Positions 1 through 50,695 of a stretch of 50,695 bases of DNA are shown one piece after another. The notes beneath the pieces are model-generated. The model made no database searches. It was given only the letters and a program-made list of their open reading frames with translations, and had not been told where the DNA came from. A program made the position numbers and the translations under genes. Numbering within the stretch: the first letter of the stretch is position 1; each line of letters opens with the position of its first letter. The DNA is from a virus, in IMG/VR virus record IMGVR_UViG_3300025115_000247, positions 1-50,695 of that record. The stretch is one strand, 5' to 3'.

Positions 1-922
1 TGCCAGAATCTTTGCCCTTGCTCATCTTCTCGTGTGCATCCTTAAGCTCGTAGCACATCGAAGTAACCAGCGAGTACATTGCGCTGATTTCCTTAATCTT
101 GAGCTCCTTGACCTTACCAGCAAGGATGTCGGACGGGCTGGGCAGTTGGTTCGCAAACTTGCGGTGTGCCATAAACTTAATCGACGTACCTTCGCCAATC
201 GTGCCAGCAACCAAGTCGGCCAGTTCGCTTTCGCTTTGACCAGCTTCGTCGATCAGCTCGCTAACGAACGTCCAGCTACGCGGAGTAGCAAACGAGCGGC
301 TAGGGCTACGCGGGTCAAAGTCAAACAAGTCGTTTTTCGCAAACGACAGGTAACCAACGACATCCGGGTGGATACGGTTTTGAGCAGCCCACTCAGCCCA
401 GCTCTCAAAGTCAACACGCATCTCCAAGTGGACGAAGCGGTTTGCCAACGGAGCAGGCATACGGTAGGTAACGCCCTTGTCGCTTTCGCGGTTACCGGCA
501 GCAATAACAACCACGTTATCAGGCAGTTCATACTTGCCAACGCGACGGTTCAGGATCAGCTGATATGCAGCAGCCTGAACAGCAGGAGCAGCACCGTTCA
601 GTTCGTCCAGGAACAGGACAACGATCGGATATTGAGCAGCAGTTTCGGCATCAGGCAGGTCAATCGGAGGAGCCCAATCCATCACGTTCATTTCCTTGTT
701 GTAATACGGCATACCGCGCAAGTCAGTCGGCTCAAGCAGTGGCAAGCGGATATCATACAACTTACCACCAAGCTCGTCAGTGATAGACGCAGCCAGTTCA
801 GACTTACCAATTCCGGGAGGACCCCACAGCATCACCGGACGCTTTGCCTTAAAGCAACGAAGAATGGCGCGGCGGGATTCTTTAGAAGTAAGTGTGCGGT
901 TTTGCGTAACGGGTGCAGACAT
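1..922 (-). CDS. MoxR-family AAA+ ATPase, cut by the left edge
   Basis: Partial gene, open at the left edge; about 307 residues are visible. Walker A GPPGIGKS lies near residues 34-41 and Walker B VLFLDE near 101-107, followed by sensor-like AAGNRESD and the arginine-finger region PAPLANRF. MoxR ATPases act with VWA proteins as chaperones that remodel or insert metal into partners; the DUF2828/VWA gene at 6.1-8.4 kb is the probable partner. ATG at 922-920 follows AGGAG eight bases upstream and a perfect sigma70 promoter. The codon use is GC-rich and CTG/CGT/GGT-biased, unlike the AT-rich neighbours. A long plus-strand frame over this gene is antisense. Confidence 0.93.
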   Translation of the reverse strand, partial: MSAPVTQNRTLTSKESRRAILRCFKAKRPVMLWGPPGIGKSELAASITDELGGKLYDIRLPLLEPTDLRGMPYYNKEMNVMDWAPPIDLPDAETAAQYPIVVLFLDELNGAAPAVQAAAYQLILNRRVGKYELPDNVVVIAAGNRESDKGVTYRMPAPLANRFVHLEMRVDFESWAEWAAQNRIHPDVVGYLSFAKNDLFDFDPRSPSRSFATPRSWTFVSELIDEAGQSESELADLVAGTIGEGTSIKFMAHRKFANQLPSPSDILAGKVKELKIKEISAMYSLVTSMCYELKDAHEKMSKGKDSG

Positions 923-955
923 TGTTTTAGCTCCTGTGTTGTTAAGTATGAAACA

Positions 956-984
956 ATTATATTGCCGTTTTCAAAACTTGTCAA
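956..984 (-). promoter_or_regulatory. sigma70-type promoter for the MoxR gene
   Basis: The minus strand reads TTGACA (984-979), a 17-base spacer, then TATAAT (961-956). Consensus in both boxes. It lies about 35 bases upstream of the MoxR start codon. The downstream sequence TTCATACTTA recurs after the next promoter at 1209-1237. Confidence 0.85.
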
Positions 985-1178
985 GCGTTATTTAGAAACT
1001 TTTGACGCAGTCCGGACATGTAACGGACACCGTTTACTTCGTGAATTTCGTAGAACACGGTACCAAACATATCCCAATGCTTCTTAGCTACCTTATAAGT
1101 AACCCCGGGTTCGTAGTCGCAAGTTACCCTTTGCCCCACTTTATACAGTGCTTTTTCCGGTTGGTTAACTTTAAACAT
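981..1178 (-). CDS. small phage protein of unknown function, 65 aa
   Basis: Not recognised. It is a basic, soluble 65-residue protein containing VTCDYEPGVTYKVAKKHWD and GVRYMSGLRQKF, possibly a small beta-barrel fold. ATG at 1178 lies about 30 bases downstream of a consensus sigma70 promoter; upstream purines (AGAGCAAGCA) give only a weak ribosome site. The 3' end overlaps the -35 box of the MoxR promoter. Probably an early accessory protein. Confidence 0.65.
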   Translation of the reverse strand: MFKVNQPEKALYKVGQRVTCDYEPGVTYKVAKKHWDMFGTVFYEIHEVNGVRYMSGLRQKFLNNA

Positions 1179-1208
1179 TGCTTGCTCTAAATAACTAAGT
1201 ATGAAGCT

Positions 1209-1237
1209 ATTATACCGGAATTTAAGTTAAAGGTCAA
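1209..1237 (-). promoter_or_regulatory. sigma70-type promoter
   Basis: The minus strand has TTGACC (1237-1232), a 17-base spacer and TATAAT (1214-1209), upstream of the 65-aa gene. It shares the downstream TTCATACTTA motif with the MoxR promoter, so the two may have arisen by duplication or share an extra element. Confidence 0.85.
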
Positions 1238-1254
1238 CCAAAATTTGCTAATTG

Positions 1255-1476
1255 CTAAGTTGTTGATTTTAAATGATATTTGTTAAATGCTCTGCGAACA
1301 ACATATGATCGTGCAAGAGATATAACAGTAAAGTACAATCCTATGAGTAGATTGTCAGTGAATGGGACCTGGATGTTAAACAACGGAAACACCAACAGTT
1401 GACTAAGGATTGCTACCACATAGCCAATGAAGATGTTTACCGTTGATTCTAAGAATGAATGAAACTCAGATTGCAT
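1255..1476 (-). CDS. small two-helix membrane protein, DUF7220-like
   Basis: 73 residues with a short polar N-terminus (SFLESTVN), two hydrophobic segments near residues 14-33 and 38-56 (VVAILSQLLVFPLF; LLIGLYFTVISLA), and a conserved-looking SYVVRRAFN tail. This pattern matches the small phage membrane family DUF7220, recalled from family knowledge and not searched. The start overlaps the end of the acyltransferase gene, so it is probably co-translated as the last gene of the desaturase operon. Likely inserted in the host inner membrane; role unknown. Confidence 0.75.
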   Translation of the reverse strand: MQSEFHSFLESTVNIFIGYVVAILSQLLVFPLFNIQVPFTDNLLIGLYFTVISLARSYVVRRAFNKYHLKSTT

Positions 1477-2194
1477 CGTTGTTGATTATAGGAACAAGAC
1501 GGTGCGAAACACGACGTGGCAATTTACTAGTATTTAACACTACTGAATTCGGTTCGATGTCTGTCATTATGCATAATCCGGGAGCTAAAATCGAATTCTC
1601 TCCAATGGTGAGAGCACTATTATTGTCTTTAGTGACATTTTGAATAATCATAGTCCCAGGACCAACTACTACACCATTTTCGATAGTAGTGTAAGTATTA
1701 ATAAATGATTGAACTCCGATGTATACATTTTTTCCTATAGTCGAGTTAGTGTGCACTGTGGCGCGAGGCAGTACGAACGTATAATCACCGATTGTTGCCC
1801 TGTGTACCATAGCTCCAGCATCAATGAATACACCTTTTCCAATGGCTGACTTGTGAACGTGTGCGAGTTTAGAGATTAACGTGACTATATTAACTTTTGA
1901 TCGTTCGAGTACATCTATAGTGCGTGATCTTTCTTTATTTACCATTTCACTATTGCTAATATCTTCGTGAAATGTAACAATCGGAAAAAAATCAGCAGAT
2001 TGTTTGAGTTTGGTGATCCACGCATCATTATTTAACAGATCATCAATTTTCCCTAATACTCTAACACCGTCTACTGTTTCCCCTTTTCCGTACTTGTTAG
2101 ATAACAGCCCTATTACTGTGTAGCCATTTTCGATAGCAGCATCTAATATAGAAAAAATAGGAGTTTTATACCCGACTAAGATCAGCTTTTTCAT
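1466..2194 (-). CDS. PglD-like sugar O/N-acyltransferase (left-handed beta-helix)
   Basis: 242 residues. The N-terminal half resembles the Rossmann-like domain of PglD/NeuD proteins (MKKLILVGYK, then GVRVLGKIDDLL). The C-terminal half from about residue 110 shows hexapeptide-repeat spacing: AIGKGVFIDAGAMVHRATIG, TIGKNVYIGV, TIENGVVVGPG. Such enzymes transfer acetyl groups from acetyl-CoA to nucleotide sugars. Its start overlaps the desaturase gene by 29 bases, so the two are translationally coupled. It may modify surface glycans; the substrate cannot be read from sequence. Confidence 0.85.
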   Translation of the reverse strand: MKKLILVGYKTPIFSILDAAIENGYTVIGLLSNKYGKGETVDGVRVLGKIDDLLNNDAWITKLKQSADFFPIVTFHEDISNSEMVNKERSRTIDVLERSKVNIVTLISKLAHVHKSAIGKGVFIDAGAMVHRATIGDYTFVLPRATVHTNSTIGKNVYIGVQSFINTYTTIENGVVVGPGTMIIQNVTKDNNSALTIGENSILAPGLCIMTDIEPNSVVLNTSKLPRRVSHRLVPIINNDAI

Positions 2195-2984
2195 TTATTA
2201 TGTTTTTTCCAATGAGTTTAATTATGTGATATCCGGGATCAAATTCCCACCATTTAAAACCAAAATTGCATGATCGGGGGTTAGCGTGGTGATTGTTGTG
2301 CCATTCTCCGCCAGATATGTAACCAATGAATAGATTGTTAGTTGATGTATCAGCACACTCGAAATTTCGATATCCGGTAGAATGTGATAGTGTGTTTACA
2401 CCGTTAAGTGTCCAGTAACAAATTAACCCTGGGAGTAAATAAAACGCTATACAGATCAGTGGGTCAATTAAAAATAAAAGTCCACCGTACACTAATTGTA
2501 TTTTAAAGTAGTGATCTACTGTAAACCTATGTAACTTCGAATGGTAAAGATCCCTGACATTACTTAATTTAGGTAAAATCCAGTAAGATAAAAAATGTAC
2601 TCTGATAGCATCGGTGATGTTTAAGCATCGATGCGGGTCTTGCTCTTCATCAACGAATTGATGGTGTTTTCGGTGAATCGATACCCACGTAATCGACGAG
2701 CTAACTAACGCGGTAGTAGTAATAAACAAGAAAATGTATTCAAAAATCTGTGACTTAAACTCGAATAATTTGTGCGATAAATATCGATGGAAATAAAGAA
2801 CAATACTAGTAGTGTTTATATACCCAACAATAAATGGCACTAATAATAGATACCATGGGGCATTTGTGATAAAGTACGGGATTGACAGGTATCCCACTAA
2901 GTGAATAAGTTGCAATTTCCATGCATACGAGTTTTTAAACGATAATCCGTATGTGAGTTTCTGAGTTAATGTCATTGATGTCAT
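2166..2984 (-). CDS. membrane fatty acid desaturase (Delta9-like)
   Basis: 272 residues with the three histidine boxes of membrane acyl desaturases: HRYLSH (66-71), HRKHH (104-108) and HNNHH (229-233), plus N-x3-LSHSTGYR before the last box. Several hydrophobic spans flank them. These di-iron enzymes introduce double bonds into acyl-CoA or acyl-lipid chains in the membrane. AAGGA eight bases upstream supports the first ATG over a second in-frame ATG. It is one of two different desaturases in this operon. Known as an oddity in some aquatic phages; the exact substrate is unknown. Confidence 0.92.
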   Translation of the reverse strand: MTSMTLTQKLTYGLSFKNSYAWKLQLIHLVGYLSIPYFITNAPWYLLLVPFIVGYINTTSIVLYFHRYLSHKLFEFKSQIFEYIFLFITTTALVSSSITWVSIHRKHHQFVDEEQDPHRCLNITDAIRVHFLSYWILPKLSNVRDLYHSKLHRFTVDHYFKIQLVYGGLLFLIDPLICIAFYLLPGLICYWTLNGVNTLSHSTGYRNFECADTSTNNLFIGYISGGEWHNNHHANPRSCNFGFKWWEFDPGYHIIKLIGKNIINEKADLSRV

Positions 2985-3058
2985 TGATGTGTTCCTTGGG
3001 TGAAATACTAATTATTAGTTTGTGGGTCGATCTTAAATAACGTTAGTTATGTTAACAG

Positions 3059-3706
3059 CTAAATGTACACTTCAACAATTAAATGGAATCGATGAGTGTC
3101 TGCGTTATTGTCTACTCCGTGCGGAATTCCGATATTTAACCACCATGCCGCGCCATCAGCTTCGAAATGTTGGCGAATTTCTCTTTTATCTTTAATCCAT
3201 TTAAATTCGCTATCGGGCGAAGTAAGTATAGGGATATGCACTTTAGATATCTTAGCAGTGTCGAAATCGATGTGATATTTTAATTCAGTATGAGGATCTA
3301 GACGTGCCAGGTATGCTTTGTCTATTTTTGTATATTGCGCTTTTATTCGATTAATTACCTGCTCAATGTATGTACCCTTGAAGGTATCTTTTACCTCTTG
3401 TTTAAAAATTTGTGTATGGTAAATGTTTTTCATATTGTGCTCCGGAAAATCAAATTGATCGTTAAATCGGAGTATGTACAAATTAGAATAGGTAGAGAAG
3501 TCAAACCATTTAGAATACTTTTCTCTTTTTTGAGTTTGTATATAGTGCAACATTTTCTGGTCTTCTGCACTATTTGAAAAGTTTAACTGGTCAAAGTTTA
3601 AGCTAGGATCAAGGTATCCTCTAATAGAAAACTCGTTACGTAATTTATCAATGTCGAATTGTTCTATTTTAGTATATAATGGTAAAGTTTTTCTAGATTG
3701 AGTCAT
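3059..3706 (-). CDS. aspartyl/asparaginyl beta-hydroxylase-like 2-oxoglutarate oxygenase
   Basis: 215 residues. The C-terminal half has the double-stranded beta-helix pattern of the Asp/Asn hydroxylase family: RLDPHTELKYHIDFD with H145-x-D147, then GAAWWLNIGIPHGVDN with H196, then RFHLIVEV with R206 as candidate 2-oxoglutarate ligand. These enzymes hydroxylate protein side chains or small molecules using Fe(II). The gene sits between the two desaturases with only 3 bases to its upstream neighbour, so it is in the same operon. Whether it acts on lipids, glycans or protein cannot be decided. Confidence 0.75.
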   Translation of the reverse strand: MTQSRKTLPLYTKIEQFDIDKLRNEFSIRGYLDPSLNFDQLNFSNSAEDQKMLHYIQTQKREKYSKWFDFSTYSNLYILRFNDQFDFPEHNMKNIYHTQIFKQEVKDTFKGTYIEQVINRIKAQYTKIDKAYLARLDPHTELKYHIDFDTAKISKVHIPILTSPDSEFKWIKDKREIRQHFEADGAAWWLNIGIPHGVDNNADTHRFHLIVEVYI

Positions 3707-3709
3707 AAG

Positions 3710-4474
3710 TTAATTTTGTTTAACAGCAAAAACTGTATCGATGATAGCCCCTAGTATATCAACCTCTTGTTCTGTAACTTTGTTAGTATAGCTGGTTTGA
3801 TTTGCGTGGTGGTTGTGATGCAGCTCGCCGCCGAGTAAAATGTATTTCCATGCCCCTCCCAGGTTTGCGGAGCAGTCAGTTAAGTCAAAATTACGATAAC
3901 CGAATTTTGGATACAAATGGGTCAGAACATCTACTACTGCGTTAGTGTACAAAGTGAGGACTATCGGTAATGCTACTATATATCCATACAGTTTTATGTT
4001 ATTAGTTACAACTGCAACGAACAAAAGTAAAAAATGGAACAAGAAGTAATTGTTATGTTGAAACATAATCATTTTGTCTTTAGCAAGTCGGACTACATAT
4101 TTGGGGTTAATGTTAATCGGATCAACCCAATATACTACTTTCCATATGCTTTTAGTTTGGGGAGAATGCGGGTCAAGTTCCTGGTCTGAATATTTATGAT
4201 GTTGAGAATGAACACCGCACCAAGCAAGCAGAGATCCTTCGCCATTAAACCACTGGAGTATCATTAATAATATTTCTTTAGGTCTTGTAGTTTTAAAACT
4301 TCGATGCACAAAGTATCTATGTGCTCCGATTTCACCTCCGATTAGTTTAACTAAAAACCAAGATATGTAGGTCCCAAGTAACCAGATTGGATCAAAAAAC
4401 ATAATAAGAACATATATTGATATTAAGTGTGTGGTGATTTGCAACAAATGAAATTTATTGTTAAAAGTTAACAT
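3710..4474 (-). CDS. second membrane fatty acid desaturase
   Basis: 254 residues with histidine boxes HRYFVH (52-57), HSQHH (89-93) and HHNHH (219-223), and hydrophobic segments at about 12-42 and 143-185. It differs considerably from the other desaturase, for example the GGEIGAHRYF and LLGGELHHNHHANQ contexts, so this is not a recent duplication. Two desaturases of different specificity would allow altered position or number of double bonds in host lipids during infection. The ATG has only a weak upstream ribosome site. Confidence 0.9.
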   Translation of the reverse strand: MLTFNNKFHLLQITTHLISIYVLIMFFDPIWLLGTYISWFLVKLIGGEIGAHRYFVHRSFKTTRPKEILLMILQWFNGEGSLLAWCGVHSQHHKYSDQELDPHSPQTKSIWKVVYWVDPININPKYVVRLAKDKMIMFQHNNYFLFHFLLLFVAVVTNNIKLYGYIVALPIVLTLYTNAVVDVLTHLYPKFGYRNFDLTDCSANLGGAWKYILLGGELHHNHHANQTSYTNKVTEQEVDILGAIIDTVFAVKQN

Positions 4475-4476
4475 AG

Positions 4477-4690
4477 TTAATCGTATCTCACGTTTATTGA
4501 ATCTACCTCTTTAATGAAAATACTTGTTTCCTTATTAAGATCAATTTGAGGTAAAGACATTACGTTATTTTTATATTCTGTAATTTTTCAATTGATTTAG
4601 AACTTACTTCGATGGGCGAGGTTACAAAGTTTATATAACTTAGTATGCATTACCAAGTAGTAATACGTCTGGGTAGAAGTTATTATTCAT
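4477..4690 (-). pseudogene. possible broken small gene in three successive frames
   Basis: The 297-base gap upstream of the desaturase holds no intact gene. Three short minus-strand frames abut: ATG at 4690 giving MNNNFYPDVLLLGNAY and a stop, then a frame containing NFVTSPIEVSSKSIEKLQ and a stop, then ATG at about 4559 giving MSLPQIDLNKETSIF to a stop at 4477. Each step is a -1 shift. Together they could be remnants of one roughly 70-residue protein. This may also be chance. Confidence 0.3.
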
Positions 4691-4721
4691 TGAGAGAAGA
4701 TCGGATAATACTATTTATTAT

Positions 4722-4743
4722 AAAATTGTATTCTTACAATTTT
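4722..4743 (-). terminator. AT-rich hairpin, possible bidirectional terminator
   Basis: AAAATTGTA (4722-4730), loop TTCT, TACAATTTT (4735-4743): a perfect 9-bp stem followed by T runs on both strands. It lies just past the FmdB stop, so it could end that transcript. The stem is AT-rich and hence weak. Confidence 0.5.
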
Positions 4744-4771
4744 TATACAAGAAGTATTAGTTAACTCCTTT

Positions 4772-4957
4772 TTAGTCGGTGCTTGCTGATGGCTTATACC
4801 AACCAGATCCTTTTAACTGGAATCCGCCAGGTGCAGATAGTTTCTTGTTTGCCATAGCACCACAGTTGGGGCAACTAATTTGCACAGTATTCATTGGTAC
4901 GATTTTTTCGAATACCTTTTCGCAGTGTACACATTTAAACTCGTAAAGCGGTGGCAT
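4772..4957 (-). CDS. FmdB-family zinc ribbon protein
   Basis: 61 residues: MPPLYEFKCVHCEKVFEKI, then CPNCG, then GGFQLKGSGWYKPS. This is the FmdB (CxxC-CxxC) small zinc-ribbon family, usually of bacterial origin and of uncertain, possibly regulatory, function. It lies between a terminator hairpin upstream (the porin terminator) and another downstream. The GGFQLKGSGWY motif matches bacterial members closely, suggesting transfer from a host. Confidence 0.88.
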   Translation of the reverse strand: MPPLYEFKCVHCEKVFEKIVPMNTVQISCPNCGAMANKKLSAPGGFQLKGSGWYKPSASTD

Positions 4958-4971
4958 ATCTATTCTCTATA

Positions 4972-4999
4972 AAAAGGCTATATTTAAGTATAGCCTTTT
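4972..4999 (-). terminator. intrinsic terminator of the porin gene
   Basis: An 11-bp perfect stem AAAAGGCTATA / TATAGCCTTTT with a 6-base loop lies just past the porin stop codon. On the minus strand the stem is followed by further T and A. Its U-rich 3' arm makes it a good rho-independent terminator. With the late promoter at 6102-6109 it makes the porin a self-contained transcription unit. Confidence 0.8.
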
Positions 5000-5019
5000 G
5001 TACTGCATAAGTCAACTAA

Positions 5020-6075
5020 TTAGAATGAATGCTTTAGACCTGCGCCAAAACCTGACGAAGTCATGCTGCCGGTGCCAAGCGGTGTAACACCGTTAGTTGC
5101 ACCCATTGCGACGTTTGTTGCGCCGTTTTTGTTAGAAACACGAGTGTAACCTGCATAAGCAGAAGTACGCTTGCTAAAGTCATAGTTAGCCTGAATACCC
5201 CATGAATCAGCATCTGCATTAGCTGCGGTCTTGTCGTCTAAACGAGCAAAACCAACATCAACACCAATCTTGTTGCTAACTGCAAATTGTGCGCCAACCG
5301 ATGCGATATCCTTGTTGGTTGAACGATCGTTTGCTACGTCGGTCTGGTATGAACCAGCAAGAGTAACAGTTGGGGCGATTGCATATTTTGCACCAACCAT
5401 GTGTTCAACATTGTCTCGGCCTGCAATACGTGTAACATCATTTACTTTGTGGTAAACGTAACCAACTGAGAATGGCCCAGCAGTGTAGTCAGCCATTAAG
5501 CCGATAACACGTTCTTGTTTTGTACCATTACCGTATGATGTGTTAGCAAGTGTGGTGTCAGTTGAGTGAGTTGCCCCGAAAGTGAAACCGCCTGCAACAA
5601 CTGGTGAAACATAAGCAACTGTATTTCCTGCACGGCTAGAAGTGTTAATAGTTGTGCCTTTTAATGCAGTTAGCGGAGCAAAGTTGCTACCACGTAATGC
5701 ATCGAACTTATCAAGCTCTGCTTTACCAAGTGTAGCCATGTAACCGAGTTTTACTGCACCAAGTGACTTAGAAGTTAACCCAAGTGACTGTTCACGTGCG
5801 GTTGTGATACCGGTATTGGTGTTTGGTGTAATACCGTACTCAACTGTAAAACCAGCTGATAGATCGCTATCAAGAGCTTCTGTTCCGCGGAAGCCAAGGC
5901 GGCTTGGTGCATATAAGCTACCTAAACCAGTTTTGGTGTTGATACCGTCTGTACGGTCAGCAGTTGCACGAGCCATACCCATATCAACAACACCGTAGAT
6001 TGCTACATTTGATTGTGCTAACGCTACTGTAGAAGTAGTGGCAGCGATTGCTAAAGCGATTAAGCTTTTCTTCAT
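5020..6075 (-). CDS. full-length Gram-negative (betaproteobacterial-type) outer-membrane porin
   Basis: 351 residues. It has a signal peptide MKKSLIALAIAATTSTVALA cleaved before QSNVAIYGVVDMG, repeated amphipathic beta-strands, and ends in LKHSF with the terminal phenylalanine needed for BAM recognition. The N-terminal YGVVD and the RLGFRG(T)E motif fit Burkholderiales general porins (Gram-negative porin family, trimeric 16-strand barrels). AAGGAGAT sits just before the ATG, below a TATAAATA late promoter, and a strong terminator follows. A phage-borne porin would be exported to the host outer membrane, perhaps replacing the phage receptor to block superinfection, or changing nutrient uptake. 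Confidence 0.95.
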   Translation of the reverse strand: MKKSLIALAIAATTSTVALAQSNVAIYGVVDMGMARATADRTDGINTKTGLGSLYAPSRLGFRGTEALDSDLSAGFTVEYGITPNTNTGITTAREQSLGLTSKSLGAVKLGYMATLGKAELDKFDALRGSNFAPLTALKGTTINTSSRAGNTVAYVSPVVAGGFTFGATHSTDTTLANTSYGNGTKQERVIGLMADYTAGPFSVGYVYHKVNDVTRIAGRDNVEHMVGAKYAIAPTVTLAGSYQTDVANDRSTNKDIASVGAQFAVSNKIGVDVGFARLDDKTAANADADSWGIQANYDFSKRTSAYAGYTRVSNKNGATNVAMGATNGVTPLGTGSMTSSGFGAGLKHSF

Positions 6076-6101
6076 ATTATCTCCTTAAGATGTGTAAAGT
6101 T

Positions 6102-6109
6102 TATTTATA
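6102..6109 (-). promoter_or_regulatory. T4-type late promoter of the porin
   Basis: TATAAATA on the minus strand, identical to the T4 late consensus, placed 27 bases upstream of the porin ATG. It implies porin expression late in infection under the phage's own sigma factor. Confidence 0.7.
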
Positions 6110-7159
6110 CTACTTAATACCTTGGTATCTGGTATTATTGAGAGTCTCAAGCATGATACTAATCGGAGTTAGTGTTTCTGCCGATAGTACGCTCTGCATA
6201 ATTGCAGGGCTGAAGCCGCTGATTAATGCAGTTCCTTGTTCATCGTAACGAACAGGAACCTTGCTTCCTCGAGACTGAATATTCCAGAATACAATATTTG
6301 GCATAGAGTATCCCGCATCAGCATATTTCTTTTGAACCATAGTAAGTGCATCAAATCCTTCAACACAAGCGTCGAACTCCATATCCGAAAGGATAAGAAT
6401 ATACTTTGGCATTTGTGCTTCTGGGACTTGGTGCTTTACTGCTACACGCAAGATTTCCTTGAATGCAGACTCGATGTTGGTGCTCATACCCCATTCCGCA
6501 TCAGACAATTGGTTGTATCGGTCACGCAACGAGCCTTTTAGGACTTGGAATTGCGAGTTGCTGCTAAAAGTGAGGAACATGTCCTTGAATGCCCCTTTGT
6601 TCTTTTCGGAAAGGTACAGACCAAGAGACACTGCAACATCGAGGCAGGTTACGGTTGGATTGTTGCCAACAACACAATCCATAGACCCAGATACGTCAAC
6701 TACTGGGATGATTGCATCATCACCGATGTAGTTAGGCAAAGTATCCCATTGTGCTTGTTGTACAGCAGCATTTTCACCCTTGCAATCAAACCGCATTGAC
6801 TTAACGATGTCATATGGGTATACAGCACTTGCATTGATAGTGGTTTCGCCACTTGCTAATGCAGACTTGTACGCAGAATATCCGGTTGCGTCGTGCTTGT
6901 TGAATGCTTTTTGGTAACGTGCAGCCGCAACAGAAGGAACATGCTCATACTTAATGTTAGTCCAGTCGTTAGCACACATTTGGGTTTCAACAACCTTAGT
7001 TAGTGTAACTAATGTCTTGCGGTAGCCCTTTGGTGTTAATCCCATAAAGGCACGAAGCTCGTTTGCAAGGGTTCCTTTACGAGGCATCCACTTACAGGCT
7101 AAAGAAGCGGAACCTACTTGTTGTGTTAACAGATTCTTAAGTTTCATTTTTGCAGACAT
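6110..7159 (-). CDS. DUF2828/VWA protein, C-terminal piece of a split gene
   Basis: 349 residues from ATG at 7159, which has GGAG six bases upstream; a longer frame to 7189 lacks a ribosome site. The DUF2828 signature ASLACKWMPRKG lies near residue 18 and LTPKGYRKTL near 41. The VWA metal site DVSGSMD (about 155-161) and later the LILSDMEFD strand are present. The N-terminal part of the protein is encoded at 7921-8409, on the far side of an endonuclease gene. The first 14 residues are probably new sequence created by the insertion. Likely partner of the MoxR ATPase. Confidence 0.88.
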   Translation of the reverse strand: MSAKMKLKNLLTQQVGSASLACKWMPRKGTLANELRAFMGLTPKGYRKTLVTLTKVVETQMCANDWTNIKYEHVPSVAAARYQKAFNKHDATGYSAYKSALASGETTINASAVYPYDIVKSMRFDCKGENAAVQQAQWDTLPNYIGDDAIIPVVDVSGSMDCVVGNNPTVTCLDVAVSLGLYLSEKNKGAFKDMFLTFSSNSQFQVLKGSLRDRYNQLSDAEWGMSTNIESAFKEILRVAVKHQVPEAQMPKYILILSDMEFDACVEGFDALTMVQKKYADAGYSMPNIVFWNIQSRGSKVPVRYDEQGTALISGFSPAIMQSVLSAETLTPISIMLETLNNTRYQGIK

Positions 7160-7219
7160 AGTGATCTCCAGTTTTCGCGGCATCGACATAAATAATAATA
7201 TATTTAGTAGATTACTGCA

Positions 7220-7993
7220 ATGGTTATAACAAATTTAATTTTTCGAAACAAGTATTCTAAATGGTACTTAGCACTCTGTGAAGTTGCTAGCCGCAGGGCC
7301 AACACACGGAAAGAAGCTAGTGCTAAGTTAAATTGTAAAGTTGAAGCGCATCACGTATTACCAAAATCGATTTTTCCAAATAAAAATATAGTGTATCTAA
7401 CTTTGCGAGAACATTTTGTTGCTCATAGACTTTTAACAAAAATGTTTATATCTGAGCAGCATAAGCAAAAAATGTTAAAGGCACTAGCATCATTTATGCT
7501 GAAATCTATTAATGCACGACAGTTTGAAGTTTCACGGATAGCAAACAGTCAAAAAATACCATGGAACAAAGGCCTGTCCGGAAGAAAAACCGGACCTTGC
7601 TCAGTCGAAAGAGCTAATAAGATTAGCGACTCTCGAAAAAAGACAAGTAAACAAGAATGCATCCATTGTAAAAAATTAATCGATCCAGGAAATTACAAAT
7701 TGTATCACGGCGATAATTGTAAACTAAATCCTAATATCGATCTTGAACTTCTAAGGTTACGGTCCGAATCTAAAAAAATTGCAGCTATTAAATCTATAGT
7801 AAACGGAAATCATAAATTTAAGTCTCCTAATAGTTACGGGGTTTTACAGTGTCCGCACTGTGGGAAAACAGGAATCAACTTACCAAACATGAAACGATTC
7901 CATTTTGATAGATGTAAAAGTTATTCGATCTCGGATAGTAGTTTCTCTGCATCTGATTCGGACATCGAATCTATTGTCGAAAGAAGTTGTTGA
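7220..7993 (+). CDS. HNH homing endonuclease inserted in the DUF2828 gene
   Basis: 257 residues, opposite in strand to its host gene. KYSKWYLALCEVA and EAHHVLPKSIF then HFVAHRLLTKM form an HNH nuclease core of the type common in T4-like phages. The C-terminal part has two CxxC...H...C zinc ribbons (CIHCKKLI...YHGDNCK; CPHCGKTG...FDRCK) that probably bind DNA. Its 3' end reaches into the DUF2828 N-terminal frame. A CATAAATA late-promoter-like octamer lies upstream near 7187. The insert is too short to hold a group I intron core as well. Confidence 0.9.
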   Translation: MVITNLIFRNKYSKWYLALCEVASRRANTRKEASAKLNCKVEAHHVLPKSIFPNKNIVYLTLREHFVAHRLLTKMFISEQHKQKMLKALASFMLKSINARQFEVSRIANSQKIPWNKGLSGRKTGPCSVERANKISDSRKKTSKQECIHCKKLIDPGNYKLYHGDNCKLNPNIDLELLRLRSESKKIAAIKSIVNGNHKFKSPNSYGVLQCPHCGKTGINLPNMKRFHFDRCKSYSISDSSFSASDSDIESIVERSC

Positions 7994-8409
7994 GCTCTCT
8001 CGCCCTTTTTAAGTGCATCCTTGATTAAAGAGAACGCTTCGGCTTTTGCGGCCTTAGAGGTAAAGACTAACAGGTCGTCCCAGCGACCATAAACCGGAAT
8101 AAGCGGGATCATCTGAGTTAGTTCAGATGGGTGGTTGATTTCGAGGTACTGAAGAAGATCACGAACAAGTTGGCGCTCACCTGCACCGCCACGAACGTCG
8201 CGAAGCCATGCAAAGTTACGCATTGCGAGTTGGCGATTTTCTTGGTAAGCACGTTCGAATAGATCTTCGATCTTTTGTCCACGCTTTGCAGCGGCAGTAA
8301 AGAAGAAGTCGACGTTAGCGTTGAGGCTCGACGTGTAAGTTAACATTCCGTTCTCAGTGACAGTTTCGGTTTGTGTGTTCTTGACTGCGTCTACAAAAGT
8401 TGTGTTCAT
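7921..8409 (-). CDS. DUF2828/VWA protein, N-terminal piece of a split gene
   Basis: 162 residues. The first about 140 match the DUF2828 (TROVE-like, helical) N-terminus: FERAYQENRQLAMRNFAWLRDVRGGAGERQLVRDL and YGRWDDLLVF. After KKGERAQQ the frame runs into the antisense of the endonuclease gene and ends after LLSTIDSMSESDAEKLLSEIE, which is probably insert-derived. Joining ERAQQ here to VGSASLACKWMPRKG of the downstream piece restores a normal-looking protein. AAGGAGAAAACATG gives a strong start at 8409. Confidence 0.87.
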   Translation of the reverse strand: MNTTFVDAVKNTQTETVTENGMLTYTSSLNANVDFFFTAAAKRGQKIEDLFERAYQENRQLAMRNFAWLRDVRGGAGERQLVRDLLQYLEINHPSELTQMIPLIPVYGRWDDLLVFTSKAAKAEAFSLIKDALKKGERAQQLLSTIDSMSESDAEKLLSEIE

Positions 8410-8419
8410 GTTTTCTCCT

Positions 8420-8925
8420 TAAAAGTTAGTAGCTGGATGGCTGTTGCCCTTTTGATTAATGTCAGATCGGCATGCTGACCTCCAATGTAAGTTTTGCTGA
8501 AGCCATCCAAAAATTTGTAGCAGGATCGTTTTGCCGATTGATTTTACTTGAGGAACGTTGTCTCAAGTTGACTGCCTAACTCCACAGTCCGTCTATGTAG
8601 ATTGAATTGCTGAACCGATCCTAAAATAAAACAGGCTAGTTTGGGCTACTATTTATATTGTTCTCTATGCGGCTTGTTATCACCTTTCGGTTCCCCTCCG
8701 CACATCATCAAGTTCGATTCTTCCACTTGCAACATATCTTACCTTCTGTAAGCCTATCTGTTCCATTGGCAGCTTTGTACTTCTCTGCCTTCTACAGCAT
8801 TCTCAGTTTAGGTTTAACTTGCTGTACCTAGCCTTAAACTTTTAGTGAAACTAATAATAAAATATAATTTTGTGTCGTCTTACAAAGTGATGCAGTTATA
8901 GTAAATCTTCGTAAGTGCTTAATAT
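8420..8925 (-). ncRNA. hairpin-dense structured leader RNA (candidate ornate ncRNA)
   Basis: No gene is visible in about 500 bases between the promoters at 8923-8959 and the DUF2828 start. It holds many perfect stems: 8435-8442/8501-8508 enclosing 8461-8465/8475-8479; 8522-8528/8616-8622 enclosing 8546-8552/8562-8568 and 8570-8574/8585-8589; 8668-8672/8698-8702; 8709-8713/8725-8729; 8738-8742/8748-8752; 8768-8772/8785-8789; 8793-8799/8820-8826. The first two closed domains share TTCAGCAA and ATCAA...GGCAA motifs while their closing stems differ but still pair. It is not a tRNA: no T arm or 7-base anticodon loop fits. It could be a stable ncRNA or a 5' leader controlling DUF2828. Confidence 0.6.
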
Positions 8926-8930
8926 TTATA
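8923..8930 (-). promoter_or_regulatory. T4-type late promoter for the structured leader
   Basis: TATAAATA on the minus strand, immediately downstream of the sigma70 -10 box at 8932-8937, so the leader and DUF2828 could be made both early and late. Confidence 0.55.
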
Positions 8931-8931
8931 A

Positions 8932-8959
8932 AGTATAGCAGAATTAGTTAAAAAATCAA
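8932..8959 (-). promoter_or_regulatory. sigma70-type promoter with extended -10
   Basis: The minus strand has TTGATT (8959-8954), a 16-base spacer and TATACT (8937-8932), preceded by TGC as an extended -10. Transcription would start near 8925, at the head of the structured region. Confidence 0.7.
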
Positions 8960-9135
8960 CCCTCAGTTTTACCAAAATTTTCTTGCTTTGGTTCGCGCCA
9001 GAATAAGCCAACTAACACTGCCATCATTAACCCGAACCACTCTTCGGTCCCCATGAGAGTAACGAAAAAGTAGTTAAGCAATCCTGCTGCAATGCACACT
9101 TTAAGTAATTCGATTACATTTATTTTCATTTCCAT
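8956..9135 (-). CDS. small membrane protein, 59 aa
   Basis: An unrecognised 59-residue protein starting MEMKINVIELLKVCIAAG with two hydrophobic stretches (about 8-28 and 34-46) and a charged tail WREPKQENFGKTEG. The ATG at 9135 (or the second at 9129) overlaps the end of the deaminase gene, typical of coupled phage genes. The stop overlaps the -35 box of the next promoter. Confidence 0.6.
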   Translation of the reverse strand: MEMKINVIELLKVCIAAGLLNYFFVTLMGTEEWFGLMMAVLVGLFWREPKQENFGKTEG

Positions 9136-9539
9136 GCTTCCTCTGCATAACCGTTGTCGGTTGTGTAAAAAACGTTCTTAACTCCGTAATATTTTAATGC
9201 AGGCGTGCAAATATCGCAAGGCTTCGCTAACCCAAGACCAACTTTAGTTTCTCTGAATACGTAAACTTTTGCAAGATGCAAATCTGCTGTTTGCTTATTG
9301 TGCACGAGTTTAGCCAAACAAGATATTTCAGCATGGGGGTAAATTGCTTGAGGTCGGCCTGCAACAGTTGCCCAGTGTGCCTGGAATGGGTTAGTTTTCT
9401 TTCTATTGTATGATGCTGCAATAATCTCGTTACGGAGAACTATAATAGCACCTACTTGTTCGCACGGTACCTCAGACCAAGTACTCAACTTAGCCATTTC
9501 CCTTGCTACGTTAAAGAATTTGTAGTCTCGTTCTCGCAT
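9126..9539 (-). CDS. deoxycytidylate/cytidine deaminase-family protein
   Basis: 137 residues. HAEISCL gives the zinc ligand His and catalytic Glu, and KPCDICTPALKYYGVKNVFY gives the PCxxC pair, the dCMP/CMP deaminase fold signature. Also CEQVGAIIVLRNEIIAASYN, typical of this fold. T4-like phages use dCMP deaminase to make dUMP for dTTP synthesis; this copy is shorter than T4 Cd (193 aa), so the substrate is uncertain. Overlaps the upstream zinc-ribbon gene by one base. Confidence 0.85.
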   Translation of the reverse strand: MRERDYKFFNVAREMAKLSTWSEVPCEQVGAIIVLRNEIIAASYNRKKTNPFQAHWATVAGRPQAIYPHAEISCLAKLVHNKQTADLHLAKVYVFRETKVGLGLAKPCDICTPALKYYGVKNVFYTTDNGYAEEAWK

Positions 9540-9868
9540 CAGTCGCCGGAATCGATCATATAATGATCACCACATTGGATGCAGTCATAATCGTGTGTGC
9601 AATTCCGCCGCCCTTTTGTGTACTTGTATTCATGCTTACAAGGCAAACCTTCTTTGTTTAACTTAACAATGCCTTTCGGCTTACTGTACATATACTGGCC
9701 GCCACAGTTAGTACAAGTAATTCTGTCAGTGGCTTCGTCGTATCCGTACCACCCATTCTTTTTACCGTACCCTCGGGTCTGTTCGTCTGGACAGGGCATC
9801 TGCCCAGTGCCGTTGCAGACTGGGCATTCACCGCACCCGTTTGGTACCTCGACGTAAATCTTCGTCAT
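9539..9868 (-). CDS. multi-zinc-ribbon protein, 109 aa
   Basis: Three CxxC-rich modules: CGECPVCNGTGQMPC (a DnaJ-like CxxCxGxG knuckle), CTNCGGQY, and C...C with CIQCGDH. No enzymatic domain is seen. Small DnaJ-type zinc proteins are common in phages and may bind protein or nucleic acid. Start codon ATG at 9868 lies inside the end of the upstream 57-aa gene. Confidence 0.7.
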   Translation of the reverse strand: MTKIYVEVPNGCGECPVCNGTGQMPCPDEQTRGYGKKNGWYGYDEATDRITCTNCGGQYMYSKPKGIVKLNKEGLPCKHEYKYTKGRRNCTHDYDCIQCGDHYMIDSGD

Positions 9869-10001
9869 CTGAATTCTCTATTTCTTTTTTTGGAGAAGTA
9901 AATTTTAGGTAAAACACACAAGCAAACCACCCTACTGCTGCGGATGCAGTGTTCCCAATCACCCAAACAGTCAGAAATTCTAATAGAGTAAATTCGATCA
10001 T
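9828..10001 (-). CDS. single-pass membrane protein, 57 aa
   Basis: MIEFTLLEFLTVWVIGNTAS leads into one hydrophobic span (about 8-32) and a charged C-terminus SPKKEIENSDDEDLRRG. Start abuts the upstream stop (TAA overlapping into ATG), end overlaps the zinc-ribbon gene. Unknown function; supported by tight packing and a membrane-protein composition. Confidence 0.55.
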   Translation of the reverse strand: MIEFTLLEFLTVWVIGNTASAAVGWFACVFYLKFTSPKKEIENSDDEDLRRGTKRVR

Positions 10002-10181
10002 TTAATTTAGCATCCCGTTTTCAACGCTACTAAACACGATCTTACCTTCTTCCATTTTTTGGATGCAAATAAGATCCATTACTGTCTCTTCTACTTCGAC
10101 CATTTCGCTGTCAGTAATATATTCGGCTGATAACTGGCCGTTTAGAACCGCACGAACAATCTCAAGTCGATCTGGGCTCAT
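10002..10181 (-). CDS. hypothetical acidic protein, 59 aa
   Basis: MSPDRLEIVRAVLNGQLSAE followed by an acidic helix (TDSEMVEVEETVMDLICIQK). Unrecognised. It overlaps the stop of the upstream 42-aa gene (TAATG arrangement) and is followed directly by the next start, which supports it as a real gene. Confidence 0.6.
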   Translation of the reverse strand: MSPDRLEIVRAVLNGQLSAEYITDSEMVEVEETVMDLICIQKMEEGKIVFSSVENGMLN

Positions 10182-10309
10182 TATAGACCTAACCTTTCAA
10201 CAACAATTTTAGGGTTATACAATCCGACTACCAAAACTGCTACAGCAAGGAAAACAATTAGTAGACGGTTCCATATTGCTAGGTTAACAAGTTTAAGGTA
10301 GTGGCTCAT
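10181..10309 (-). CDS. tiny single-pass membrane protein, 42 aa
   Basis: MSHYLKLVNLAIWNRLLIVF begins a single hydrophobic helix (about 13-32) ending NPKIVVERLGL. Its ATG overlaps the TGA of the corrected frame of the upstream gene (ATGA), and its stop overlaps the next ATG. Unknown role. Confidence 0.55.
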   Translation of the reverse strand: MSHYLKLVNLAIWNRLLIVFLAVAVLVVGLYNPKIVVERLGL

Positions 10310-10496
10310 GGGTTGTCCTTTTTAACGGTGTCGTACATGTTACGCCAATGTTCGACTGCTGCCCAACCTTCCTCAGCATCCTCTTTTTAGCACGATACAT
10401 ATCTATTAGCCAGCGAACTCGGTCGCCATAGTTTGATGCTTTCCAATCTTTGGAATCAAACATGTCGTCTAATTTAGGTAGGTGCCCGATTTGCAT
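10306..10496 (-). CDS. hypothetical protein with an apparent -1 frameshift
   Basis: The initial frame from ATG 10496 reads MQIGHLPKLDDMFDSKDW up to LIDMYRAKKR, then becomes compositionally odd and runs to 10293. Shifting -1 at the A5 run (10384-10388) gives instead KKEDAEEGWAAVEHWRNMYD, ending VKKDNP at a TGA that overlaps the next ATG, the standard local arrangement. So the true protein is probably about 63 residues. The cause may be a one-base assembly error, a programmed slip on AAAAAG, or a mutation. Confidence 0.6.
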
Positions 10497-10498
10497 GA

Positions 10499-10744
10499 TT
10501 ATACCCTTATGTGGGAACCGTTCATGTAGCGGTCAATAAGGAACTTAGCACGGTTAATGGTCATGCGAGCCTCTTCCTTCATACCGTACTCAACTTCGTG
10601 TTGAGCGTCAGACAGCAGGCTCATAATTACCATACTCGGGCCTGCTGCTTGAAAAGTTATGCTGTTTTCTACACTTGCAACGAAGGCGTCCATGTTGCAT
10701 CCAAAACATCGTTGTTGATGCATGAGTTGCTGTTCGGTTGCCAT
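10499..10744 (-). CDS. hypothetical protein, 81 aa
   Basis: Starts at ATG 10744 with GGAG seven bases upstream, rather than a TTG at 10768. MATEQQLMHQQRCFGCNMDA, then a helical region ending RAKFLIDRYMNGSHIRV. CFGC hints at a possible metal or redox site. First gene after a perfect sigma70 promoter and probably head of the early run down to 8.9 kb. Not recognised. Confidence 0.6.
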   Translation of the reverse strand: MATEQQLMHQQRCFGCNMDAFVASVENSITFQAAGPSMVIMSLLSDAQHEVEYGMKEEARMTINRAKFLIDRYMNGSHIRV

Positions 10745-10775
10745 CTTTGTCTCCGTTGCGTTATTCAATGTAGCT

Positions 10776-10803
10776 ATTATACACGAATTTTGGAATTTGT
10801 CAA
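10776..10803 (-). promoter_or_regulatory. perfect sigma70 promoter
   Basis: TTGACA (10803-10798), 16-base spacer, TATAAT (10781-10776) on the minus strand, 32 bases from the ATG of the 81-aa gene. It overlaps the 3' end of the upstream 70-aa gene. Confidence 0.85.
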
Positions 10804-11012
10804 CCGTTTTGCGGAGTAAGTTTTAATAAAAGAGAGAGTTTTAGTGCATCAACTTCGTGGTTATCTACATAAAAATCTGTAGTAGGATCCCAGTATTGCT
10901 GTTCTTTTGGGTCAAAGTATAGCACTCGTCCGTTGGGATAAAAATATGGACCAGTTAATCCTTTGCGCGGTCCGTATGCTGCACTTCGTTCCCAGCAGGT
11001 TTTCCGTGCCAT
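10800..11012 (-). CDS. 70-aa protein with a GP...NGxVLYxDP...YVD module
   Basis: Residues 17-52 (LTGPYFYPNGRVLYFDPKEQ, then YWDPTTDFYVDNHE) resemble a stretch in the 603-aa protein at 44335-46146 (LEGPFRQKNGQVLYYDPRQG, YYNRDTDMYVDQ). A small aromatic-rich beta module shared by a stand-alone early protein and a large, likely virion-associated one. Function unknown. Overlaps the upstream gene by one base. Confidence 0.65.
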   Translation of the reverse strand: MARKTCWERSAAYGPRKGLTGPYFYPNGRVLYFDPKEQQYWDPTTDFYVDNHEVDALKLSLLLKLTPQNG

Positions 11013-11245
11013 TACTTGTCTCCCATACCAAGTTCTTTGTTTAGTTCTTCAACTTCCATGCGAAGAGGCTTGTTACGTATGAACCCGTTCTTGTACAGTA
11101 TTGTTTTGATAGGATCAACAGCATCCCACATAAAGCGATTGCGGAACGCACCCCACCGCAGCCACGTGAGGCTAAACACTTCCCAACGATATTTTAGTTC
11201 GTTCCACATATTTGTATTAACAGCAAGGAATGAAATAATGAGCAT
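11012..11245 (-). CDS. hypothetical protein, up to 77 aa
   Basis: Rich in Trp and Arg: MWNELKYRWEVFSLTWLRWG, then a helical tail KPLRMEVEELNKELGMGDK. The start is either the first ATG (11245) or the internal ATG at 11209 preceding WNELK. It lies below a sigma70 promoter. Unrecognised. Confidence 0.55.
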   Translation of the reverse strand: MLIISFLAVNTNMWNELKYRWEVFSLTWLRWGAFRNRFMWDAVDPIKTILYKNGFIRNKPLRMEVEELNKELGMGDK

Positions 11246-11274
11246 TTTGGACTCATACGTGTTATCTTACTAGT

Positions 11275-11303
11275 ATTATACAAAAAATGGTTGAACTTGT
11301 CGA
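11275..11303 (-). promoter_or_regulatory. sigma70-type promoter
   Basis: TCGACA (11303-11298), 17-base spacer, TATAAT (11280-11275) on the minus strand, about 30 bases upstream of the 77-aa gene. Confidence 0.75.
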
Positions 11304-11335
11304 CCATTTTATTCTTTGCTAAGTTATTGATTTTA

Positions 11336-11704
11336 TTAAGAAAAATCTAAAGCAGGAGTAGAGCCAATATTCCCAGAAGTTTGCTGTTGAACTTGCTGTT
11401 TGTTAGCTTGAATTGTTTTTGCAGTTAATTCACGGATGCTGTTTGATATCTTTGTGATAATAGGAACTAACTTACTCTTAATAGCTTCGACATTTTTTTG
11501 GTCACCGCTATCAACTGCTTGCTCATATGCTTGGAATGCAGCAACCCACTTGTCTTTTGTTTCATTGCCTGTCGGAGCGAATGTATCAATTATAGTTGCA
11601 GTCGGACCGTCTTGTGGTCTTACTTCCATTGTTTGTAACAAGGCTGCAACACGAACAGGAGTTAATCGGTTCTCGGGGTCTCTAGCACTAAGTTGAAATA
11701 GCAT
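11336..11704 (-). CDS. hypothetical protein, probably the C-terminal part of a frameshifted gene
   Basis: The convincing part begins at SARDPENRLTPVRVAALLQT and continues DKWVAAFQAYEQAVDSG, ending TSGNIGSTPALDFS. A start at ATG 11704 (MLFQLSARDP) is possible but has only GTGGA directly adjacent. A +1 shift at the upstream gene's stop (ACT-TAG) would join the two frames smoothly (NAIST to SARDP). It may be an independent, coupled gene, a programmed +1 event or an indel. Helical, Ala/Gln-rich. Confidence 0.55.
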   Translation of the reverse strand: MLFQLSARDPENRLTPVRVAALLQTMEVRPQDGPTATIIDTFAPTGNETKDKWVAAFQAYEQAVDSGDQKNVEAIKSKLVPIITKISNSIRELTAKTIQANKQQVQQQTSGNIGSTPALDFS

Positions 11705-11921
11705 TCCACAATGCTGCAACTGTTGCAACTGTTGCAACGATTTTTGCAAGTTGCTGCTCTGGATCTGTTATTCCTTTTGATACAGCATTACCACGAATTG
11801 ATTTTCCAGCACGTAAGGTTGCATTAATGGCACTAACAACAGCATCTGCATCTTCTACTACAGGTTGGCGGCTTTCGATTAAATCAAGCTTTTGTAATAA
11901 ATATGGAATTGCTGGGTTCAT
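11688..11921 (-). CDS. hypothetical helical protein, 77 aa
   Basis: ATG 11921 gives MNPAIPYLLQKLDLIESRQP and ends ATVATVAALWNAIST. The region encoding ATVATVA is a short GTTGCAACA repeat. Overlaps the start of the next gene by 17 bases in another frame and may be fused to it by frameshifting. A late promoter lies 24 bases upstream. Not recognised; the late promoter hints at a structural or assembly role. Confidence 0.55.
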   Translation of the reverse strand: MNPAIPYLLQKLDLIESRQPVVEDADAVVSAINATLRAGKSIRGNAVSKGITDPEQQLAKIVATVATVAALWNAIST

Positions 11922-11944
11922 AAGTGCACTCAAATAACATACTT

Positions 11945-11952
11945 TATTTATA
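11945..11952 (-). promoter_or_regulatory. T4-type late promoter
   Basis: TATAAATA on the minus strand, inside the end of the 111-aa gene and 24 bases upstream of ATG 11921. Confidence 0.6.
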
Positions 11953-12283
11953 CAATTTTAACAGTGTTTTGGTCTTGGCGATCTGAGTGTAACTTTACCC
12001 CTCTCAATCGTATCAAATCAGCTCCGCTCTGCGGGTCTAGTTCAAACAGTTCTCTGATACTGTCTGCCTCTATACCTTCTGTTGCAGTTACTGAATAAAT
12101 CTCGTAGTGCCTCTGCGGATTGTATCTGGCCCGCATCATCATTGCGGTGATTGTGTGCTGCAACGTGTGAGAACTTTCCCGTCCGGCAATAACATCGAAT
12201 AAAGTATTACCGAACTCGTCGGTGATGTCTATAACGCACTCTAAACCTTCACAGCAAAACATAACTAAAAAACGACTATCCAT
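11948..12283 (-). CDS. conserved phage hypothetical, 111 aa
   Basis: MDSRFLVMFCCEGLECVIDI, FDVIAGRES, and an ARYNPQRHYEIYSVTATEGI core ending RLRGVKLHSDRQD. The MDSR(F/W)LVxFxxEGLEC start recalls a small family of marine T4-like phages (memory, not searched). Overlaps the radical SAM gene by 8 bases. Unknown function. Confidence 0.65.
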   Translation of the reverse strand: MDSRFLVMFCCEGLECVIDITDEFGNTLFDVIAGRESSHTLQHTITAMMMRARYNPQRHYEIYSVTATEGIEADSIRELFELDPQSGADLIRLRGVKLHSDRQDQNTVKIV

Positions 12284-13379
12284 TTAACACGCTCCATAAT
12301 TCAGGCCATAGTTCAGAGAATTTATGTTCACTGGTGTTGTATTTTTCTTCAAAGTTAACTATATACTCAACAAATAACTTGTCAACTGACTCTGTTTTTC
12401 CTAACGAGCTAATCAATGATTCTTTTGTAGTGTTAACAAATGAAGTAGTGTCATTGTTCATGTTGTTCTCATTGAGATACTCCATGCATCTGTCTAATTC
12501 TGCAATTGCAAGAGCCTTGACTTTATCTGAGAATTTAAAAACCTGCAAATGTTCTGGGTACATTAAGTTTTGCCATGTTACAGATGTGTTGTTTGCATGG
12601 ACAAACTTAATTAGGTCTAATAGTTTAGTGCACGAGAAAATATTGTACAATGACAAGAAGGTTATTTGTTTGTTCTGTTCTTTAACCTTAGCTATGTTAT
12701 CTAATACTGTTTGCCAGCTAATGCCATTTCGGACATATTCACAGTGTTTCTCGGTATTTTCGATACTTGCATTAAAAAATGTGAACCGAGACAACAATTC
12801 GTTGGCGTACGGATAGTTGCTAAAATCAACACCAAGATTAGTCATAACATCTATCTTTGTGTCTTTTGGTAATGCTTGTATAAAAGGAAGCATTTCTTTA
12901 TGCATCAATGGTTCGCCACCAGCTAACATAATGGCCTCCATTTCAGATGCATTTGTAACTAAAAACGAAAGAAGATCGTTGTGATATGGCTTTCGTACGG
13001 TGATTGGGATTGCTTTCTTCTTAGCCCATTTAGAACTAAACTTCTCGTTACAGTATGTACACGCAATGTTACAAGTTTCGTTCCACCGAATATCAACTGA
13101 TTTTAAAACAAACTGACCAGTATCGGCGAACTGTCTATAGTAACTGCGCTGACTAGATCCAATGAGTTCCTCGGACTCTACGCACCCGGAACAGTATCCA
13201 GGTATTTTGCCGTTTAGAATTTCTTGTTGGATAAACTCAAGTTTTCCATTGTGCATAATCCCATCTAACGTATTCTCGTACAAGTTTCCGAGATAGTAAG
13301 ACCCTGCACAACAAGTTTTAACATACCCGTCAACGTTTACCCAAATACTATTAAACGGACTATTGCAAAAATACGACAT
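12276..13379 (-). CDS. radical SAM protein with an N-terminal auxiliary Cys domain
   Basis: 367 residues. The SAM [4Fe-4S] motif is ETCNIACTYC with C103, C107 and C110, followed by AGGEPLMHKEM. An N-terminal cysteine set (C5, C23-C24, C63, C66: VKTCCAGSYY, YCSGC) looks like a twitch/SPASM-type auxiliary cluster. Such twitch radical SAM proteins are frequent in large T4-like phages; the substrate is unknown, with peptide or nucleotide modification both possible. The start overlaps the upstream stop (TAATG). No precursor peptide was recognised nearby. Confidence 0.88.
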   Translation of the reverse strand: MSYFCNSPFNSIWVNVDGYVKTCCAGSYYLGNLYENTLDGIMHNGKLEFIQQEILNGKIPGYCSGCVESEELIGSSQRSYYRQFADTGQFVLKSVDIRWNETCNIACTYCNEKFSSKWAKKKAIPITVRKPYHNDLLSFLVTNASEMEAIMLAGGEPLMHKEMLPFIQALPKDTKIDVMTNLGVDFSNYPYANELLSRFTFFNASIENTEKHCEYVRNGISWQTVLDNIAKVKEQNKQITFLSLYNIFSCTKLLDLIKFVHANNTSVTWQNLMYPEHLQVFKFSDKVKALAIAELDRCMEYLNENNMNNDTTSFVNTTKESLISSLGKTESVDKLFVEYIVNFEEKYNTSEHKFSELWPELWSVLNG

Positions 13380-13558
13380 TATTTCTTCTCAGCTAACCAC
13401 TCACGAACTTCTTTAAGATTCTGCATTAGTTCAGTTAACTCAGCCTTAACTTCGTCGGGCATGTCTTGCTCTAAAACATCGCAGTAGTCGGCCTTAATGT
13501 TTTGGATGGCATGAACGAGCTTACTCTTTTCTTTAGTGAGTTCACGCTTAGTTGCCAT
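13379..13558 (-). CDS. hypothetical coiled-coil protein, 59 aa
   Basis: MATKRELTKEKSKLVHAIQN and LTELMQNLKEVREWLAEKK: a highly charged two-helix protein. Start and stop overlap both neighbours (TAATG on each side), fixing it within the operon between the transglycosylase and the radical SAM gene. Unknown function. Confidence 0.65.
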   Translation of the reverse strand: MATKRELTKEKSKLVHAIQNIKADYCDVLEQDMPDEVKAELTELMQNLKEVREWLAEKK

Positions 13559-14190
13559 TATGCTGCTCCTCGTTTAATAAAGTTTTTAATCTGATTGTGG
13601 TAGTTAAGAACACTGCTTGCGTAGTTCTGGTGCCCGCCAGAATAACAAGTTTCGAGTGCTGTTTCTAGCTTAAACTTCTTGAGACAGTCGGATATAACCC
13701 ATGCACCTAAGTAAATGTTTGTATCGGTATTAAAAATTTCTGGATTGCCAGTTTCGCGTTTTGCTGCTACAATTTTCTCTAAATGCCACCGCGGAATAAC
13801 TTGCATTAATCCTAGTGCTCCTGCACTCGATATAGCTAACGGATCAAATCTTGACTCTTGCATGATAATTGCCGCTAGTAGTTTTGGGTCTACACTAAAT
13901 CTCTTACCCCACGTGTCTAGCGACTCGACAATTGATGTTATTTCTTTTTTTGGAAGATCTGTTGCTTTGCTTATGTATGCATGTAGTCCAGAAACTTCAG
14001 TTGTAAATTTTAACTCGCCTTTAAATCCGGTATGCTCTTGTTTGAATATTGTTGCAGAACTTGTTAGAATGCCACCAAAGAATAAAACTGCTATTATTAC
14101 TGCTCTAATTTTGTGAGCAATGTTACTTTTAATTTTAAAACTTGTACCATCGAAATAGTATTCGTCTCGGCTATGAATCTTGGTTACCAT
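13558..14190 (-). CDS. membrane-anchored lytic transglycosylase (SLT domain)
   Basis: 210 residues. One membrane helix at about 29-46 (AVIIAVLFFGG), then an SLT goose-type lysozyme domain: MQESRFDPLAISSAGALGLM with catalytic E112 and the GLMQV motif, then GAWVISDCLKKF. It cleaves peptidoglycan from the periplasmic face, serving either in lysis or as a signal-anchor endolysin-like enzyme. AGGTACC lies close before the start. No holin is recognisable next to it, although several tiny membrane proteins lie at 9-10.3 kb. Confidence 0.88.
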   Translation of the reverse strand: MVTKIHSRDEYYFDGTSFKIKSNIAHKIRAVIIAVLFFGGILTSSATIFKQEHTGFKGELKFTTEVSGLHAYISKATDLPKKEITSIVESLDTWGKRFSVDPKLLAAIIMQESRFDPLAISSAGALGLMQVIPRWHLEKIVAAKRETGNPEIFNTDTNIYLGAWVISDCLKKFKLETALETCYSGGHQNYASSVLNYHNQIKNFIKRGAA

Positions 14191-14266
14191 AGGTACCTCC
14201 TTAATTTTTTAGCTGGAAAAATATTTAGTCTCCTTAGATGTAAGTTCTAACTAATGTTAAGTAACT

Positions 14267-14341
14267 TGGCCTGGCTACCAGGAATCGAACCTGGGATATC
14301 GGCTTAGAAGGCCGAGGTTATATCCGCTTAACTATAGCCAG
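14267..14341 (-). tRNA. tRNA-Arg (anticodon UCU), CCA encoded
   Basis: 75 bases with acceptor CTGGCTA/TAGCCAG, D arm GTT...AAC, anticodon stem TCGGC/GCCGA with loop CTTCTAA, T arm CCAGG-TTCGATT-CCTGG, discriminator G and genomic CCA. Reads AGA codons, which are common in this AT-rich genome. Confidence 0.93.
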
Positions 14342-14348
14342 GTAACTC

Positions 14349-14423
14349 TGGTAGGAGCGGTGGGATTCGAACCCACGACCAACGGATTAAAAGTCCGCTG
14401 CGCTACCACTGCGCCACACTCCC
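14349..14423 (-). tRNA. tRNA-Lys (anticodon UUU), CCA encoded
   Basis: Acceptor GGGAGTG/CGCTCCT, anticodon stem GCGGA/TCCGT with loop CTTTTAA, T arm GTGGG-TTCGAAT-CCCAC and genomic CCA. Second in the three-tRNA operon. Confidence 0.93.
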
Positions 14424-14430
14424 AAAATCT

Positions 14431-14507
14431 TGGTGCCCCCGACAGGACTTGAACCTGTGACCCAGCGATTATGAGTCGCTCGCTCTGACCAACTGAGCTA
14501 CAGGGGC
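14431..14507 (-). tRNA. tRNA with CAU anticodon (Met or Ile2), CCA encoded
   Basis: 77 bases with acceptor GCCCCTG/CGGGGGC, D arm GTAGCTCAGTTGGTCAGAGC, anticodon loop CTCATAA, T arm ACAGG-TTCAAGT-CCTGT and genomic CCA. CAU may read AUG, or AUA if the C is lysidinylated; the sequence alone does not decide. First gene after the tRNA promoter. Confidence 0.92.
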
Positions 14508-14519
14508 ATTACAGAACAT

Positions 14520-14548
14520 ATTATATGATATTTTTGAATTAAAGTCAA
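14520..14548 (-). promoter_or_regulatory. sigma70-type promoter of the tRNA operon
   Basis: TTGACT (14548-14543), 17-base spacer, TATAAT (14525-14520) on the minus strand, just upstream of tRNA-CAU. Confidence 0.85.
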
Positions 14549-14551
14549 CTG

Positions 14552-14917
14552 CTATTTTTCGAAGGCTTCGAGGTATTGCTGTAGGTTATACCCATTTAAG
14601 ACTACCATAATACTGTCTTTTTCACCATAAAAAACAATGGTATTTTTGTTTTCTATGTAAAATGGACTTGTTAGATGCTTATCTAACAGTAAAAAATTTT
14701 TGGTTGTTGCCTTAATGTCGCACGTTAGTTTTAGTCGGTAGTGAGCTAACTCTATTACGTTGCTTAAAAAATGGTGTCCGTCTTTGGTTAACCGAAAACT
14801 AGTTTTACTTATCGGATTGTACCACCATTTCCATATCCATGCAAATATGGTTTTATTGTTAAATTCTATGTTTGCCTCTCTGAGAAAAATTTCAGTTAGG
14901 CTTCTCTTAGAAATCAC
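14552..14917 (-). CDS. hypothetical protein, 121 aa
   Basis: MISKRSLTEIFLREANIEFN, an aromatic WIWKWWYNPISKTSFRLTK stretch and FYGEKDSIMVVLNGYNLQQY. Looks soluble; unrecognised, but the composition is clearly coding and it overlaps the upstream gene by 4 bases (ATGA). Confidence 0.65.
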   Translation of the reverse strand: MISKRSLTEIFLREANIEFNNKTIFAWIWKWWYNPISKTSFRLTKDGHHFLSNVIELAHYRLKLTCDIKATTKNFLLLDKHLTSPFYIENKNTIVFYGEKDSIMVVLNGYNLQQYLEAFEK

Positions 14918-15201
14918 GGATAGACTTGGTCGCCTTGCTTTAATAGAACAACTGTAAATTTGTTTGTTTTAAACAGACTATTCATCTTTTTTGCTAAGTT
15001 TATTGCGTGGCCAGGATTACCAAACGACGTTTTTTTATATTTTGGTCCAGGGTAACTGACAAGGATGTTAAAGGTTTTTAGGTTGATAGGTTTCCCGTCA
15101 TAAAAGACTGCCCATACCCCTTCACTGGCCAGAACTTGCTCACTAATATAAGTTGTCTTATTAACATTCTCTAATACAACTTGCGGTTTTGGTCTTGACA
15201 T
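14914..15201 (-). CDS. hypothetical protein, 95 aa
   Basis: MSRPKPQVVLENVNKTTYIS, EGVWAVFYDGKPINLKTFN, and GPKYKKTSFGNPGHAINLA. A beta-rich small protein typical of phage genomes; not recognised. AGGA precedes ATG 15201 and the hairpin at 15211-15243 lies just upstream. Confidence 0.65.
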   Translation of the reverse strand: MSRPKPQVVLENVNKTTYISEQVLASEGVWAVFYDGKPINLKTFNILVSYPGPKYKKTSFGNPGHAINLAKKMNSLFKTNKFTVVLLKQGDQVYP

Positions 15202-15210
15202 CGATAAATC

Positions 15211-15243
15211 CTCTGATAGTGTAAGTATTTATCATTATCAGAG
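15211..15243 (-). promoter_or_regulatory. 8-bp stem with a late-promoter-like loop
   Basis: CTCTGATA (15211-15218) pairs with TATCAGAG (15236-15243). The loop holds GATAAATA on the minus strand, one base from the late consensus, close to the 95-aa gene start. It may be a weak terminator, a late promoter or both. Confidence 0.4.
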
Positions 15244-15247
15244 TATT

Positions 15248-15469
15248 TTAAAATCTCTCTCCCTTTACTTGTATAGTAGAAACTTCGTGTTTTTTAGTTT
15301 GGCTTAGTTCTGCTATTTGTGCTAGTAGTCCGAATAAGTCGTATAGTAAGTTTTTAGCCTCGGAAGCGTTTAGAACAACTTGCTGTCCACCAGATTGTTC
15401 CATTTGCTTGACTTTTTCTGCAAACTTTTTAGAATGCAAACCTAGTGAATTACTTGGTGAGCGATTCAT
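15248..15469 (-). CDS. hypothetical coiled-coil protein, 73 aa
   Basis: MNRSPSNSLGLHSKKFAEKV, then a heptad-like helix EAKNLLYDLFGLLAQIAELS. Overlaps the upstream 162-aa gene by 22 bases. Unknown function. Confidence 0.6.
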   Translation of the reverse strand: MNRSPSNSLGLHSKKFAEKVKQMEQSGGQQVVLNASEAKNLLYDLFGLLAQIAELSQTKKHEVSTIQVKGERF

Positions 15470-15938
15470 TTGCTAACCTAAGTTGCTCTTGCATTTCGAA
15501 CTTGTCTTTAAACGGACCCTTAAATGGATACCGATTTAGTGTGATAAGCTTGGGTGACACTGACTTAACCCACCCGTTGTTAAACTGCACAATATAATAT
15601 CCTGCACAGTAAAAGCTTTTGCTTTTGCTTGTTTTTGTAAAGATAGGCAGCTTCTTTGCAACATCGTATAGCTCGTTGAACGGCTTAAACGAAGTAGGGA
15701 ACTCGTGAACATGGTATTCGTCATCGGCTTTTTTCTTCTGTTTTGCAACTTTTGTCTTGTCGAACAAAATGTTGTACTGTTTACCTAGTACCTTAATGCT
15801 AGGAAATTTTTCTCGATGTTGGTCATGTACAAATACTACACCGTCTTCGGTGGTTTGGATTGTAGCGACTTTGTTGCCGTTATCCTCTTCTACGATCCAA
15901 AACTTATCTTTCACAATAGGTTTAGCGACTAACATCAT
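15450..15938 (-). CDS. conserved phage hypothetical, 162 aa
   Basis: MMLVAKPIVKDKFWIVEEDN, GKQYNILFD and CAGYYIVQFNNGWVKSVSP. The YYIVxFNNGWV-xxxCPK-like motif is a pattern I associate with T4-like marine phage proteins of unknown function. Beta-rich N-terminus and a helical tail QEQLRLANESLTK. ATGA-type overlap with the upstream gene. Confidence 0.68.
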   Translation of the reverse strand: MMLVAKPIVKDKFWIVEEDNGNKVATIQTTEDGVVFVHDQHREKFPSIKVLGKQYNILFDKTKVAKQKKKADDEYHVHEFPTSFKPFNELYDVAKKLPIFTKTSKSKSFYCAGYYIVQFNNGWVKSVSPKLITLNRYPFKGPFKDKFEMQEQLRLANESLTK

Positions 15939-16270
15939 ACGGTTACCTCATCAGTTACTAAAATCGTCATCATATCTAACTTTTCCTTCAAGTCTCTAAG
16001 CCCAGGGTGTTTTGCAGCTAATTCTACAAATTGTTCTTCTTCTGCTTTCTTTTTTCTAGCCCACGCAAGTAACTCTTGCACTTCGTTGTCTAAGGATATT
16101 GAAGCATCTGGTTGAGTGATACTAATCCAAGTATATCCATCGTTAACTTCCATCGTTTGATTTGCGGTGTTATATCTCACTTGCCCAGCACACGGGCCGT
16201 TGCTGTTGATGTAAGGAGCAACTACAGAGACTGATTGCAACCCCGGACCGACGTATATATTTTTAATCAT
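15935..16270 (-). CDS. conserved phage hypothetical, 111 aa
   Basis: The N-terminal half resembles a small beta module (GPCAGQVRYNTANQTMEVND, then GYTWISI), like the GxxRyNt...le.yd.g.W repeats in phage tail or whisker-type proteins. The C-terminal half is helical (EVQELLAWARKKKAEEEQ). May be a small virion or assembly protein; not certain. Confidence 0.65.
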   Translation of the reverse strand: MIKNIYVGPGLQSVSVVAPYINSNGPCAGQVRYNTANQTMEVNDGYTWISITQPDASISLDNEVQELLAWARKKKAEEEQFVELAAKHPGLRDLKEKLDMMTILVTDEVTV

Positions 16271-16652
16271 GTTGCTTTCCTGTGTTAAACCACAAAAGAA
16301 CTTCTTGCGGCGGAATGTTTTTGCCCTCTAGTTTTTCTTTATAATGGTCGTAGATTTTTTTATGAAGATACTTAAAGTGACCTTCGGGTCCAAACTCAAC
16401 GGCCTTCCATGACCTAGTACCAAATGCATTAGAATAAAATAATCGCTTAAATTCTTCAAATACAGATGACTTCATTTTTGGATTTGGCCACACATTAAAA
16501 AAGATGCTTGATGCAATTAACAAAGCCTGTTTGTGGGTCATTAGCATACCGTTCCATGCTACGATATGGGCACCGTGTTTCTGATCGTAATACATAGCAG
16601 GTTTCGGATCCATAGTGGACCAGAATTTAGCCTCGGACTGGGTTGAAAGCAT
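16263..16652 (-). CDS. hypothetical protein, 129 aa
   Basis: MLSTQSEAKFWSTMDPKPAM, WNGMLMTHKQALLIASSIFF and SWKAVEFGPEGHFKYLHKKI. Soluble; unrecognised. Overlaps the nucleotidyltransferase gene by 26 bases. Confidence 0.62.
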   Translation of the reverse strand: MLSTQSEAKFWSTMDPKPAMYYDQKHGAHIVAWNGMLMTHKQALLIASSIFFNVWPNPKMKSSVFEEFKRLFYSNAFGTRSWKAVEFGPEGHFKYLHKKIYDHYKEKLEGKNIPPQEVLLWFNTGKQHD

Positions 16653-17394
16653 TCTCGTAATCCTCTTGTTCTCTATTAAATGTCCATTTAGTATCGGTGC
16701 TGGATGTTACAATTTTGTTAATTAATTCAGGATCTGGCTCATAACCGTATGACCAATATTTAACTAGTCGTTTAATAACATCTGGTTGGAATGGTTCTTT
16801 AAAATGCAGTTCTTTGTTCTTAATATGCTGTGCAACATATTCGTTAAGTAGGTATTCTGCGCCGTCAGTTCCGAGTTGGCAAACTGTAAGGTCAAAACTA
16901 TTTATCACATCTTGAAGTGTTTCGAAGTACCTTTTGTGGATAATTTGTATAGTCCAGCTAGTATCTGAACTTGTTGGATCATACAGACGAAGAGTAGTAG
17001 CATTATCGCTCTGATAAACAACAGATGTTGACAACACAGAGAAGAACGAGTCTATTTCTTGTTTGCTTGTTTTCTTAGAGAAGAACGAGTCTATTTCTTG
17101 TTTGCTTGTTTTCTTTAACTTTTCCACTAGTTCTCTAGCCTGTGCTTCGTCCTTACAAAACACATCAATGTCGCTTTGTCCAACTAGTTGTCCTTGGTAC
17201 CACGCTAATACTGCGCCACCGGCAATCCATGGCCCGAATATCATATTCGGTTGAATTAACGATACCGGATAGTGATCAACCGGATGCACACACGGTAGAA
17301 ATTGCCGATTATCAACTTTTGCAATAGGGCGATGCTCAAATACATCAGGTAAAGTTTGGTTTAACACATTACTCCATGGTGCTGTCATTTTCAT
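16627..17394 (-). CDS. nucleotidyltransferase-fold protein with an internal duplication
   Basis: 255 residues. IAGGAVLAWYQGQLVGQSDI then DVF gives the GG...S-D-x-D pattern of the Pol-beta-type nucleotidyltransferase superfamily; LRLYDP and SWTIQIIHKRYFETLQDVIN resemble the strand with the third acidic residue and following helix in tRNA-nucleotidyltransferase-like proteins. Residues near 97-122 contain a perfect tandem repeat KKTSKQEIDSFFS. Target unknown; modification of RNA, or an antitoxin-like fold, are possible. Confidence 0.68.
   Translation of the reverse strand: MKMTAPWSNVLNQTLPDVFEHRPIAKVDNRQFLPCVHPVDHYPVSLIQPNMIFGPWIAGGAVLAWYQGQLVGQSDIDVFCKDEAQARELVEKLKKTSKQEIDSFFSKKTSKQEIDSFFSVLSTSVVYQSDNATTLRLYDPTSSDTSWTIQIIHKRYFETLQDVINSFDLTVCQLGTDGAEYLLNEYVAQHIKNKELHFKEPFQPDVIKRLVKYWSYGYEPDPELINKIVTSSTDTKWTFNREQEDYENAFNPVRG
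17041..17118 (-). repeat. 39-bp perfect tandem duplication
   Basis: 17041-17079 is repeated at 17080-17118 (unit beginning GAAGAACGAGTC on the plus strand), adding exactly 13 codons in frame to the nucleotidyltransferase-fold gene. Identity of the copies implies a very recent event or an assembly duplication. Confidence 0.9.
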
Positions 17395-17593
17395 ATTCCC
17401 TTAAAACTTTGTTGATGTTGGCGGGAGAAAAGTCATCGTTGTAAAAGTTCATAAAGTCCTTTATTTCTAAGAAAATAGATAGTAAGTCCTTTTTAGTAAT
17501 CAGTAGACGTTCTCCGTTCACTTCATACTGCACTAAATTAGGAGCAGCCCATTTCACACGAACTTCAGAATTTTCTGACAACTTAATCATCAT
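17369..17593 (-). CDS. hypothetical protein, 74 aa
   Basis: MMIKLSENSEVRVKWAAPNL, KKDLLSIFLEIKDFMNFYND. Small alpha/beta protein, unrecognised. ATG overlaps the upstream stop by 4 bases; its end overlaps the nucleotidyltransferase-fold gene. Confidence 0.62.
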   Translation of the reverse strand: MMIKLSENSEVRVKWAAPNLVQYEVNGERLLITKKDLLSIFLEIKDFMNFYNDDFSPANINKVLREYENDSTME

Positions 17594-17796
17594 TTTTCGA
17601 CACCTTCGAAGTGGATTCCTTCCATACAGAATCCAATAGTCTTAAGCCACTCTCTAAAATGAGGCAGTAATTCATCCCATGTCTTATCTTCTTTCCCACT
17701 TACCACAATTTCGATATGACGGGTGGCAATGTCGGCAACAAGAGGATCGGCATCATCGTCTGTTTCTTCGTAAATAAATTTGTACTTAATCATCAT
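17590..17796 (-). CDS. hypothetical acidic protein, 68 aa
   Basis: MMIKYKFIYEETDDDADPLV, then KTWDELLPHFREWLKTIGFC. Starts inside the end of the 89-aa gene. Unrecognised; tight packing supports it. Confidence 0.6.
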   Translation of the reverse strand: MMIKYKFIYEETDDDADPLVADIATRHIEIVVSGKEDKTWDELLPHFREWLKTIGFCMEGIHFEGVEK

Positions 17797-18025
17797 TTAC
17801 CTCGCAGTATTGCAGTACAGTATTGAACACATCGTCGTCGTTGTCGTCGAGGATAAGCCAAGATGCAGCATACGAGTCAGAATATTCTTCCCATGCATGT
17901 TGTGCATCATTTGCACTTATATGATAGCCTCGTTGTTTGCAAATATCAACTATCCTGGCTACATCGCCATGCCAGCGAAACTCTTCGTGTAAGTACTCAG
18001 GCGGTTTGAACGTTAGACTTTTCAT
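17786..18025 (-). CDS. hypothetical protein, 79-89 aa
   Basis: The most likely start is ATG 18025 (MKSLTFKPPEYLHEEFRWHG) after GGAAG, though the frame opens at 18055. It continues ARIVDICKQRGYHISANDAQ, a helical winged-helix-like pattern, and ends with a run of Asp (LDDNDDD). Overlaps the upstream gene. Function unknown. Confidence 0.6.
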   Translation of the reverse strand: MKSLTFKPPEYLHEEFRWHGDVARIVDICKQRGYHISANDAQHAWEEYSDSYAASWLILDDNDDDVFNTVLQYCEVNDD

Positions 18026-18611
18026 ATTCTTCCATTTCTTTTTTGCGTCTTGCATTCATAGCACGCCGACACTTCGAACAGATTGTGCTAACCCATCCTC
18101 TGTTGCTCTTAGTTTCGGCAGGAACCCCGCAATGCTCGCAAGTATATCCTGACATAGCTTCGGCCATCCGAACCATACCGTCGATTGTTGCGTCGCCGCC
18201 ATGATAGTAAAACCGTAGTGTGCCAAACTTTTCTTTTACTTGGTCAACAACTACTTGCGGGACAGATTCTGGTACTTCTCGGAACTTTATACTAGCAATA
18301 GCTTCGGCAACCTGTTTATGAGTCCAATCAGATGGGCCGCCCTTGCCATATGTATAAAACCAAATAAGGCCGGCGGTATCACCATTTAACGCTCGTTTTA
18401 GGCAACGATTGTATTGCAAATTGTGAGCCCGTTGCTTTCGGGCCCAATCGATGTGGTGTTGTATATTGCCGCATAGTGCAGCAATGATATTAAACCAACC
18501 GTCGCCGTGGGAAAATCCCCAGCACATGCAAGTTTCGGTCATCGGTTTATATCGATCTCGAAATAACCTTGGATATTTCTTTACTAGGTATTCGTCGTGC
18601 TCTTTTTTCAT
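17997..18611 (-). CDS. conserved phage hypothetical with a zinc ribbon, 204 aa
   Basis: CMCWGFSHGDGWFNIIAALC begins a conserved region, KEKFGTLRFYYHGGDATIDG follows, then a zinc ribbon CEHCG...CSKC at about 168-189 and a charged tail. The GDGW(F/Y)...KFGTLRFY...G pattern is widespread in phages as an unnamed family. Nucleic-acid binding is plausible because of the ribbon. Overlaps both neighbours. Confidence 0.7.
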   Translation of the reverse strand: MKKEHDEYLVKKYPRLFRDRYKPMTETCMCWGFSHGDGWFNIIAALCGNIQHHIDWARKQRAHNLQYNRCLKRALNGDTAGLIWFYTYGKGGPSDWTHKQVAEAIASIKFREVPESVPQVVVDQVKEKFGTLRFYYHGGDATIDGMVRMAEAMSGYTCEHCGVPAETKSNRGWVSTICSKCRRAMNARRKKEMEEYEKSNVQTA

Positions 18612-19327
18612 TTTACGTTCACGGTTTTCTTGCTAACCCACTTATCTTCCCAACATACACCGGTCCCCCAATCGTGCAATTTCATATTGTTTTCGACTAG
18701 TTTAGTTGCAATTTCAGCAGCTTCTTCCATCGAATTGGCATCGATCGTGAACCGATTTTTTACGTTGAGTGTTACGGTGTATGATTGCTTCTTTTTCATG
18801 TTAGGAAATGCCCTTTCGATTTCTTCTGGGACTTCTTCATCAGACAGGTTATTTAAAAATGTGTCAATATCGTCAACTAAGTCGGTAGTCACTGATGCGT
18901 TATCCCAATCTGCAGACTTTTCGGTTGGAGGAAACGGCCATGCCTTATCCGGACTAAGGCCGTCTACTTCTCCTCCTCTGCACGAATACGACTCAAGGAT
19001 TGCAAGAATAGATGATTTGCTCACTAATGCAGTTTGCTTATCGTCGTATGCGACATACGGATCAACCTTTCGCTGTGCAGCTTCTTTTTCGTACTCTGTT
19101 TTAGCACTTTTGCTATACCAACTATAGTGAGTACCTAGCTCGTCACAATATGCTTCAACAACAAACACACGCTGAGTTAGTGTGTCATAAACGCAGCTTC
19201 CGATTTCGGTACCACTAATATCACAAAAATCCATCCACCGTGCAGTAGGGCCGAAACAATTCCACCCGTATTCGCTACCGCCGCTGATTTGACTGTTTGC
19301 TGCTTTAGTTACTGTTTTGAGTTTCAT
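18608..19327 (-). CDS. hypothetical protein, 239 aa
   Basis: Start placed at ATG 19327 (MKLKTVTKAANSQISGG) because AAGGAAAA precedes it; a longer frame to 19387 lacks a ribosome site. YSWYSKSAKTEYEKEAAQRK, PYVAYDDKQ, an acidic centre, and a C-terminal SYTVTLNVKNRFTIDANSME then EAAEIATKLV, which looks like a small ferredoxin-like or DUF-type beta-alpha module. Not recognised. Confidence 0.62.
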   Translation of the reverse strand: MKLKTVTKAANSQISGGSEYGWNCFGPTARWMDFCDISGTEIGSCVYDTLTQRVFVVEAYCDELGTHYSWYSKSAKTEYEKEAAQRKVDPYVAYDDKQTALVSKSSILAILESYSCRGGEVDGLSPDKAWPFPPTEKSADWDNASVTTDLVDDIDTFLNNLSDEEVPEEIERAFPNMKKKQSYTVTLNVKNRFTIDANSMEEAAEIATKLVENNMKLHDWGTGVCWEDKWVSKKTVNVK

Positions 19328-19508
19328 CTTTATTTTCCTTTTGCATTGAGATAAAAACACATCCTTCGGCACCGCATCCGCATACAACGTGCCGTTCCCT
19401 TACTACATTCGAGGTGTCAATTTCGCCTCTCTTAATCATTGAGTTAATTACTTCTTGTTGGTGCTGTGCTGCTACTAAATCTTTAGGTGATAAAAATCGT
19501 CCACTCAT
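19305..19508 (-). CDS. hypothetical protein, 67 aa
   Basis: MSGRFLSPKDLVAAQHQQEV then VVCGCGAEGCVF, a compact Cys cluster. First gene after the promoter at 19574-19601, overlapping the next gene by 23 bases. Unknown function. Confidence 0.6.
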   Translation of the reverse strand: MSGRFLSPKDLVAAQHQQEVINSMIKRGEIDTSNVVRERHVVCGCGAEGCVFISMQKENKDETQNSN

Positions 19509-19573
19509 TTTTGATCCTCACTGTTGTATGTTGCACTTAAAATATCCCCGAATAACGAAGCTTGTTTATATAC

Positions 19574-19601
19574 ATTATAACAGTATTGCTTTAAAAGTCA
19601 A
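19574..19601 (-). promoter_or_regulatory. sigma70-type promoter
   Basis: TTGACT (19601-19596), 16-base spacer, TATAAT (19579-19574) on the minus strand, driving the 67-aa gene and those after it. The GIY-YIG gene begins just upstream on the other strand. Confidence 0.8.
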
Positions 19602-19685
19602 ACAGTTTGAGCAATAGGATAAATAGTTATGCAGTTCGCGGAACGCCAATTCCCAACTGCTCTACATATGAAAGGAATATGCAGC

Positions 19686-20291
19686 ATGTCTATTTATAAC
19701 CCCATGAATTTACCATCTGGTTTTTATGTATATGCATACATTAGAACAAATGGGACTCCCTATTACATTGGTAAAGGGCAAACAACAAGAGCTTGGCTGC
19801 AACATCGGTATAACGGAAAAGGTGTCCATACTCCGCCAAATGAAAGAATAATAGTGTTAGAAGCTAATTTAACTGAAATTGGCGCATTTTCGCTCGAGCG
19901 TAGAATGATCCGATGGTATGGTAGAAAAGATACAAACACTGGAATATTACATAATAGGACCGCCGGAGGAGACGGAACTTCCGGATTTGTCAGGCCTCAA
20001 TATTTAAAAGATAGCCAAAGCAAATGGGTCACTGAATTAAATAAAAAACGACTCGCCGCCGGCACACATACTTTTCAGATTAACTCCCCTATGCGCCGAC
20101 CTGAGATAGCAAAAAAATGTAGCGAAAGAATGTCGGGAGCAAATAATCCATCATATGGCCGTCCGGAAGTTGCTAACCGCATTAATGCTAAACCTCCGAA
20201 AACTTGCCCATATTGTAATAAGGTTGTTTCCTTAGGAAATTATGCCAGGTGGCACGGAGAAAAATGCAAGTCATTTACCGTATGCTGCTGA
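19686..20291 (+). CDS. GIY-YIG homing endonuclease
   Basis: Start chosen at ATG 19686 (MSIYNPMNLPSGF) with AAGGA upstream; the frame opens at 19629. [20 protein letters not shown] is the GIY-YIG motif, LERRMIRWYGRK and ILHNRTAGGDG follow. C-terminal CPYCNKVV...YARWHGEKCK is the same zinc-ribbon tail seen in the HNH enzyme at 7.2 kb. Inserted between RNase H and an early promoter, with its 3' end overlapping the RNase H stop. GATAAATA near 19618 is a possible late-type promoter. Confidence 0.9.
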   Translation: MSIYNPMNLPSGFYVYAYIRTNGTPYYIGKGQTTRAWLQHRYNGKGVHTPPNERIIVLEANLTEIGAFSLERRMIRWYGRKDTNTGILHNRTAGGDGTSGFVRPQYLKDSQSKWVTELNKKRLAAGTHTFQINSPMRRPEIAKKCSERMSGANNPSYGRPEVANRINAKPPKTCPYCNKVVSLGNYARWHGEKCKSFTVCC

Positions 20292-21263
20292 CAGTATTTT
20301 TGAAAATAAGTCGCTTTGCTCGCTTAGTTTAATTAAATTATACTTCCCACAGAATTTTAAGAAATGCGTCCCAACTTGAGGAACAGTTTTAGTAAATGAT
20401 TCTGACGAGATCGTATCAACTATCAACTTTTTAATTTCAGGGGGTTGGGCAGTAAGATCGATAAGAGTGGTATTCCGTATGAAATCATCTAACACACGAT
20501 GCTCAATCCCATTATGATCAGTCCAGCGTTGAAGCATAAAATTGCTATAATTATACCCTTTGCTGTCTCGGTCTAAAAAAGCCTCAGTGATACCAACTTT
20601 TTTTGCTGACCCTTTAACCCGAACTCCTGGATATGCACTAAACACGTTATCGGTTGGGTCACCTCTGGCAATTTTCTCGAATAGAATCCATTTTGGATCA
20701 GGGAGTTTCTTTTCTTCTTTGGTTTTCTTATCTTTAACAGGAGTACCTTTTGTATTATTGAAGAAGCCGTCTAGGGTGATCAGCTCGTCGGTAATACCAT
20801 TGTACTGTACTACATTTTCTGCAATGAGTTGATAGTAGTCGGTGTCGGAACTAACAATGGTGTGGTGATCGTTTGGATGACTAGCGATCCAACCAGCAAT
20901 CAAGTCGTCTGCCTCTAATTTGCTATTTTGTAGCACCGTGCAGTTTGTCTTGTTTAAGATAAATGTTTGAAGGTCAGTAAACGCTTCGAAAAAGAGCCTG
21001 TCGAGCTCTTGTTCTTCTTCGGTAAGAGCAGCCCTTGCAACTGCTCTATTTGCCTTGTATGGGGCGTAAAAGTCTTTACGCCAGCTTCGACCTTCCAGGG
21101 CGAAGACCACATGACCCGAGTCATGTCCTTTCCAACACTTGGCAATGCTCGACAGGGTAAGATGGGTTGCAAACGCTACCTTTTCTTCAGTGGTAGATTG
21201 CTTTGCGGCAATGTGTTTGCAACGGAAAAAAGTGTTTGCGGTATCAACAAGTAGGAATTTCAT
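20271..21263 (-). CDS. rnh: T4 RNase H-type 5'-3' exonuclease/flap endonuclease
   Basis: 330 residues. MKFLLVDTANTFFRCKHIA, FALEGRSWRKDFYAPYKANR, KLEADDLIAGW and IVSSDTDYYQL give the PIN/5' nuclease acidic cluster. GDPTDNVFSAYPGVRVKGSA is the helix-hairpin-helix region. It removes RNA primers from lagging-strand fragments at the replication fork. Preceded by a sigma70 promoter at 21273-21301. Near-normal length (T4 Rnh is 305 aa). Confidence 0.92.
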   Translation of the reverse strand: MKFLLVDTANTFFRCKHIAAKQSTTEEKVAFATHLTLSSIAKCWKGHDSGHVVFALEGRSWRKDFYAPYKANRAVARAALTEEEQELDRLFFEAFTDLQTFILNKTNCTVLQNSKLEADDLIAGWIASHPNDHHTIVSSDTDYYQLIAENVVQYNGITDELITLDGFFNNTKGTPVKDKKTKEEKKLPDPKWILFEKIARGDPTDNVFSAYPGVRVKGSAKKVGITEAFLDRDSKGYNYSNFMLQRWTDHNGIEHRVLDDFIRNTTLIDLTAQPPEIKKLIVDTISSESFTKTVPQVGTHFLKFCGKYNLIKLSEQSDLFSKILSAAYGK

Positions 21264-21272
21264 AGTGCAGTA

Positions 21273-21301
21273 AGTATAGCTTATTGCACTAAATACGTCA
21301 A
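21273..21301 (-). promoter_or_regulatory. sigma70-type promoter of the RNase H gene
   Basis: TTGACG (21301-21296), 17-base spacer, TATACT (21278-21273) on the minus strand, 10 bases upstream of the RNase H ATG; the transcript would have almost no leader. Confidence 0.75.
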
Positions 21302-21302
21302 C

Positions 21303-22031
21303 CTACGATCCGTCCAAAACTTTGAGTAAGTGAGGTTCTAAGTAATCTGCCCAAAATTGATGGGCGTCTGCACCAAAATGGTACCAATCGTCTCTAGGTT
21401 TAAATCCCTTATTTTGGACAATCCCTAAATATTCATGGTGTAGTTGATACGGAAGTATGTAATTATTACCAAAATCAACTCGATTCTCAGGTAAAATCAT
21501 ATCAAAATCGCCTGCGGTGTTAAAGAACAAGTGTTTGATGTTACGTTCTTTAAGATAGAAATGAAACTGCTTAATTTTTTCGTGCGATTGTGTTACTGGT
21601 TTAATCCAGTAACGATGAGTATCACGGTCGATACTCATATTAGCTACCCACTCTTTATATCTTTGTTTTAACCCTTCTGGTAAGTTATCAGTACCAGATG
21701 CATTAATTTGGTGATATGCTCCTTCATAAGCCCATTCTTCTCGATCAAATCCGGGCCACCCAATCAGTAAACAGATGTCGCCAACATATTGACCTAAAAA
21801 TTGTTTTGTGGTGCGGATAACACGATCAACACTTCCGCCGGAAATTCCTTGTGCGACCAGAGACAAATTGTGTTTTTTGGCTAACAAATATCCGTAAGAG
21901 TAAGGGAAGTTATCGGGATGAGGGGCTTCCCCTAAATACCAATACTTATGATCGTCTTTAGCCATACCGCATCTGGTATTAACTATAGAATGACCTACGC
22001 TATGAGAGCATCCGTTTACATATAATAACAT
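21303..22031 (-). CDS. SGNH-hydrolase-like protein (1 of 3)
   Basis: 242 residues. Block I: VNGCSHSVGHS with the nucleophile-type Ser; block II-like GISGGSVDRV; C-terminal DDWYHFGADAHQFWADYL with D-x2-H-like catalytic pair. Such SGNH/GDSL-type proteins deacylate glycans or lipids. T4-like phages often carry several with unknown role. Overlaps the upstream gene by one base. Confidence 0.72.
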   Translation of the reverse strand: MLLYVNGCSHSVGHSIVNTRCGMAKDDHKYWYLGEAPHPDNFPYSYGYLLAKKHNLSLVAQGISGGSVDRVIRTTKQFLGQYVGDICLLIGWPGFDREEWAYEGAYHQINASGTDNLPEGLKQRYKEWVANMSIDRDTHRYWIKPVTQSHEKIKQFHFYLKERNIKHLFFNTAGDFDMILPENRVDFGNNYILPYQLHHEYLGIVQNKGFKPRDDWYHFGADAHQFWADYLEPHLLKVLDGS

Positions 22032-22441
22032 TAACTGACCTCAGTCCGACCACCACCAAGATCTCGTTTCTGGACTACTCTTGGGGATTGGTCTGGGTGA
22101 TTAGCTTCCCATTGTTCGAAATTTTCCATAACAACATTGCGACAAATGTCAGTAAACCACATGTCAACTATGGCGTAGTCGTCTTTTCCTTTGTACCCTG
22201 CCTTAACTAACCGTGCAACAAAAATCTCATTGAAGTCAATTTCGAATGCGCCGTTTCCGATGTTATCTGGATCTAGTTCAACAGATAGCACTTTAACCCA
22301 CGGTTCGCCTCTTGAGGTAGCAGCATCTTTCTCAGACTGCTTTGGGGGTTTAGCATTTTTTGCACCTTCCTCTGGCTGATAGCCGTCTACTACTTTTTTA
22401 GAGGACTTTTTTCCGAGCTTCTTTTTTAAAAAATCAAACAT
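22031..22441 (-). CDS. hypothetical protein, 136 aa
   Basis: Start set at ATG 22441 (MFDFLKKKLGKKSSKK) because AGGAG lies eight bases upstream; the frame opens at 22507. A Lys-rich N-terminus leads to AATSRGEPWVKVLSVELDPD, then AFEIDFNEIFVARLVKAGYK and IVDMWFTDICRNVVMENFEQ. The SRGEPWVKVLS segment is duplicated in the chimeric mini-gene at 22668-22820. Unknown function. Confidence 0.68.
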   Translation of the reverse strand: MFDFLKKKLGKKSSKKVVDGYQPEEGAKNAKPPKQSEKDAATSRGEPWVKVLSVELDPDNIGNGAFEIDFNEIFVARLVKAGYKGKDDYAIVDMWFTDICRNVVMENFEQWEANHPDQSPRVVQKRDLGGGRTEVS

Positions 22442-22473
22442 ATCTAGTACTCCTAATGCTGCGTCTGGGGTTA

Positions 22474-22671
22474 TCACACTTTTGTTCCACAATCTAAGCA
22501 CACACACTCGTCGTCATCAATCATTTTGCAGTTTGTGTGCGGACAAACTTTCTTAAATGATCTAAGCAAATCTTCTCTTACAGTTTTTAATCGTTGTAGT
22601 TCTTGCTCAATTGAGTTAATTTCTGCATCTAGCTTATCAATTGCTGCCAATAAAGACTCGGGTGTAGTCAT
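22474..22671 (-). CDS. coiled-coil plus zinc-ribbon mini protein, 65 aa
   Basis: MTTPESLLAAIDKLDAEINS begins a coiled coil (to about 44), then CPHTNCKM...CVCLDCGTKV, a zinc ribbon. ATG 22671 overlaps the stop of the chimeric gene (ATGA). The 57-aa protein at 30074-30247 has the same architecture. Unknown role. Confidence 0.68.
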   Translation of the reverse strand: MTTPESLLAAIDKLDAEINSIEQELQRLKTVREDLLRSFKKVCPHTNCKMIDDDECVCLDCGTKV

Positions 22672-22820
22672 GTTCCAATTCCGTTTCCGAAATTCGAGCA
22701 ATGTAATTTACCGCTAACGTGATATCCTTCTGCAATTGCTCGGTTTGCTATGTTACTTAGCACTTTAACCCACGACTCGCCTCTTGAGGTAGCAGCTTCT
22801 TTTTTAGATTCTTTCTTCAT
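22668..22820 (-). CDS. chimeric 50-aa mini-gene made from two neighbours
   Basis: MKKESKKEAATSRGESWVKV corresponds to the AATSRGEPWVKVLS segment of the gene at 22031-22441. The second half NRAIAEGYHVSGKLH, ending NFGNGIGT, corresponds to the C-terminus of QueE (NRAIAEGYHFSGRLH, ending IWGNGIGT). The frame is intact, ends at a TGA overlapping the next ATG, and begins inside the SGNH gene. It may be recombination debris or a retained fusion. Confidence 0.6.
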   Translation of the reverse strand: MKKESKKEAATSRGESWVKVLSNIANRAIAEGYHVSGKLHCSNFGNGIGT

Positions 22821-23610
22821 ACTCTGTTAGTCTATCAATAATCATGTTTGCATACATTTTATTCGAGATAACTCCGGGGTGTACTTGGTCACTGTTAGTA
22901 TCGCATTGTAAACTTTTCATTGATTGATATAAGTTGATCCATTTGTTGCAGGTGACCCCACCTGCAACAGCAATATTGTTATGCATTTTCTGATATAATT
23001 TTATAATCTCTTCGTCGTCTCGGTTTTCGGTATTTAGTTGATGTTGCGTGTATAATGTCATTTCGTTCGGTGTTGTGATCGTTGCATTGTATTTAAAGAA
23101 GTCTTTGTCCCAGGGACACAATCCGTTTATAAACCACACATTAACTTTTAGTGAAGAAGACAAATTTTCTAAAATTTTAGAAAACTTGATTATCTTAGTT
23201 ATTTCGTAAAGTGGGTGTATTAGAGAAATAAATCGGTCTTTGACAGAATTTAAATATTCTTTAGAATATAATACATCGTTTAGTTGGACGTCAAGCGAAA
23301 TCGGCGAATGCGAGGCGTGAAGTCTGGTGCTATATAATTCAAAACCAAGCTCTGTGTTTATTCTCGGCACACCAGTCCATTCTACAAAAACATTGCTAAT
23401 ATTTTTATGTAGCAGTAATTGATTAACAGTTTCGATAAAAATTTCTTCGTTTGCACCGCCAGGAATTCCTGCATTTACTTTAACTGCGTTGCTAAAACAA
23501 TGATTATGTAATAAGTTGACCCAAAGGTATTTTTCTTTTTCTTCTTCGGTAAACCCAGTTCCGTTAGTGTAAGAACATCCGGTGTAAATTACTGTTTCAT
23601 TACGTCCCAA
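22804..23610 (-). CDS. SGNH-hydrolase-like protein (2 of 3)
   Basis: 268 residues. IYTGCSYTNGTGFTEEEK holds the block I Ser, NAGIPGGANEEIF a block II Gly, and SDQVHPGVISNKMYANMI the C-terminal D-x2-H pair. Between them is a divergent helical region. Starts within the 3' end of QueE. Substrate unknown; not close to the copy at 21.3 kb. Confidence 0.72.
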   Translation of the reverse strand: MGRNETVIYTGCSYTNGTGFTEEEKEKYLWVNLLHNHCFSNAVKVNAGIPGGANEEIFIETVNQLLLHKNISNVFVEWTGVPRINTELGFELYSTRLHASHSPISLDVQLNDVLYSKEYLNSVKDRFISLIHPLYEITKIIKFSKILENLSSSLKVNVWFINGLCPWDKDFFKYNATITTPNEMTLYTQHQLNTENRDDEEIIKLYQKMHNNIAVAGGVTCNKWINLYQSMKSLQCDTNSDQVHPGVISNKMYANMIIDRLTEYEERI

Positions 23611-24505
23611 TTCCGTTCCCCCAGATGTGCGAGTGTAATCTACCAGAAAAATGATATCCTTCTGCTATAGCTCGGTTAGCGATTTCTGCCATATACCCCG
23701 GTTCCTCTTGCTGTTCCCTTGTGCTACCGCATGGCATAATATAAATCGGAATATCTAAATCTGACAATTCTTTAACATGTTGATTTAGTTCGTTCCAACA
23801 CTCGTCTTTACTATTTACAACAAACTTTAAGCAACCTTTGTTAGACAATGTAAAATACTCTCTAATAATATCGTATTTAACTGCATCTTGTTCGCCGCTT
23901 ACATTAAATAGTTTTGGCGAGACATTCCAGTTTAACGAAAACGCATTTTGTAAATAGAATTCTTTAAATTCCTCTACTAAAGGTTTTGTTCCGTTTGTTT
24001 CAATTTGAACAGTTTCAGGATAATCTAATCCCGGAATTAAATTTCCTTTATCTTTTCGCCAACAATCTACATTAGCTTCTTTTAAAATACTAACGATAGC
24101 TTTTTGTTGCATCAACGGCTCGCCGCCAGTGAAACACAAGTCAATTTCGTTTTTAGTTATCGGATGTCGCCATTTGTTATTATAGAGCAACGGTGATATC
24201 TCGTTAAACAATGTTGTTGACTTTGCGTAATCGATTGCTAAGTGTTTAAAATTAGGGTGCCAACTATACCCGGAATCACATCCTGTTGTTAAAATAGGCA
24301 CATCTGACAGATTTTTGTAAATCTTGCCGTTGTTTAACACTTCTGGCACTGTCCAAGTCGATTGGTCGGTTGGGTCTTTCTGATAAAACCCCTCACATTT
24401 CAGATTGCACCCAAAAAAACGAACCCAGATACTTAATACACCTGTCCTGTTACCTTCACCTTGAACTGACCTAAAAATCGGCTCACCTAATCTGATTTTG
24501 CTCAT
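23600..24505 (-). CDS. queE: 7-carboxy-7-deazaguanine synthase QueE
   Basis: Start at ATG 24505 (MSKIRLGEPIFRSVQGEG), overlapping the upstream stop. 301 residues: VRFFGCNLKCEGF gives C33 and C37, and the third cluster cysteine is probably C76 in TTGCDSGYSW after an insertion, as in other phage QueE forms. FTGGEPLMQQ, ETNGTKP, NWNVSPKLF and KFVVNSKDE are radical SAM/QueE motifs. It converts 6-carboxytetrahydropterin to CDG in the deazaguanine pathway. QueD and FolE are encoded nearby; QueC is not in the window. Confidence 0.93.
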   Translation of the reverse strand: MSKIRLGEPIFRSVQGEGNRTGVLSIWVRFFGCNLKCEGFYQKDPTDQSTWTVPEVLNNGKIYKNLSDVPILTTGCDSGYSWHPNFKHLAIDYAKSTTLFNEISPLLYNNKWRHPITKNEIDLCFTGGEPLMQQKAIVSILKEANVDCWRKDKGNLIPGLDYPETVQIETNGTKPLVEEFKEFYLQNAFSLNWNVSPKLFNVSGEQDAVKYDIIREYFTLSNKGCLKFVVNSKDECWNELNQHVKELSDLDIPIYIMPCGSTREQQEEPGYMAEIANRAIAEGYHFSGRLHSHIWGNGIGT

Positions 24506-24723
24506 TTTAGAATTTTTCCTATTTGTTTTTCGATATCGTCGATCCAACGCCATTGTGCTCTGGTTAGGTGCGGGTCACTGCTAATAAATCGAGAAAGAGA
24601 ATCACTAACTTCTTTAAGTTTAAACATACTATCTACAATATCTTTTTGTTTAAACTTCTCCACTTCTGCTTGATAAGCGCGATCTTCTTCCTCTTCGCGC
24701 CAGGCCTTAATTCCGCATCCCAT
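24502..24723 (-). CDS. hypothetical protein, 73 aa
   Basis: MGCGIKAWREEEEDRAYQAE then a helical, charged remainder (LKEVSDSLSRFISS, RWIDDIEKQIGKILK). The MGCG start could be a zinc or lipid-attachment-like site but no signal peptide is present. ATGA overlap with QueE and 2 bases from QueD, so part of the deazaguanine operon. Confidence 0.62.
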   Translation of the reverse strand: MGCGIKAWREEEEDRAYQAEVEKFKQKDIVDSMFKLKEVSDSLSRFISSDPHLTRAQWRWIDDIEKQIGKILK

Positions 24724-24725
24724 AA

Positions 24726-25334
24726 TTACCCCTTATAGATAGAACGAGACTTTGGTGTTTCATTCCACCAAATTTCTTTAGTCTTAACTCCCATTTTGCT
24801 CATCTTTGCGTCGACAAGCTCGTACACCCATCTCGACAACATTTCGGAAGTCGGAACAAAGTTGACTATGAAGAAGCCCTCGAGTGTTTCGTATTCTGGG
24901 GTGTCGTATTTAACGTGTGACATATTAATGCTGTATCCAGCAACCTTATCTGTTCCAGGTACAACTACTGGCACTAAACAGTTATCGATGAACCACTTCG
25001 AATCCATGTTGTTGTACTCAAAGTTCACGCTTTGTGCGTACAGTTCGATGACTAACTTGCGAAACATCGGATCGTTAGAGTCAACGATAAACTTGTGATC
25101 AACAGTATCGTCGATGAACGTTTTAAACCAACCAAGTTCTTTAAAGTCTACTACCATGCCGCGATCGTCTAGCTCGTCTGCTTCGAGGAATACTTTAAGT
25201 GACCCTTCGTGCCCGTGTAAGTGACGGCACTTACAAGCAGTGTCACCCTTCTCTGTATATTCCGGGTTAAGGCGCTGCACCCAAACACGGTGCCCGTAAC
25301 AAAAACTAAATTCTTTATCGATTGTCCAAGTCAT
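24726..25334 (-). CDS. queD: 6-carboxy-5,6,7,8-tetrahydropterin synthase QueD
   Basis: 202 residues of the PTPS/T-fold family. Zinc ligands H15 (CYGHRVW), H40 and H42 with catalytic C36 (CKCRHLHGHEG). VDFKELGWFKTFIDDTVDHK follows and EIWWNETPKS is the late Glu region. Longer than E. coli QueD (about 120 aa) because of inserts. It forms CPH4 from dihydroneopterin triphosphate made by FolE. A hairpin at 25344-25366 pairs part of its ribosome site. Confidence 0.92.
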   Translation of the reverse strand: MTWTIDKEFSFCYGHRVWVQRLNPEYTEKGDTACKCRHLHGHEGSLKVFLEADELDDRGMVVDFKELGWFKTFIDDTVDHKFIVDSNDPMFRKLVIELYAQSVNFEYNNMDSKWFIDNCLVPVVVPGTDKVAGYSINMSHVKYDTPEYETLEGFFIVNFVPTSEMLSRWVYELVDAKMSKMGVKTKEIWWNETPKSRSIYKG

Positions 25335-25343
25335 GCTTTATCT

Positions 25344-25366
25344 CCTATGTTAAATGTTAGCATAGG
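25344..25366 (-). promoter_or_regulatory. hairpin overlapping the QueD ribosome-binding site
   Basis: CCTATG (25344-25349) pairs with CATAGG (25361-25366), loop of 11. On the minus strand the second arm includes the first bases of AGGAG, the Shine-Dalgarno of queD. It could limit translation. It does not match a preQ1 riboswitch that I recognise. Confidence 0.4.
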
Positions 25367-25411
25367 TGGCAGAATTTTTAAAGAGGGATGACACCAAAAG
25401 TCCTCTTGTTG

Positions 25412-25828
25412 TTATTTAGGCTGCTGATAGTTTGCTGATTTATAATTACCTTGTCCTGGAATAACATTACGAACGCCTCCAACAGGATCTTCACAGTCGC
25501 CAGTTTTGCGAGGGATAAGATGGATATGTGGCCACGGCACTGTTTGTCCAGCGGCAGTACCAAAGTTCATTCCGATATTAAAGGCTTCCCATTCGCCAGC
25601 TGCTACCTTTTTTAATCCCTCTGCCAATGCATCAGCAAAGCAGTGTTCGATTACTCCTACAGTGGCAAACTGTGGAACAAATAATAGATGTCCCTCAGAT
25701 ACAGGGTATGCGTCTTTAAAAACTGCAACATGGAAATCTTCACTAACAAGATCAGTCCACGGGGCTTTTCCTTCTTTATGGGCATCATCTAAACTATCGG
25801 GTAAATTTTCTAATTGTCTATTGTTCAT
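25412..25828 (-). CDS. HIT-family hydrolase
   Basis: Start at ATG 25828 (MNNRQLENLPDSLDDAHK) after GGTGAG. The HIT core is VPWPHIHLIPRKTGDCEDPV, with the last two histidines of HxHxH but Trp-Pro where the first His usually lies, a variation I recall in some bacterial HIT proteins; DFHVAVFKDAYPVSEGHLLF is the typical N-terminal strand pair. HIT enzymes cleave nucleoside phosphoramidates or dinucleoside polyphosphates. Its role beside the deazaguanine genes is unknown. Confidence 0.85.
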   Translation of the reverse strand: MNNRQLENLPDSLDDAHKEGKAPWTDLVSEDFHVAVFKDAYPVSEGHLLFVPQFATVGVIEHCFADALAEGLKKVAAGEWEAFNIGMNFGTAAGQTVPWPHIHLIPRKTGDCEDPVGGVRNVIPGQGNYKSANYQQPK

Positions 25829-25835
25829 TTTTTTC

Positions 25836-26027
25836 TCACCAGTCAGATACATCGGTTATATCGTGTTCTATTCCGTTAATCGTAGCGTAGGTGCTTCGTC
25901 CGATTCCACTAGCACTGTCTTGTCGTAACAGTATTTGAGTATGGATACTCGGAGCACATAGGGATATGATTGACGCTAACTTTAACGCTTCACTTCCAGT
26001 TAACGTAAATGTGTTTACTGTTTCCAA
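25836..26027 (-). CDS. hypothetical protein, about 63 aa
   Basis: The frame ends GIGRSTYATINGIEHDITDV plus SDW and contains EALKLASIISLCAPSIHTQI. No ATG fits; a TTG at 26027 after GGGAAG is the best start, and the frame opens with TTG at 26054. Both lie in the 3' end of the phosphoribosyltransferase gene. Unrecognised. Confidence 0.5.
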   Translation of the reverse strand: METVNTFTLTGSEALKLASIISLCAPSIHTQILLRQDSASGIGRSTYATINGIEHDITDVSDW

Positions 26028-26518
26028 AATTCTTCCCAGGGAAATGTGATCCAATCATCGCAGTTGTCTGCGGCGATCTCTTCAGACACATACGTTACAT
26101 TAAGAACAGATTTGCTTGTTGGTTTTTCAAATAACACTGCGGTCCTAATACCTTTATGCCATGGTAACTCAGTCTTTCCAATGGATGAGTTCCAATCCTT
26201 GTAGATCCAGTTAAGGGTTGCACCCGAGTCATTGATGTCGTCGACGATAAGAACCTGGCACCCGTTAGATGCATCTTCTGGAAGCCAACAATTGACTTCG
26301 GGTCCTGAAGTCCACGGGTAATCAGTATTGTCACGTAATGTCACGTCTAACCCAACCATCTTACAGTTAAAGTATTGACTAAGCATTATTGCTGGAATCG
26401 CACCACCTCGTGCCACTCCGACAATAATATCGGGTTTCCATTGGCTAAGAGCAATTTGTCTTGCGATCTCTTGTACGTGGCCAGTTAGCTCTTGCCAACT
26501 TACATATCGCTTTTTCAT
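26015..26518 (-). CDS. phosphoribosyltransferase (purine PRTase type)
   Basis: 167 residues. VLIVDDINDSGATL is the PRPP-binding loop and IIVGVARGGAIPAIMLSQYF the N-terminal Gly loop. HPRT/XGPRT-like enzymes join PRPP to a purine-type base. In this neighbourhood it could salvage guanine, or handle a deazaguanine base; the second is speculation. ATGA overlap with the upstream gene. Confidence 0.88.
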   Translation of the reverse strand: MKKRYVSWQELTGHVQEIARQIALSQWKPDIIVGVARGGAIPAIMLSQYFNCKMVGLDVTLRDNTDYPWTSGPEVNCWLPEDASNGCQVLIVDDINDSGATLNWIYKDWNSSIGKTELPWHKGIRTAVLFEKPTSKSVLNVTYVSEEIAADNCDDWITFPWEEFWKQ

Positions 26519-26727
26519 AGTTTGCTCCCTAGTAATTCCCTGAGGTTAGAACGTGCGTCATCTGTCAGATATGTTTCAAACTTGTTTTGTGGAGCCCCTG
26601 GGTCTTTGGCTTCAGTCCACACACTAGTAAACTTTAACTGAGTAAGGTTACCTACTTTGTGCAATTCTGCATAGAGTTGGTAACTACTTCCTGGTGCTTC
26701 GTTAGTTTGTAGAATAAGTTTTTTCAT
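26515..26727 (-). CDS. hypothetical protein, 70 aa
   Basis: MKKLILQTNEAPGSSYQLYA, LTQLKFTSVWTEAKDPGAPQ, then ETYLTDDARSNLREL. The pattern resembles a small beta-sheet plus helix phage protein. Sits with no gap between FolE and the phosphoribosyltransferase. Not recognised. Confidence 0.62.
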   Translation of the reverse strand: MKKLILQTNEAPGSSYQLYAELHKVGNLTQLKFTSVWTEAKDPGAPQNKFETYLTDDARSNLRELLGSKL

Positions 26728-27411
26728 TTAGTCTCTCTTGCAGGAATTAACAATGTTCATAAACTCTAAGCGAACTGACGGATCCGATTTAAAACAACCA
26801 CCTAGTTTGCTAGTAACTGTACTAGATCCAACGTCTTCTACTCCCCTACTGCGAACGCAAAAATGTTGTGCATTAACCACAACTCCGATGTTGTCTGTGT
26901 TGAGAATGTATTGTAATGCGTGGTAAATTTGCTCAGTTAACCGTTCTTGAATCTGTGGCCGTTTGCTAAAGTACTCGACCACACGATTAATTTTAGACAA
27001 GCCAAGTACTTTGTTGTTTGGGATATAACCAACAGTTGCAACACCGTCGATCACAACAAAGTGATGCTCGCAGTTACTTTGCACATTTACATTGCGCTCA
27101 ATAACCATTTCGTCGTACTTCATCTTGTTATCTACAGTTGTGCACTTTGGGAATGCTTCGTAGTCAAGGCCCCAAAAAATTTCGTTGACAGCCATTTTTG
27201 CCCAACGTTTAGGTGTTTCGGTTAAACTGTCGTCGTCTAGATCTAACCCAAGCGCCTCCATGATCGCAGTAAAGTGGTGCTCGATTTTATCAATCTTCTC
27301 TTTACGGTCTAGATGATTGTGTTTTGTGGGCGTTTCTACGCCGCATTTAACTAAGTGTTGGTGAATTTGTTGACCCAATTCAGGGTCGCATTTTGTCTTG
27401 TTATATGACAT
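26728..27411 (-). CDS. folE: GTP cyclohydrolase I FolE
   Basis: 227 residues. SNCEHHFVVIDG and QHFCVRSRGVEDVGSSTVTS carry the zinc ligands, and LGLSKINRVVEYFSKRPQIQ with ERLTEQI is the signature helix. It converts GTP to dihydroneopterin triphosphate, the first step of the deazaguanine route completed by QueD and QueE here. AAGGAAGG precedes the ATG. Normal length for type IA enzymes. Confidence 0.95.
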   Translation of the reverse strand: MSYNKTKCDPELGQQIHQHLVKCGVETPTKHNHLDRKEKIDKIEHHFTAIMEALGLDLDDDSLTETPKRWAKMAVNEIFWGLDYEAFPKCTTVDNKMKYDEMVIERNVNVQSNCEHHFVVIDGVATVGYIPNNKVLGLSKINRVVEYFSKRPQIQERLTEQIYHALQYILNTDNIGVVVNAQHFCVRSRGVEDVGSSTVTSKLGGCFKSDPSVRLEFMNIVNSCKRD

Positions 27412-27466
27412 ATTTTTTTCCTTCCTTACGCGGATAAAGTGTGGTATTACAGTTTGCTACCTTTGT

Positions 27467-27491
27467 GTAGCACAAGTATTTATTGTGCTAC
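27467..27491 (-). promoter_or_regulatory. 9-bp perfect inverted repeat upstream of folE
   Basis: GTAGCACAA (27467-27475), loop of 7, TTGTGCTAC (27483-27491), three bases past the aminotransferase stop. No U-run follows, so it is a poor terminator; AGGTAGCA recurs just downstream. It could be an operator or an RNA-stability hairpin for the folE transcript. Confidence 0.45.
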
Positions 27492-27493
27492 CT

Positions 27494-28099
27494 TTATGTT
27501 ACAATTTTTATCTTTCTTAGGTCTGGATATTCTACATATTGTGACGTTGGGTTAGAATACTTAATAAAGTGCAACCTCTTTAAACCAATCTCTGCTTCTT
27601 CTATAGTCGGCTTATAATGATATCCGACTTTAAAAGTTATTTGGTTTTGCCATGGGGACACAGATAAGTCTCTGCCGTCATACCTTTGGTGTAGCATAGT
27701 ATCATAAGCTACTACATCATCTAAAAGTATAGCACCGCCCCTACCTATTTCTAAAGGTTTAGAATGCCCAAAAGATAGACATTGCATCTGTCCTTCTCTA
27801 TACATATTTCTCTCTAACCGTCTTGCACTATCCCAAATTCGAGTATTTTGGAATTGATACTCTCCTACCCATCGATCGTCTAGCAATTCGTATGCTATAT
27901 CTAGTTTGTGCATAGTCATAGGGATGCTTAGATAAGTGTAAGCAGGAAATGCAGTATCCACTACTTTGTCATAGCGTAAACAAAGTTCTATGGCGTGAGT
28001 GCAGCAATCTGTCATGATTGCATACGGGGCCCCAGTGTATTCTGCTAGTTCTTTTTCGAACTGTAAGATCTTATCGAAGCTCATTGATTGTTTCAACAA
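27494..28099 (-). CDS. DegT/DnrJ/EryC1-type aminotransferase, shortened
   Basis: 201 residues, versus about 370 usually. FEKELAEYTGAPYAIMTDCC and CTHAIELCL give the cofactor pocket, VDTAFPAYTYLSIPM the substrate strand, WDSARRLE an aspartate contact, and SFGHSKPLEIGRGGAI the PLP lysine. The C-terminal domain is much reduced. These enzymes make amino sugars. Overlaps the glycosyltransferase gene by 29 bases, so the pair probably acts together on a sugar. Confidence 0.82.
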   Translation of the reverse strand: MLKQSMSFDKILQFEKELAEYTGAPYAIMTDCCTHAIELCLRYDKVVDTAFPAYTYLSIPMTMHKLDIAYELLDDRWVGEYQFQNTRIWDSARRLERNMYREGQMQCLSFGHSKPLEIGRGGAILLDDVVAYDTMLHQRYDGRDLSVSPWQNQITFKVGYHYKPTIEEAEIGLKRLHFIKYSNPTSQYVEYPDLRKIKIVT

Positions 28100-29177
28100 T
28101 ACCGTTAGCTGAGAAAAAGTCTTGAGTTAAGGTTTTTGATAGTTCTCGACATAGAGGAACATATTTGTCATGAGAATCTAAAATTGACCTAATATGAGCA
28201 ACTAAGTGTTCTCTATTTTGTTCGTAGTGTCCCCACGATTCGGTCCACTCTTGTGGGTACTTAAATTTATCAGGATACATCTCAGTATACGATAATCGAT
28301 TTGGTACTAGCGGCACTGCATCAACTAGCGCACCTTCGTACATTGAGATACCAAGGGTTTCTTGTAGACTAGCACTAAACACAATCTTAGCTTCACCTAG
28401 CAGTGTGTGATATTGATGCTTGGTTAGCTTTTGTTCCTGACACACAATAAACGATGCTTCTGGGATATGCTTTGCTAGATCCAAAAATATTTCTAGTTGC
28501 TTCTCGGGGGCAAGGCGATGAGGGAACAAAATGGTATTTGTTTTCATCTTGCCTTTATACGGATCCATAGTCGCTTCCATATATTCCATTGGCCAACCGG
28601 TGCGAACAACTTTTTTCGTACGAATCCATTCTTCTCTTTGAGAATGTAATGCACTGTCGTCGAACCATGCCCCGAATATGTTTCTAATAAACATGTGGAT
28701 GTGGAAATCTGTTGCAAAGTAATTGTGGTCGTAACAGTTAAAGAAAGATTTCTCGGCGTGTCTGACCCACGGTTTATCGCCGATAAGTCTCCCTAAGAAG
28801 TCTTGGGGATCATATGATCCACTGTGGAACATGCCATGGGTAACCCATTTCATGTCCATAAGATCGTTAACATACTTTACTTCAATTATCGTAGGATTCC
28901 ACGCATCCGTGAATAAGATATGATCGCCTTTTCCGATTACTCCGTCTTTAACCATCGAGAAAAACTTATTTACTTGCTCGTTTTTCCATTGATTAGTAGA
29001 AAGAAAGTCTAGAAATGCCCCCTGTGTTGGTACTCCGCTATTTGTTTCGCCGTCAATTTGAATTATATTAAATTTATAGCCTAGTCTTTCGGAGAATATC
29101 TTAGGGAGATGGGTATGCCACTGTGCAGTATATCTAGTTTCTAACGGTTCTAAAGAGAAAATGATTAAATTTTTCAT
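28071..29177 (-). CDS. GT-B fold glycosyltransferase
   Basis: 368 residues. The C-terminal half fits GT4/GT-B enzymes: TILFPHRLAPEKQLEIFLDL, EASFIVCQEQ, and SASLQETLGISMYEGALVDA with the E-x7-E-like donor site. The N-terminal half is divergent. It transfers a sugar from a nucleotide donor; target could be phage DNA bases, virion protein or host surface. Driven by a sigma70 promoter 39 bases upstream, shared in space with a divergent endonuclease gene. Confidence 0.82.
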   Translation of the reverse strand: MKNLIIFSLEPLETRYTAQWHTHLPKIFSERLGYKFNIIQIDGETNSGVPTQGAFLDFLSTNQWKNEQVNKFFSMVKDGVIGKGDHILFTDAWNPTIIEVKYVNDLMDMKWVTHGMFHSGSYDPQDFLGRLIGDKPWVRHAEKSFFNCYDHNYFATDFHIHMFIRNIFGAWFDDSALHSQREEWIRTKKVVRTGWPMEYMEATMDPYKGKMKTNTILFPHRLAPEKQLEIFLDLAKHIPEASFIVCQEQKLTKHQYHTLLGEAKIVFSASLQETLGISMYEGALVDAVPLVPNRLSYTEMYPDKFKYPQEWTESWGHYEQNREHLVAHIRSILDSHDKYVPLCRELSKTLTQDFFSANGIVETINELR

Positions 29178-29205
29178 AGTAAACGGGTTCCTGTGTGCTA
29201 AAGTG

Positions 29206-29213
29206 TATAAATA
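29206..29213 (+). promoter_or_regulatory. T4-type late promoter for the HNH gene
   Basis: TATAAATA on the plus strand, 37 bases upstream of the HNH ATG and interleaved with the minus-strand early promoter of the glycosyltransferase gene. Confidence 0.6.
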
Positions 29214-29215
29214 AT

Positions 29216-29244
29216 AGTATAGATATTTATATAAAGGGAGTCAA
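29216..29244 (-). promoter_or_regulatory. sigma70-type promoter of the glycosyltransferase operon
   Basis: TTGACT (29244-29239), 17-base spacer, TATACT (29221-29216) on the minus strand. The -35 box overlaps the Shine-Dalgarno (AAAGGGAG) of the plus-strand HNH gene. Confidence 0.78.
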
Positions 29245-29249
29245 CAGTT

Positions 29250-30077
29250 ATGAATAAAGACGAATTGATTAAATTAGTTGAAACTTACCCTAAACAAATA
29301 ACAGATCTGAGAACAACAATCCGAACCTTTGTTGAAAGTATCGATCATTATCCGGTTGAATGGCCATTATTTAAAAAAGCATATCACGAGCTATTTTTAG
29401 GCGGATCAGCAGCTGAGGTAATGTGTCCAGTGTGCCATAATAAAGCACTTCGGTTTAAAGGATTGCGACATGGGTATGTTCCTACTTGTTCCTATTCTTG
29501 TCGAAACAAAAGTCCTGAATTTATTAGGAAATATAAAGACTCGTGTATGAAAAGATATGGTACCGAATACGCTTCGCAATCACTTCAATTTCGTAATGCC
29601 GTCGAAAAAACTTGTTTAGAAAAGTATGGAGTAAAGAGCGTTATGCAAAACGAGCAAGTAAAAGAAAAACTAAAAAGTTCTTTTATTGAAAAATTTGGAG
29701 TTGACAATCCGTCAAAAAACCAAAATATTACAAGAAAAATTAAACAGGCTCGGATCGGTTCAGGCGATTGGGTTCCAGACGAGTGCCGGTCCGACCTAGA
29801 AAAATATCGAATGTTAGTTAAAAAACTGACTGCTAAATCTTATCATGATCATTTTTATAAAATAAACCCGGCTAATTTACCGAGATCCAGATATCAATAT
29901 TCTTTAGACCATATCTTCTCAGTCGAAGAAGGCTTTAAGCAAAACATACCAGCAGAGGTGATTAGTCATTGGACTAATCTTCGATTAATGTGGCACTTGG
30001 AAAACTCTAAAAAGAACACCAAATGCCACAAAACTAAAGAACAACTTTATGAAGATTACAGTAAATCCATAGATTAG
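29250..30077 (+). CDS. free-standing HNH-type endonuclease
   Basis: 275 residues. A zinc-like CPVC...CSYSC module at about 55-80, repeated KKYG-type motifs (MKRYGTEYASQS, LEKYGVKSVMQN, IEKFGVDNPSKN) that probably contact DNA, and a C-terminal HNH: YQYSLDHIFSVEEGF, HWTNLRLMWHLENSKKN. Lies in an intergenic gap rather than splitting a gene, with its own late promoter. AAAGGGAG supports the start. Confidence 0.85.
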   Translation: MNKDELIKLVETYPKQITDLRTTIRTFVESIDHYPVEWPLFKKAYHELFLGGSAAEVMCPVCHNKALRFKGLRHGYVPTCSYSCRNKSPEFIRKYKDSCMKRYGTEYASQSLQFRNAVEKTCLEKYGVKSVMQNEQVKEKLKSSFIEKFGVDNPSKNQNITRKIKQARIGSGDWVPDECRSDLEKYRMLVKKLTAKSYHDHFYKINPANLPRSRYQYSLDHIFSVEEGFKQNIPAEVISHWTNLRLMWHLENSKKNTKCHKTKEQLYEDYSKSID

Positions 30078-30247
30078 GTTTCATTTCTTTTTTCTTCTTT
30101 GCAATGTGTGCATACTAGCATATCATTAACTTGTATAAAGTTATGATTGCACTCTTGACGAATTGAATCTAGTATTGCTCGCACACGGTATAGCTCTTTT
30201 TGTAATTGTCGTTCGTGTGCGAGCAATTGATCGATATTGTAGGTCAC
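30074..30247 (-). CDS. coiled-coil zinc-ribbon mini protein, 57 aa, GTG start
   Basis: A GTG at 30247 overlaps the upstream TAG (TAGTG). QLLAHERQLQKELYRVRAIL is a coiled coil followed by CNHNFIQVND and CTHC, a zinc ribbon. It shares architecture with the 65-aa protein at 22474-22671. Its 3' end overlaps the end of the HNH gene by 4 bases. Confidence 0.58.
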   Translation of the reverse strand: MTYNIDQLLAHERQLQKELYRVRAILDSIRQECNHNFIQVNDMLVCTHCKEEKRNET

Positions 30248-30453
30248 TAACGTGCTTTACGCGATTTTTGGCGCTCAAACTTTTGCCAGAGAGGTGACTT
30301 TTGATTATACAGGTCCTTCTCATTAAACGGCACATGTGGGTACTGCATCCTGATAAAATCGTGGTATTCCTCAAGGTCGCTAAAAATCTGAGCAACCTCA
30401 GGCTTCATACGAAGATACTTTTTGTTATAAGATGCAACTGCTACTTTTGACAT
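30247..30453 (-). CDS. conserved phage hypothetical, 68 aa
   Basis: MSKVAVASYNKKYLRMKPEV, FSDLEEYHDFIRMQYP and FNEKDLYNQKSPLWQKFERQ. The VAxYNKK...MxPEV...LExYHDFC-like pattern recurs in T4-like marine phages by memory. Basic tail KSRKAR. Unknown function. Confidence 0.65.
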   Translation of the reverse strand: MSKVAVASYNKKYLRMKPEVAQIFSDLEEYHDFIRMQYPHVPFNEKDLYNQKSPLWQKFERQKSRKAR

Positions 30454-30455
30454 GT

Positions 30456-30899
30456 TTATTCCTTATTGTATTGATTAAAACAACCATTTTCGCCGTCTTC
30501 GGCGACCTCAATCCAAACATCTCTGTTTGGGTATTCTTTAGCTATAGTTAAGTATAGCTCATCTGCAATCATTTCGCAAGATTTATGGTTAAGATCTAAC
30601 GTACTTTCTCCGTACAGTCTCTCAAGCCATCTTTTAAAGATAATAAATTCAATATCTCGGTCAGTATGCATTACTTCAATCCATACCTTAAAGTGAAATA
30701 TATGTCGGTGAGGGTAACGCAAGAATGAAACCTCGGTTAGGTCATCTCGATGCCCCGCTGCATTGTATTGATGTATCCCTTCTTTACGAAAAGTAACCCA
30801 GATCATCTTTGAAGCTTTGTTCCTAGTAGAAATAACTCGTTCAAGCAATGCTCGGGCGTGCGCCTGTTCTACTGGATCTAACTGTAATTCATCGTTCAT
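30456..30899 (-). CDS. divergent PTPS/QueD-superfamily (T-fold) protein
   Basis: 147 residues. VSFLRYPHRHIFHFKVWIEV holds a His triad like the zinc ligands of the pterin synthase family, RDIEFIIFKRWLERLYG and DLNHKSCEMIADELYL match the central region, and WIEVAEDGENGCF the final catalytic-Glu strand. The usual Cys before HGH is absent. A second T-fold protein in the same block as QueD; it may be a subunit or act on another pterin or deazaguanine step. Confidence 0.68.
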   Translation of the reverse strand: MNDELQLDPVEQAHARALLERVISTRNKASKMIWVTFRKEGIHQYNAAGHRDDLTEVSFLRYPHRHIFHFKVWIEVMHTDRDIEFIIFKRWLERLYGESTLDLNHKSCEMIADELYLTIAKEYPNRDVWIEVAEDGENGCFNQYNKE

Positions 30900-31228
30900 G
30901 CTCTCATCGACTCTATAGTTACAATTTTTCCTAATGCTTCGGAAAAATCTTCTTCGTCCTTAATGATGTGTAGGTTAGAAGAATTACAGTCGGTAGTCCG
31001 ATTGTAGTTTTTTGTTTGTACAATGTATCCGCCGTGTGCTTTAGCAACAACAAAGCGAACGGTGTTGTTGGTTTCTACGGTTACTTCGTGGTCACTTTCG
31101 CACACTACTTCTTCTTTGTATGCGAGTTTTCCGTGATAGCCGTTTGCTCTAACTTTGTTGAGAGCAATTGGTTCGTTTTGACTCTTGTCGTCGAGCAACC
31201 AGTTGCGTAACCATTTTTTAATATTCAT
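30896..31228 (-). CDS. hypothetical protein, 110 aa
   Basis: MNIKKWLRNWLLDDKSQNEP, then a beta-rich centre (VTVETNNTVRFVVAKAHGGY) and EEDFSEALGKIVTIESM. The centre is reminiscent of small phage beta-sandwich proteins; not recognised. ATGA overlaps on both sides place it in the DpdA operon. Confidence 0.62.
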   Translation of the reverse strand: MNIKKWLRNWLLDDKSQNEPIALNKVRANGYHGKLAYKEEVVCESDHEVTVETNNTVRFVVAKAHGGYIVQTKNYNRTTDCNSSNLHIIKDEEDFSEALGKIVTIESMRA

Positions 31229-31749
31229 TTAATTACTATGTCCTTTGTATACTTTGACCAATCAGTAAATTTACTGCGATCTTGTAAATCGTGCAAGCTA
31301 TGGCACCATACGCCCGGATTCGATGCTTTAAATCCCTTGTCGTCTACTTTAATCATTGTATTATAATTCCATAGTTTAATATACGGAATTGGTACTCTAA
31401 TTTGTGGAATAAAATTATCAAACTCGTTAAGACCGCCGTCGTTAAATTCTTCTACAGCAGACATAGGAATATCAAGACTGCACAAATATCCTGCTTTTAA
31501 GAAGTGGGTAATCATTTCCTCCCACGATTTCCATTCTTCGTAGTCGGTTGGGTTAAAGCTATGGTTGGCACCAAAGAAAATGTGTTTGGTTTCGTAAGTT
31601 GCTACCGCTAACTTAGATTCAATCACCTCAACCGAATGAACACCAGAAACGAACAATGTGTCCATTCCGAATGCAGGAGTGTGTTCAACTTCTTTTCCGA
31701 AGAAGAAATCTACTCCTACATTTACTCCATCTGAATAATCACGTTCCAT
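31225..31749 (-). CDS. hypothetical protein, 174 aa, in the DpdA operon
   Basis: VGVDFFFGKEVEHTPAFGMD, LFVSGVHSVEVI, HIFFGANHSFNPTDYEEWKS, and CSLDIPMSAVEEFNDGGLNE. The layout resembles a small TIM-barrel-like or QueE-like alpha/beta protein without cysteines of an Fe-S cluster. It sits directly after DpdA-side genes and may assist deazaguanine insertion; this is inference from position only. Confidence 0.6.
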   Translation of the reverse strand: MERDYSDGVNVGVDFFFGKEVEHTPAFGMDTLFVSGVHSVEVIESKLAVATYETKHIFFGANHSFNPTDYEEWKSWEEMITHFLKAGYLCSLDIPMSAVEEFNDGGLNEFDNFIPQIRVPIPYIKLWNYNTMIKVDDKGFKASNPGVWCHSLHDLQDRSKFTDWSKYTKDIVIK

Positions 31750-31931
31750 TAATCGTTCCCGTCGACTTTGCGTAGATCGTTAATTTGATCTTTAAGTTTA
31801 AGTTTCTTCTTCTTTAATACTTCAACATCGTGATCGGGTGCATAATTTTTTTCTAATTCTAAAATTTGTGCATCTAACATTCGATGTGTTTCTTCTAAGT
31901 GTGCAATACGCTTTTCGTATAGTAGGCTCAT
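31749..31931 (-). CDS. YdcH/DUF465-like coiled-coil protein, 60 aa
   Basis: EKRIAHLEETHRMLDAQILE then VLKKKKLKLKDQINDLRKVD: the RI..LE..H..LD..I...LK..KL.LKD.I pattern of the DUF465 (YdcH) family. Two-helix hairpin, function unknown. Overlaps the DpdA stop by 4 bases. Confidence 0.78.
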   Translation of the reverse strand: MSLLYEKRIAHLEETHRMLDAQILELEKNYAPDHDVEVLKKKKLKLKDQINDLRKVDGND

Positions 31932-33499
31932 TCTTGCTCCGATTCAAGTTGGTCTAATGTAGATTCGTCAAATCCGCTATCGTCGATGTGGTGTTCTTCA
32001 ACTTCGGGTTCGGGTACTTCTTCAACGAATAGATTTTCGAACATTGCTTTTCCGCTAAGTAGCCGTTTACCAGTAGCACCTCGTGTTCCAATAATCTTGC
32101 TATCAAGATAGCGTCGATGTTCTTCGACAATAGCTTCAGCAGTTCCGCGATCGTTTGCTGCGAATACTGCATCTGCTACTTGTTTAAAGTATACACGATC
32201 AATGTCTTCCTCTACAAGCATATTTGGGCAGATTCCAGAGTCGTATTGTCGATTGGCTTCTTGGACCGCTGTAATATGCCTATGGACATTGTGTCCCATT
32301 TGGATAGCGTAACTAAATGAATCCCAGCTGGTTTTACCTTCTTTACCAATTTTATTCAGATCGCCTGGCTTATAGATGCAAATGTCTTTAACTAGAGTCC
32401 GTTCACTTACTGGGCTGTCTTCGAAGATTGGAAAGATGCCATCTTGGATGACGGCATCAGCAAAGCGCCTAGTGTCTGTAGCATATTTTTTGTTGTCGAC
32501 GCTTGGCTGCATCCGATAGACCCATTTTTCTCGGTCTGCAAACTCGTTGTTTGTGTAGATTTGTCCATTTGCTGTTGCGAGAAACGGTGAGGCGCAATCA
32601 AAAGATACGGTAAAGTTTTCATTGTGATATTTTCTAACAGCCCTTTGTATATCGGTTAAGAGTAATGCCCATTCTAGCTTGCTGGTGCCCAAGAAGTGCA
32701 TCCAGTCATGCTGCCCTTTTTCTAACAGTCCATCAAACCGCATATCCACTAGCCTACGCAAGATAAGATGGCTGTCGCACATGTTCTGCCCTCCCATTGC
32801 CCAACCTTCAAATGGTTGGTCGTGTTGCTTAGGATCGCAGTAATGTTTCATACGGTGATACCAATCATCAGCATCTTTATGGGTTTCACCTTGCAATACA
32901 TTTAGGAATTTACAGTTACCATTCCGTGCTTGCATAAAGTAATCGTTGTTGATCTCGGTAGCTTTAACTGCTGCGGCATAATCATTGATTCCTGTTGCCT
33001 TAGCACCTGCTGGGCTACGAGCAACCCACGCAGGGATATCAAGGATCATACCACGATCCATATACGCATCCATCCAGCTAAGGACTAGCTCACGCTTCTT
33101 CTTAGCCTTAGGGCAGTTAGGATCTTTCCAATCTCCTTCCCATACACCTTTACCAATTTGGAATCCGCCAGAGTCGCCCAATACAAACGTGTTATTACGA
33201 TCACGGTTGCGTACCATATCTTCTTTAGGCGAATGCTTGTTAACATCTAACTCTGCGTGTCCTGCAGAGTATAATGCCCACTTGTACGGGAAGTATGCTT
33301 CTTCTGCGTTTAGCCAGTTAAGCCCTTCGATTCCTGTTTCGAAGTCTGCAGGGATTCGAGCAGGATCAACGTAGTTAGGATCATGTCTTTGCTTGCCTAC
33401 GTAAGTGGCGTAAAATCCACTCAATGCCGGCAAGAAAACGGCTATTTTGCTTTTTCCATCGGGTCCAAGCTGTTTTGCTGTTAAGTTATCTCTTTCCAT
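31928..33499 (-). CDS. dpdA: DpdA/TGT-like DNA 7-deazaguanine transglycosylase
   Basis: 523 residues from ATG 33499 ([20 protein letters not shown]); the frame to 33532 lies in the upstream endonuclease. [16 protein letters not shown] at about 106-120 holds the catalytic-type Asp and substrate loop of TGT enzymes, [12 protein letters not shown] the second barrel strand, [10 protein letters not shown] and GWAMGGQN (QG and GGxA-type motifs) the base pocket. With FolE, QueD and QueE it matches phage systems that exchange guanine in DNA for a deazaguanine. An acidic C-terminal tail follows. Confidence 0.85.
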
Positions 33500-34187
33500 T
33501 TTTCTTTTCTTCCCATATACGTTTCCTAGCATCTGACATTTTTTGTTTTGTTTCGGGTGACATTACTCTTCCTTTAAGTGCTGCACTAATTTTCTGCTTT
33601 TGCTCTTCGGTATTTTTTCGCCCTTTATGCGACTCACTAAGTTTAGCACAATGTTCCTCAGTAAAGCTACGACCTTTAAGTGAATCTGCGTATTTCTGAA
33701 TAGCACTGTTTGTTTCCTTAGTGAGCCCTTTGTTCCAAGGCTCTTTACCTAATCCGGCGGCACTAAGTTTAGCTCGGTGCTCCTCAGATTTTGGCTTTCC
33801 TTTAGTAGAAGCAGAGACTTTATCCCCGTGATTTTTAGGTTTATTAAGATTTGCTTTAGATATTTTAGCTCTACCTTGTTCTGTTAAAAACGATCCAATT
33901 TCTTTACCTTTGTTCCACGGTACAATACCACTGCACCCGTCACCGCCATCTGTTCTATTATGCAGAATACCTGTACCTAAATCTTTACGGCCATACCAAG
34001 CAATCATCCTTCTTTCAATGGCTAATGCACCCAGCTCTGTTAAATTATTTTCTAAAATAACTATTCGGTTAGCATCTGCAGGCAGAACAACAGAATGGTC
34101 TTTAGTCCAGGCCCTGTTTTCTTTTCCCTTTCCGATGTAGTAAGGTGTTAAATCTTTTGTACGCAAGTATGCATAAACGTAAAACAT
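33486..34187 (-). CDS. GIY-YIG homing endonuclease with NUMOD3 repeats
   Basis: 233 residues. [21 protein letters not shown] is the GIY-YIG motif, [20 protein letters not shown] follows, then several DNA-binding NUMOD3-type repeats ([55 protein letters not shown]). Same strand as its neighbours, between the clamp and dpdA genes, overlapping the dpdA start by 14 bases. CATAAATA just upstream is a late-promoter-like site. AGGAG precedes the ATG. Confidence 0.93.
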
Positions 34188-34235
34188 AATAGTCTCCTAT
34201 ATGTTTATTTATGCTTTACTTGCGTTATCTACATA

Positions 34236-34982
34236 TTATTTTTGCTGCGCTGGAATAATGTATTCGTAATCAAACAAGCCGCTATCAACTGTGATCATAG
34301 CAGCACCTTCGTCGCTCATCTTAAAGGTTTTGTCGCCTGCCAGACTTAGAATAGCAATGATAGCAGCGACTGGCCACTTCCACTCTTTCTTAAGTTCACC
34401 GCCAGGTAGGTCGCAGAACACGAAGTTGCCTGCGTGAGTGCTATGATCGCCAAACGAAAACACTAATTTGCCGTTTACACTAGTGGCATTAAAGACTGAT
34501 TCTTCGCTGTTTGCTTGAGCCATGTACTTCAACCGTTGAATTGCGTTGTTTGTTGGTTCGAAGTCGACATTCCATTTAACACCTTTAAACTTAACTGTTC
34601 GAAGTTTTTCGTTAACGATTTCTTGTGACATAAAGCGATAGTCGTTTTTAAAGTCGCCTGCTTTATTTTCGAAATGGAGACCAGACACTACTTCTGCACC
34701 GTCCTTAGTAACCTTAGTAGCCTTAACTGACGCACCTTCTTTATATTCTGGAATGTTAAGAATGATGTTTAGTTTTTGTAAGTTTGGCAAGCCAACGGTT
34801 GACCCGACAAATTCTTTCATCGGTGCTTTGCAAGTTGCTTGAATAATTACTGAGCGGTCATCAGCAATAGCAGCAATGCTAGTTTCTTCTGTAGTACCGA
34901 CTGCTTTAACAAGATCAATGAAGCCAAGTCCATATGTGTGTTGAACTACGTCCCGTAGGTAATCGATTAAGGGTGTTGACAT
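34236..34982 (-). CDS. gp45: sliding clamp, T4 gp45 type
   Basis: 248 residues. Central FKNDYRFMSQEIVNEKLRTV and KWNVDFEPTNNAIQRLKYMA, LVFSFGDHSTHAGNF, and C-terminal FKMSDEGAAMITVDSGLFDY are characteristic of T4-like gp45 clamps. The trimeric ring tethers the polymerase to DNA and in T4 also activates late transcription. Slightly longer than T4 gp45 (228 aa). Preceded by a sigma70 promoter. Confidence 0.92.
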   Translation of the reverse strand: MSTPLIDYLRDVVQHTYGLGFIDLVKAVGTTEETSIAAIADDRSVIIQATCKAPMKEFVGSTVGLPNLQKLNIILNIPEYKEGASVKATKVTKDGAEVVSGLHFENKAGDFKNDYRFMSQEIVNEKLRTVKFKGVKWNVDFEPTNNAIQRLKYMAQANSEESVFNATSVNGKLVFSFGDHSTHAGNFVFCDLPGGELKKEWKWPVAAIIAILSLAGDKTFKMSDEGAAMITVDSGLFDYEYIIPAQQK

Positions 34983-35008
34983 AAGTTTCCTTTCAAGTGT
35001 GATAATAA

Positions 35009-35037
35009 AGTATATTTAGATCGTTGATATAAGTCAA
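35009..35037 (-). promoter_or_regulatory. sigma70-type promoter of the clamp gene
   Basis: TTGACT (35037-35032), 17-base spacer, TATACT (35014-35009) on the minus strand, 27 bases upstream of the gp45 ATG. Confidence 0.82.
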
Positions 35038-35047
35038 CGAAAATTTG

Positions 35048-36007
35048 TTAAACAAGAGGTGATATTTTACCTAAAGTTTGGTGAGCTTTGATAGTTTGCA
35101 GTTCGCCAGGTTTACGAATTTCGATCCAACTAATAACTTCGTCTTCGTCATGCAGCTCAATTATATTGAAATCTAAGCTTTTACATAGAGCCACTAACAT
35201 ACTTTTTGGTATGTAACTCATCGAACCATTCTCAACCCTTAGAATACTGTTTGGGTTTTCTCCGTCGTTATAGCTAAACATGCAAACTCCGCCGGGTCTA
35301 AGAACCTCTTTAATGTGGATCAAATATTGCTTAATCATATCAAGGGGGAAGTAGTTAAACACGTTCCAAGAAAACACAAACCCAAACTGACCTTGTGGTA
35401 ACATTGATAGGTCGGTTTCGGATTTAGCCCAGTCAATCAAGTACGGTCTCAAACGAAGTCGGTATTCTGGACTAAACGTAAAGGCAGTAGAATCGAGAAA
35501 TTCTTTCTCGATATCTACAATGTAGAGCGGGTCGTTTGCTACAAGGTAACTAGTCCACTGACCATCACCGGGTCCGATTTCTAATCCTGGATAATGCCAA
35601 TCTGAATATACTTGAATTCGGGATATAACTTTTTGTTTAGCTTCGCTACTAATCGGTAGTTGCCGACTAGTTCGTTCGAAACTAACATCTGATCTATTTG
35701 TTGCAAAGCAATCGTTAATTTTGTACCCTCTTGCAAAGTAATCCTTGGTGCGTTCTGCTATCCGATGGTCTATTATGCTAATTGCTTTGTGGATGTGCAG
35801 AGTTGTAGTGTCGAGAAAGTCTTGTTTAAGCGAATCGACAGTATTGTTTAAATCCATTAATAACGAATCGAGATCGGGGCTTAACGGAACAGTGTACCTA
35901 ACATCATTTACACTTTTAATGTATGTGTCTGTCTCGTTTTTTAATCCGAGAGATGAGATATTAGATAACAGTAACTTTCTGGCTTTAACAAGTTCGCTTA
36001 ATTTCAT
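35048..36007 (-). CDS. class I SAM-dependent methyltransferase
   Basis: 319 residues. A helical N-terminus of about 120 residues precedes YPGLEIGPGDGQWTSYLVAN (motif I), LYIVDIEKEFL (motif II), GFVFSWNVFNYFPLDMIKQY (motif IV) and VLRPGGVCMFSYND. The target cannot be predicted; no DNA target-recognition domain or DPPY-type motif is seen, so a small-molecule or sugar substrate is more likely. Lies between the clamp and polymerase genes. Confidence 0.85.
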   Translation of the reverse strand: MKLSELVKARKLLLSNISSLGLKNETDTYIKSVNDVRYTVPLSPDLDSLLMDLNNTVDSLKQDFLDTTTLHIHKAISIIDHRIAERTKDYFARGYKINDCFATNRSDVSFERTSRQLPISSEAKQKVISRIQVYSDWHYPGLEIGPGDGQWTSYLVANDPLYIVDIEKEFLDSTAFTFSPEYRLRLRPYLIDWAKSETDLSMLPQGQFGFVFSWNVFNYFPLDMIKQYLIHIKEVLRPGGVCMFSYNDGENPNSILRVENGSMSYIPKSMLVALCKSLDFNIIELHDEDEVISWIEIRKPGELQTIKAHQTLGKISPLV

Positions 36008-36015
36008 GATAATAC

Positions 36016-37035
36016 TTATTCAAAGGCAAACAAGCTATCGAAATTAGTTTTAATCTGAGTATTGTTCGCAATGTCCCAGTTCAAAACACCTAGCAGGTTT
36101 TCTGCTTTCTTATCAACAATTGTTGTTTCCATCAGATCGTCGTCAAACGGTAAGTTCTTAAACCAATCGGGTATATGTAGAATATCAGTTGGGTATGCTA
36201 CTGATGTAAGGCCTAACGGATTCTCTTTTAGTTTACATACAATAACTTTCATACCATCAAGGATTTTCATAGAGTGCATATCTTTATACATATCTTTAAG
36301 GTGGTTGTAGTTGATAGCAGCTCGAACATGACCTGGCATGTTTGCTTTCCCTAGACGTTCTTCTTTAGTGCGGTATCTAGTTAAGTTATTAACTCGCTTT
36401 GGTGTACCTTTTTCCCATGGTTGCAGTTCCTTAAAGTAATACTTGAACTCTTTAATCTTAGCAAAAATATCTTCTTTGTGGGTGCCGGTTAACACGTCTT
36501 GTAGCACATTAATCAGAAAGTCTTGCACAATCTTAGGTGTATCTGCACGTTTTAAGTCTAGACCCATAGCTTTTAGCTTGCCTAACCCTGGTATTACACC
36601 TTTTTTCTTAGCCTTTTCTTCATCATACAAGTCAAGTCGATCACCTTCCATATCATAGATAAGAACTGCATAGCGTTTTTTCTTAATATACAGTCCGGTT
36701 GATGCAATAAGTTCTCGCCCACCTTTAATTAGTGCACCATGTTCAAGTGTAGCATGACATGCTTGCTGCATGAATGCAGGGAATGACTCGTTGACTTGGT
36801 CAGCAATGCTGTCATATACACTGATGCAAATATCTTTGTCCCATTCTTGTTTGCCTGCTTTAACATCGTCTTTAATAATAGGCCATACACTAAAGTAACA
36901 AGAGTCAGTGTTATGTACCAAACAATCATTAGCAAAAAAGTACGGATCTCGGTCCTTAATACTTAAGTCATACACATAATCATCTACTTCACCTATACAT
37001 TCGATGCTTTTTATTGTAACTGATTCGATATCCAT
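36016..37035 (-). CDS. gp43: DNA polymerase gp43 C-terminal part fused to an intein C-half
   Basis: 339 residues. Residues 1-42 are an intein C-terminal half: YVYDLSIKDRDPYFFANDCL then VHN, splicing before T43. The extein begins TDSCYFSVWPII, completing the polymerase motif YGD-TDS with the half at 37991-38716. KKKRYAVLIYDMEG is motif KKRY. The protein ends FDSLFAFE, like the clamp-binding tail of T4 gp43. Trans-splicing is needed to rebuild the active site. Confidence 0.93.
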   Translation of the reverse strand: MDIESVTIKSIECIGEVDDYVYDLSIKDRDPYFFANDCLVHNTDSCYFSVWPIIKDDVKAGKQEWDKDICISVYDSIADQVNESFPAFMQQACHATLEHGALIKGGRELIASTGLYIKKKRYAVLIYDMEGDRLDLYDEEKAKKKGVIPGLGKLKAMGLDLKRADTPKIVQDFLINVLQDVLTGTHKEDIFAKIKEFKYYFKELQPWEKGTPKRVNNLTRYRTKEERLGKANMPGHVRAAINYNHLKDMYKDMHSMKILDGMKVIVCKLKENPLGLTSVAYPTDILHIPDWFKNLPFDDDLMETTIVDKKAENLLGVLNWDIANNTQIKTNFDSLFAFE

Positions 37036-37967
37036 TCTTTTACCTCAACAATAGTACGTTGCTTGTCTTTTTTAAAGTCTGTTTCCCACACAACTAACAC
37101 TTTAAATCCTAGTTCCTCAGCAGTTTTTAATTTTAACATATCTTTTTGCTGTATATCTATTGCTAACTTCCCACGTATAACTGCATCGGATTTGTATATA
37201 GCAGGATTTGCATGCCAGTAGTCTCCATTAAATTCTATTATTAAATTTTTATGTTTTATGTCATACACAACATATGAATTTAGTAATGATGACCATTTTC
37301 CAAACGGTTGAGAGTAATTAGTGTACTCGAGTTTATATCCTATTGCTTCTTCTAAGAGTAGTACAAATTCTTTTTCTAGTTCACTTACGTAAGAAAGACG
37401 TTGTCTTGATACAATCAATTCTACTGCTTCATCGAGAGAAATGGATAATTTTTTAGCAATTGCAATAGGTGACCCTGATTCTCCTTTTTTGATACATATT
37501 TCTTTAAATTTTTTTTCTCCTACTTGTTTTCCATATTTTGTGATTAAGTATTCTTTGGACTTAGTGTATGATTGTTTAGCACAATATTCATTCCACATCT
37601 CTAAACCTTTTCCTTCGCCGTGTCTTAAAATCATTATTTCTAACGTTTGGCTTCTTGAACGATTAAACTGGTTGTATTGTTCTTCGCTCCACCCATGCTT
37701 TTCTTTTTTGTACTCAAAAGAATTTGATATAGCTTGTTTTGTTCGATACTGTTCCCAGCGAGCATTTCCTTCTTGTTCTCCGTATTTCTTAATTAAGTTT
37801 TGTAAGGTTACTGCTGTTGCTTGTGCAAGGATAGGGTCAACTAATGTTGCTCCTGGGTATGCTTGTTTATATTCTTTTCCGTTTTTAAATTTTCCTGTAC
37901 AGTTGTATTTAAAATGAGTCCATTGTAATCGGGGTAACTCTGCCCCGCACTCTAAGCATTTTGGCAT
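37011..37967 (-). CDS. Vsr-like homing endonuclease between the intein halves
   Basis: 318 residues. N-terminal CLECGAELPRLQWTHFKYNC is a zinc-type module. The middle repeats (KYGEQEGNARWEQY, KYGKQVGEKKFKE) probably bind DNA. The C-terminal nuclease VYDIKHKNLIIEFNGDYWHA and KLKTAEELGFKVLVVWETDF matches the very-short-patch-repair-like family found in fractured genes with split inteins. AGGAG nine bases upstream; it overlaps the downstream intein half by 25 bases. Confidence 0.87.
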   Translation of the reverse strand: MPKCLECGAELPRLQWTHFKYNCTGKFKNGKEYKQAYPGATLVDPILAQATAVTLQNLIKKYGEQEGNARWEQYRTKQAISNSFEYKKEKHGWSEEQYNQFNRSRSQTLEIMILRHGEGKGLEMWNEYCAKQSYTKSKEYLITKYGKQVGEKKFKEICIKKGESGSPIAIAKKLSISLDEAVELIVSRQRLSYVSELEKEFVLLLEEAIGYKLEYTNYSQPFGKWSSLLNSYVVYDIKHKNLIIEFNGDYWHANPAIYKSDAVIRGKLAIDIQQKDMLKLKTAEELGFKVLVVWETDFKKDKQRTIVEVKEWISNQLQ

Positions 37968-37990
37968 ACGGTGATACTCCTGTCTCCATA

Positions 37991-38716
37991 TTATTTATCC
38001 AGCAGCGAGATAAACACATCGGTTTCTAGAACTTGCAACGGAGTAACTTCTACTAATGTTCCGTTCCTTAACGCAATAAGGCTATGGTCTTCAGTAACTG
38101 TTACGGTTTTATCATTAGAGAAAGTTATTTTATATAACTTTTTCTTAGTTTTGTGCCTCATAACATACGAAACTTCACTCATAACTGGTTTTAGTTCGTT
38201 ACCGTCGAACCCAATTACTTTTGTATCAATGCCTCCTCTGTACTCTTTTCCTGACGGCGATAGAGTGGTATGTTGACACTGATTAAATAATTCTTCTATG
38301 GTCACTTCGCCGTCGTTTGTTTTAATACGGGTGTCGCCGGTTACACTGTCACCGTACACAATAGCTTCACCGGTATGGTCGTAAATACCTGTTACTGCTT
38401 GATTAATGTAAGCGTCCATATGGCGTGCAATTAAACGCCCAGTTAATGTAGTAGACTGCCCGATACGCTGGTCAAAGAAACGGCAACCTGCGTTCAACAG
38501 TGCACCATAAAGGCTATTCAAATTAATCTTGGTTACAAGTTGTTTTTTATCCCAATACTCTATAGCATTTTTTACTTCGGTGAAATTATTTGGTATAACT
38601 TTACCGTCTTTAATTCGCAGTGAATTTTCTTTGCAAAATTGATCAAGTTCTTCTTTTGATCCAGTCTCGAATATTTGTGTTAGACGATCGAAATCGAGAT
38701 CTCGTAGTTCTGACAT
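37991..38716 (-). CDS. gp43: DNA polymerase gp43 middle part fused to an intein N-half
   Basis: 241 residues. The extein VTKINLNSLYGALLNAG (motif B region) and RLIARHMDAYIN lead to EAIVYGD at 117-123. The intein N-half starts at S124: SVTGDTRIKTNDGEVTIEEL (block A), TVTVTEDHSLIALRNG (block B), 118 residues, no endonuclease domain. It must splice in trans with the half at 36016-37035. Its first residues overlap the upstream endonuclease gene, so its ATG may be a product of that insertion. Confidence 0.93.
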   Translation of the reverse strand: MSELRDLDFDRLTQIFETGSKEELDQFCKENSLRIKDGKVIPNNFTEVKNAIEYWDKKQLVTKINLNSLYGALLNAGCRFFDQRIGQSTTLTGRLIARHMDAYINQAVTGIYDHTGEAIVYGDSVTGDTRIKTNDGEVTIEELFNQCQHTTLSPSGKEYRGGIDTKVIGFDGNELKPVMSEVSYVMRHKTKKKLYKITFSNDKTVTVTEDHSLIALRNGTLVEVTPLQVLETDVFISLLDK

Positions 38717-39573
38717 TCTTTTGTCCTTGAATTTAAAATTTGATGATTGTGTTTTTGTATTAAATTATAATCGGTTTCGAATACTAACTCCGGAACCCAA
38801 TTAGTGTGAGTAATTCTTAAAAGTTTTAGTTTATGGTCTTTTGCGATACTATGCTTTTCTAAATCGTTTCTAATTGCAGCAGGGAATCGATGCCAGTATT
38901 CTCCGTCGACTTCTACTAGCAAATTTAGTGTTTGCAGATAAAAATCGTAATATTTACCATCTAGTGGATACTGATAAATGTATTGTATACTATTTGCATC
39001 CAGAAATTCAATAAACTGTTTCTCTATATTTGTTTTCTTTCCTCTCTTTGGGAGGACGATACCGTGCTCTTTTATATAATCACGTCTTCTAGTAGATAAC
39101 AGTTCTATATACTTAGAGAATTGTTTACTGTCTTCTCTTCGTGTTTCCCAATTGGCTTTTTGTTTTTCGGACTTAGCTTGTTTGCTTTTGTCTGACAGAT
39201 TTACAGGCTTTCCGATCTTTTGTTTACTTAAAAGTTGTTTAGTTTGCTCAGTATGTGGCTCGCGAGTCTTTCCGGTGTGTGAGGCAGACATCTTTTTCTT
39301 TGTTTCGTCTGAATGTACAAACGAATTGCCTTTTCGGTCTCGCATCAGTTGGCAGGTTTTATTCCTGATAGCGCGATAGTTTTCAGAATCTGATTCTTTA
39401 AGACTCTTGTGCATAGATTTAGCTCTCTCGGAAAACTGTGCAGATAACTCAGTTGAGACAATCTGTGCACCCGGATACGTTTTGGTATACATCTCTTTTG
39501 TAACTTTGTGTTTAAAATTTATGTGACTTGTTAGGTTTCTAAACTCTTTTTGACATATTAAACATGTTACCAT
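38680..39573 (-). CDS. Vsr-like homing endonuclease splitting the polymerase gene
   Basis: 297 residues. CLICQKEFRNLTSHINFKHK is an N-terminal zinc-finger-like module (ROS/MUCR-like, with YPGAQIV also present in the other Vsr-like enzyme here). NUMOD3-like repeats (DETKKKMSASHTGK, EQTKQLLSKQKIGK) follow, and the nuclease is LDGKYYDFYLQTLNLLVEVD, GEYWHR and KLKLLRITHTNWVPE. It has its own late promoter and AAGGAAG ribosome site. Confidence 0.87.
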   Translation of the reverse strand: MVTCLICQKEFRNLTSHINFKHKVTKEMYTKTYPGAQIVSTELSAQFSERAKSMHKSLKESDSENYRAIRNKTCQLMRDRKGNSFVHSDETKKKMSASHTGKTREPHTEQTKQLLSKQKIGKPVNLSDKSKQAKSEKQKANWETRREDSKQFSKYIELLSTRRRDYIKEHGIVLPKRGKKTNIEKQFIEFLDANSIQYIYQYPLDGKYYDFYLQTLNLLVEVDGEYWHRFPAAIRNDLEKHSIAKDHKLKLLRITHTNWVPELVFETDYNLIQKHNHQILNSRTKECQNYEISISIV

Positions 39574-39590
39574 GTTACTTCCTTTTATGT

Positions 39591-39598
39591 TATTTATA
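39591..39598 (-). promoter_or_regulatory. T4-type late promoter of the endonuclease
   Basis: TATAAATA on the minus strand, 18 bases upstream of the Vsr-like endonuclease ATG and just past the polymerase N-part stop. Confidence 0.65.
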
Positions 39599-39620
39599 CC
39601 TACTTAACAAAATTAAGGTA

Positions 39621-41360
39621 TTATAGTAATCTGTTTGGTATCTCGATGCCGTTTGACAAATCGTTAAATTTTTTCTTTCTGAGTTGTTTCTTTTTACGTT
39701 CAGCATACCAACGCTTTAATAATCCTGGAACAATGCCTTCTAAGTCGTAAGTAAAGATAGTGCCGTTACCACTAATGCACCAGTTTTTTCCACTATTAAA
39801 CACTAGTTCGTATACTTCACTAGCACGAAGAACAGTTGACTCGTTGCTGTTATTCCAGTCAATTGTAACTTCGACATCCGTTTTCCGTTCCATTACTGCG
39901 GTGTATTCAAGTGTACCAAAAAGTCCGTCCCATGCTTCTGCAAAGGAGTACCCCTTCATCATACGCTTGCCTACACGTTTGTCCTTCATCTTCTCATTGA
40001 TATAACTGTCTGTCATAATTGGACGCAGTTGGCCAATGATTGTTTCCGGACCCATATTTAATGCACGAATAGTAGACGGGTATAGAGAGTTAATGTCAAT
40101 TGCACCGATCCATTTATGCATACCTGCTTTTGGTACTGCTACATATGCACCTGCTGCTTGTTCGTCGTTGAACAAGTTGGTATCGTCATCTTCAATACCC
40201 CACATTGCTCGTTCAGCAGCTAAGTCGTCATCCTCTAAGATATCAACGTCGGATCCATCACCTTTGTGTTTTCTGGACGGAACGATCATACCACGACGGT
40301 GGGATTCTAAAATAATTGCTTGCTCAGTGACCGCCACTGCACCCATAGTTGTAGGAAGCAAAACGCCGTTATCATGGGCAAGTTCGTTAGCTAAGTCTAA
40401 AAATTTTAGCTTTGCATCTAGTTTCGCAAGAAGGACGGTGTCTTGTCGATTATACAGCACAAACTTTTCGAAGTCGTTGTTATATAACTGGTCAAGCGTT
40501 CCTTCATACGCAACTTTCTTTTCTCCAAGCTCGTATTCAGAAATAGCGTCTAACGAGTAGCTATGACGCTCTTCATATGTGTACTTGCGGTATAGTTGCA
40601 TGTAGTCGAGATGTACGCGACCAACTAAATCGAAGGTCATCTGTTCAGCACCGTACCGTTCAAATAGACGCTTCTTTGGGTATTGATTCCACAAACAGAA
40701 GCGACGAGTATCGTCCTTAGACATCACGGTAGTAATACGCATTACAGTATACGGGATGTCGAAACCTTCACTGTTCCACCCGCTTAACACATCTGCGTCG
40801 TCAATTAAGTCAAGGAACATTTCTAGCATCTGCACTTCTGTTTCACACAAAACTGTGTTCTCGAATCCAGAGCAAATTTTCTGTGCAGTCTCAGGGTGTA
40901 ATCCTTTTGGTGCCATTACTAATGTAACAAGTTGGCTACCTTCAGGCATCCAATCTAAAAACACTGAGATAGCAGTAATCGAATTAAACGGATCCTCTGC
41001 CGAAGCAAAACCTCGGTCTGGGTGGAAATCGGTCTCAATGTCGAAGAATGCTGTTTGTAGTTTAGGTGACTTTTTACCTTTGTAATACTCTTCTAAGCAT
41101 CTGAATACTGGTTTAATATCGCTTTCCCATATCTTATCTCTACTGTAGAAACGAATTTCTTTAGCAAATTCTTTGTAACTGTTGGTAGAGAATTTAGATA
41201 CTGGGGTATCGTAAATAGTGCGATGCTTCCCTTTTTTGTCGTCGTAGTAAAAGGTATAATTAGCGGGGTACTCTACGAACTTACGCTCGCCTTCCGGTGT
41301 TCTTTCAACAACAAAAATCTTATCGTTGTCTTTGTCTAACAGTGCATCAACGTAACCTAT
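39621..41360 (-). CDS. gp43: DNA polymerase gp43 N-terminal part with a non-standard start codon
   Basis: About 579 residues. IGYVDALLDKDNDKIFVVER starts the protein, LQTAFFDIETDFHPDRGF is the Exo I motif, DVLSGWNSEGFDIPYTVMR Exo II, and IGAIDINSLYPSTIRALNMG polymerase motif A. The open frame starts after TAA at 41384-41382 and has no ATG, GTG or TTG until 40964, beyond Exo I. Upstream GGAG (41371-41368) points to ATA at 41360 or ATC at 41363 as start. The protein stops after RKKKFNDLS plus a short unrelated tail, where the endonuclease gene interrupts it. Confidence 0.9.
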   Translation of the reverse strand: MGYVDALLDKDNDKIFVVERTPEGERKFVEYPANYTFYYDDKKGKHRTIYDTPVSKFSTNSYKEFAKEIRFYSRDKIWESDIKPVFRCLEEYYKGKKSPKLQTAFFDIETDFHPDRGFASAEDPFNSITAISVFLDWMPEGSQLVTLVMAPKGLHPETAQKICSGFENTVLCETEVQMLEMFLDLIDDADVLSGWNSEGFDIPYTVMRITTVMSKDDTRRFCLWNQYPKKRLFERYGAEQMTFDLVGRVHLDYMQLYRKYTYEERHSYSLDAISEYELGEKKVAYEGTLDQLYNNDFEKFVLYNRQDTVLLAKLDAKLKFLDLANELAHDNGVLLPTTMGAVAVTEQAIILESHRRGMIVPSRKHKGDGSDVDILEDDDLAAERAMWGIEDDDTNLFNDEQAAGAYVAVPKAGMHKWIGAIDINSLYPSTIRALNMGPETIIGQLRPIMTDSYINEKMKDKRVGKRMMKGYSFAEAWDGLFGTLEYTAVMERKTDVEVTIDWNNSNESTVLRASEVYELVFNSGKNWCISGNGTIFTYDLEGIVPGLLKRWYAERKKKQLRKKKFNDLSNGIEIPNRLL

Positions 41361-41397
41361 GATAGATCTCCCGAAAATTAATTAATGAATTGGATTA

Positions 41398-41988
41398 TTA
41401 TAAACATGGATAATCGCTTACTGGAAAAAGGTCTGACATATTTTTAATGGCAAATTGTAAGGTGTCACGATCTAACTCGACATCATTTTGTGCATATCGA
41501 TGGTAAAGATATTGGTAGTTTGTTACAAAACTTGAGTACATGTTAGATTCTTCTCGTTTTGTGGCAGATAAATCTATTTTTGTGTTCATACCAAATCTTA
41601 GAGATACATAGCTAGGATCTGTTATCATTGATTCGTATTCGATTTCTACTAGATTAGATTTAGTTGTTCTTATTAAGTGGTTGAACGCTTTGCTATAAAT
41701 AATAAAATTATCAAATTCAACGTCGGATATTGTTATTGGTCCTGAGCTCATCTGATGTTTTTTTACTATTGTGCTAATTGCTACTGAAAATAAATCTTTC
41801 CTATAACTTAAGACGTTAATGCAATTTTCTTTATTAAACAATGGGTTGTGTGCGTGGATCACTGAAGGCCACGTGTGGACCTCTTTAGTTAAAACCAGTG
41901 GCCATTCAAACCATTTTGCAAGATTGGCGCATAATAAGTGCGAGCCGGTTCGTCCATGAGTAAAAACTACTACACCAGATAAATTCAC
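41398..41988 (-). CDS. sulfotransferase-like protein
   Basis: 196 residues. VVVFTHGRTGSHLLCANLAK matches the PAPS 5'-phosphosulfate loop (R-[ST]-G-S-T/H) of sulfotransferases, and INVLSYRKDLFSVAISTIVK the 3'-phosphate-binding strand and helix. Short but with both key motifs; might alternatively be a P-loop relative. Sulfation of a glycan or of a phage component is possible. ATGA overlap with the DsbA-like gene. Confidence 0.7.
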   Translation of the reverse strand: MNLSGVVVFTHGRTGSHLLCANLAKWFEWPLVLTKEVHTWPSVIHAHNPLFNKENCINVLSYRKDLFSVAISTIVKKHQMSSGPITISDVEFDNFIIYSKAFNHLIRTTKSNLVEIEYESMITDPSYVSLRFGMNTKIDLSATKREESNMYSSFVTNYQYLYHRYAQNDVELDRDTLQFAIKNMSDLFPVSDYPCL

Positions 41989-42245
41989 AGTGTCTTGCCA
42001 ACAGTTTCGAGGATATCCTCAAGAAGTTCGTGGTCTTTACTAAGCTCAGTAAATTTTGATTTTTGTGCTACTTTAATAGCTTTTTTAAGAACGGCTGGCT
42101 TAATTTCCATTTCTTCAGCAACTGCTTTAATAGTGTCGTTTAAACCAGCAGACAAATCCTCAACTTCTTGCATAATGTTGATGCCTTCGTTGATAATTTG
42201 ATTGAGTTTGTTCTTTTGTTCGAGCGAAAACATTCGGCTTGCCAT
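41985..42245 (-). CDS. dsbA: DsbA-like dsDNA-binding late transcription protein
   Basis: 86 residues, highly helical: MFSLEQKNKLNQIINEGINI, DLSAGLNDTIKAVAEEMEIK and PAVLKKAIKVAQKSKF. The size and pattern fit T4 DsbA, a small double-stranded DNA-binding protein that affects late transcription. AGGAG precedes the ATG, below a sigma70 promoter. Confidence 0.78.
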   Translation of the reverse strand: MASRMFSLEQKNKLNQIINEGINIMQEVEDLSAGLNDTIKAVAEEMEIKPAVLKKAIKVAQKSKFTELSKDHELLEDILETVGKTL

Positions 42246-42270
42246 GCGATTCTCCTAAGTAATAACAGTA

Positions 42271-42299
42271 ATTATACTGATTTACTAGGTAGTTGTAAA
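42271..42299 (-). promoter_or_regulatory. sigma70-type promoter of the DsbA-like gene
   Basis: TTTACA (42299-42294), 17-base spacer, TATAAT (42276-42271) on the minus strand, inside the 3' end of the SGNH gene. Confidence 0.75.
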
Positions 42300-43015
42300 T
42301 ATTGTTCGAACATTTTATTAGCAATAGCCATCTGGTTTTGCAACCCCCAATGATGGTCTCTTGCATAATTGTCGCAGATATAATATTTTTGGCAAAACTC
42401 TTCGTTTGTAAGTGTAACTAGAGGTATATCCCTTGACTTAGCGATTTCATTTAAGAGAATTGCATTCTTTTGGAAAAGGTACTGGTGATATGTGTTGTCT
42501 GCTAAACATTTAGGATATTCTTTGTCGGAGGGCATGTAATGGTTTCTTGGATTATACTCAGTTGGGAATTCAACTCTTCCAATCGGCGGCCAAAATACTG
42601 CAATTAAATTGGGCTTAAACACATCAATTGTTCTGTAAATTGATCGTACTGTGTAGTCCGGACTTTGTCCTCCGAGGGCAATGTTGTAAAGAACAGAATT
42701 CGGAATCATCTCAGCAAATTTAACAGGCCATGTGTCTTCTAATCTGTTACCTATACCAAATGTGTGACTGCATCCAGATACCAAGATTTTAAACTTAGTT
42801 GCATCTTCATCTAATTTAGAAAAACTTTTGCTTCGAAACCCGTACTCGTTTAAGATGTATGTTATCGAATTCTCGTCGTACCCACGAGCGTTTGCTTCAG
42901 CTTTATGCTGATTATATTCTTGTTCAGAATCTGATCCTAACCAGCGTTTGGTTGAGTGAGGTTGATGATTGTGCAACACCTCAGTTGCGTGAAATAAACC
43001 TTTAGTCCAGTGCAT
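42272..43015 (-). CDS. SGNH-hydrolase-like protein (3 of 3)
   Basis: 247 residues. FKILVSGCSHTFGIGNRLED carries the block I Ser, NIALGGQSPDYTVRSIY block II, FWPPIGRVEF block III-like, and DHHWGLQNQMAIANKMFEQY the terminal D-x2-H. This is the most canonical of the three SGNH-like proteins. AGGA eight bases upstream of the ATG. It could deacetylate or deacylate surface glycans. Confidence 0.75.
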   Translation of the reverse strand: MHWTKGLFHATEVLHNHQPHSTKRWLGSDSEQEYNQHKAEANARGYDENSITYILNEYGFRSKSFSKLDEDATKFKILVSGCSHTFGIGNRLEDTWPVKFAEMIPNSVLYNIALGGQSPDYTVRSIYRTIDVFKPNLIAVFWPPIGRVEFPTEYNPRNHYMPSDKEYPKCLADNTYHQYLFQKNAILLNEIAKSRDIPLVTLTNEEFCQKYYICDNYARDHHWGLQNQMAIANKMFEQYLQLPSKSV

Positions 43016-43023
43016 ATAGAAAT

Positions 43024-43076
43024 CCTATCATTTTATTTAAGCTCGGTAGCGAATCTCACTTAAAAAGGCTGATAGG
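43024..43076 (-). promoter_or_regulatory. nested stem in the 98-base intergenic gap
   Basis: CCTATCA (43024-43030) pairs with TGATAGG (43070-43076) and encloses TTTAAG (43036-43041)/CTTAAA (43059-43064). A perfect AGGAGG lies at 43084-43079 with no usable start codon after it. No U-run follows. Possibly an RNA processing or stability element between the capsid block and the SGNH gene. Confidence 0.4.
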
Positions 43077-43113
43077 CACCTCCTCGTAACCATAACGGTC
43101 CCGGTTAGAGTTC

Positions 43114-43491
43114 TTATTCGTCCTCAAGCATCCTGCGTAATGATGCTAACGACCCTGGCTGATTGGTGTCTTCAATCCATGCTTCTAAGTGTGGCATTAA
43201 ATACGACTTTAGCTGCCCAGAGAACGGTCCGGAAACGTTACGACCTAGGCGTGCAAGATATCTTGCCTTGTCGATGGCTTCCCATAAATGTGACTCGAGA
43301 GCTTCAAGGTACTCATGTATTTCGCTAAGATCGGGTTGATCTAACATGCCTGGGCCATCGAACTCTGCTTCGTCAATGTTGATCTCTTCTGGTGGTGCCG
43401 ATAGTTGATCCTGGGCTAATAAATCTGGATTCTTAAAGAAGTCAGACTCAGTTACGATGTCTGCATATTTACGGATTAATTGGGTGCTCAT
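43114..43491 (-). CDS. hypothetical protein with a CTS-like N-terminus, 125 aa
   Basis: MSTQLIRKYADIVTESDFF has a short amphipathic leader ending VTE, close to a T4 gp21 cleavage site. Then an acidic region and LEALESHLWEAIDKARYLAR, PHLEAWIEDTN. Helical; likely an internal head or assembly protein by analogy with its neighbours. Overlaps the next gene by 4 bases. Confidence 0.6.
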   Translation of the reverse strand: MSTQLIRKYADIVTESDFFKNPDLLAQDQLSAPPEEINIDEAEFDGPGMLDQPDLSEIHEYLEALESHLWEAIDKARYLARLGRNVSGPFSGQLKSYLMPHLEAWIEDTNQPGSLASLRRMLEDE

Positions 43492-44324
43492 ATTAGTTCT
43501 TCCTGGTTAGTAGTTTTTGGTTTCTTTTTAAATTCGTTTGGCGGAATATCTACATATATCTCGCTTGGTCTCACTGCAATCTTAGATTCGCCTTTAAAAA
43601 AGTCTGGTACTGCTTGATGATTTCCGATTGGGGTTTTTAGTTGTACGTGTACCAACCCCGACTCACCGACTCTGAGTACTTTAGCGGATTTAGCGATGTG
43701 TGGATATTCTGGAACAATAACCCATACATGCCGTCCGATAAGTTCGTTTAAGTTAACCCCTGGATTAAGTTTCTTTTCGGCGGCTGACAGCTTTGTGCCT
43801 TTAGCTTCAAACGCAAAGAGGTGTGATGTGACTGACTTCTTTGGACTAATAACTTTAATTACTGCTAAACCTAATTTATCAGCGATTCTCTGAGCAGATT
43901 GTAAGTCATTAGTAGCGTAGTGCCGCCTTGACCTATCATCTTCATCTTTTGTTGGATCAACTACTTCGTAGTGTTCGGGCCGGAGTGAATTTGCTCTAAA
44001 TTCATCCGGGGAACTTTCAGCTAATCCCAATGCACCATACCCAGCTGCTGATAAAACATATTCGATATCACGGACAAATTCTTTGTTAAAATCTTCGATG
44101 TACCAGTCGTGTGTTACTTTGTTATGGTGTAAGGGAACATGATGGAATCTCGCAAGAAATTCTACTTTCTTTTGGAACCGAGGGGGGAAGTGTGGGAGTA
44201 TGTAAAACTCACCGGTATCGTTTGGGTCAATGTGTTGAACAATCTCAGGATGAGTACCGGGCTTATTAAACCCGTGTACTGTTTGTTCGTCTACTGCGCT
44301 CTCAAATAAATCAACAACAAACAT
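43488..44324 (-). CDS. hypothetical protein with a CTS-like N-terminus, 278 aa
   Basis: The leader MFVVDLFESAVDE contains LFE, which fits the T4 prohead protease rule (L/I-x-E). Then EFYILPHFPPRFQKKVEFLA, VTHDWYIEDFNKEFV, and a C-terminal beta domain GRHVWVIVPEYPHIAKSAKV. Unrecognised. Its proposed role inside the capsid is inference from the leader and neighbours. Confidence 0.6.
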   Translation of the reverse strand: MFVVDLFESAVDEQTVHGFNKPGTHPEIVQHIDPNDTGEFYILPHFPPRFQKKVEFLARFHHVPLHHNKVTHDWYIEDFNKEFVRDIEYVLSAAGYGALGLAESSPDEFRANSLRPEHYEVVDPTKDEDDRSRRHYATNDLQSAQRIADKLGLAVIKVISPKKSVTSHLFAFEAKGTKLSAAEKKLNPGVNLNELIGRHVWVIVPEYPHIAKSAKVLRVGESGLVHVQLKTPIGNHQAVPDFFKGESKIAVRPSEIYVDIPPNEFKKKPKTTNQEELI

Positions 44325-44334
44325 TATTGTTTCC

Positions 44335-46146
44335 TTACAGCGAGATTTTCTGTAACAACTGTTTCATTTGGTTAGCAACTGATGGATCTTGCATTGCTTT
44401 ACCAAATTTAGCTAGTGTGTCATCTGTTTGTTGGTTAGCATTATTTGTGCTACCCATTGGTTGTTTTTGCTGATTCTGTGTATCTTGCGACAGTTGTTCG
44501 GGGGTTTGTGGATTACTGCCCATTGGTTGAGACGACTGAGGATTCACAGCACCGTATTCTTCAACTGGTTGTCTTTTTGTAAAATCTTGAGCTGCTTGGT
44601 CAGCGCGACTGCAAATTCTATCTGACTCAGATCTCGCCATCTTGTCTCTGAACTGTCGACTCTCTCTTTCCTTCATTTTTAAGTGGACATCCATTGGGAT
44701 ATCTGGATCGCCTTCTGAGATAAAATCGCTTTCGATGTCGTCTTCTTTTCTTGTACGATACGCAGGAATTTTAACATGTTCTGGACTATGCATTTTGTTT
44801 AGTGCACGACCAAAACCTTGACGTGACGCAGGATCTGAGTTAATGCGATCGGGATCAAGTCGGTCAACATATTTAGATAACGCTTCGTGTGATAGTTCGC
44901 CGATCTGTTCTTCGTTCATAGCAGCAAAGTCGGATTGATCAACATACATGTCGGTGTCACGATTGTAATACTGACCTTGTCTTGGATCGTAGTATAATAC
45001 TTGTCCGTTCTTTTGGCGGAATGGACCTTCTAAACCTTCGCCCGACATATCGGTGTAGCGTTCGCGGTTAATTGATGGAACAACCCCTTTACTGCGAACC
45101 TGATCCCATAATTCACGATTTGGTGACTTGCCCATTGCTTCGACAATATAGTTTTCCCACTCACGTTTCATTGCTTCTGTAAAGTCTAACGGTTCTTTAT
45201 CCATATCCCCAAAGTCGAGGTTTGTCATGTCTAAGTTCTTTGGGTCTGCTGCGTCTTCTTCTACGCTATAGTCACCCATCTCTCCTTTACGCATTGCTCT
45301 ATCTGTATAGTCATCATCTACTGGGCCAGCACCAAGTTGGCGTTCAACATCATTAACCATAGCACTAACGTCGCTGCTGCCTAATTCGTCAATACCTTCG
45401 TGGAAAGACGCTACTTGGTCAACTGCATCCATAACAGCGTCAAGCCCGTATGTTTTAATAAGATCAAGGCGCTGACGTTGAATTCGATAAGAGATCGCTC
45501 CTACTAACTCATCAGCACTCATTCCACCTGATCCAAATCCGTTTTCTTCGTCTACACGATTTTCAATGTCGGATAATTTTTGTAGTGTCTTGCGATCGTA
45601 GTCTGGGTGGGCCCAACCGTGTCCCATGTGTTCCCATTCGCTGCGACCATCTGGCATAGTGTTATCTACTTTTTCTTGGCAATACCGGTCGTAAGCCTCG
45701 TCTGGATCACGAGCTTCATCTGCACGTTTGCCGAAAGTGTTGTGTACTAACTTATCTAACTCTGTGTGGAATTCGGTCTCTTCGTCTTTAGAAATACCGT
45801 CGTCTCCTTCTGGTAATGTGCCGACTGGTCCGTGTTTTCCTAACGATCCTTTAATTGCACCCTTTAAGTTGTTTGCAGCATTCTTAGGTTGTAACGGTGT
45901 ACCTTTAGTTGATAGCTTAGTTTGATCTCTTTTTGCTAACGGATCGTCATAATCACGATATTTGTCAACTGGTACTTTTCTTTCGTCACCGTAATCGTTT
46001 ACGGTGTCAAATGTGCCGCCAACCGGCCCAACACCCAACGAGTGTTTTTGTCCTGGTGCATGTCCAGAAGCACGAACGCCTTGCCGCCATTTTGCGCCTG
46101 GCCCATCTTCGTTTAATATTTCTAAGTATTTTTTAATATCGCTCAT
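44335..46146 (-). CDS. large acidic hypothetical with a CTS-like N-terminus, 603 aa
   Basis: MSDIKKYLEILNEDGPGAKW, with LNE a candidate cleavage site, is followed by Gly/Lys-rich then very acidic, low-complexity sequence. Residues near 370-405 hold the LEGPFRQKNGQVLYYDPRQG module shared with the 70-aa protein at 10.8 kb. The C-terminus is Gln/Asn-rich (SQDTQNQQKQPMGSTNNANQ). Overall like a scaffold or internal head protein. No enzyme domain seen. Confidence 0.6.
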   Translation of the reverse strand: MSDIKKYLEILNEDGPGAKWRQGVRASGHAPGQKHSLGVGPVGGTFDTVNDYGDERKVPVDKYRDYDDPLAKRDQTKLSTKGTPLQPKNAANNLKGAIKGSLGKHGPVGTLPEGDDGISKDEETEFHTELDKLVHNTFGKRADEARDPDEAYDRYCQEKVDNTMPDGRSEWEHMGHGWAHPDYDRKTLQKLSDIENRVDEENGFGSGGMSADELVGAISYRIQRQRLDLIKTYGLDAVMDAVDQVASFHEGIDELGSSDVSAMVNDVERQLGAGPVDDDYTDRAMRKGEMGDYSVEEDAADPKNLDMTNLDFGDMDKEPLDFTEAMKREWENYIVEAMGKSPNRELWDQVRSKGVVPSINRERYTDMSGEGLEGPFRQKNGQVLYYDPRQGQYYNRDTDMYVDQSDFAAMNEEQIGELSHEALSKYVDRLDPDRINSDPASRQGFGRALNKMHSPEHVKIPAYRTRKEDDIESDFISEGDPDIPMDVHLKMKERESRQFRDKMARSESDRICSRADQAAQDFTKRQPVEEYGAVNPQSSQPMGSNPQTPEQLSQDTQNQQKQPMGSTNNANQQTDDTLAKFGKAMQDPSVANQMKQLLQKISL

Positions 46147-46149
46147 AAT

Positions 46150-47694
46150 TTATCCGATCTGTACTTCTAATTTCTGTGGGTTTGCTGGGTTACGGTACAC
46201 TAAGTGACGAGTAGTTGTTTCAGTTGGATCACTTACTCCTAAATCGTCTTCTGGGTTAACTTGTGACATAACTTCGCATTTAACTGCTCTAACTTGAACT
46301 CCGTCTATAGTTATAAGTCCGGTTTTGTAAGAAATAAAGTGATCTGCTTCGCCGATGCCACCTTGTTCACGAATTGCATCCATTACGTCCCACTGGTCTA
46401 CTGGCTCTGTACGTAATTCTGCTAACTTAGATTCTTTGCTTTTTGCGTATCTGTCAGCTGCTCTTGTTTTTGCTTTTACAGCAGGATCATCTGACCCGCC
46501 AACTTTGTAAGAGCGAACTGGCTTCATTGGAGCTTCGGTTAGTGAGTCAAAATCTACACCTAACTCTTTGGCTTTGCGACGAATGTCGCGGGTTACGTCT
46601 GCCATTATATCAGTAACTCTACCGTAACCAGAAAATCCTTGTTGCATACGTATACGGTGTCCGATTTCTTTTTCTACCTTGTCGGCAAATTTTGTAGCCG
46701 AAATTAACTGATCAACGGTGTTACAAGATTGTATCACTTTTGCTAATTTAGCGAGTAACGCGGCGTTGGAATCAGTAGTGGGTCTTAAATTATCTGCTAC
46801 CGGAGCTTCAGCGATACGAGTAGTTCCTGTTGACTCTTGCACTTGTTCTTTAGTCCATGTTGCAGGAGCAGAGACCATTTTTAGATTACCGTTATCACCC
46901 TCAATAATCCACTTCTTGCGGGATAGTTTGCTTTCGTTACTAACCTGATTGAATTCCCTTTGGCTTAACCAGTTAAGAACCTCATCGTGCGACATATCGT
47001 CAAATGTTTTAACTGTCTCGAACGATCCTTGTGCGTTCTGTACTGATTTAGTTAGTTGATAGTAATAGTCTGCTTCTTGCCAAAGGGTATATGTTTGCCC
47101 ATCTTTAGCAAACTTACCCATATAGTGGTTTGCCGATTCAGTAACTGGTTTCTTAGATGCTTTTTTTCTTTTTTGTAGTTCTTTATGAGCTAAACGAAGC
47201 TGTTGTGCAAAAGGTGGGCTTGGATATTCGCCATCTTTGTGCTGATCCCAGAACTTTTGTAGCTTTTCAGTTGACCAGGTTGAATATCCTTCGGTAACTG
47301 GTTTCTTTTCTTCTTGCTTCTTCTTTTTAATATTGTCTACCGCTTTCTTACCAGCTTTGTTTAGTGCAGTAGTGCCTCGTGGTGCTGATTTGGCACCTTC
47401 TTTAACTTTTTCCTGAGCTGTAAAAAATTCATCGTCTTCAAGCTCATCTTTTGCTATTTTTTGTGCAACTTTACTGCGTTTAACACCTTGCCCTGCTGCA
47501 CCAAGTTCATAATTCTTATATTCCCAAGTGCCAGGAGTATATGGGTTAGGTTTATTGCGACTAATTTCTTCTTTAACACGTTTCTTTTTATTTCTTCGTT
47601 GCGGTTCTGCAAATAAGTTTTGTACAGGCGCCGCAGCAATAGAACTTGAACAAGTTCCGCCGTCGTCTTCTGATATAATACTGTTGATTTTCAT
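46150..47694 (-). CDS. hypothetical with a CTS-like N-terminus, 514 aa
   Basis: MKINSIISEDDGGTCSSSIA: ISE is a candidate gp21-type site. A basic segment (QRRNKKKRVKEE) and Lys-rich low-complexity regions follow, then small repeats around WSTEKLQKFWDQHKDG and TLWQEADYYYQLTKS. C-terminal HFISYKTGLITIDGVQVRAV. The MK-IsxIIsEDDGGT start is a pattern I recall in T4-like marine phages. Probably virion-internal, not certain. Confidence 0.6.
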   Translation of the reverse strand: MKINSIISEDDGGTCSSSIAAAPVQNLFAEPQRRNKKKRVKEEISRNKPNPYTPGTWEYKNYELGAAGQGVKRSKVAQKIAKDELEDDEFFTAQEKVKEGAKSAPRGTTALNKAGKKAVDNIKKKKQEEKKPVTEGYSTWSTEKLQKFWDQHKDGEYPSPPFAQQLRLAHKELQKRKKASKKPVTESANHYMGKFAKDGQTYTLWQEADYYYQLTKSVQNAQGSFETVKTFDDMSHDEVLNWLSQREFNQVSNESKLSRKKWIIEGDNGNLKMVSAPATWTKEQVQESTGTTRIAEAPVADNLRPTTDSNAALLAKLAKVIQSCNTVDQLISATKFADKVEKEIGHRIRMQQGFSGYGRVTDIMADVTRDIRRKAKELGVDFDSLTEAPMKPVRSYKVGGSDDPAVKAKTRAADRYAKSKESKLAELRTEPVDQWDVMDAIREQGGIGEADHFISYKTGLITIDGVQVRAVKCEVMSQVNPEDDLGVSDPTETTTRHLVYRNPANPQKLEVQIG

Positions 47695-47721
47695 AGCAAG
47701 TCCATATATTAGTATATTTAT

Positions 47722-47994
47722 TTAAATTATAAATTGCGGTCCTGTTACCGGAACACCGTTTATTCTTATATTCTTTAACTCAAAGTCACCGGGCGGTTTT
47801 ACTAACTCTATTGTCACATTGTGTGCGCCTTCACGTATATCAGCTACAATTTCTTCATCTATGCAATGCACCTTATTATCCCAAATAAATGTACGTTCGG
47901 TCAATAAGGTGTTATTTAAGTATAACCTGTATGCAGGACTAAATGTGCTATCAGTGCAATGCACTTCGACATTTATTTTAGTTGTGTTCTGCAT
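47722..47994 (-). CDS. small beta-sandwich (carbohydrate-binding-like) protein, 90 aa
   Basis: TKINVEVHCTDSTFSPAYRL, YLNNTLLTERTFIWD, and REGAHNVTIELVKPPGDFEL with KNIRINGVPV resemble Ca-dependent xylan-binding-type modules (ligand strand, G-x-H-x-v-x-i). Related in style to the 148-aa protein at 49.5 kb. May decorate the virion or a fibre. Overlaps the upstream gene end. Confidence 0.62.
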   Translation of the reverse strand: MQNTTKINVEVHCTDSTFSPAYRLYLNNTLLTERTFIWDNKVHCIDEEIVADIREGAHNVTIELVKPPGDFELKNIRINGVPVTGPQFII

Positions 47995-49024
47995 TTTTAG
48001 CCCAATACTGTTTTAGTGCTAATGCAAATGGTTCAATTTTTTTGTTATATTCGTTAGCACCAGCAAAGTTACGATCTGCGATGTAATTCTTCATTTCACG
48101 CATTAACTCGGCCATTTCTTTTTCTGCTTGTGCTACAGTAATTTGTCCCCATCCAGGAATCACAATAACATCGCTGGTGTCAAAGTCTTCGTCTACTTGC
48201 TTTGGATAACTATAAATTCTTTTTAACTTTTCATTTGACCGGTCTTCGTCTTGCCATCTTTTAATAGTTGCTTCTTTATCCCAGTGTGGCGGAATATCGT
48301 CCGGGTAGTAACGCATCAGACTGTATTCATAAGGTAACCCGTCTTTAGTACCTGGACGATCATTATGATAATATGAGTGTGTACTCCAGTCTTCAGTAAC
48401 CGTAGAACTTAATGCACTGTCCAGTAACTGAATTACTTTCTTAATTAATGCTGGGTTATTTTTTGTTCTTGGGTATAGGTCTACAACAATTTGCTGTTTT
48501 GCTTTGTTGTCTGCTTGCGGCCACATTTCTCTAATCTGTGTTGCACCAGTGATTCCGCTTGCTCCTGCTTTATATTGGACTGTAGGTAAGTAAACCATGT
48601 ACCCGTGTTTAGTTAACGGTTGTACATTGTCTGGGTTGTATGGTTGGATATATGCTGGTGTACCGTCTTTCTTATTGCCGCCAATTTTAATGTCGCCTGC
48701 GTCTTTTTCACTGCGACAGTAAATTAACACTGTGCTATTCGGATCATACTTTGATGTAATCTCGTCTGGCTTAAAAGGAATGCGTACTTGAACAAATCTA
48801 TCTTCCGGAACACCTGCGATGATAGCTAATTGCTTTTTAACTTCAAACGGGAAAGGTCTTGTTTTAGTGTCGTTGGTTGCAGCGACCCATACATCAGCAT
48901 CAGGAAATGCTTTTACTGCGGATTGGTAAAGGGCAGAGTGGCCTGGGGTCCACGGATGAAAACCACCAGCGCATATTATTATTTTTTTAAAGTCTTGGTG
49001 TTCGAACAGCTCTGAAATAAACAT
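47978..49024 (-). CDS. NadM/cytidylyltransferase-fold nucleotidyltransferase with a CTS-like leader
   Basis: 348 residues. The leader MFISELFEHQDFKK (LFE) resembles the block upstream. KIIICAGGFHPWTPGHSALY is the HxGH-type signature of nucleotidylyltransferases (here G-F-H-P-x2-P-G-H), and SGITGATQIREMWP is the ISSTxIR-like motif. The C-terminal 150 residues are unrelated (YYHNDRPGTKDGLPYEYSLM). NMN or pantetheine-phosphate adenylylation are the likely reactions. Below a late promoter, so perhaps packaged. Confidence 0.8.
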   Translation of the reverse strand: MFISELFEHQDFKKIIICAGGFHPWTPGHSALYQSAVKAFPDADVWVAATNDTKTRPFPFEVKKQLAIIAGVPEDRFVQVRIPFKPDEITSKYDPNSTVLIYCRSEKDAGDIKIGGNKKDGTPAYIQPYNPDNVQPLTKHGYMVYLPTVQYKAGASGITGATQIREMWPQADNKAKQQIVVDLYPRTKNNPALIKKVIQLLDSALSSTVTEDWSTHSYYHNDRPGTKDGLPYEYSLMRYYPDDIPPHWDKEATIKRWQDEDRSNEKLKRIYSYPKQVDEDFDTSDVIVIPGWGQITVAQAEKEMAELMREMKNYIADRNFAGANEYNKKIEPFALALKQYWAKNAEHN

Positions 49025-49042
49025 AAAATATCCATTTATGTT

Positions 49043-49050
49043 TATTTATA
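49043..49050 (-). promoter_or_regulatory. T4-type late promoter
   Basis: TATAAATA on the minus strand, 19 bases upstream of the nucleotidyltransferase ATG at 49024. Confidence 0.65.
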
Positions 49051-49065
49051 ACAGTCAATGATTTC

Positions 49066-49464
49066 CATCAAAGAGCAAAATTAACAGGAAAGTTATACGA
49101 ACAGCTAAAGATAGATAATCAAGAATACAGAAGAGTGTTCAATCCAATGCACGATCCGGTAATTAAAGAAAGACACATGCAAGCAATTCAGCTCCGAGGA
49201 AAAACAAAAGGTGCTTCCGGATTAAAACGCGGCCCACTATCTGAGGAAGTTAAGCAGAAACTAAGAGAGGCTACGGATTAAGTCAATGACACCGGAGAGG
49301 AAGAAGCAAATAAGCGAATTTCATTCGGACCGCAGCGAAGGTCTCAGAGAGAAATACCGGCAAGCAAATGGCATTTTAGCATCGTGTATTCACTGCCGTC
49401 GGGTTTTTAACTAGGTTAGTTGTTTAGGTGGCACGGTGATAATTGTAGTCAGAGATATACATAA
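49066..49464 (+). pseudogene. decayed homing endonuclease remnant
   Basis: Three plus-strand frames in sequence keep recognisable parts. 49066-49281: HQRAKLTGKLYEQLKIDNQE through IKERHMQAIQLRGKTKGASG and EEVKQKLREATD, NUMOD3-like. 49286-49414: MTPERKKQISEFHSDRSEG then SCIHCRRVFN. Up to 49464: RWHGDNCSQR, completing the zinc-ribbon tail of the GIY-YIG and HNH enzymes at 7 and 20 kb. Stops and frame changes show it is dead. Confidence 0.75.
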
Positions 49465-49492
49465 TTACACCTATATCTCGTATTTCGTTAAA

Positions 49493-49939
49493 TTACATTG
49501 ATTCCAACACCCAGATATAAAACGGGGAATTAAACTTTAGTTCGTAGGTTCCGTTCCAACCTAAGTTAACATGCATGTTAGAAGGGAATCCCTCCTTTGG
49601 CTCGTCTGGAATGTATTTAGAATGAGTCCATTTCAAGAATTCTAACTCGATATCGTCAATTTCGATTTCGACGATGTTAAGCAATAGGTCTTTTTCGATA
49701 TTCCCATTTTTGTTTTGCACAACATCGGATGCTACTTTTCCTATTAAGCGAATCTGCAACGTATGACTAACATCTTCTTCGACCTCGGCAGAAAATTCGA
49801 TGTACTCAACAATTCCGGATTCGCTCACAATAGTGCCAGATTTTTTAACTTCGTTGTTGACTAAGATTTCATATTGCGGTCTTCGGTCCCAGTATGTTCC
49901 GGAAAGACCTACTTTAAATCTAAGTTCTTCGGTTGCCAT
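49493..49939 (-). CDS. beta-sandwich phage protein, 148 aa
   Basis: RFKVGLSGTYWDRRPQYEIL and VEEDVSHTLQIRLIG resemble carbohydrate-binding-type sandwiches; the C-terminal HVNLGWNGTYELKFNSPFYI with WVLES is a motif recurrent in T4-like phages. Likely a virion surface or fibre-associated protein. No enzymatic residues noted. Together with the 90-aa protein it flanks the nucleotidyltransferase gene and the endonuclease remnant. Confidence 0.65.
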   Translation of the reverse strand: MATEELRFKVGLSGTYWDRRPQYEILVNNEVKKSGTIVSESGIVEYIEFSAEVEEDVSHTLQIRLIGKVASDVVQNKNGNIEKDLLLNIVEIEIDDIELEFLKWTHSKYIPDEPKEGFPSNMHVNLGWNGTYELKFNSPFYIWVLESM

Positions 49940-50034
49940 ATTATAGTTTCCTTTTACGGTTTGTTAGGTAAATATTAGTGTAGTCCGCGATATTGACAGT
50001 ATCCGACTACCCTAGACAACTCAGAAGAGCTTAT

Positions 50035-50103
50035 ATGTCCAGCAGTAATATTTATTATGTCTATGCGTACCTACGCAGATTTAAGGGGTCTGGATCTTAC
50101 TGA
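50035..50103 (+). pseudogene. GIY-YIG endonuclease N-terminal remnant
   Basis: The plus-strand frame MSSSNIYYVYAYLRRFKG ends at TGA. NIYYVYAYLR matches the first strand of the two intact GIY-YIG enzymes here ([18 protein letters not shown]); everything after it is missing. It overlaps the 3' end of the glycosyltransferase gene. Confidence 0.6.
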
Positions 50104-50695
50104 GATCCCCTAAAAATTCATAGGTCCCGCAGTGGTTCAGCAACACTCGGCTGTCGGCCCACATGTCGTACCCTAATTTTGCAGCCCTACGGCAAAAGGT
50201 CCAATCTTCACTCAAATAATGACCATTTTCGTCGATGATTGTATCGAAAATGCTATACATGTTTGGCTCATATTGTTTACCGAGACCGACATCGTCTACA
50301 TACTTTGTTTCTGGGTGTGCTTTGATAAGTGCTTCGTGCACTTCTCGTTTAAAAATTAGGAACCCTGTTGCTAAGGTGTCAACTGTAAACAGCGGACCTT
50401 GAATCTTTGTTTCTCTCTTTAAGTTAATTGCATAGTTAATTGGCAACGACTTTTTAGGATACAAACCGCCAATAATTTCTTTATCAGCAGCAATCATTTG
50501 GAAGATTGATTCTGGTTGGAATCGAATATCTGCGTCAATGAACATATAATGAGTAGCCTTTTCGTTAGCTCTCATTTTAGCCATTAAGTTATTGCGGCCT
50601 CGTGTAATAAGCGATTCGTTAACCATAGTATCTAGAGACCAATTAAGTCCTGCTCGTGATGCCATTAATACGAATTTAAGAAAGCTAGTAAAACA
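50081..50695 (-). CDS. GT-A-type glycosyltransferase, cut by the right edge
   Basis: The frame is open to the edge; an internal ATG at 50665 is not the true start, since upstream codons (FTSFLKFVL) fit the family. SLITRGRNNLMAKM, HYMFIDADIRFQPESIFQMI with DAD as DxD metal site, EIIGGLYPKKSLP, and EDWTFCRRAAKLGYDMWADS are typical of phage GT-A/Anp1-like enzymes. Acceptor unknown; virion or host-surface glycosylation are possible. Confidence 0.85.
   Translation of the reverse strand, partial: CFTSFLKFVLMASRAGLNWSLDTMVNESLITRGRNNLMAKMRANEKATHYMFIDADIRFQPESIFQMIAADKEIIGGLYPKKSLPINYAINLKRETKIQGPLFTVDTLATGFLIFKREVHEALIKAHPETKYVDDVGLGKQYEPNMYSIFDTIIDENGHYLSEDWTFCRRAAKLGYDMWADSRVLLNHCGTYEFLGDLSKIQTP

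Follow-up and report, generated by a model that had tools for sequence, protein, structure and literature searches.

A porin gene with a late-type promoter on a T4-like phage contig and related porin genes in other environmental phages

The analyzed window spans an entire IMG/VR virus record (50,695 bases) and carries on its minus strand a complete and intact phage-borne porin gene. Our preferred explanation, to which we assign a probability of about one half, is that a jumbo T4-like phage of a betaproteobacterium acquired an anion porin gene of host type, now kept as a one-gene late cassette altering the permeability of the outer membrane. The gene would be transcribed late, and its product would be exported by Sec and inserted by the host BAM machinery into the infected cell's outer membrane, where it would form trimers and change the permeability. 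In our view, the likeliest benefit would be an influx of solutes (anions) in a long infection once the synthesis of host porins has stopped, the main rival to this benefit being the masking or dilution of a surface receptor. The porin gene, its putative signals, and its neighbors are listed in Table 1.

Table 1. Features of the porin locus and the adjacent part of the window
Feature	Position	Strand	Remarks
Hexapeptide acyl/acetyltransferase, NeuD/PglB/VioB-like	1466..2194	-	below the curated cut-off
Second fatty-acid-desaturase-like protein	2166..2984	-	His boxes present
Asp/Arg beta-hydroxylase family protein (PF05118)	3059..3706	-	
Fatty acid desaturase	3710..4474	-	carries three His boxes; may be a membrane-lipid partner
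61-aa protein with two CxxC motifs (zinc-ribbon-like)	4772..4957	-	downstream neighbor; unclassified by search
Hairpin, 11 bp, T-rich 3' arm	4972..4999	-	likely terminator of the porin transcript
Porin gene, Porin_4/Omp32-type	5020..6075	-	351 aa, ATG start; 16-strand barrel, signal peptide, C-terminal Phe
Signal peptide	6016..6075	-	residues 1-20, cleavage after ALA; read from sequence; helix 3-13 in the model
Shine-Dalgarno sequence AAGGAGA	6079..6086	-	before the porin ATG; read from sequence
T4-type late promoter octamer TATAAATA	6102..6109	-	26 nt before the porin ATG; abuts the Ro stop codon
Ro/TROVE-like RNA-binding protein (DUF2828/DUF7788), C-terminal part	6110..7189	-	phage gene; upstream neighbor

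The only Pfam match reported for the porin protein is the PF13609 family (Porin_4), aligned over profile positions 1-309 of 310 with an E-value of 1.2e-44 and a score of 153.8 bits against the curated cut-off of 27, while a PHROG search with the same protein matched no family. Its signal peptide reads MKKSLIALAIAATTSTVALA, with Q as the first residue after the cleavage point. The AlphaFold2 model, based on 42 homologues (pLDDT 86, pTM 0.83), contains a barrel of 16 strands, the L3 helix (residues 116-124), and a last strand (residues 339-350) that ends beside the C-terminal Phe of the terminus ...KHSF; this residue, Phe351, is aligned in all six sequences of the porin alignment. The closest solved folds are those of Omp32 (2fgq and 1e54), with TM 0.78-0.81 by query; 8wv0, a Burkholderia porin, is also among the best matches. 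Four charged constriction residues of Omp32, R38, E58, R75, and R133, are all kept in the alignment as R59, E79, R94, and R148. Thus the whole-length Pfam match, the barrel model, the Omp32 fold, and the kept constriction residues identify a complete porin, which is probably anion-selective, given its likeness to Omp32. The kept pore residues favor a working channel.

The cassette is compact: read along the minus strand, the stop codon of the Ro-like gene (6110-6112) is followed by the octamer, the Shine-Dalgarno sequence, the ATG (6075), the porin stop codon (5020-5022), and the hairpin. In the whole window the octamer occurs at ten sites versus 4.4 expected, a mild enrichment that was reached in one of 100 shuffles. 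Just upstream of minus-strand ORFs it is found in 5 cases out of 57, versus a shuffle mean of 0.42, and none of 500 shuffles was as high. Some of the sites have no ORF start close behind them, and these were counted against the preferred explanation. From the promoter motif we infer that the porin is transcribed late. The hairpin, AAAAGGCTATA-CTTAAA-TATAGCCTTTT, has 11 pairs, but it is AT-rich, has a weak free T tail, is only moderately stable (z -1.5; 18 out of 200 shuffles did equally well), and is absent from the list produced by a terminator scanner; for these reasons we regard it as a likely rather than a certain terminator. The earlier note had described a complete outer-membrane porin with intact signal peptide, barrel strands, and terminal Phe, and this description is borne out by the full-length Porin_4 match, the reading of the sequence, and the predicted 16-strand barrel. 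Its view of a phage-controlled cassette also agrees with the compact order of promoter motif, gene, and hairpin; as for its claim of an own late promoter and terminator, the octamer is in place and the 11-bp hairpin is present, with late transcription and the terminator role left at the level of likelihood.

The surrounding genes point to a T4-like phage, probably a large one. The best identities of the Ro-like protein are 57% in other viral contigs and 49% in isolated T4-like phages, and for the family-B DNA polymerase part the best matches come from PA5oct-type jumbo phages (approximately 50% identity). Relatives by the exonuclease (62-67%) lie on records of up to 357 kb, with relatives of 220-357 kb among them, the window record itself being 50.7 kb. 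Besides the exonuclease, the window encodes QueD, QueE, GTP cyclohydrolase, and three tRNAs, namely the consecutive genes for Arg(tct), Lys(ttt), and Met(cat) at 14267-14507. The cluster of QueE, QueD, and GTP cyclohydrolase genes (23600-27411) suggests 7-deazaguanine modification of the phage DNA. Two genes are interrupted. The Ro/DUF2828 gene (6110-8409) is divided into two parts (7921-8409 and 6110-7189), and a homing-endonuclease ORF on the opposite strand (7220-7993) separates them; an Rfam search matched no intron at this split, the tRNAs being its sole matches in the window. The family-B DNA polymerase (36016-40964) is split over 39621-40964, 37991-38716, and 36016-37035, with other ORFs between, and the corresponding ORF of a relative, L113, is longer and uninterrupted. 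Downstream of the porin, in the 2166-4474 region, two fatty acid desaturase genes flank the Asp/Arg-hydroxylase-family gene, a lipid-related set unusual in a phage. Assignment of the latter gene as the lipid A hydroxylase LpxO was rejected, as the family match is only to the broad PF05118 and solved structures match weakly. A constant association of the porin with the desaturase pair was likewise rejected: desaturases are found near two porins (in L097 and L109) but also in seven porin-free relatives, and are therefore not linked to the porin.

A search with the porin alignment found a homologue on 30 further IMG/VR contigs, each having exactly one Porin_4 match above the cut-off. Seven of these contigs encode the large terminase, the T4-type major capsid protein, or both, and in L118 the porin is located shortly behind the capsid gene; the phage status of the others is that of the IMG/VR classification. 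By shared genes, the porin contigs fall into at least four groups and some singletons, the group of the window comprising L090, L091-L095, L098, L107, L108, L110, and L113. The genomic position of the porin differs even within this group. In L090 and L113 it sits between the genes for GTP cyclohydrolase and QueD, and in L091-L095 it lies behind a homologue of the window segment 14552-14917; the window has no porin at either of these sites. A shared arrangement of the porin beside Ro was rejected, as it was seen at none of 80 Ro loci in relatives. Because only one of 32 large relatives (records of 30-372 kb, related by the exonuclease or Ro) has a porin, this gene is a patchy accessory one among them, and its rarity was counted against the preferred explanation.

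Transcription signals of a similar kind accompany the other phage porins. Terminator-like hairpins occur at most 70 nt downstream of 19 out of 25 distinct phage porins versus 8.8% of other ORFs from the same loci, and TAAATA is present at most 80 nt upstream of 13 out of 24 phage porins versus 20% of other ORFs. The dN/dS values among close phage porins are mostly 0.08-0.18, reaching 0.27 in L114/L116, which are nearly identical, and such low values indicate that close phage porins are kept for function. In nine contigs (L094, L095, L103, L106, L107, L110, and L114-L116) the porin is preceded by a short, possibly mRNA-stabilizing hairpin between TAAATA and the ribosome-binding site, whose sequence varies at a nearly constant position, TAAATA being 45-48 nt before the ATG; the window porin is without one. 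The idea that such a leader hairpin is a general feature of late genes was rejected, none being seen before the capsid genes examined.

Among bacterial porins, those of betaproteobacteria are nearest (35-41% identity), and in the tree the window porin groups with Azonexus-type porins (97/98), on a long branch and apart from the other phage porins. The candidate single origin of all phage porins is supported by no bootstrap tree, though on a smaller set it is not rejected by the AU test (p 0.28). Several separate captures, that of the window porin included, are favored by these data but not proven, because the AU test does not reject one origin and the window branch is long. L113 from the window's group and L101 from another group have 93% DNA identity from approximately codon 16 of the porin ORF to its stop, and the compared stretches share nothing outside this ORF, which points to an exchange between unrelated phages or to a shared, unsampled host from which both acquired the gene recently. 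With slightly less than even confidence, we suggest that large T4-like phages of Betaproteobacteria maintain a pool of mobile single-gene porin cassettes, each with promoter, porin, and terminator, which would have been taken from hosts more than once, swapped across unrelated lineages, and used for late rebuilding of the outer membrane. Judging by its porin, the host of the window phage is betaproteobacterial, so that the porin does point to the host group, as the earlier note had expected, at about the level of class; the porin phylogeny does not name the host more finely.

The possibility that a bacterial porin gene was misjoined to phage DNA by assembly or host contamination is extremely unlikely. 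The GC content of the porin is above the window mean (45% versus 40%), as might be expected of such a chimera, but the 34-bp junction between the porin and the Ro-like gene contains a phage-type late promoter, and the GC3 of the porin (0.32) is within the range of the phage neighbors (mostly 0.25-0.42) rather than that of related bacterial porins (0.64-0.85). Further, the nearest bacterial porin found is only about 41% identical, leaving no close homologue, and the cassettes recur in the 30 other viral contigs, including records of 192-337 kb. It is also quite improbable that the porin is a recently acquired and decaying passenger without benefit: its rare and patchy occurrence would fit, whereas the intact frame, the own signals, the phage-like third positions, and the strong purifying selection seen on porins of other phage lineages would not. 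Close relatives of the window phage itself, in which presence and dN/dS could be compared, were not found.

Among the possible functions, superinfection exclusion or a decoy role, in which the host porin serving as receptor would be replaced, diluted, or hidden by that of the phage, or the latter would occupy the tail fibers of sister phages on infected cells and debris, is a serious though rather unlikely candidate. Porins are frequent receptors of tailed phages (PMC8594841), T5 is an established case of exclusion through alteration of an outer-membrane receptor (PMC9586334), and the genes lc and nmpC of lambdoid phages encode outer-membrane porins, according to a reference cited in PMC11677980. 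Moreover, the position of the third constriction Arg is occupied by D, F, Y, or V in several other phage porins; such variation is expected if the surface matters and not the pore, makes one common uptake role or substrate class doubtful, and was counted against the preferred explanation. However, exclusion proteins are often early (PMC9586334), whereas the promoter of the window porin is late-type. By our own reasoning, a lytic T4-like phage would be short of time to replace a stable and abundant porin, and the close relatives of the L090/L101 type show few differences (dN/dS approximately 0.08-0.11) and no obvious fast-changing loops. Replacement of the host porin that blocks re-infection, proposed in the earlier note by analogy with the lambdoid Lc, is not supported in that form: it is weakened by the late-type promoter, and the protein belongs to Porin_4, not to the enterobacterial family of Lc and NmpC. 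The Lc protein acts in lysogens, the lambdoid setting being that of a temperate phage and lysogenic conversion. An improbable further role is destabilization of the outer membrane, by which late overproduction of the porin would aid lysis in the manner of an auxiliary spanin; the late-type promoter and the neighbors that may alter membrane lipids are consistent with it, but the constriction has retained the residues of ordinary diffusion porins. Accessory neighbors that may act on membrane lipids were also counted in favor of the preferred explanation of altered outer-membrane permeability, as was the published viral porin beside an ammonium transporter (PMC8115048).

Until now, lambdoid prophages were the main known source of phage porins. 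Such porins are now seen on about thirty contigs, representing four or more groups of large phages from the environment, at different genomic sites and with their own transcription signals, and so these viruses seem to have repeatedly acquired means to change the cell surface. If the porins work, these phages set the outer-membrane permeability or the receptor make-up of the infected cell, with consequences for how nutrients flow during infection and for which phages can co-infect. The phage porins also form a natural, conserved test set to separate uptake from exclusion. A comparison with 50,697 public phage records yielded no full-length porin homologue and a single short partial match in one faecal record, and porins are not mentioned in the large surveys of huge phages consulted in the open literature. 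Thus the lambdoid lc and nmpC genes, the viral OmpL, and two entries from uncultured phages are known precedents, and the recurrent porin cassette of jumbo phages is new.

The window porin shares with Omp32 and the porins of Comamonas, Burkholderia, and Neisseria the 16-strand barrel, the L3 helix, the R/E/R/R constriction, the signal peptide, and the C-terminal Phe, but differs from these bacterial proteins in being phage-borne, in having a phage-type late promoter, and in its identity of only 35-41%. Lc and NmpC of PA-2 and its relatives are also encoded by outer-membrane porin genes carried by phages. However, they belong to an enterobacterial porin family and to temperate lambdoid phages, whereas the window protein is Porin_4 by Pfam, has betaproteobacterial nearest relatives, and is encoded under a late-type promoter in a T4-like phage that is probably a jumbo phage. 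The T5 protein Llp and similar receptor-blocking lipoproteins are likewise phage proteins that alter an outer-membrane receptor, but Llp is a small lipoprotein made early and is not a barrel. The closest viral protein folds are A0A6J5L4P1 and A0A6J5LP82, annotated as "OmpC outer membrane protein (porin)" in uncultured Caudovirales phages; these are known from database annotation alone, no study of them having been found. Finally, the viral OmpL of marine contigs is another virus-encoded porin of environmental origin, but it is of Bacteroidota type and adjoins the ammonium-uptake genes amtB/glnK (PMC8115048), whereas the window porin forms a single-gene cassette of betaproteobacterial type.
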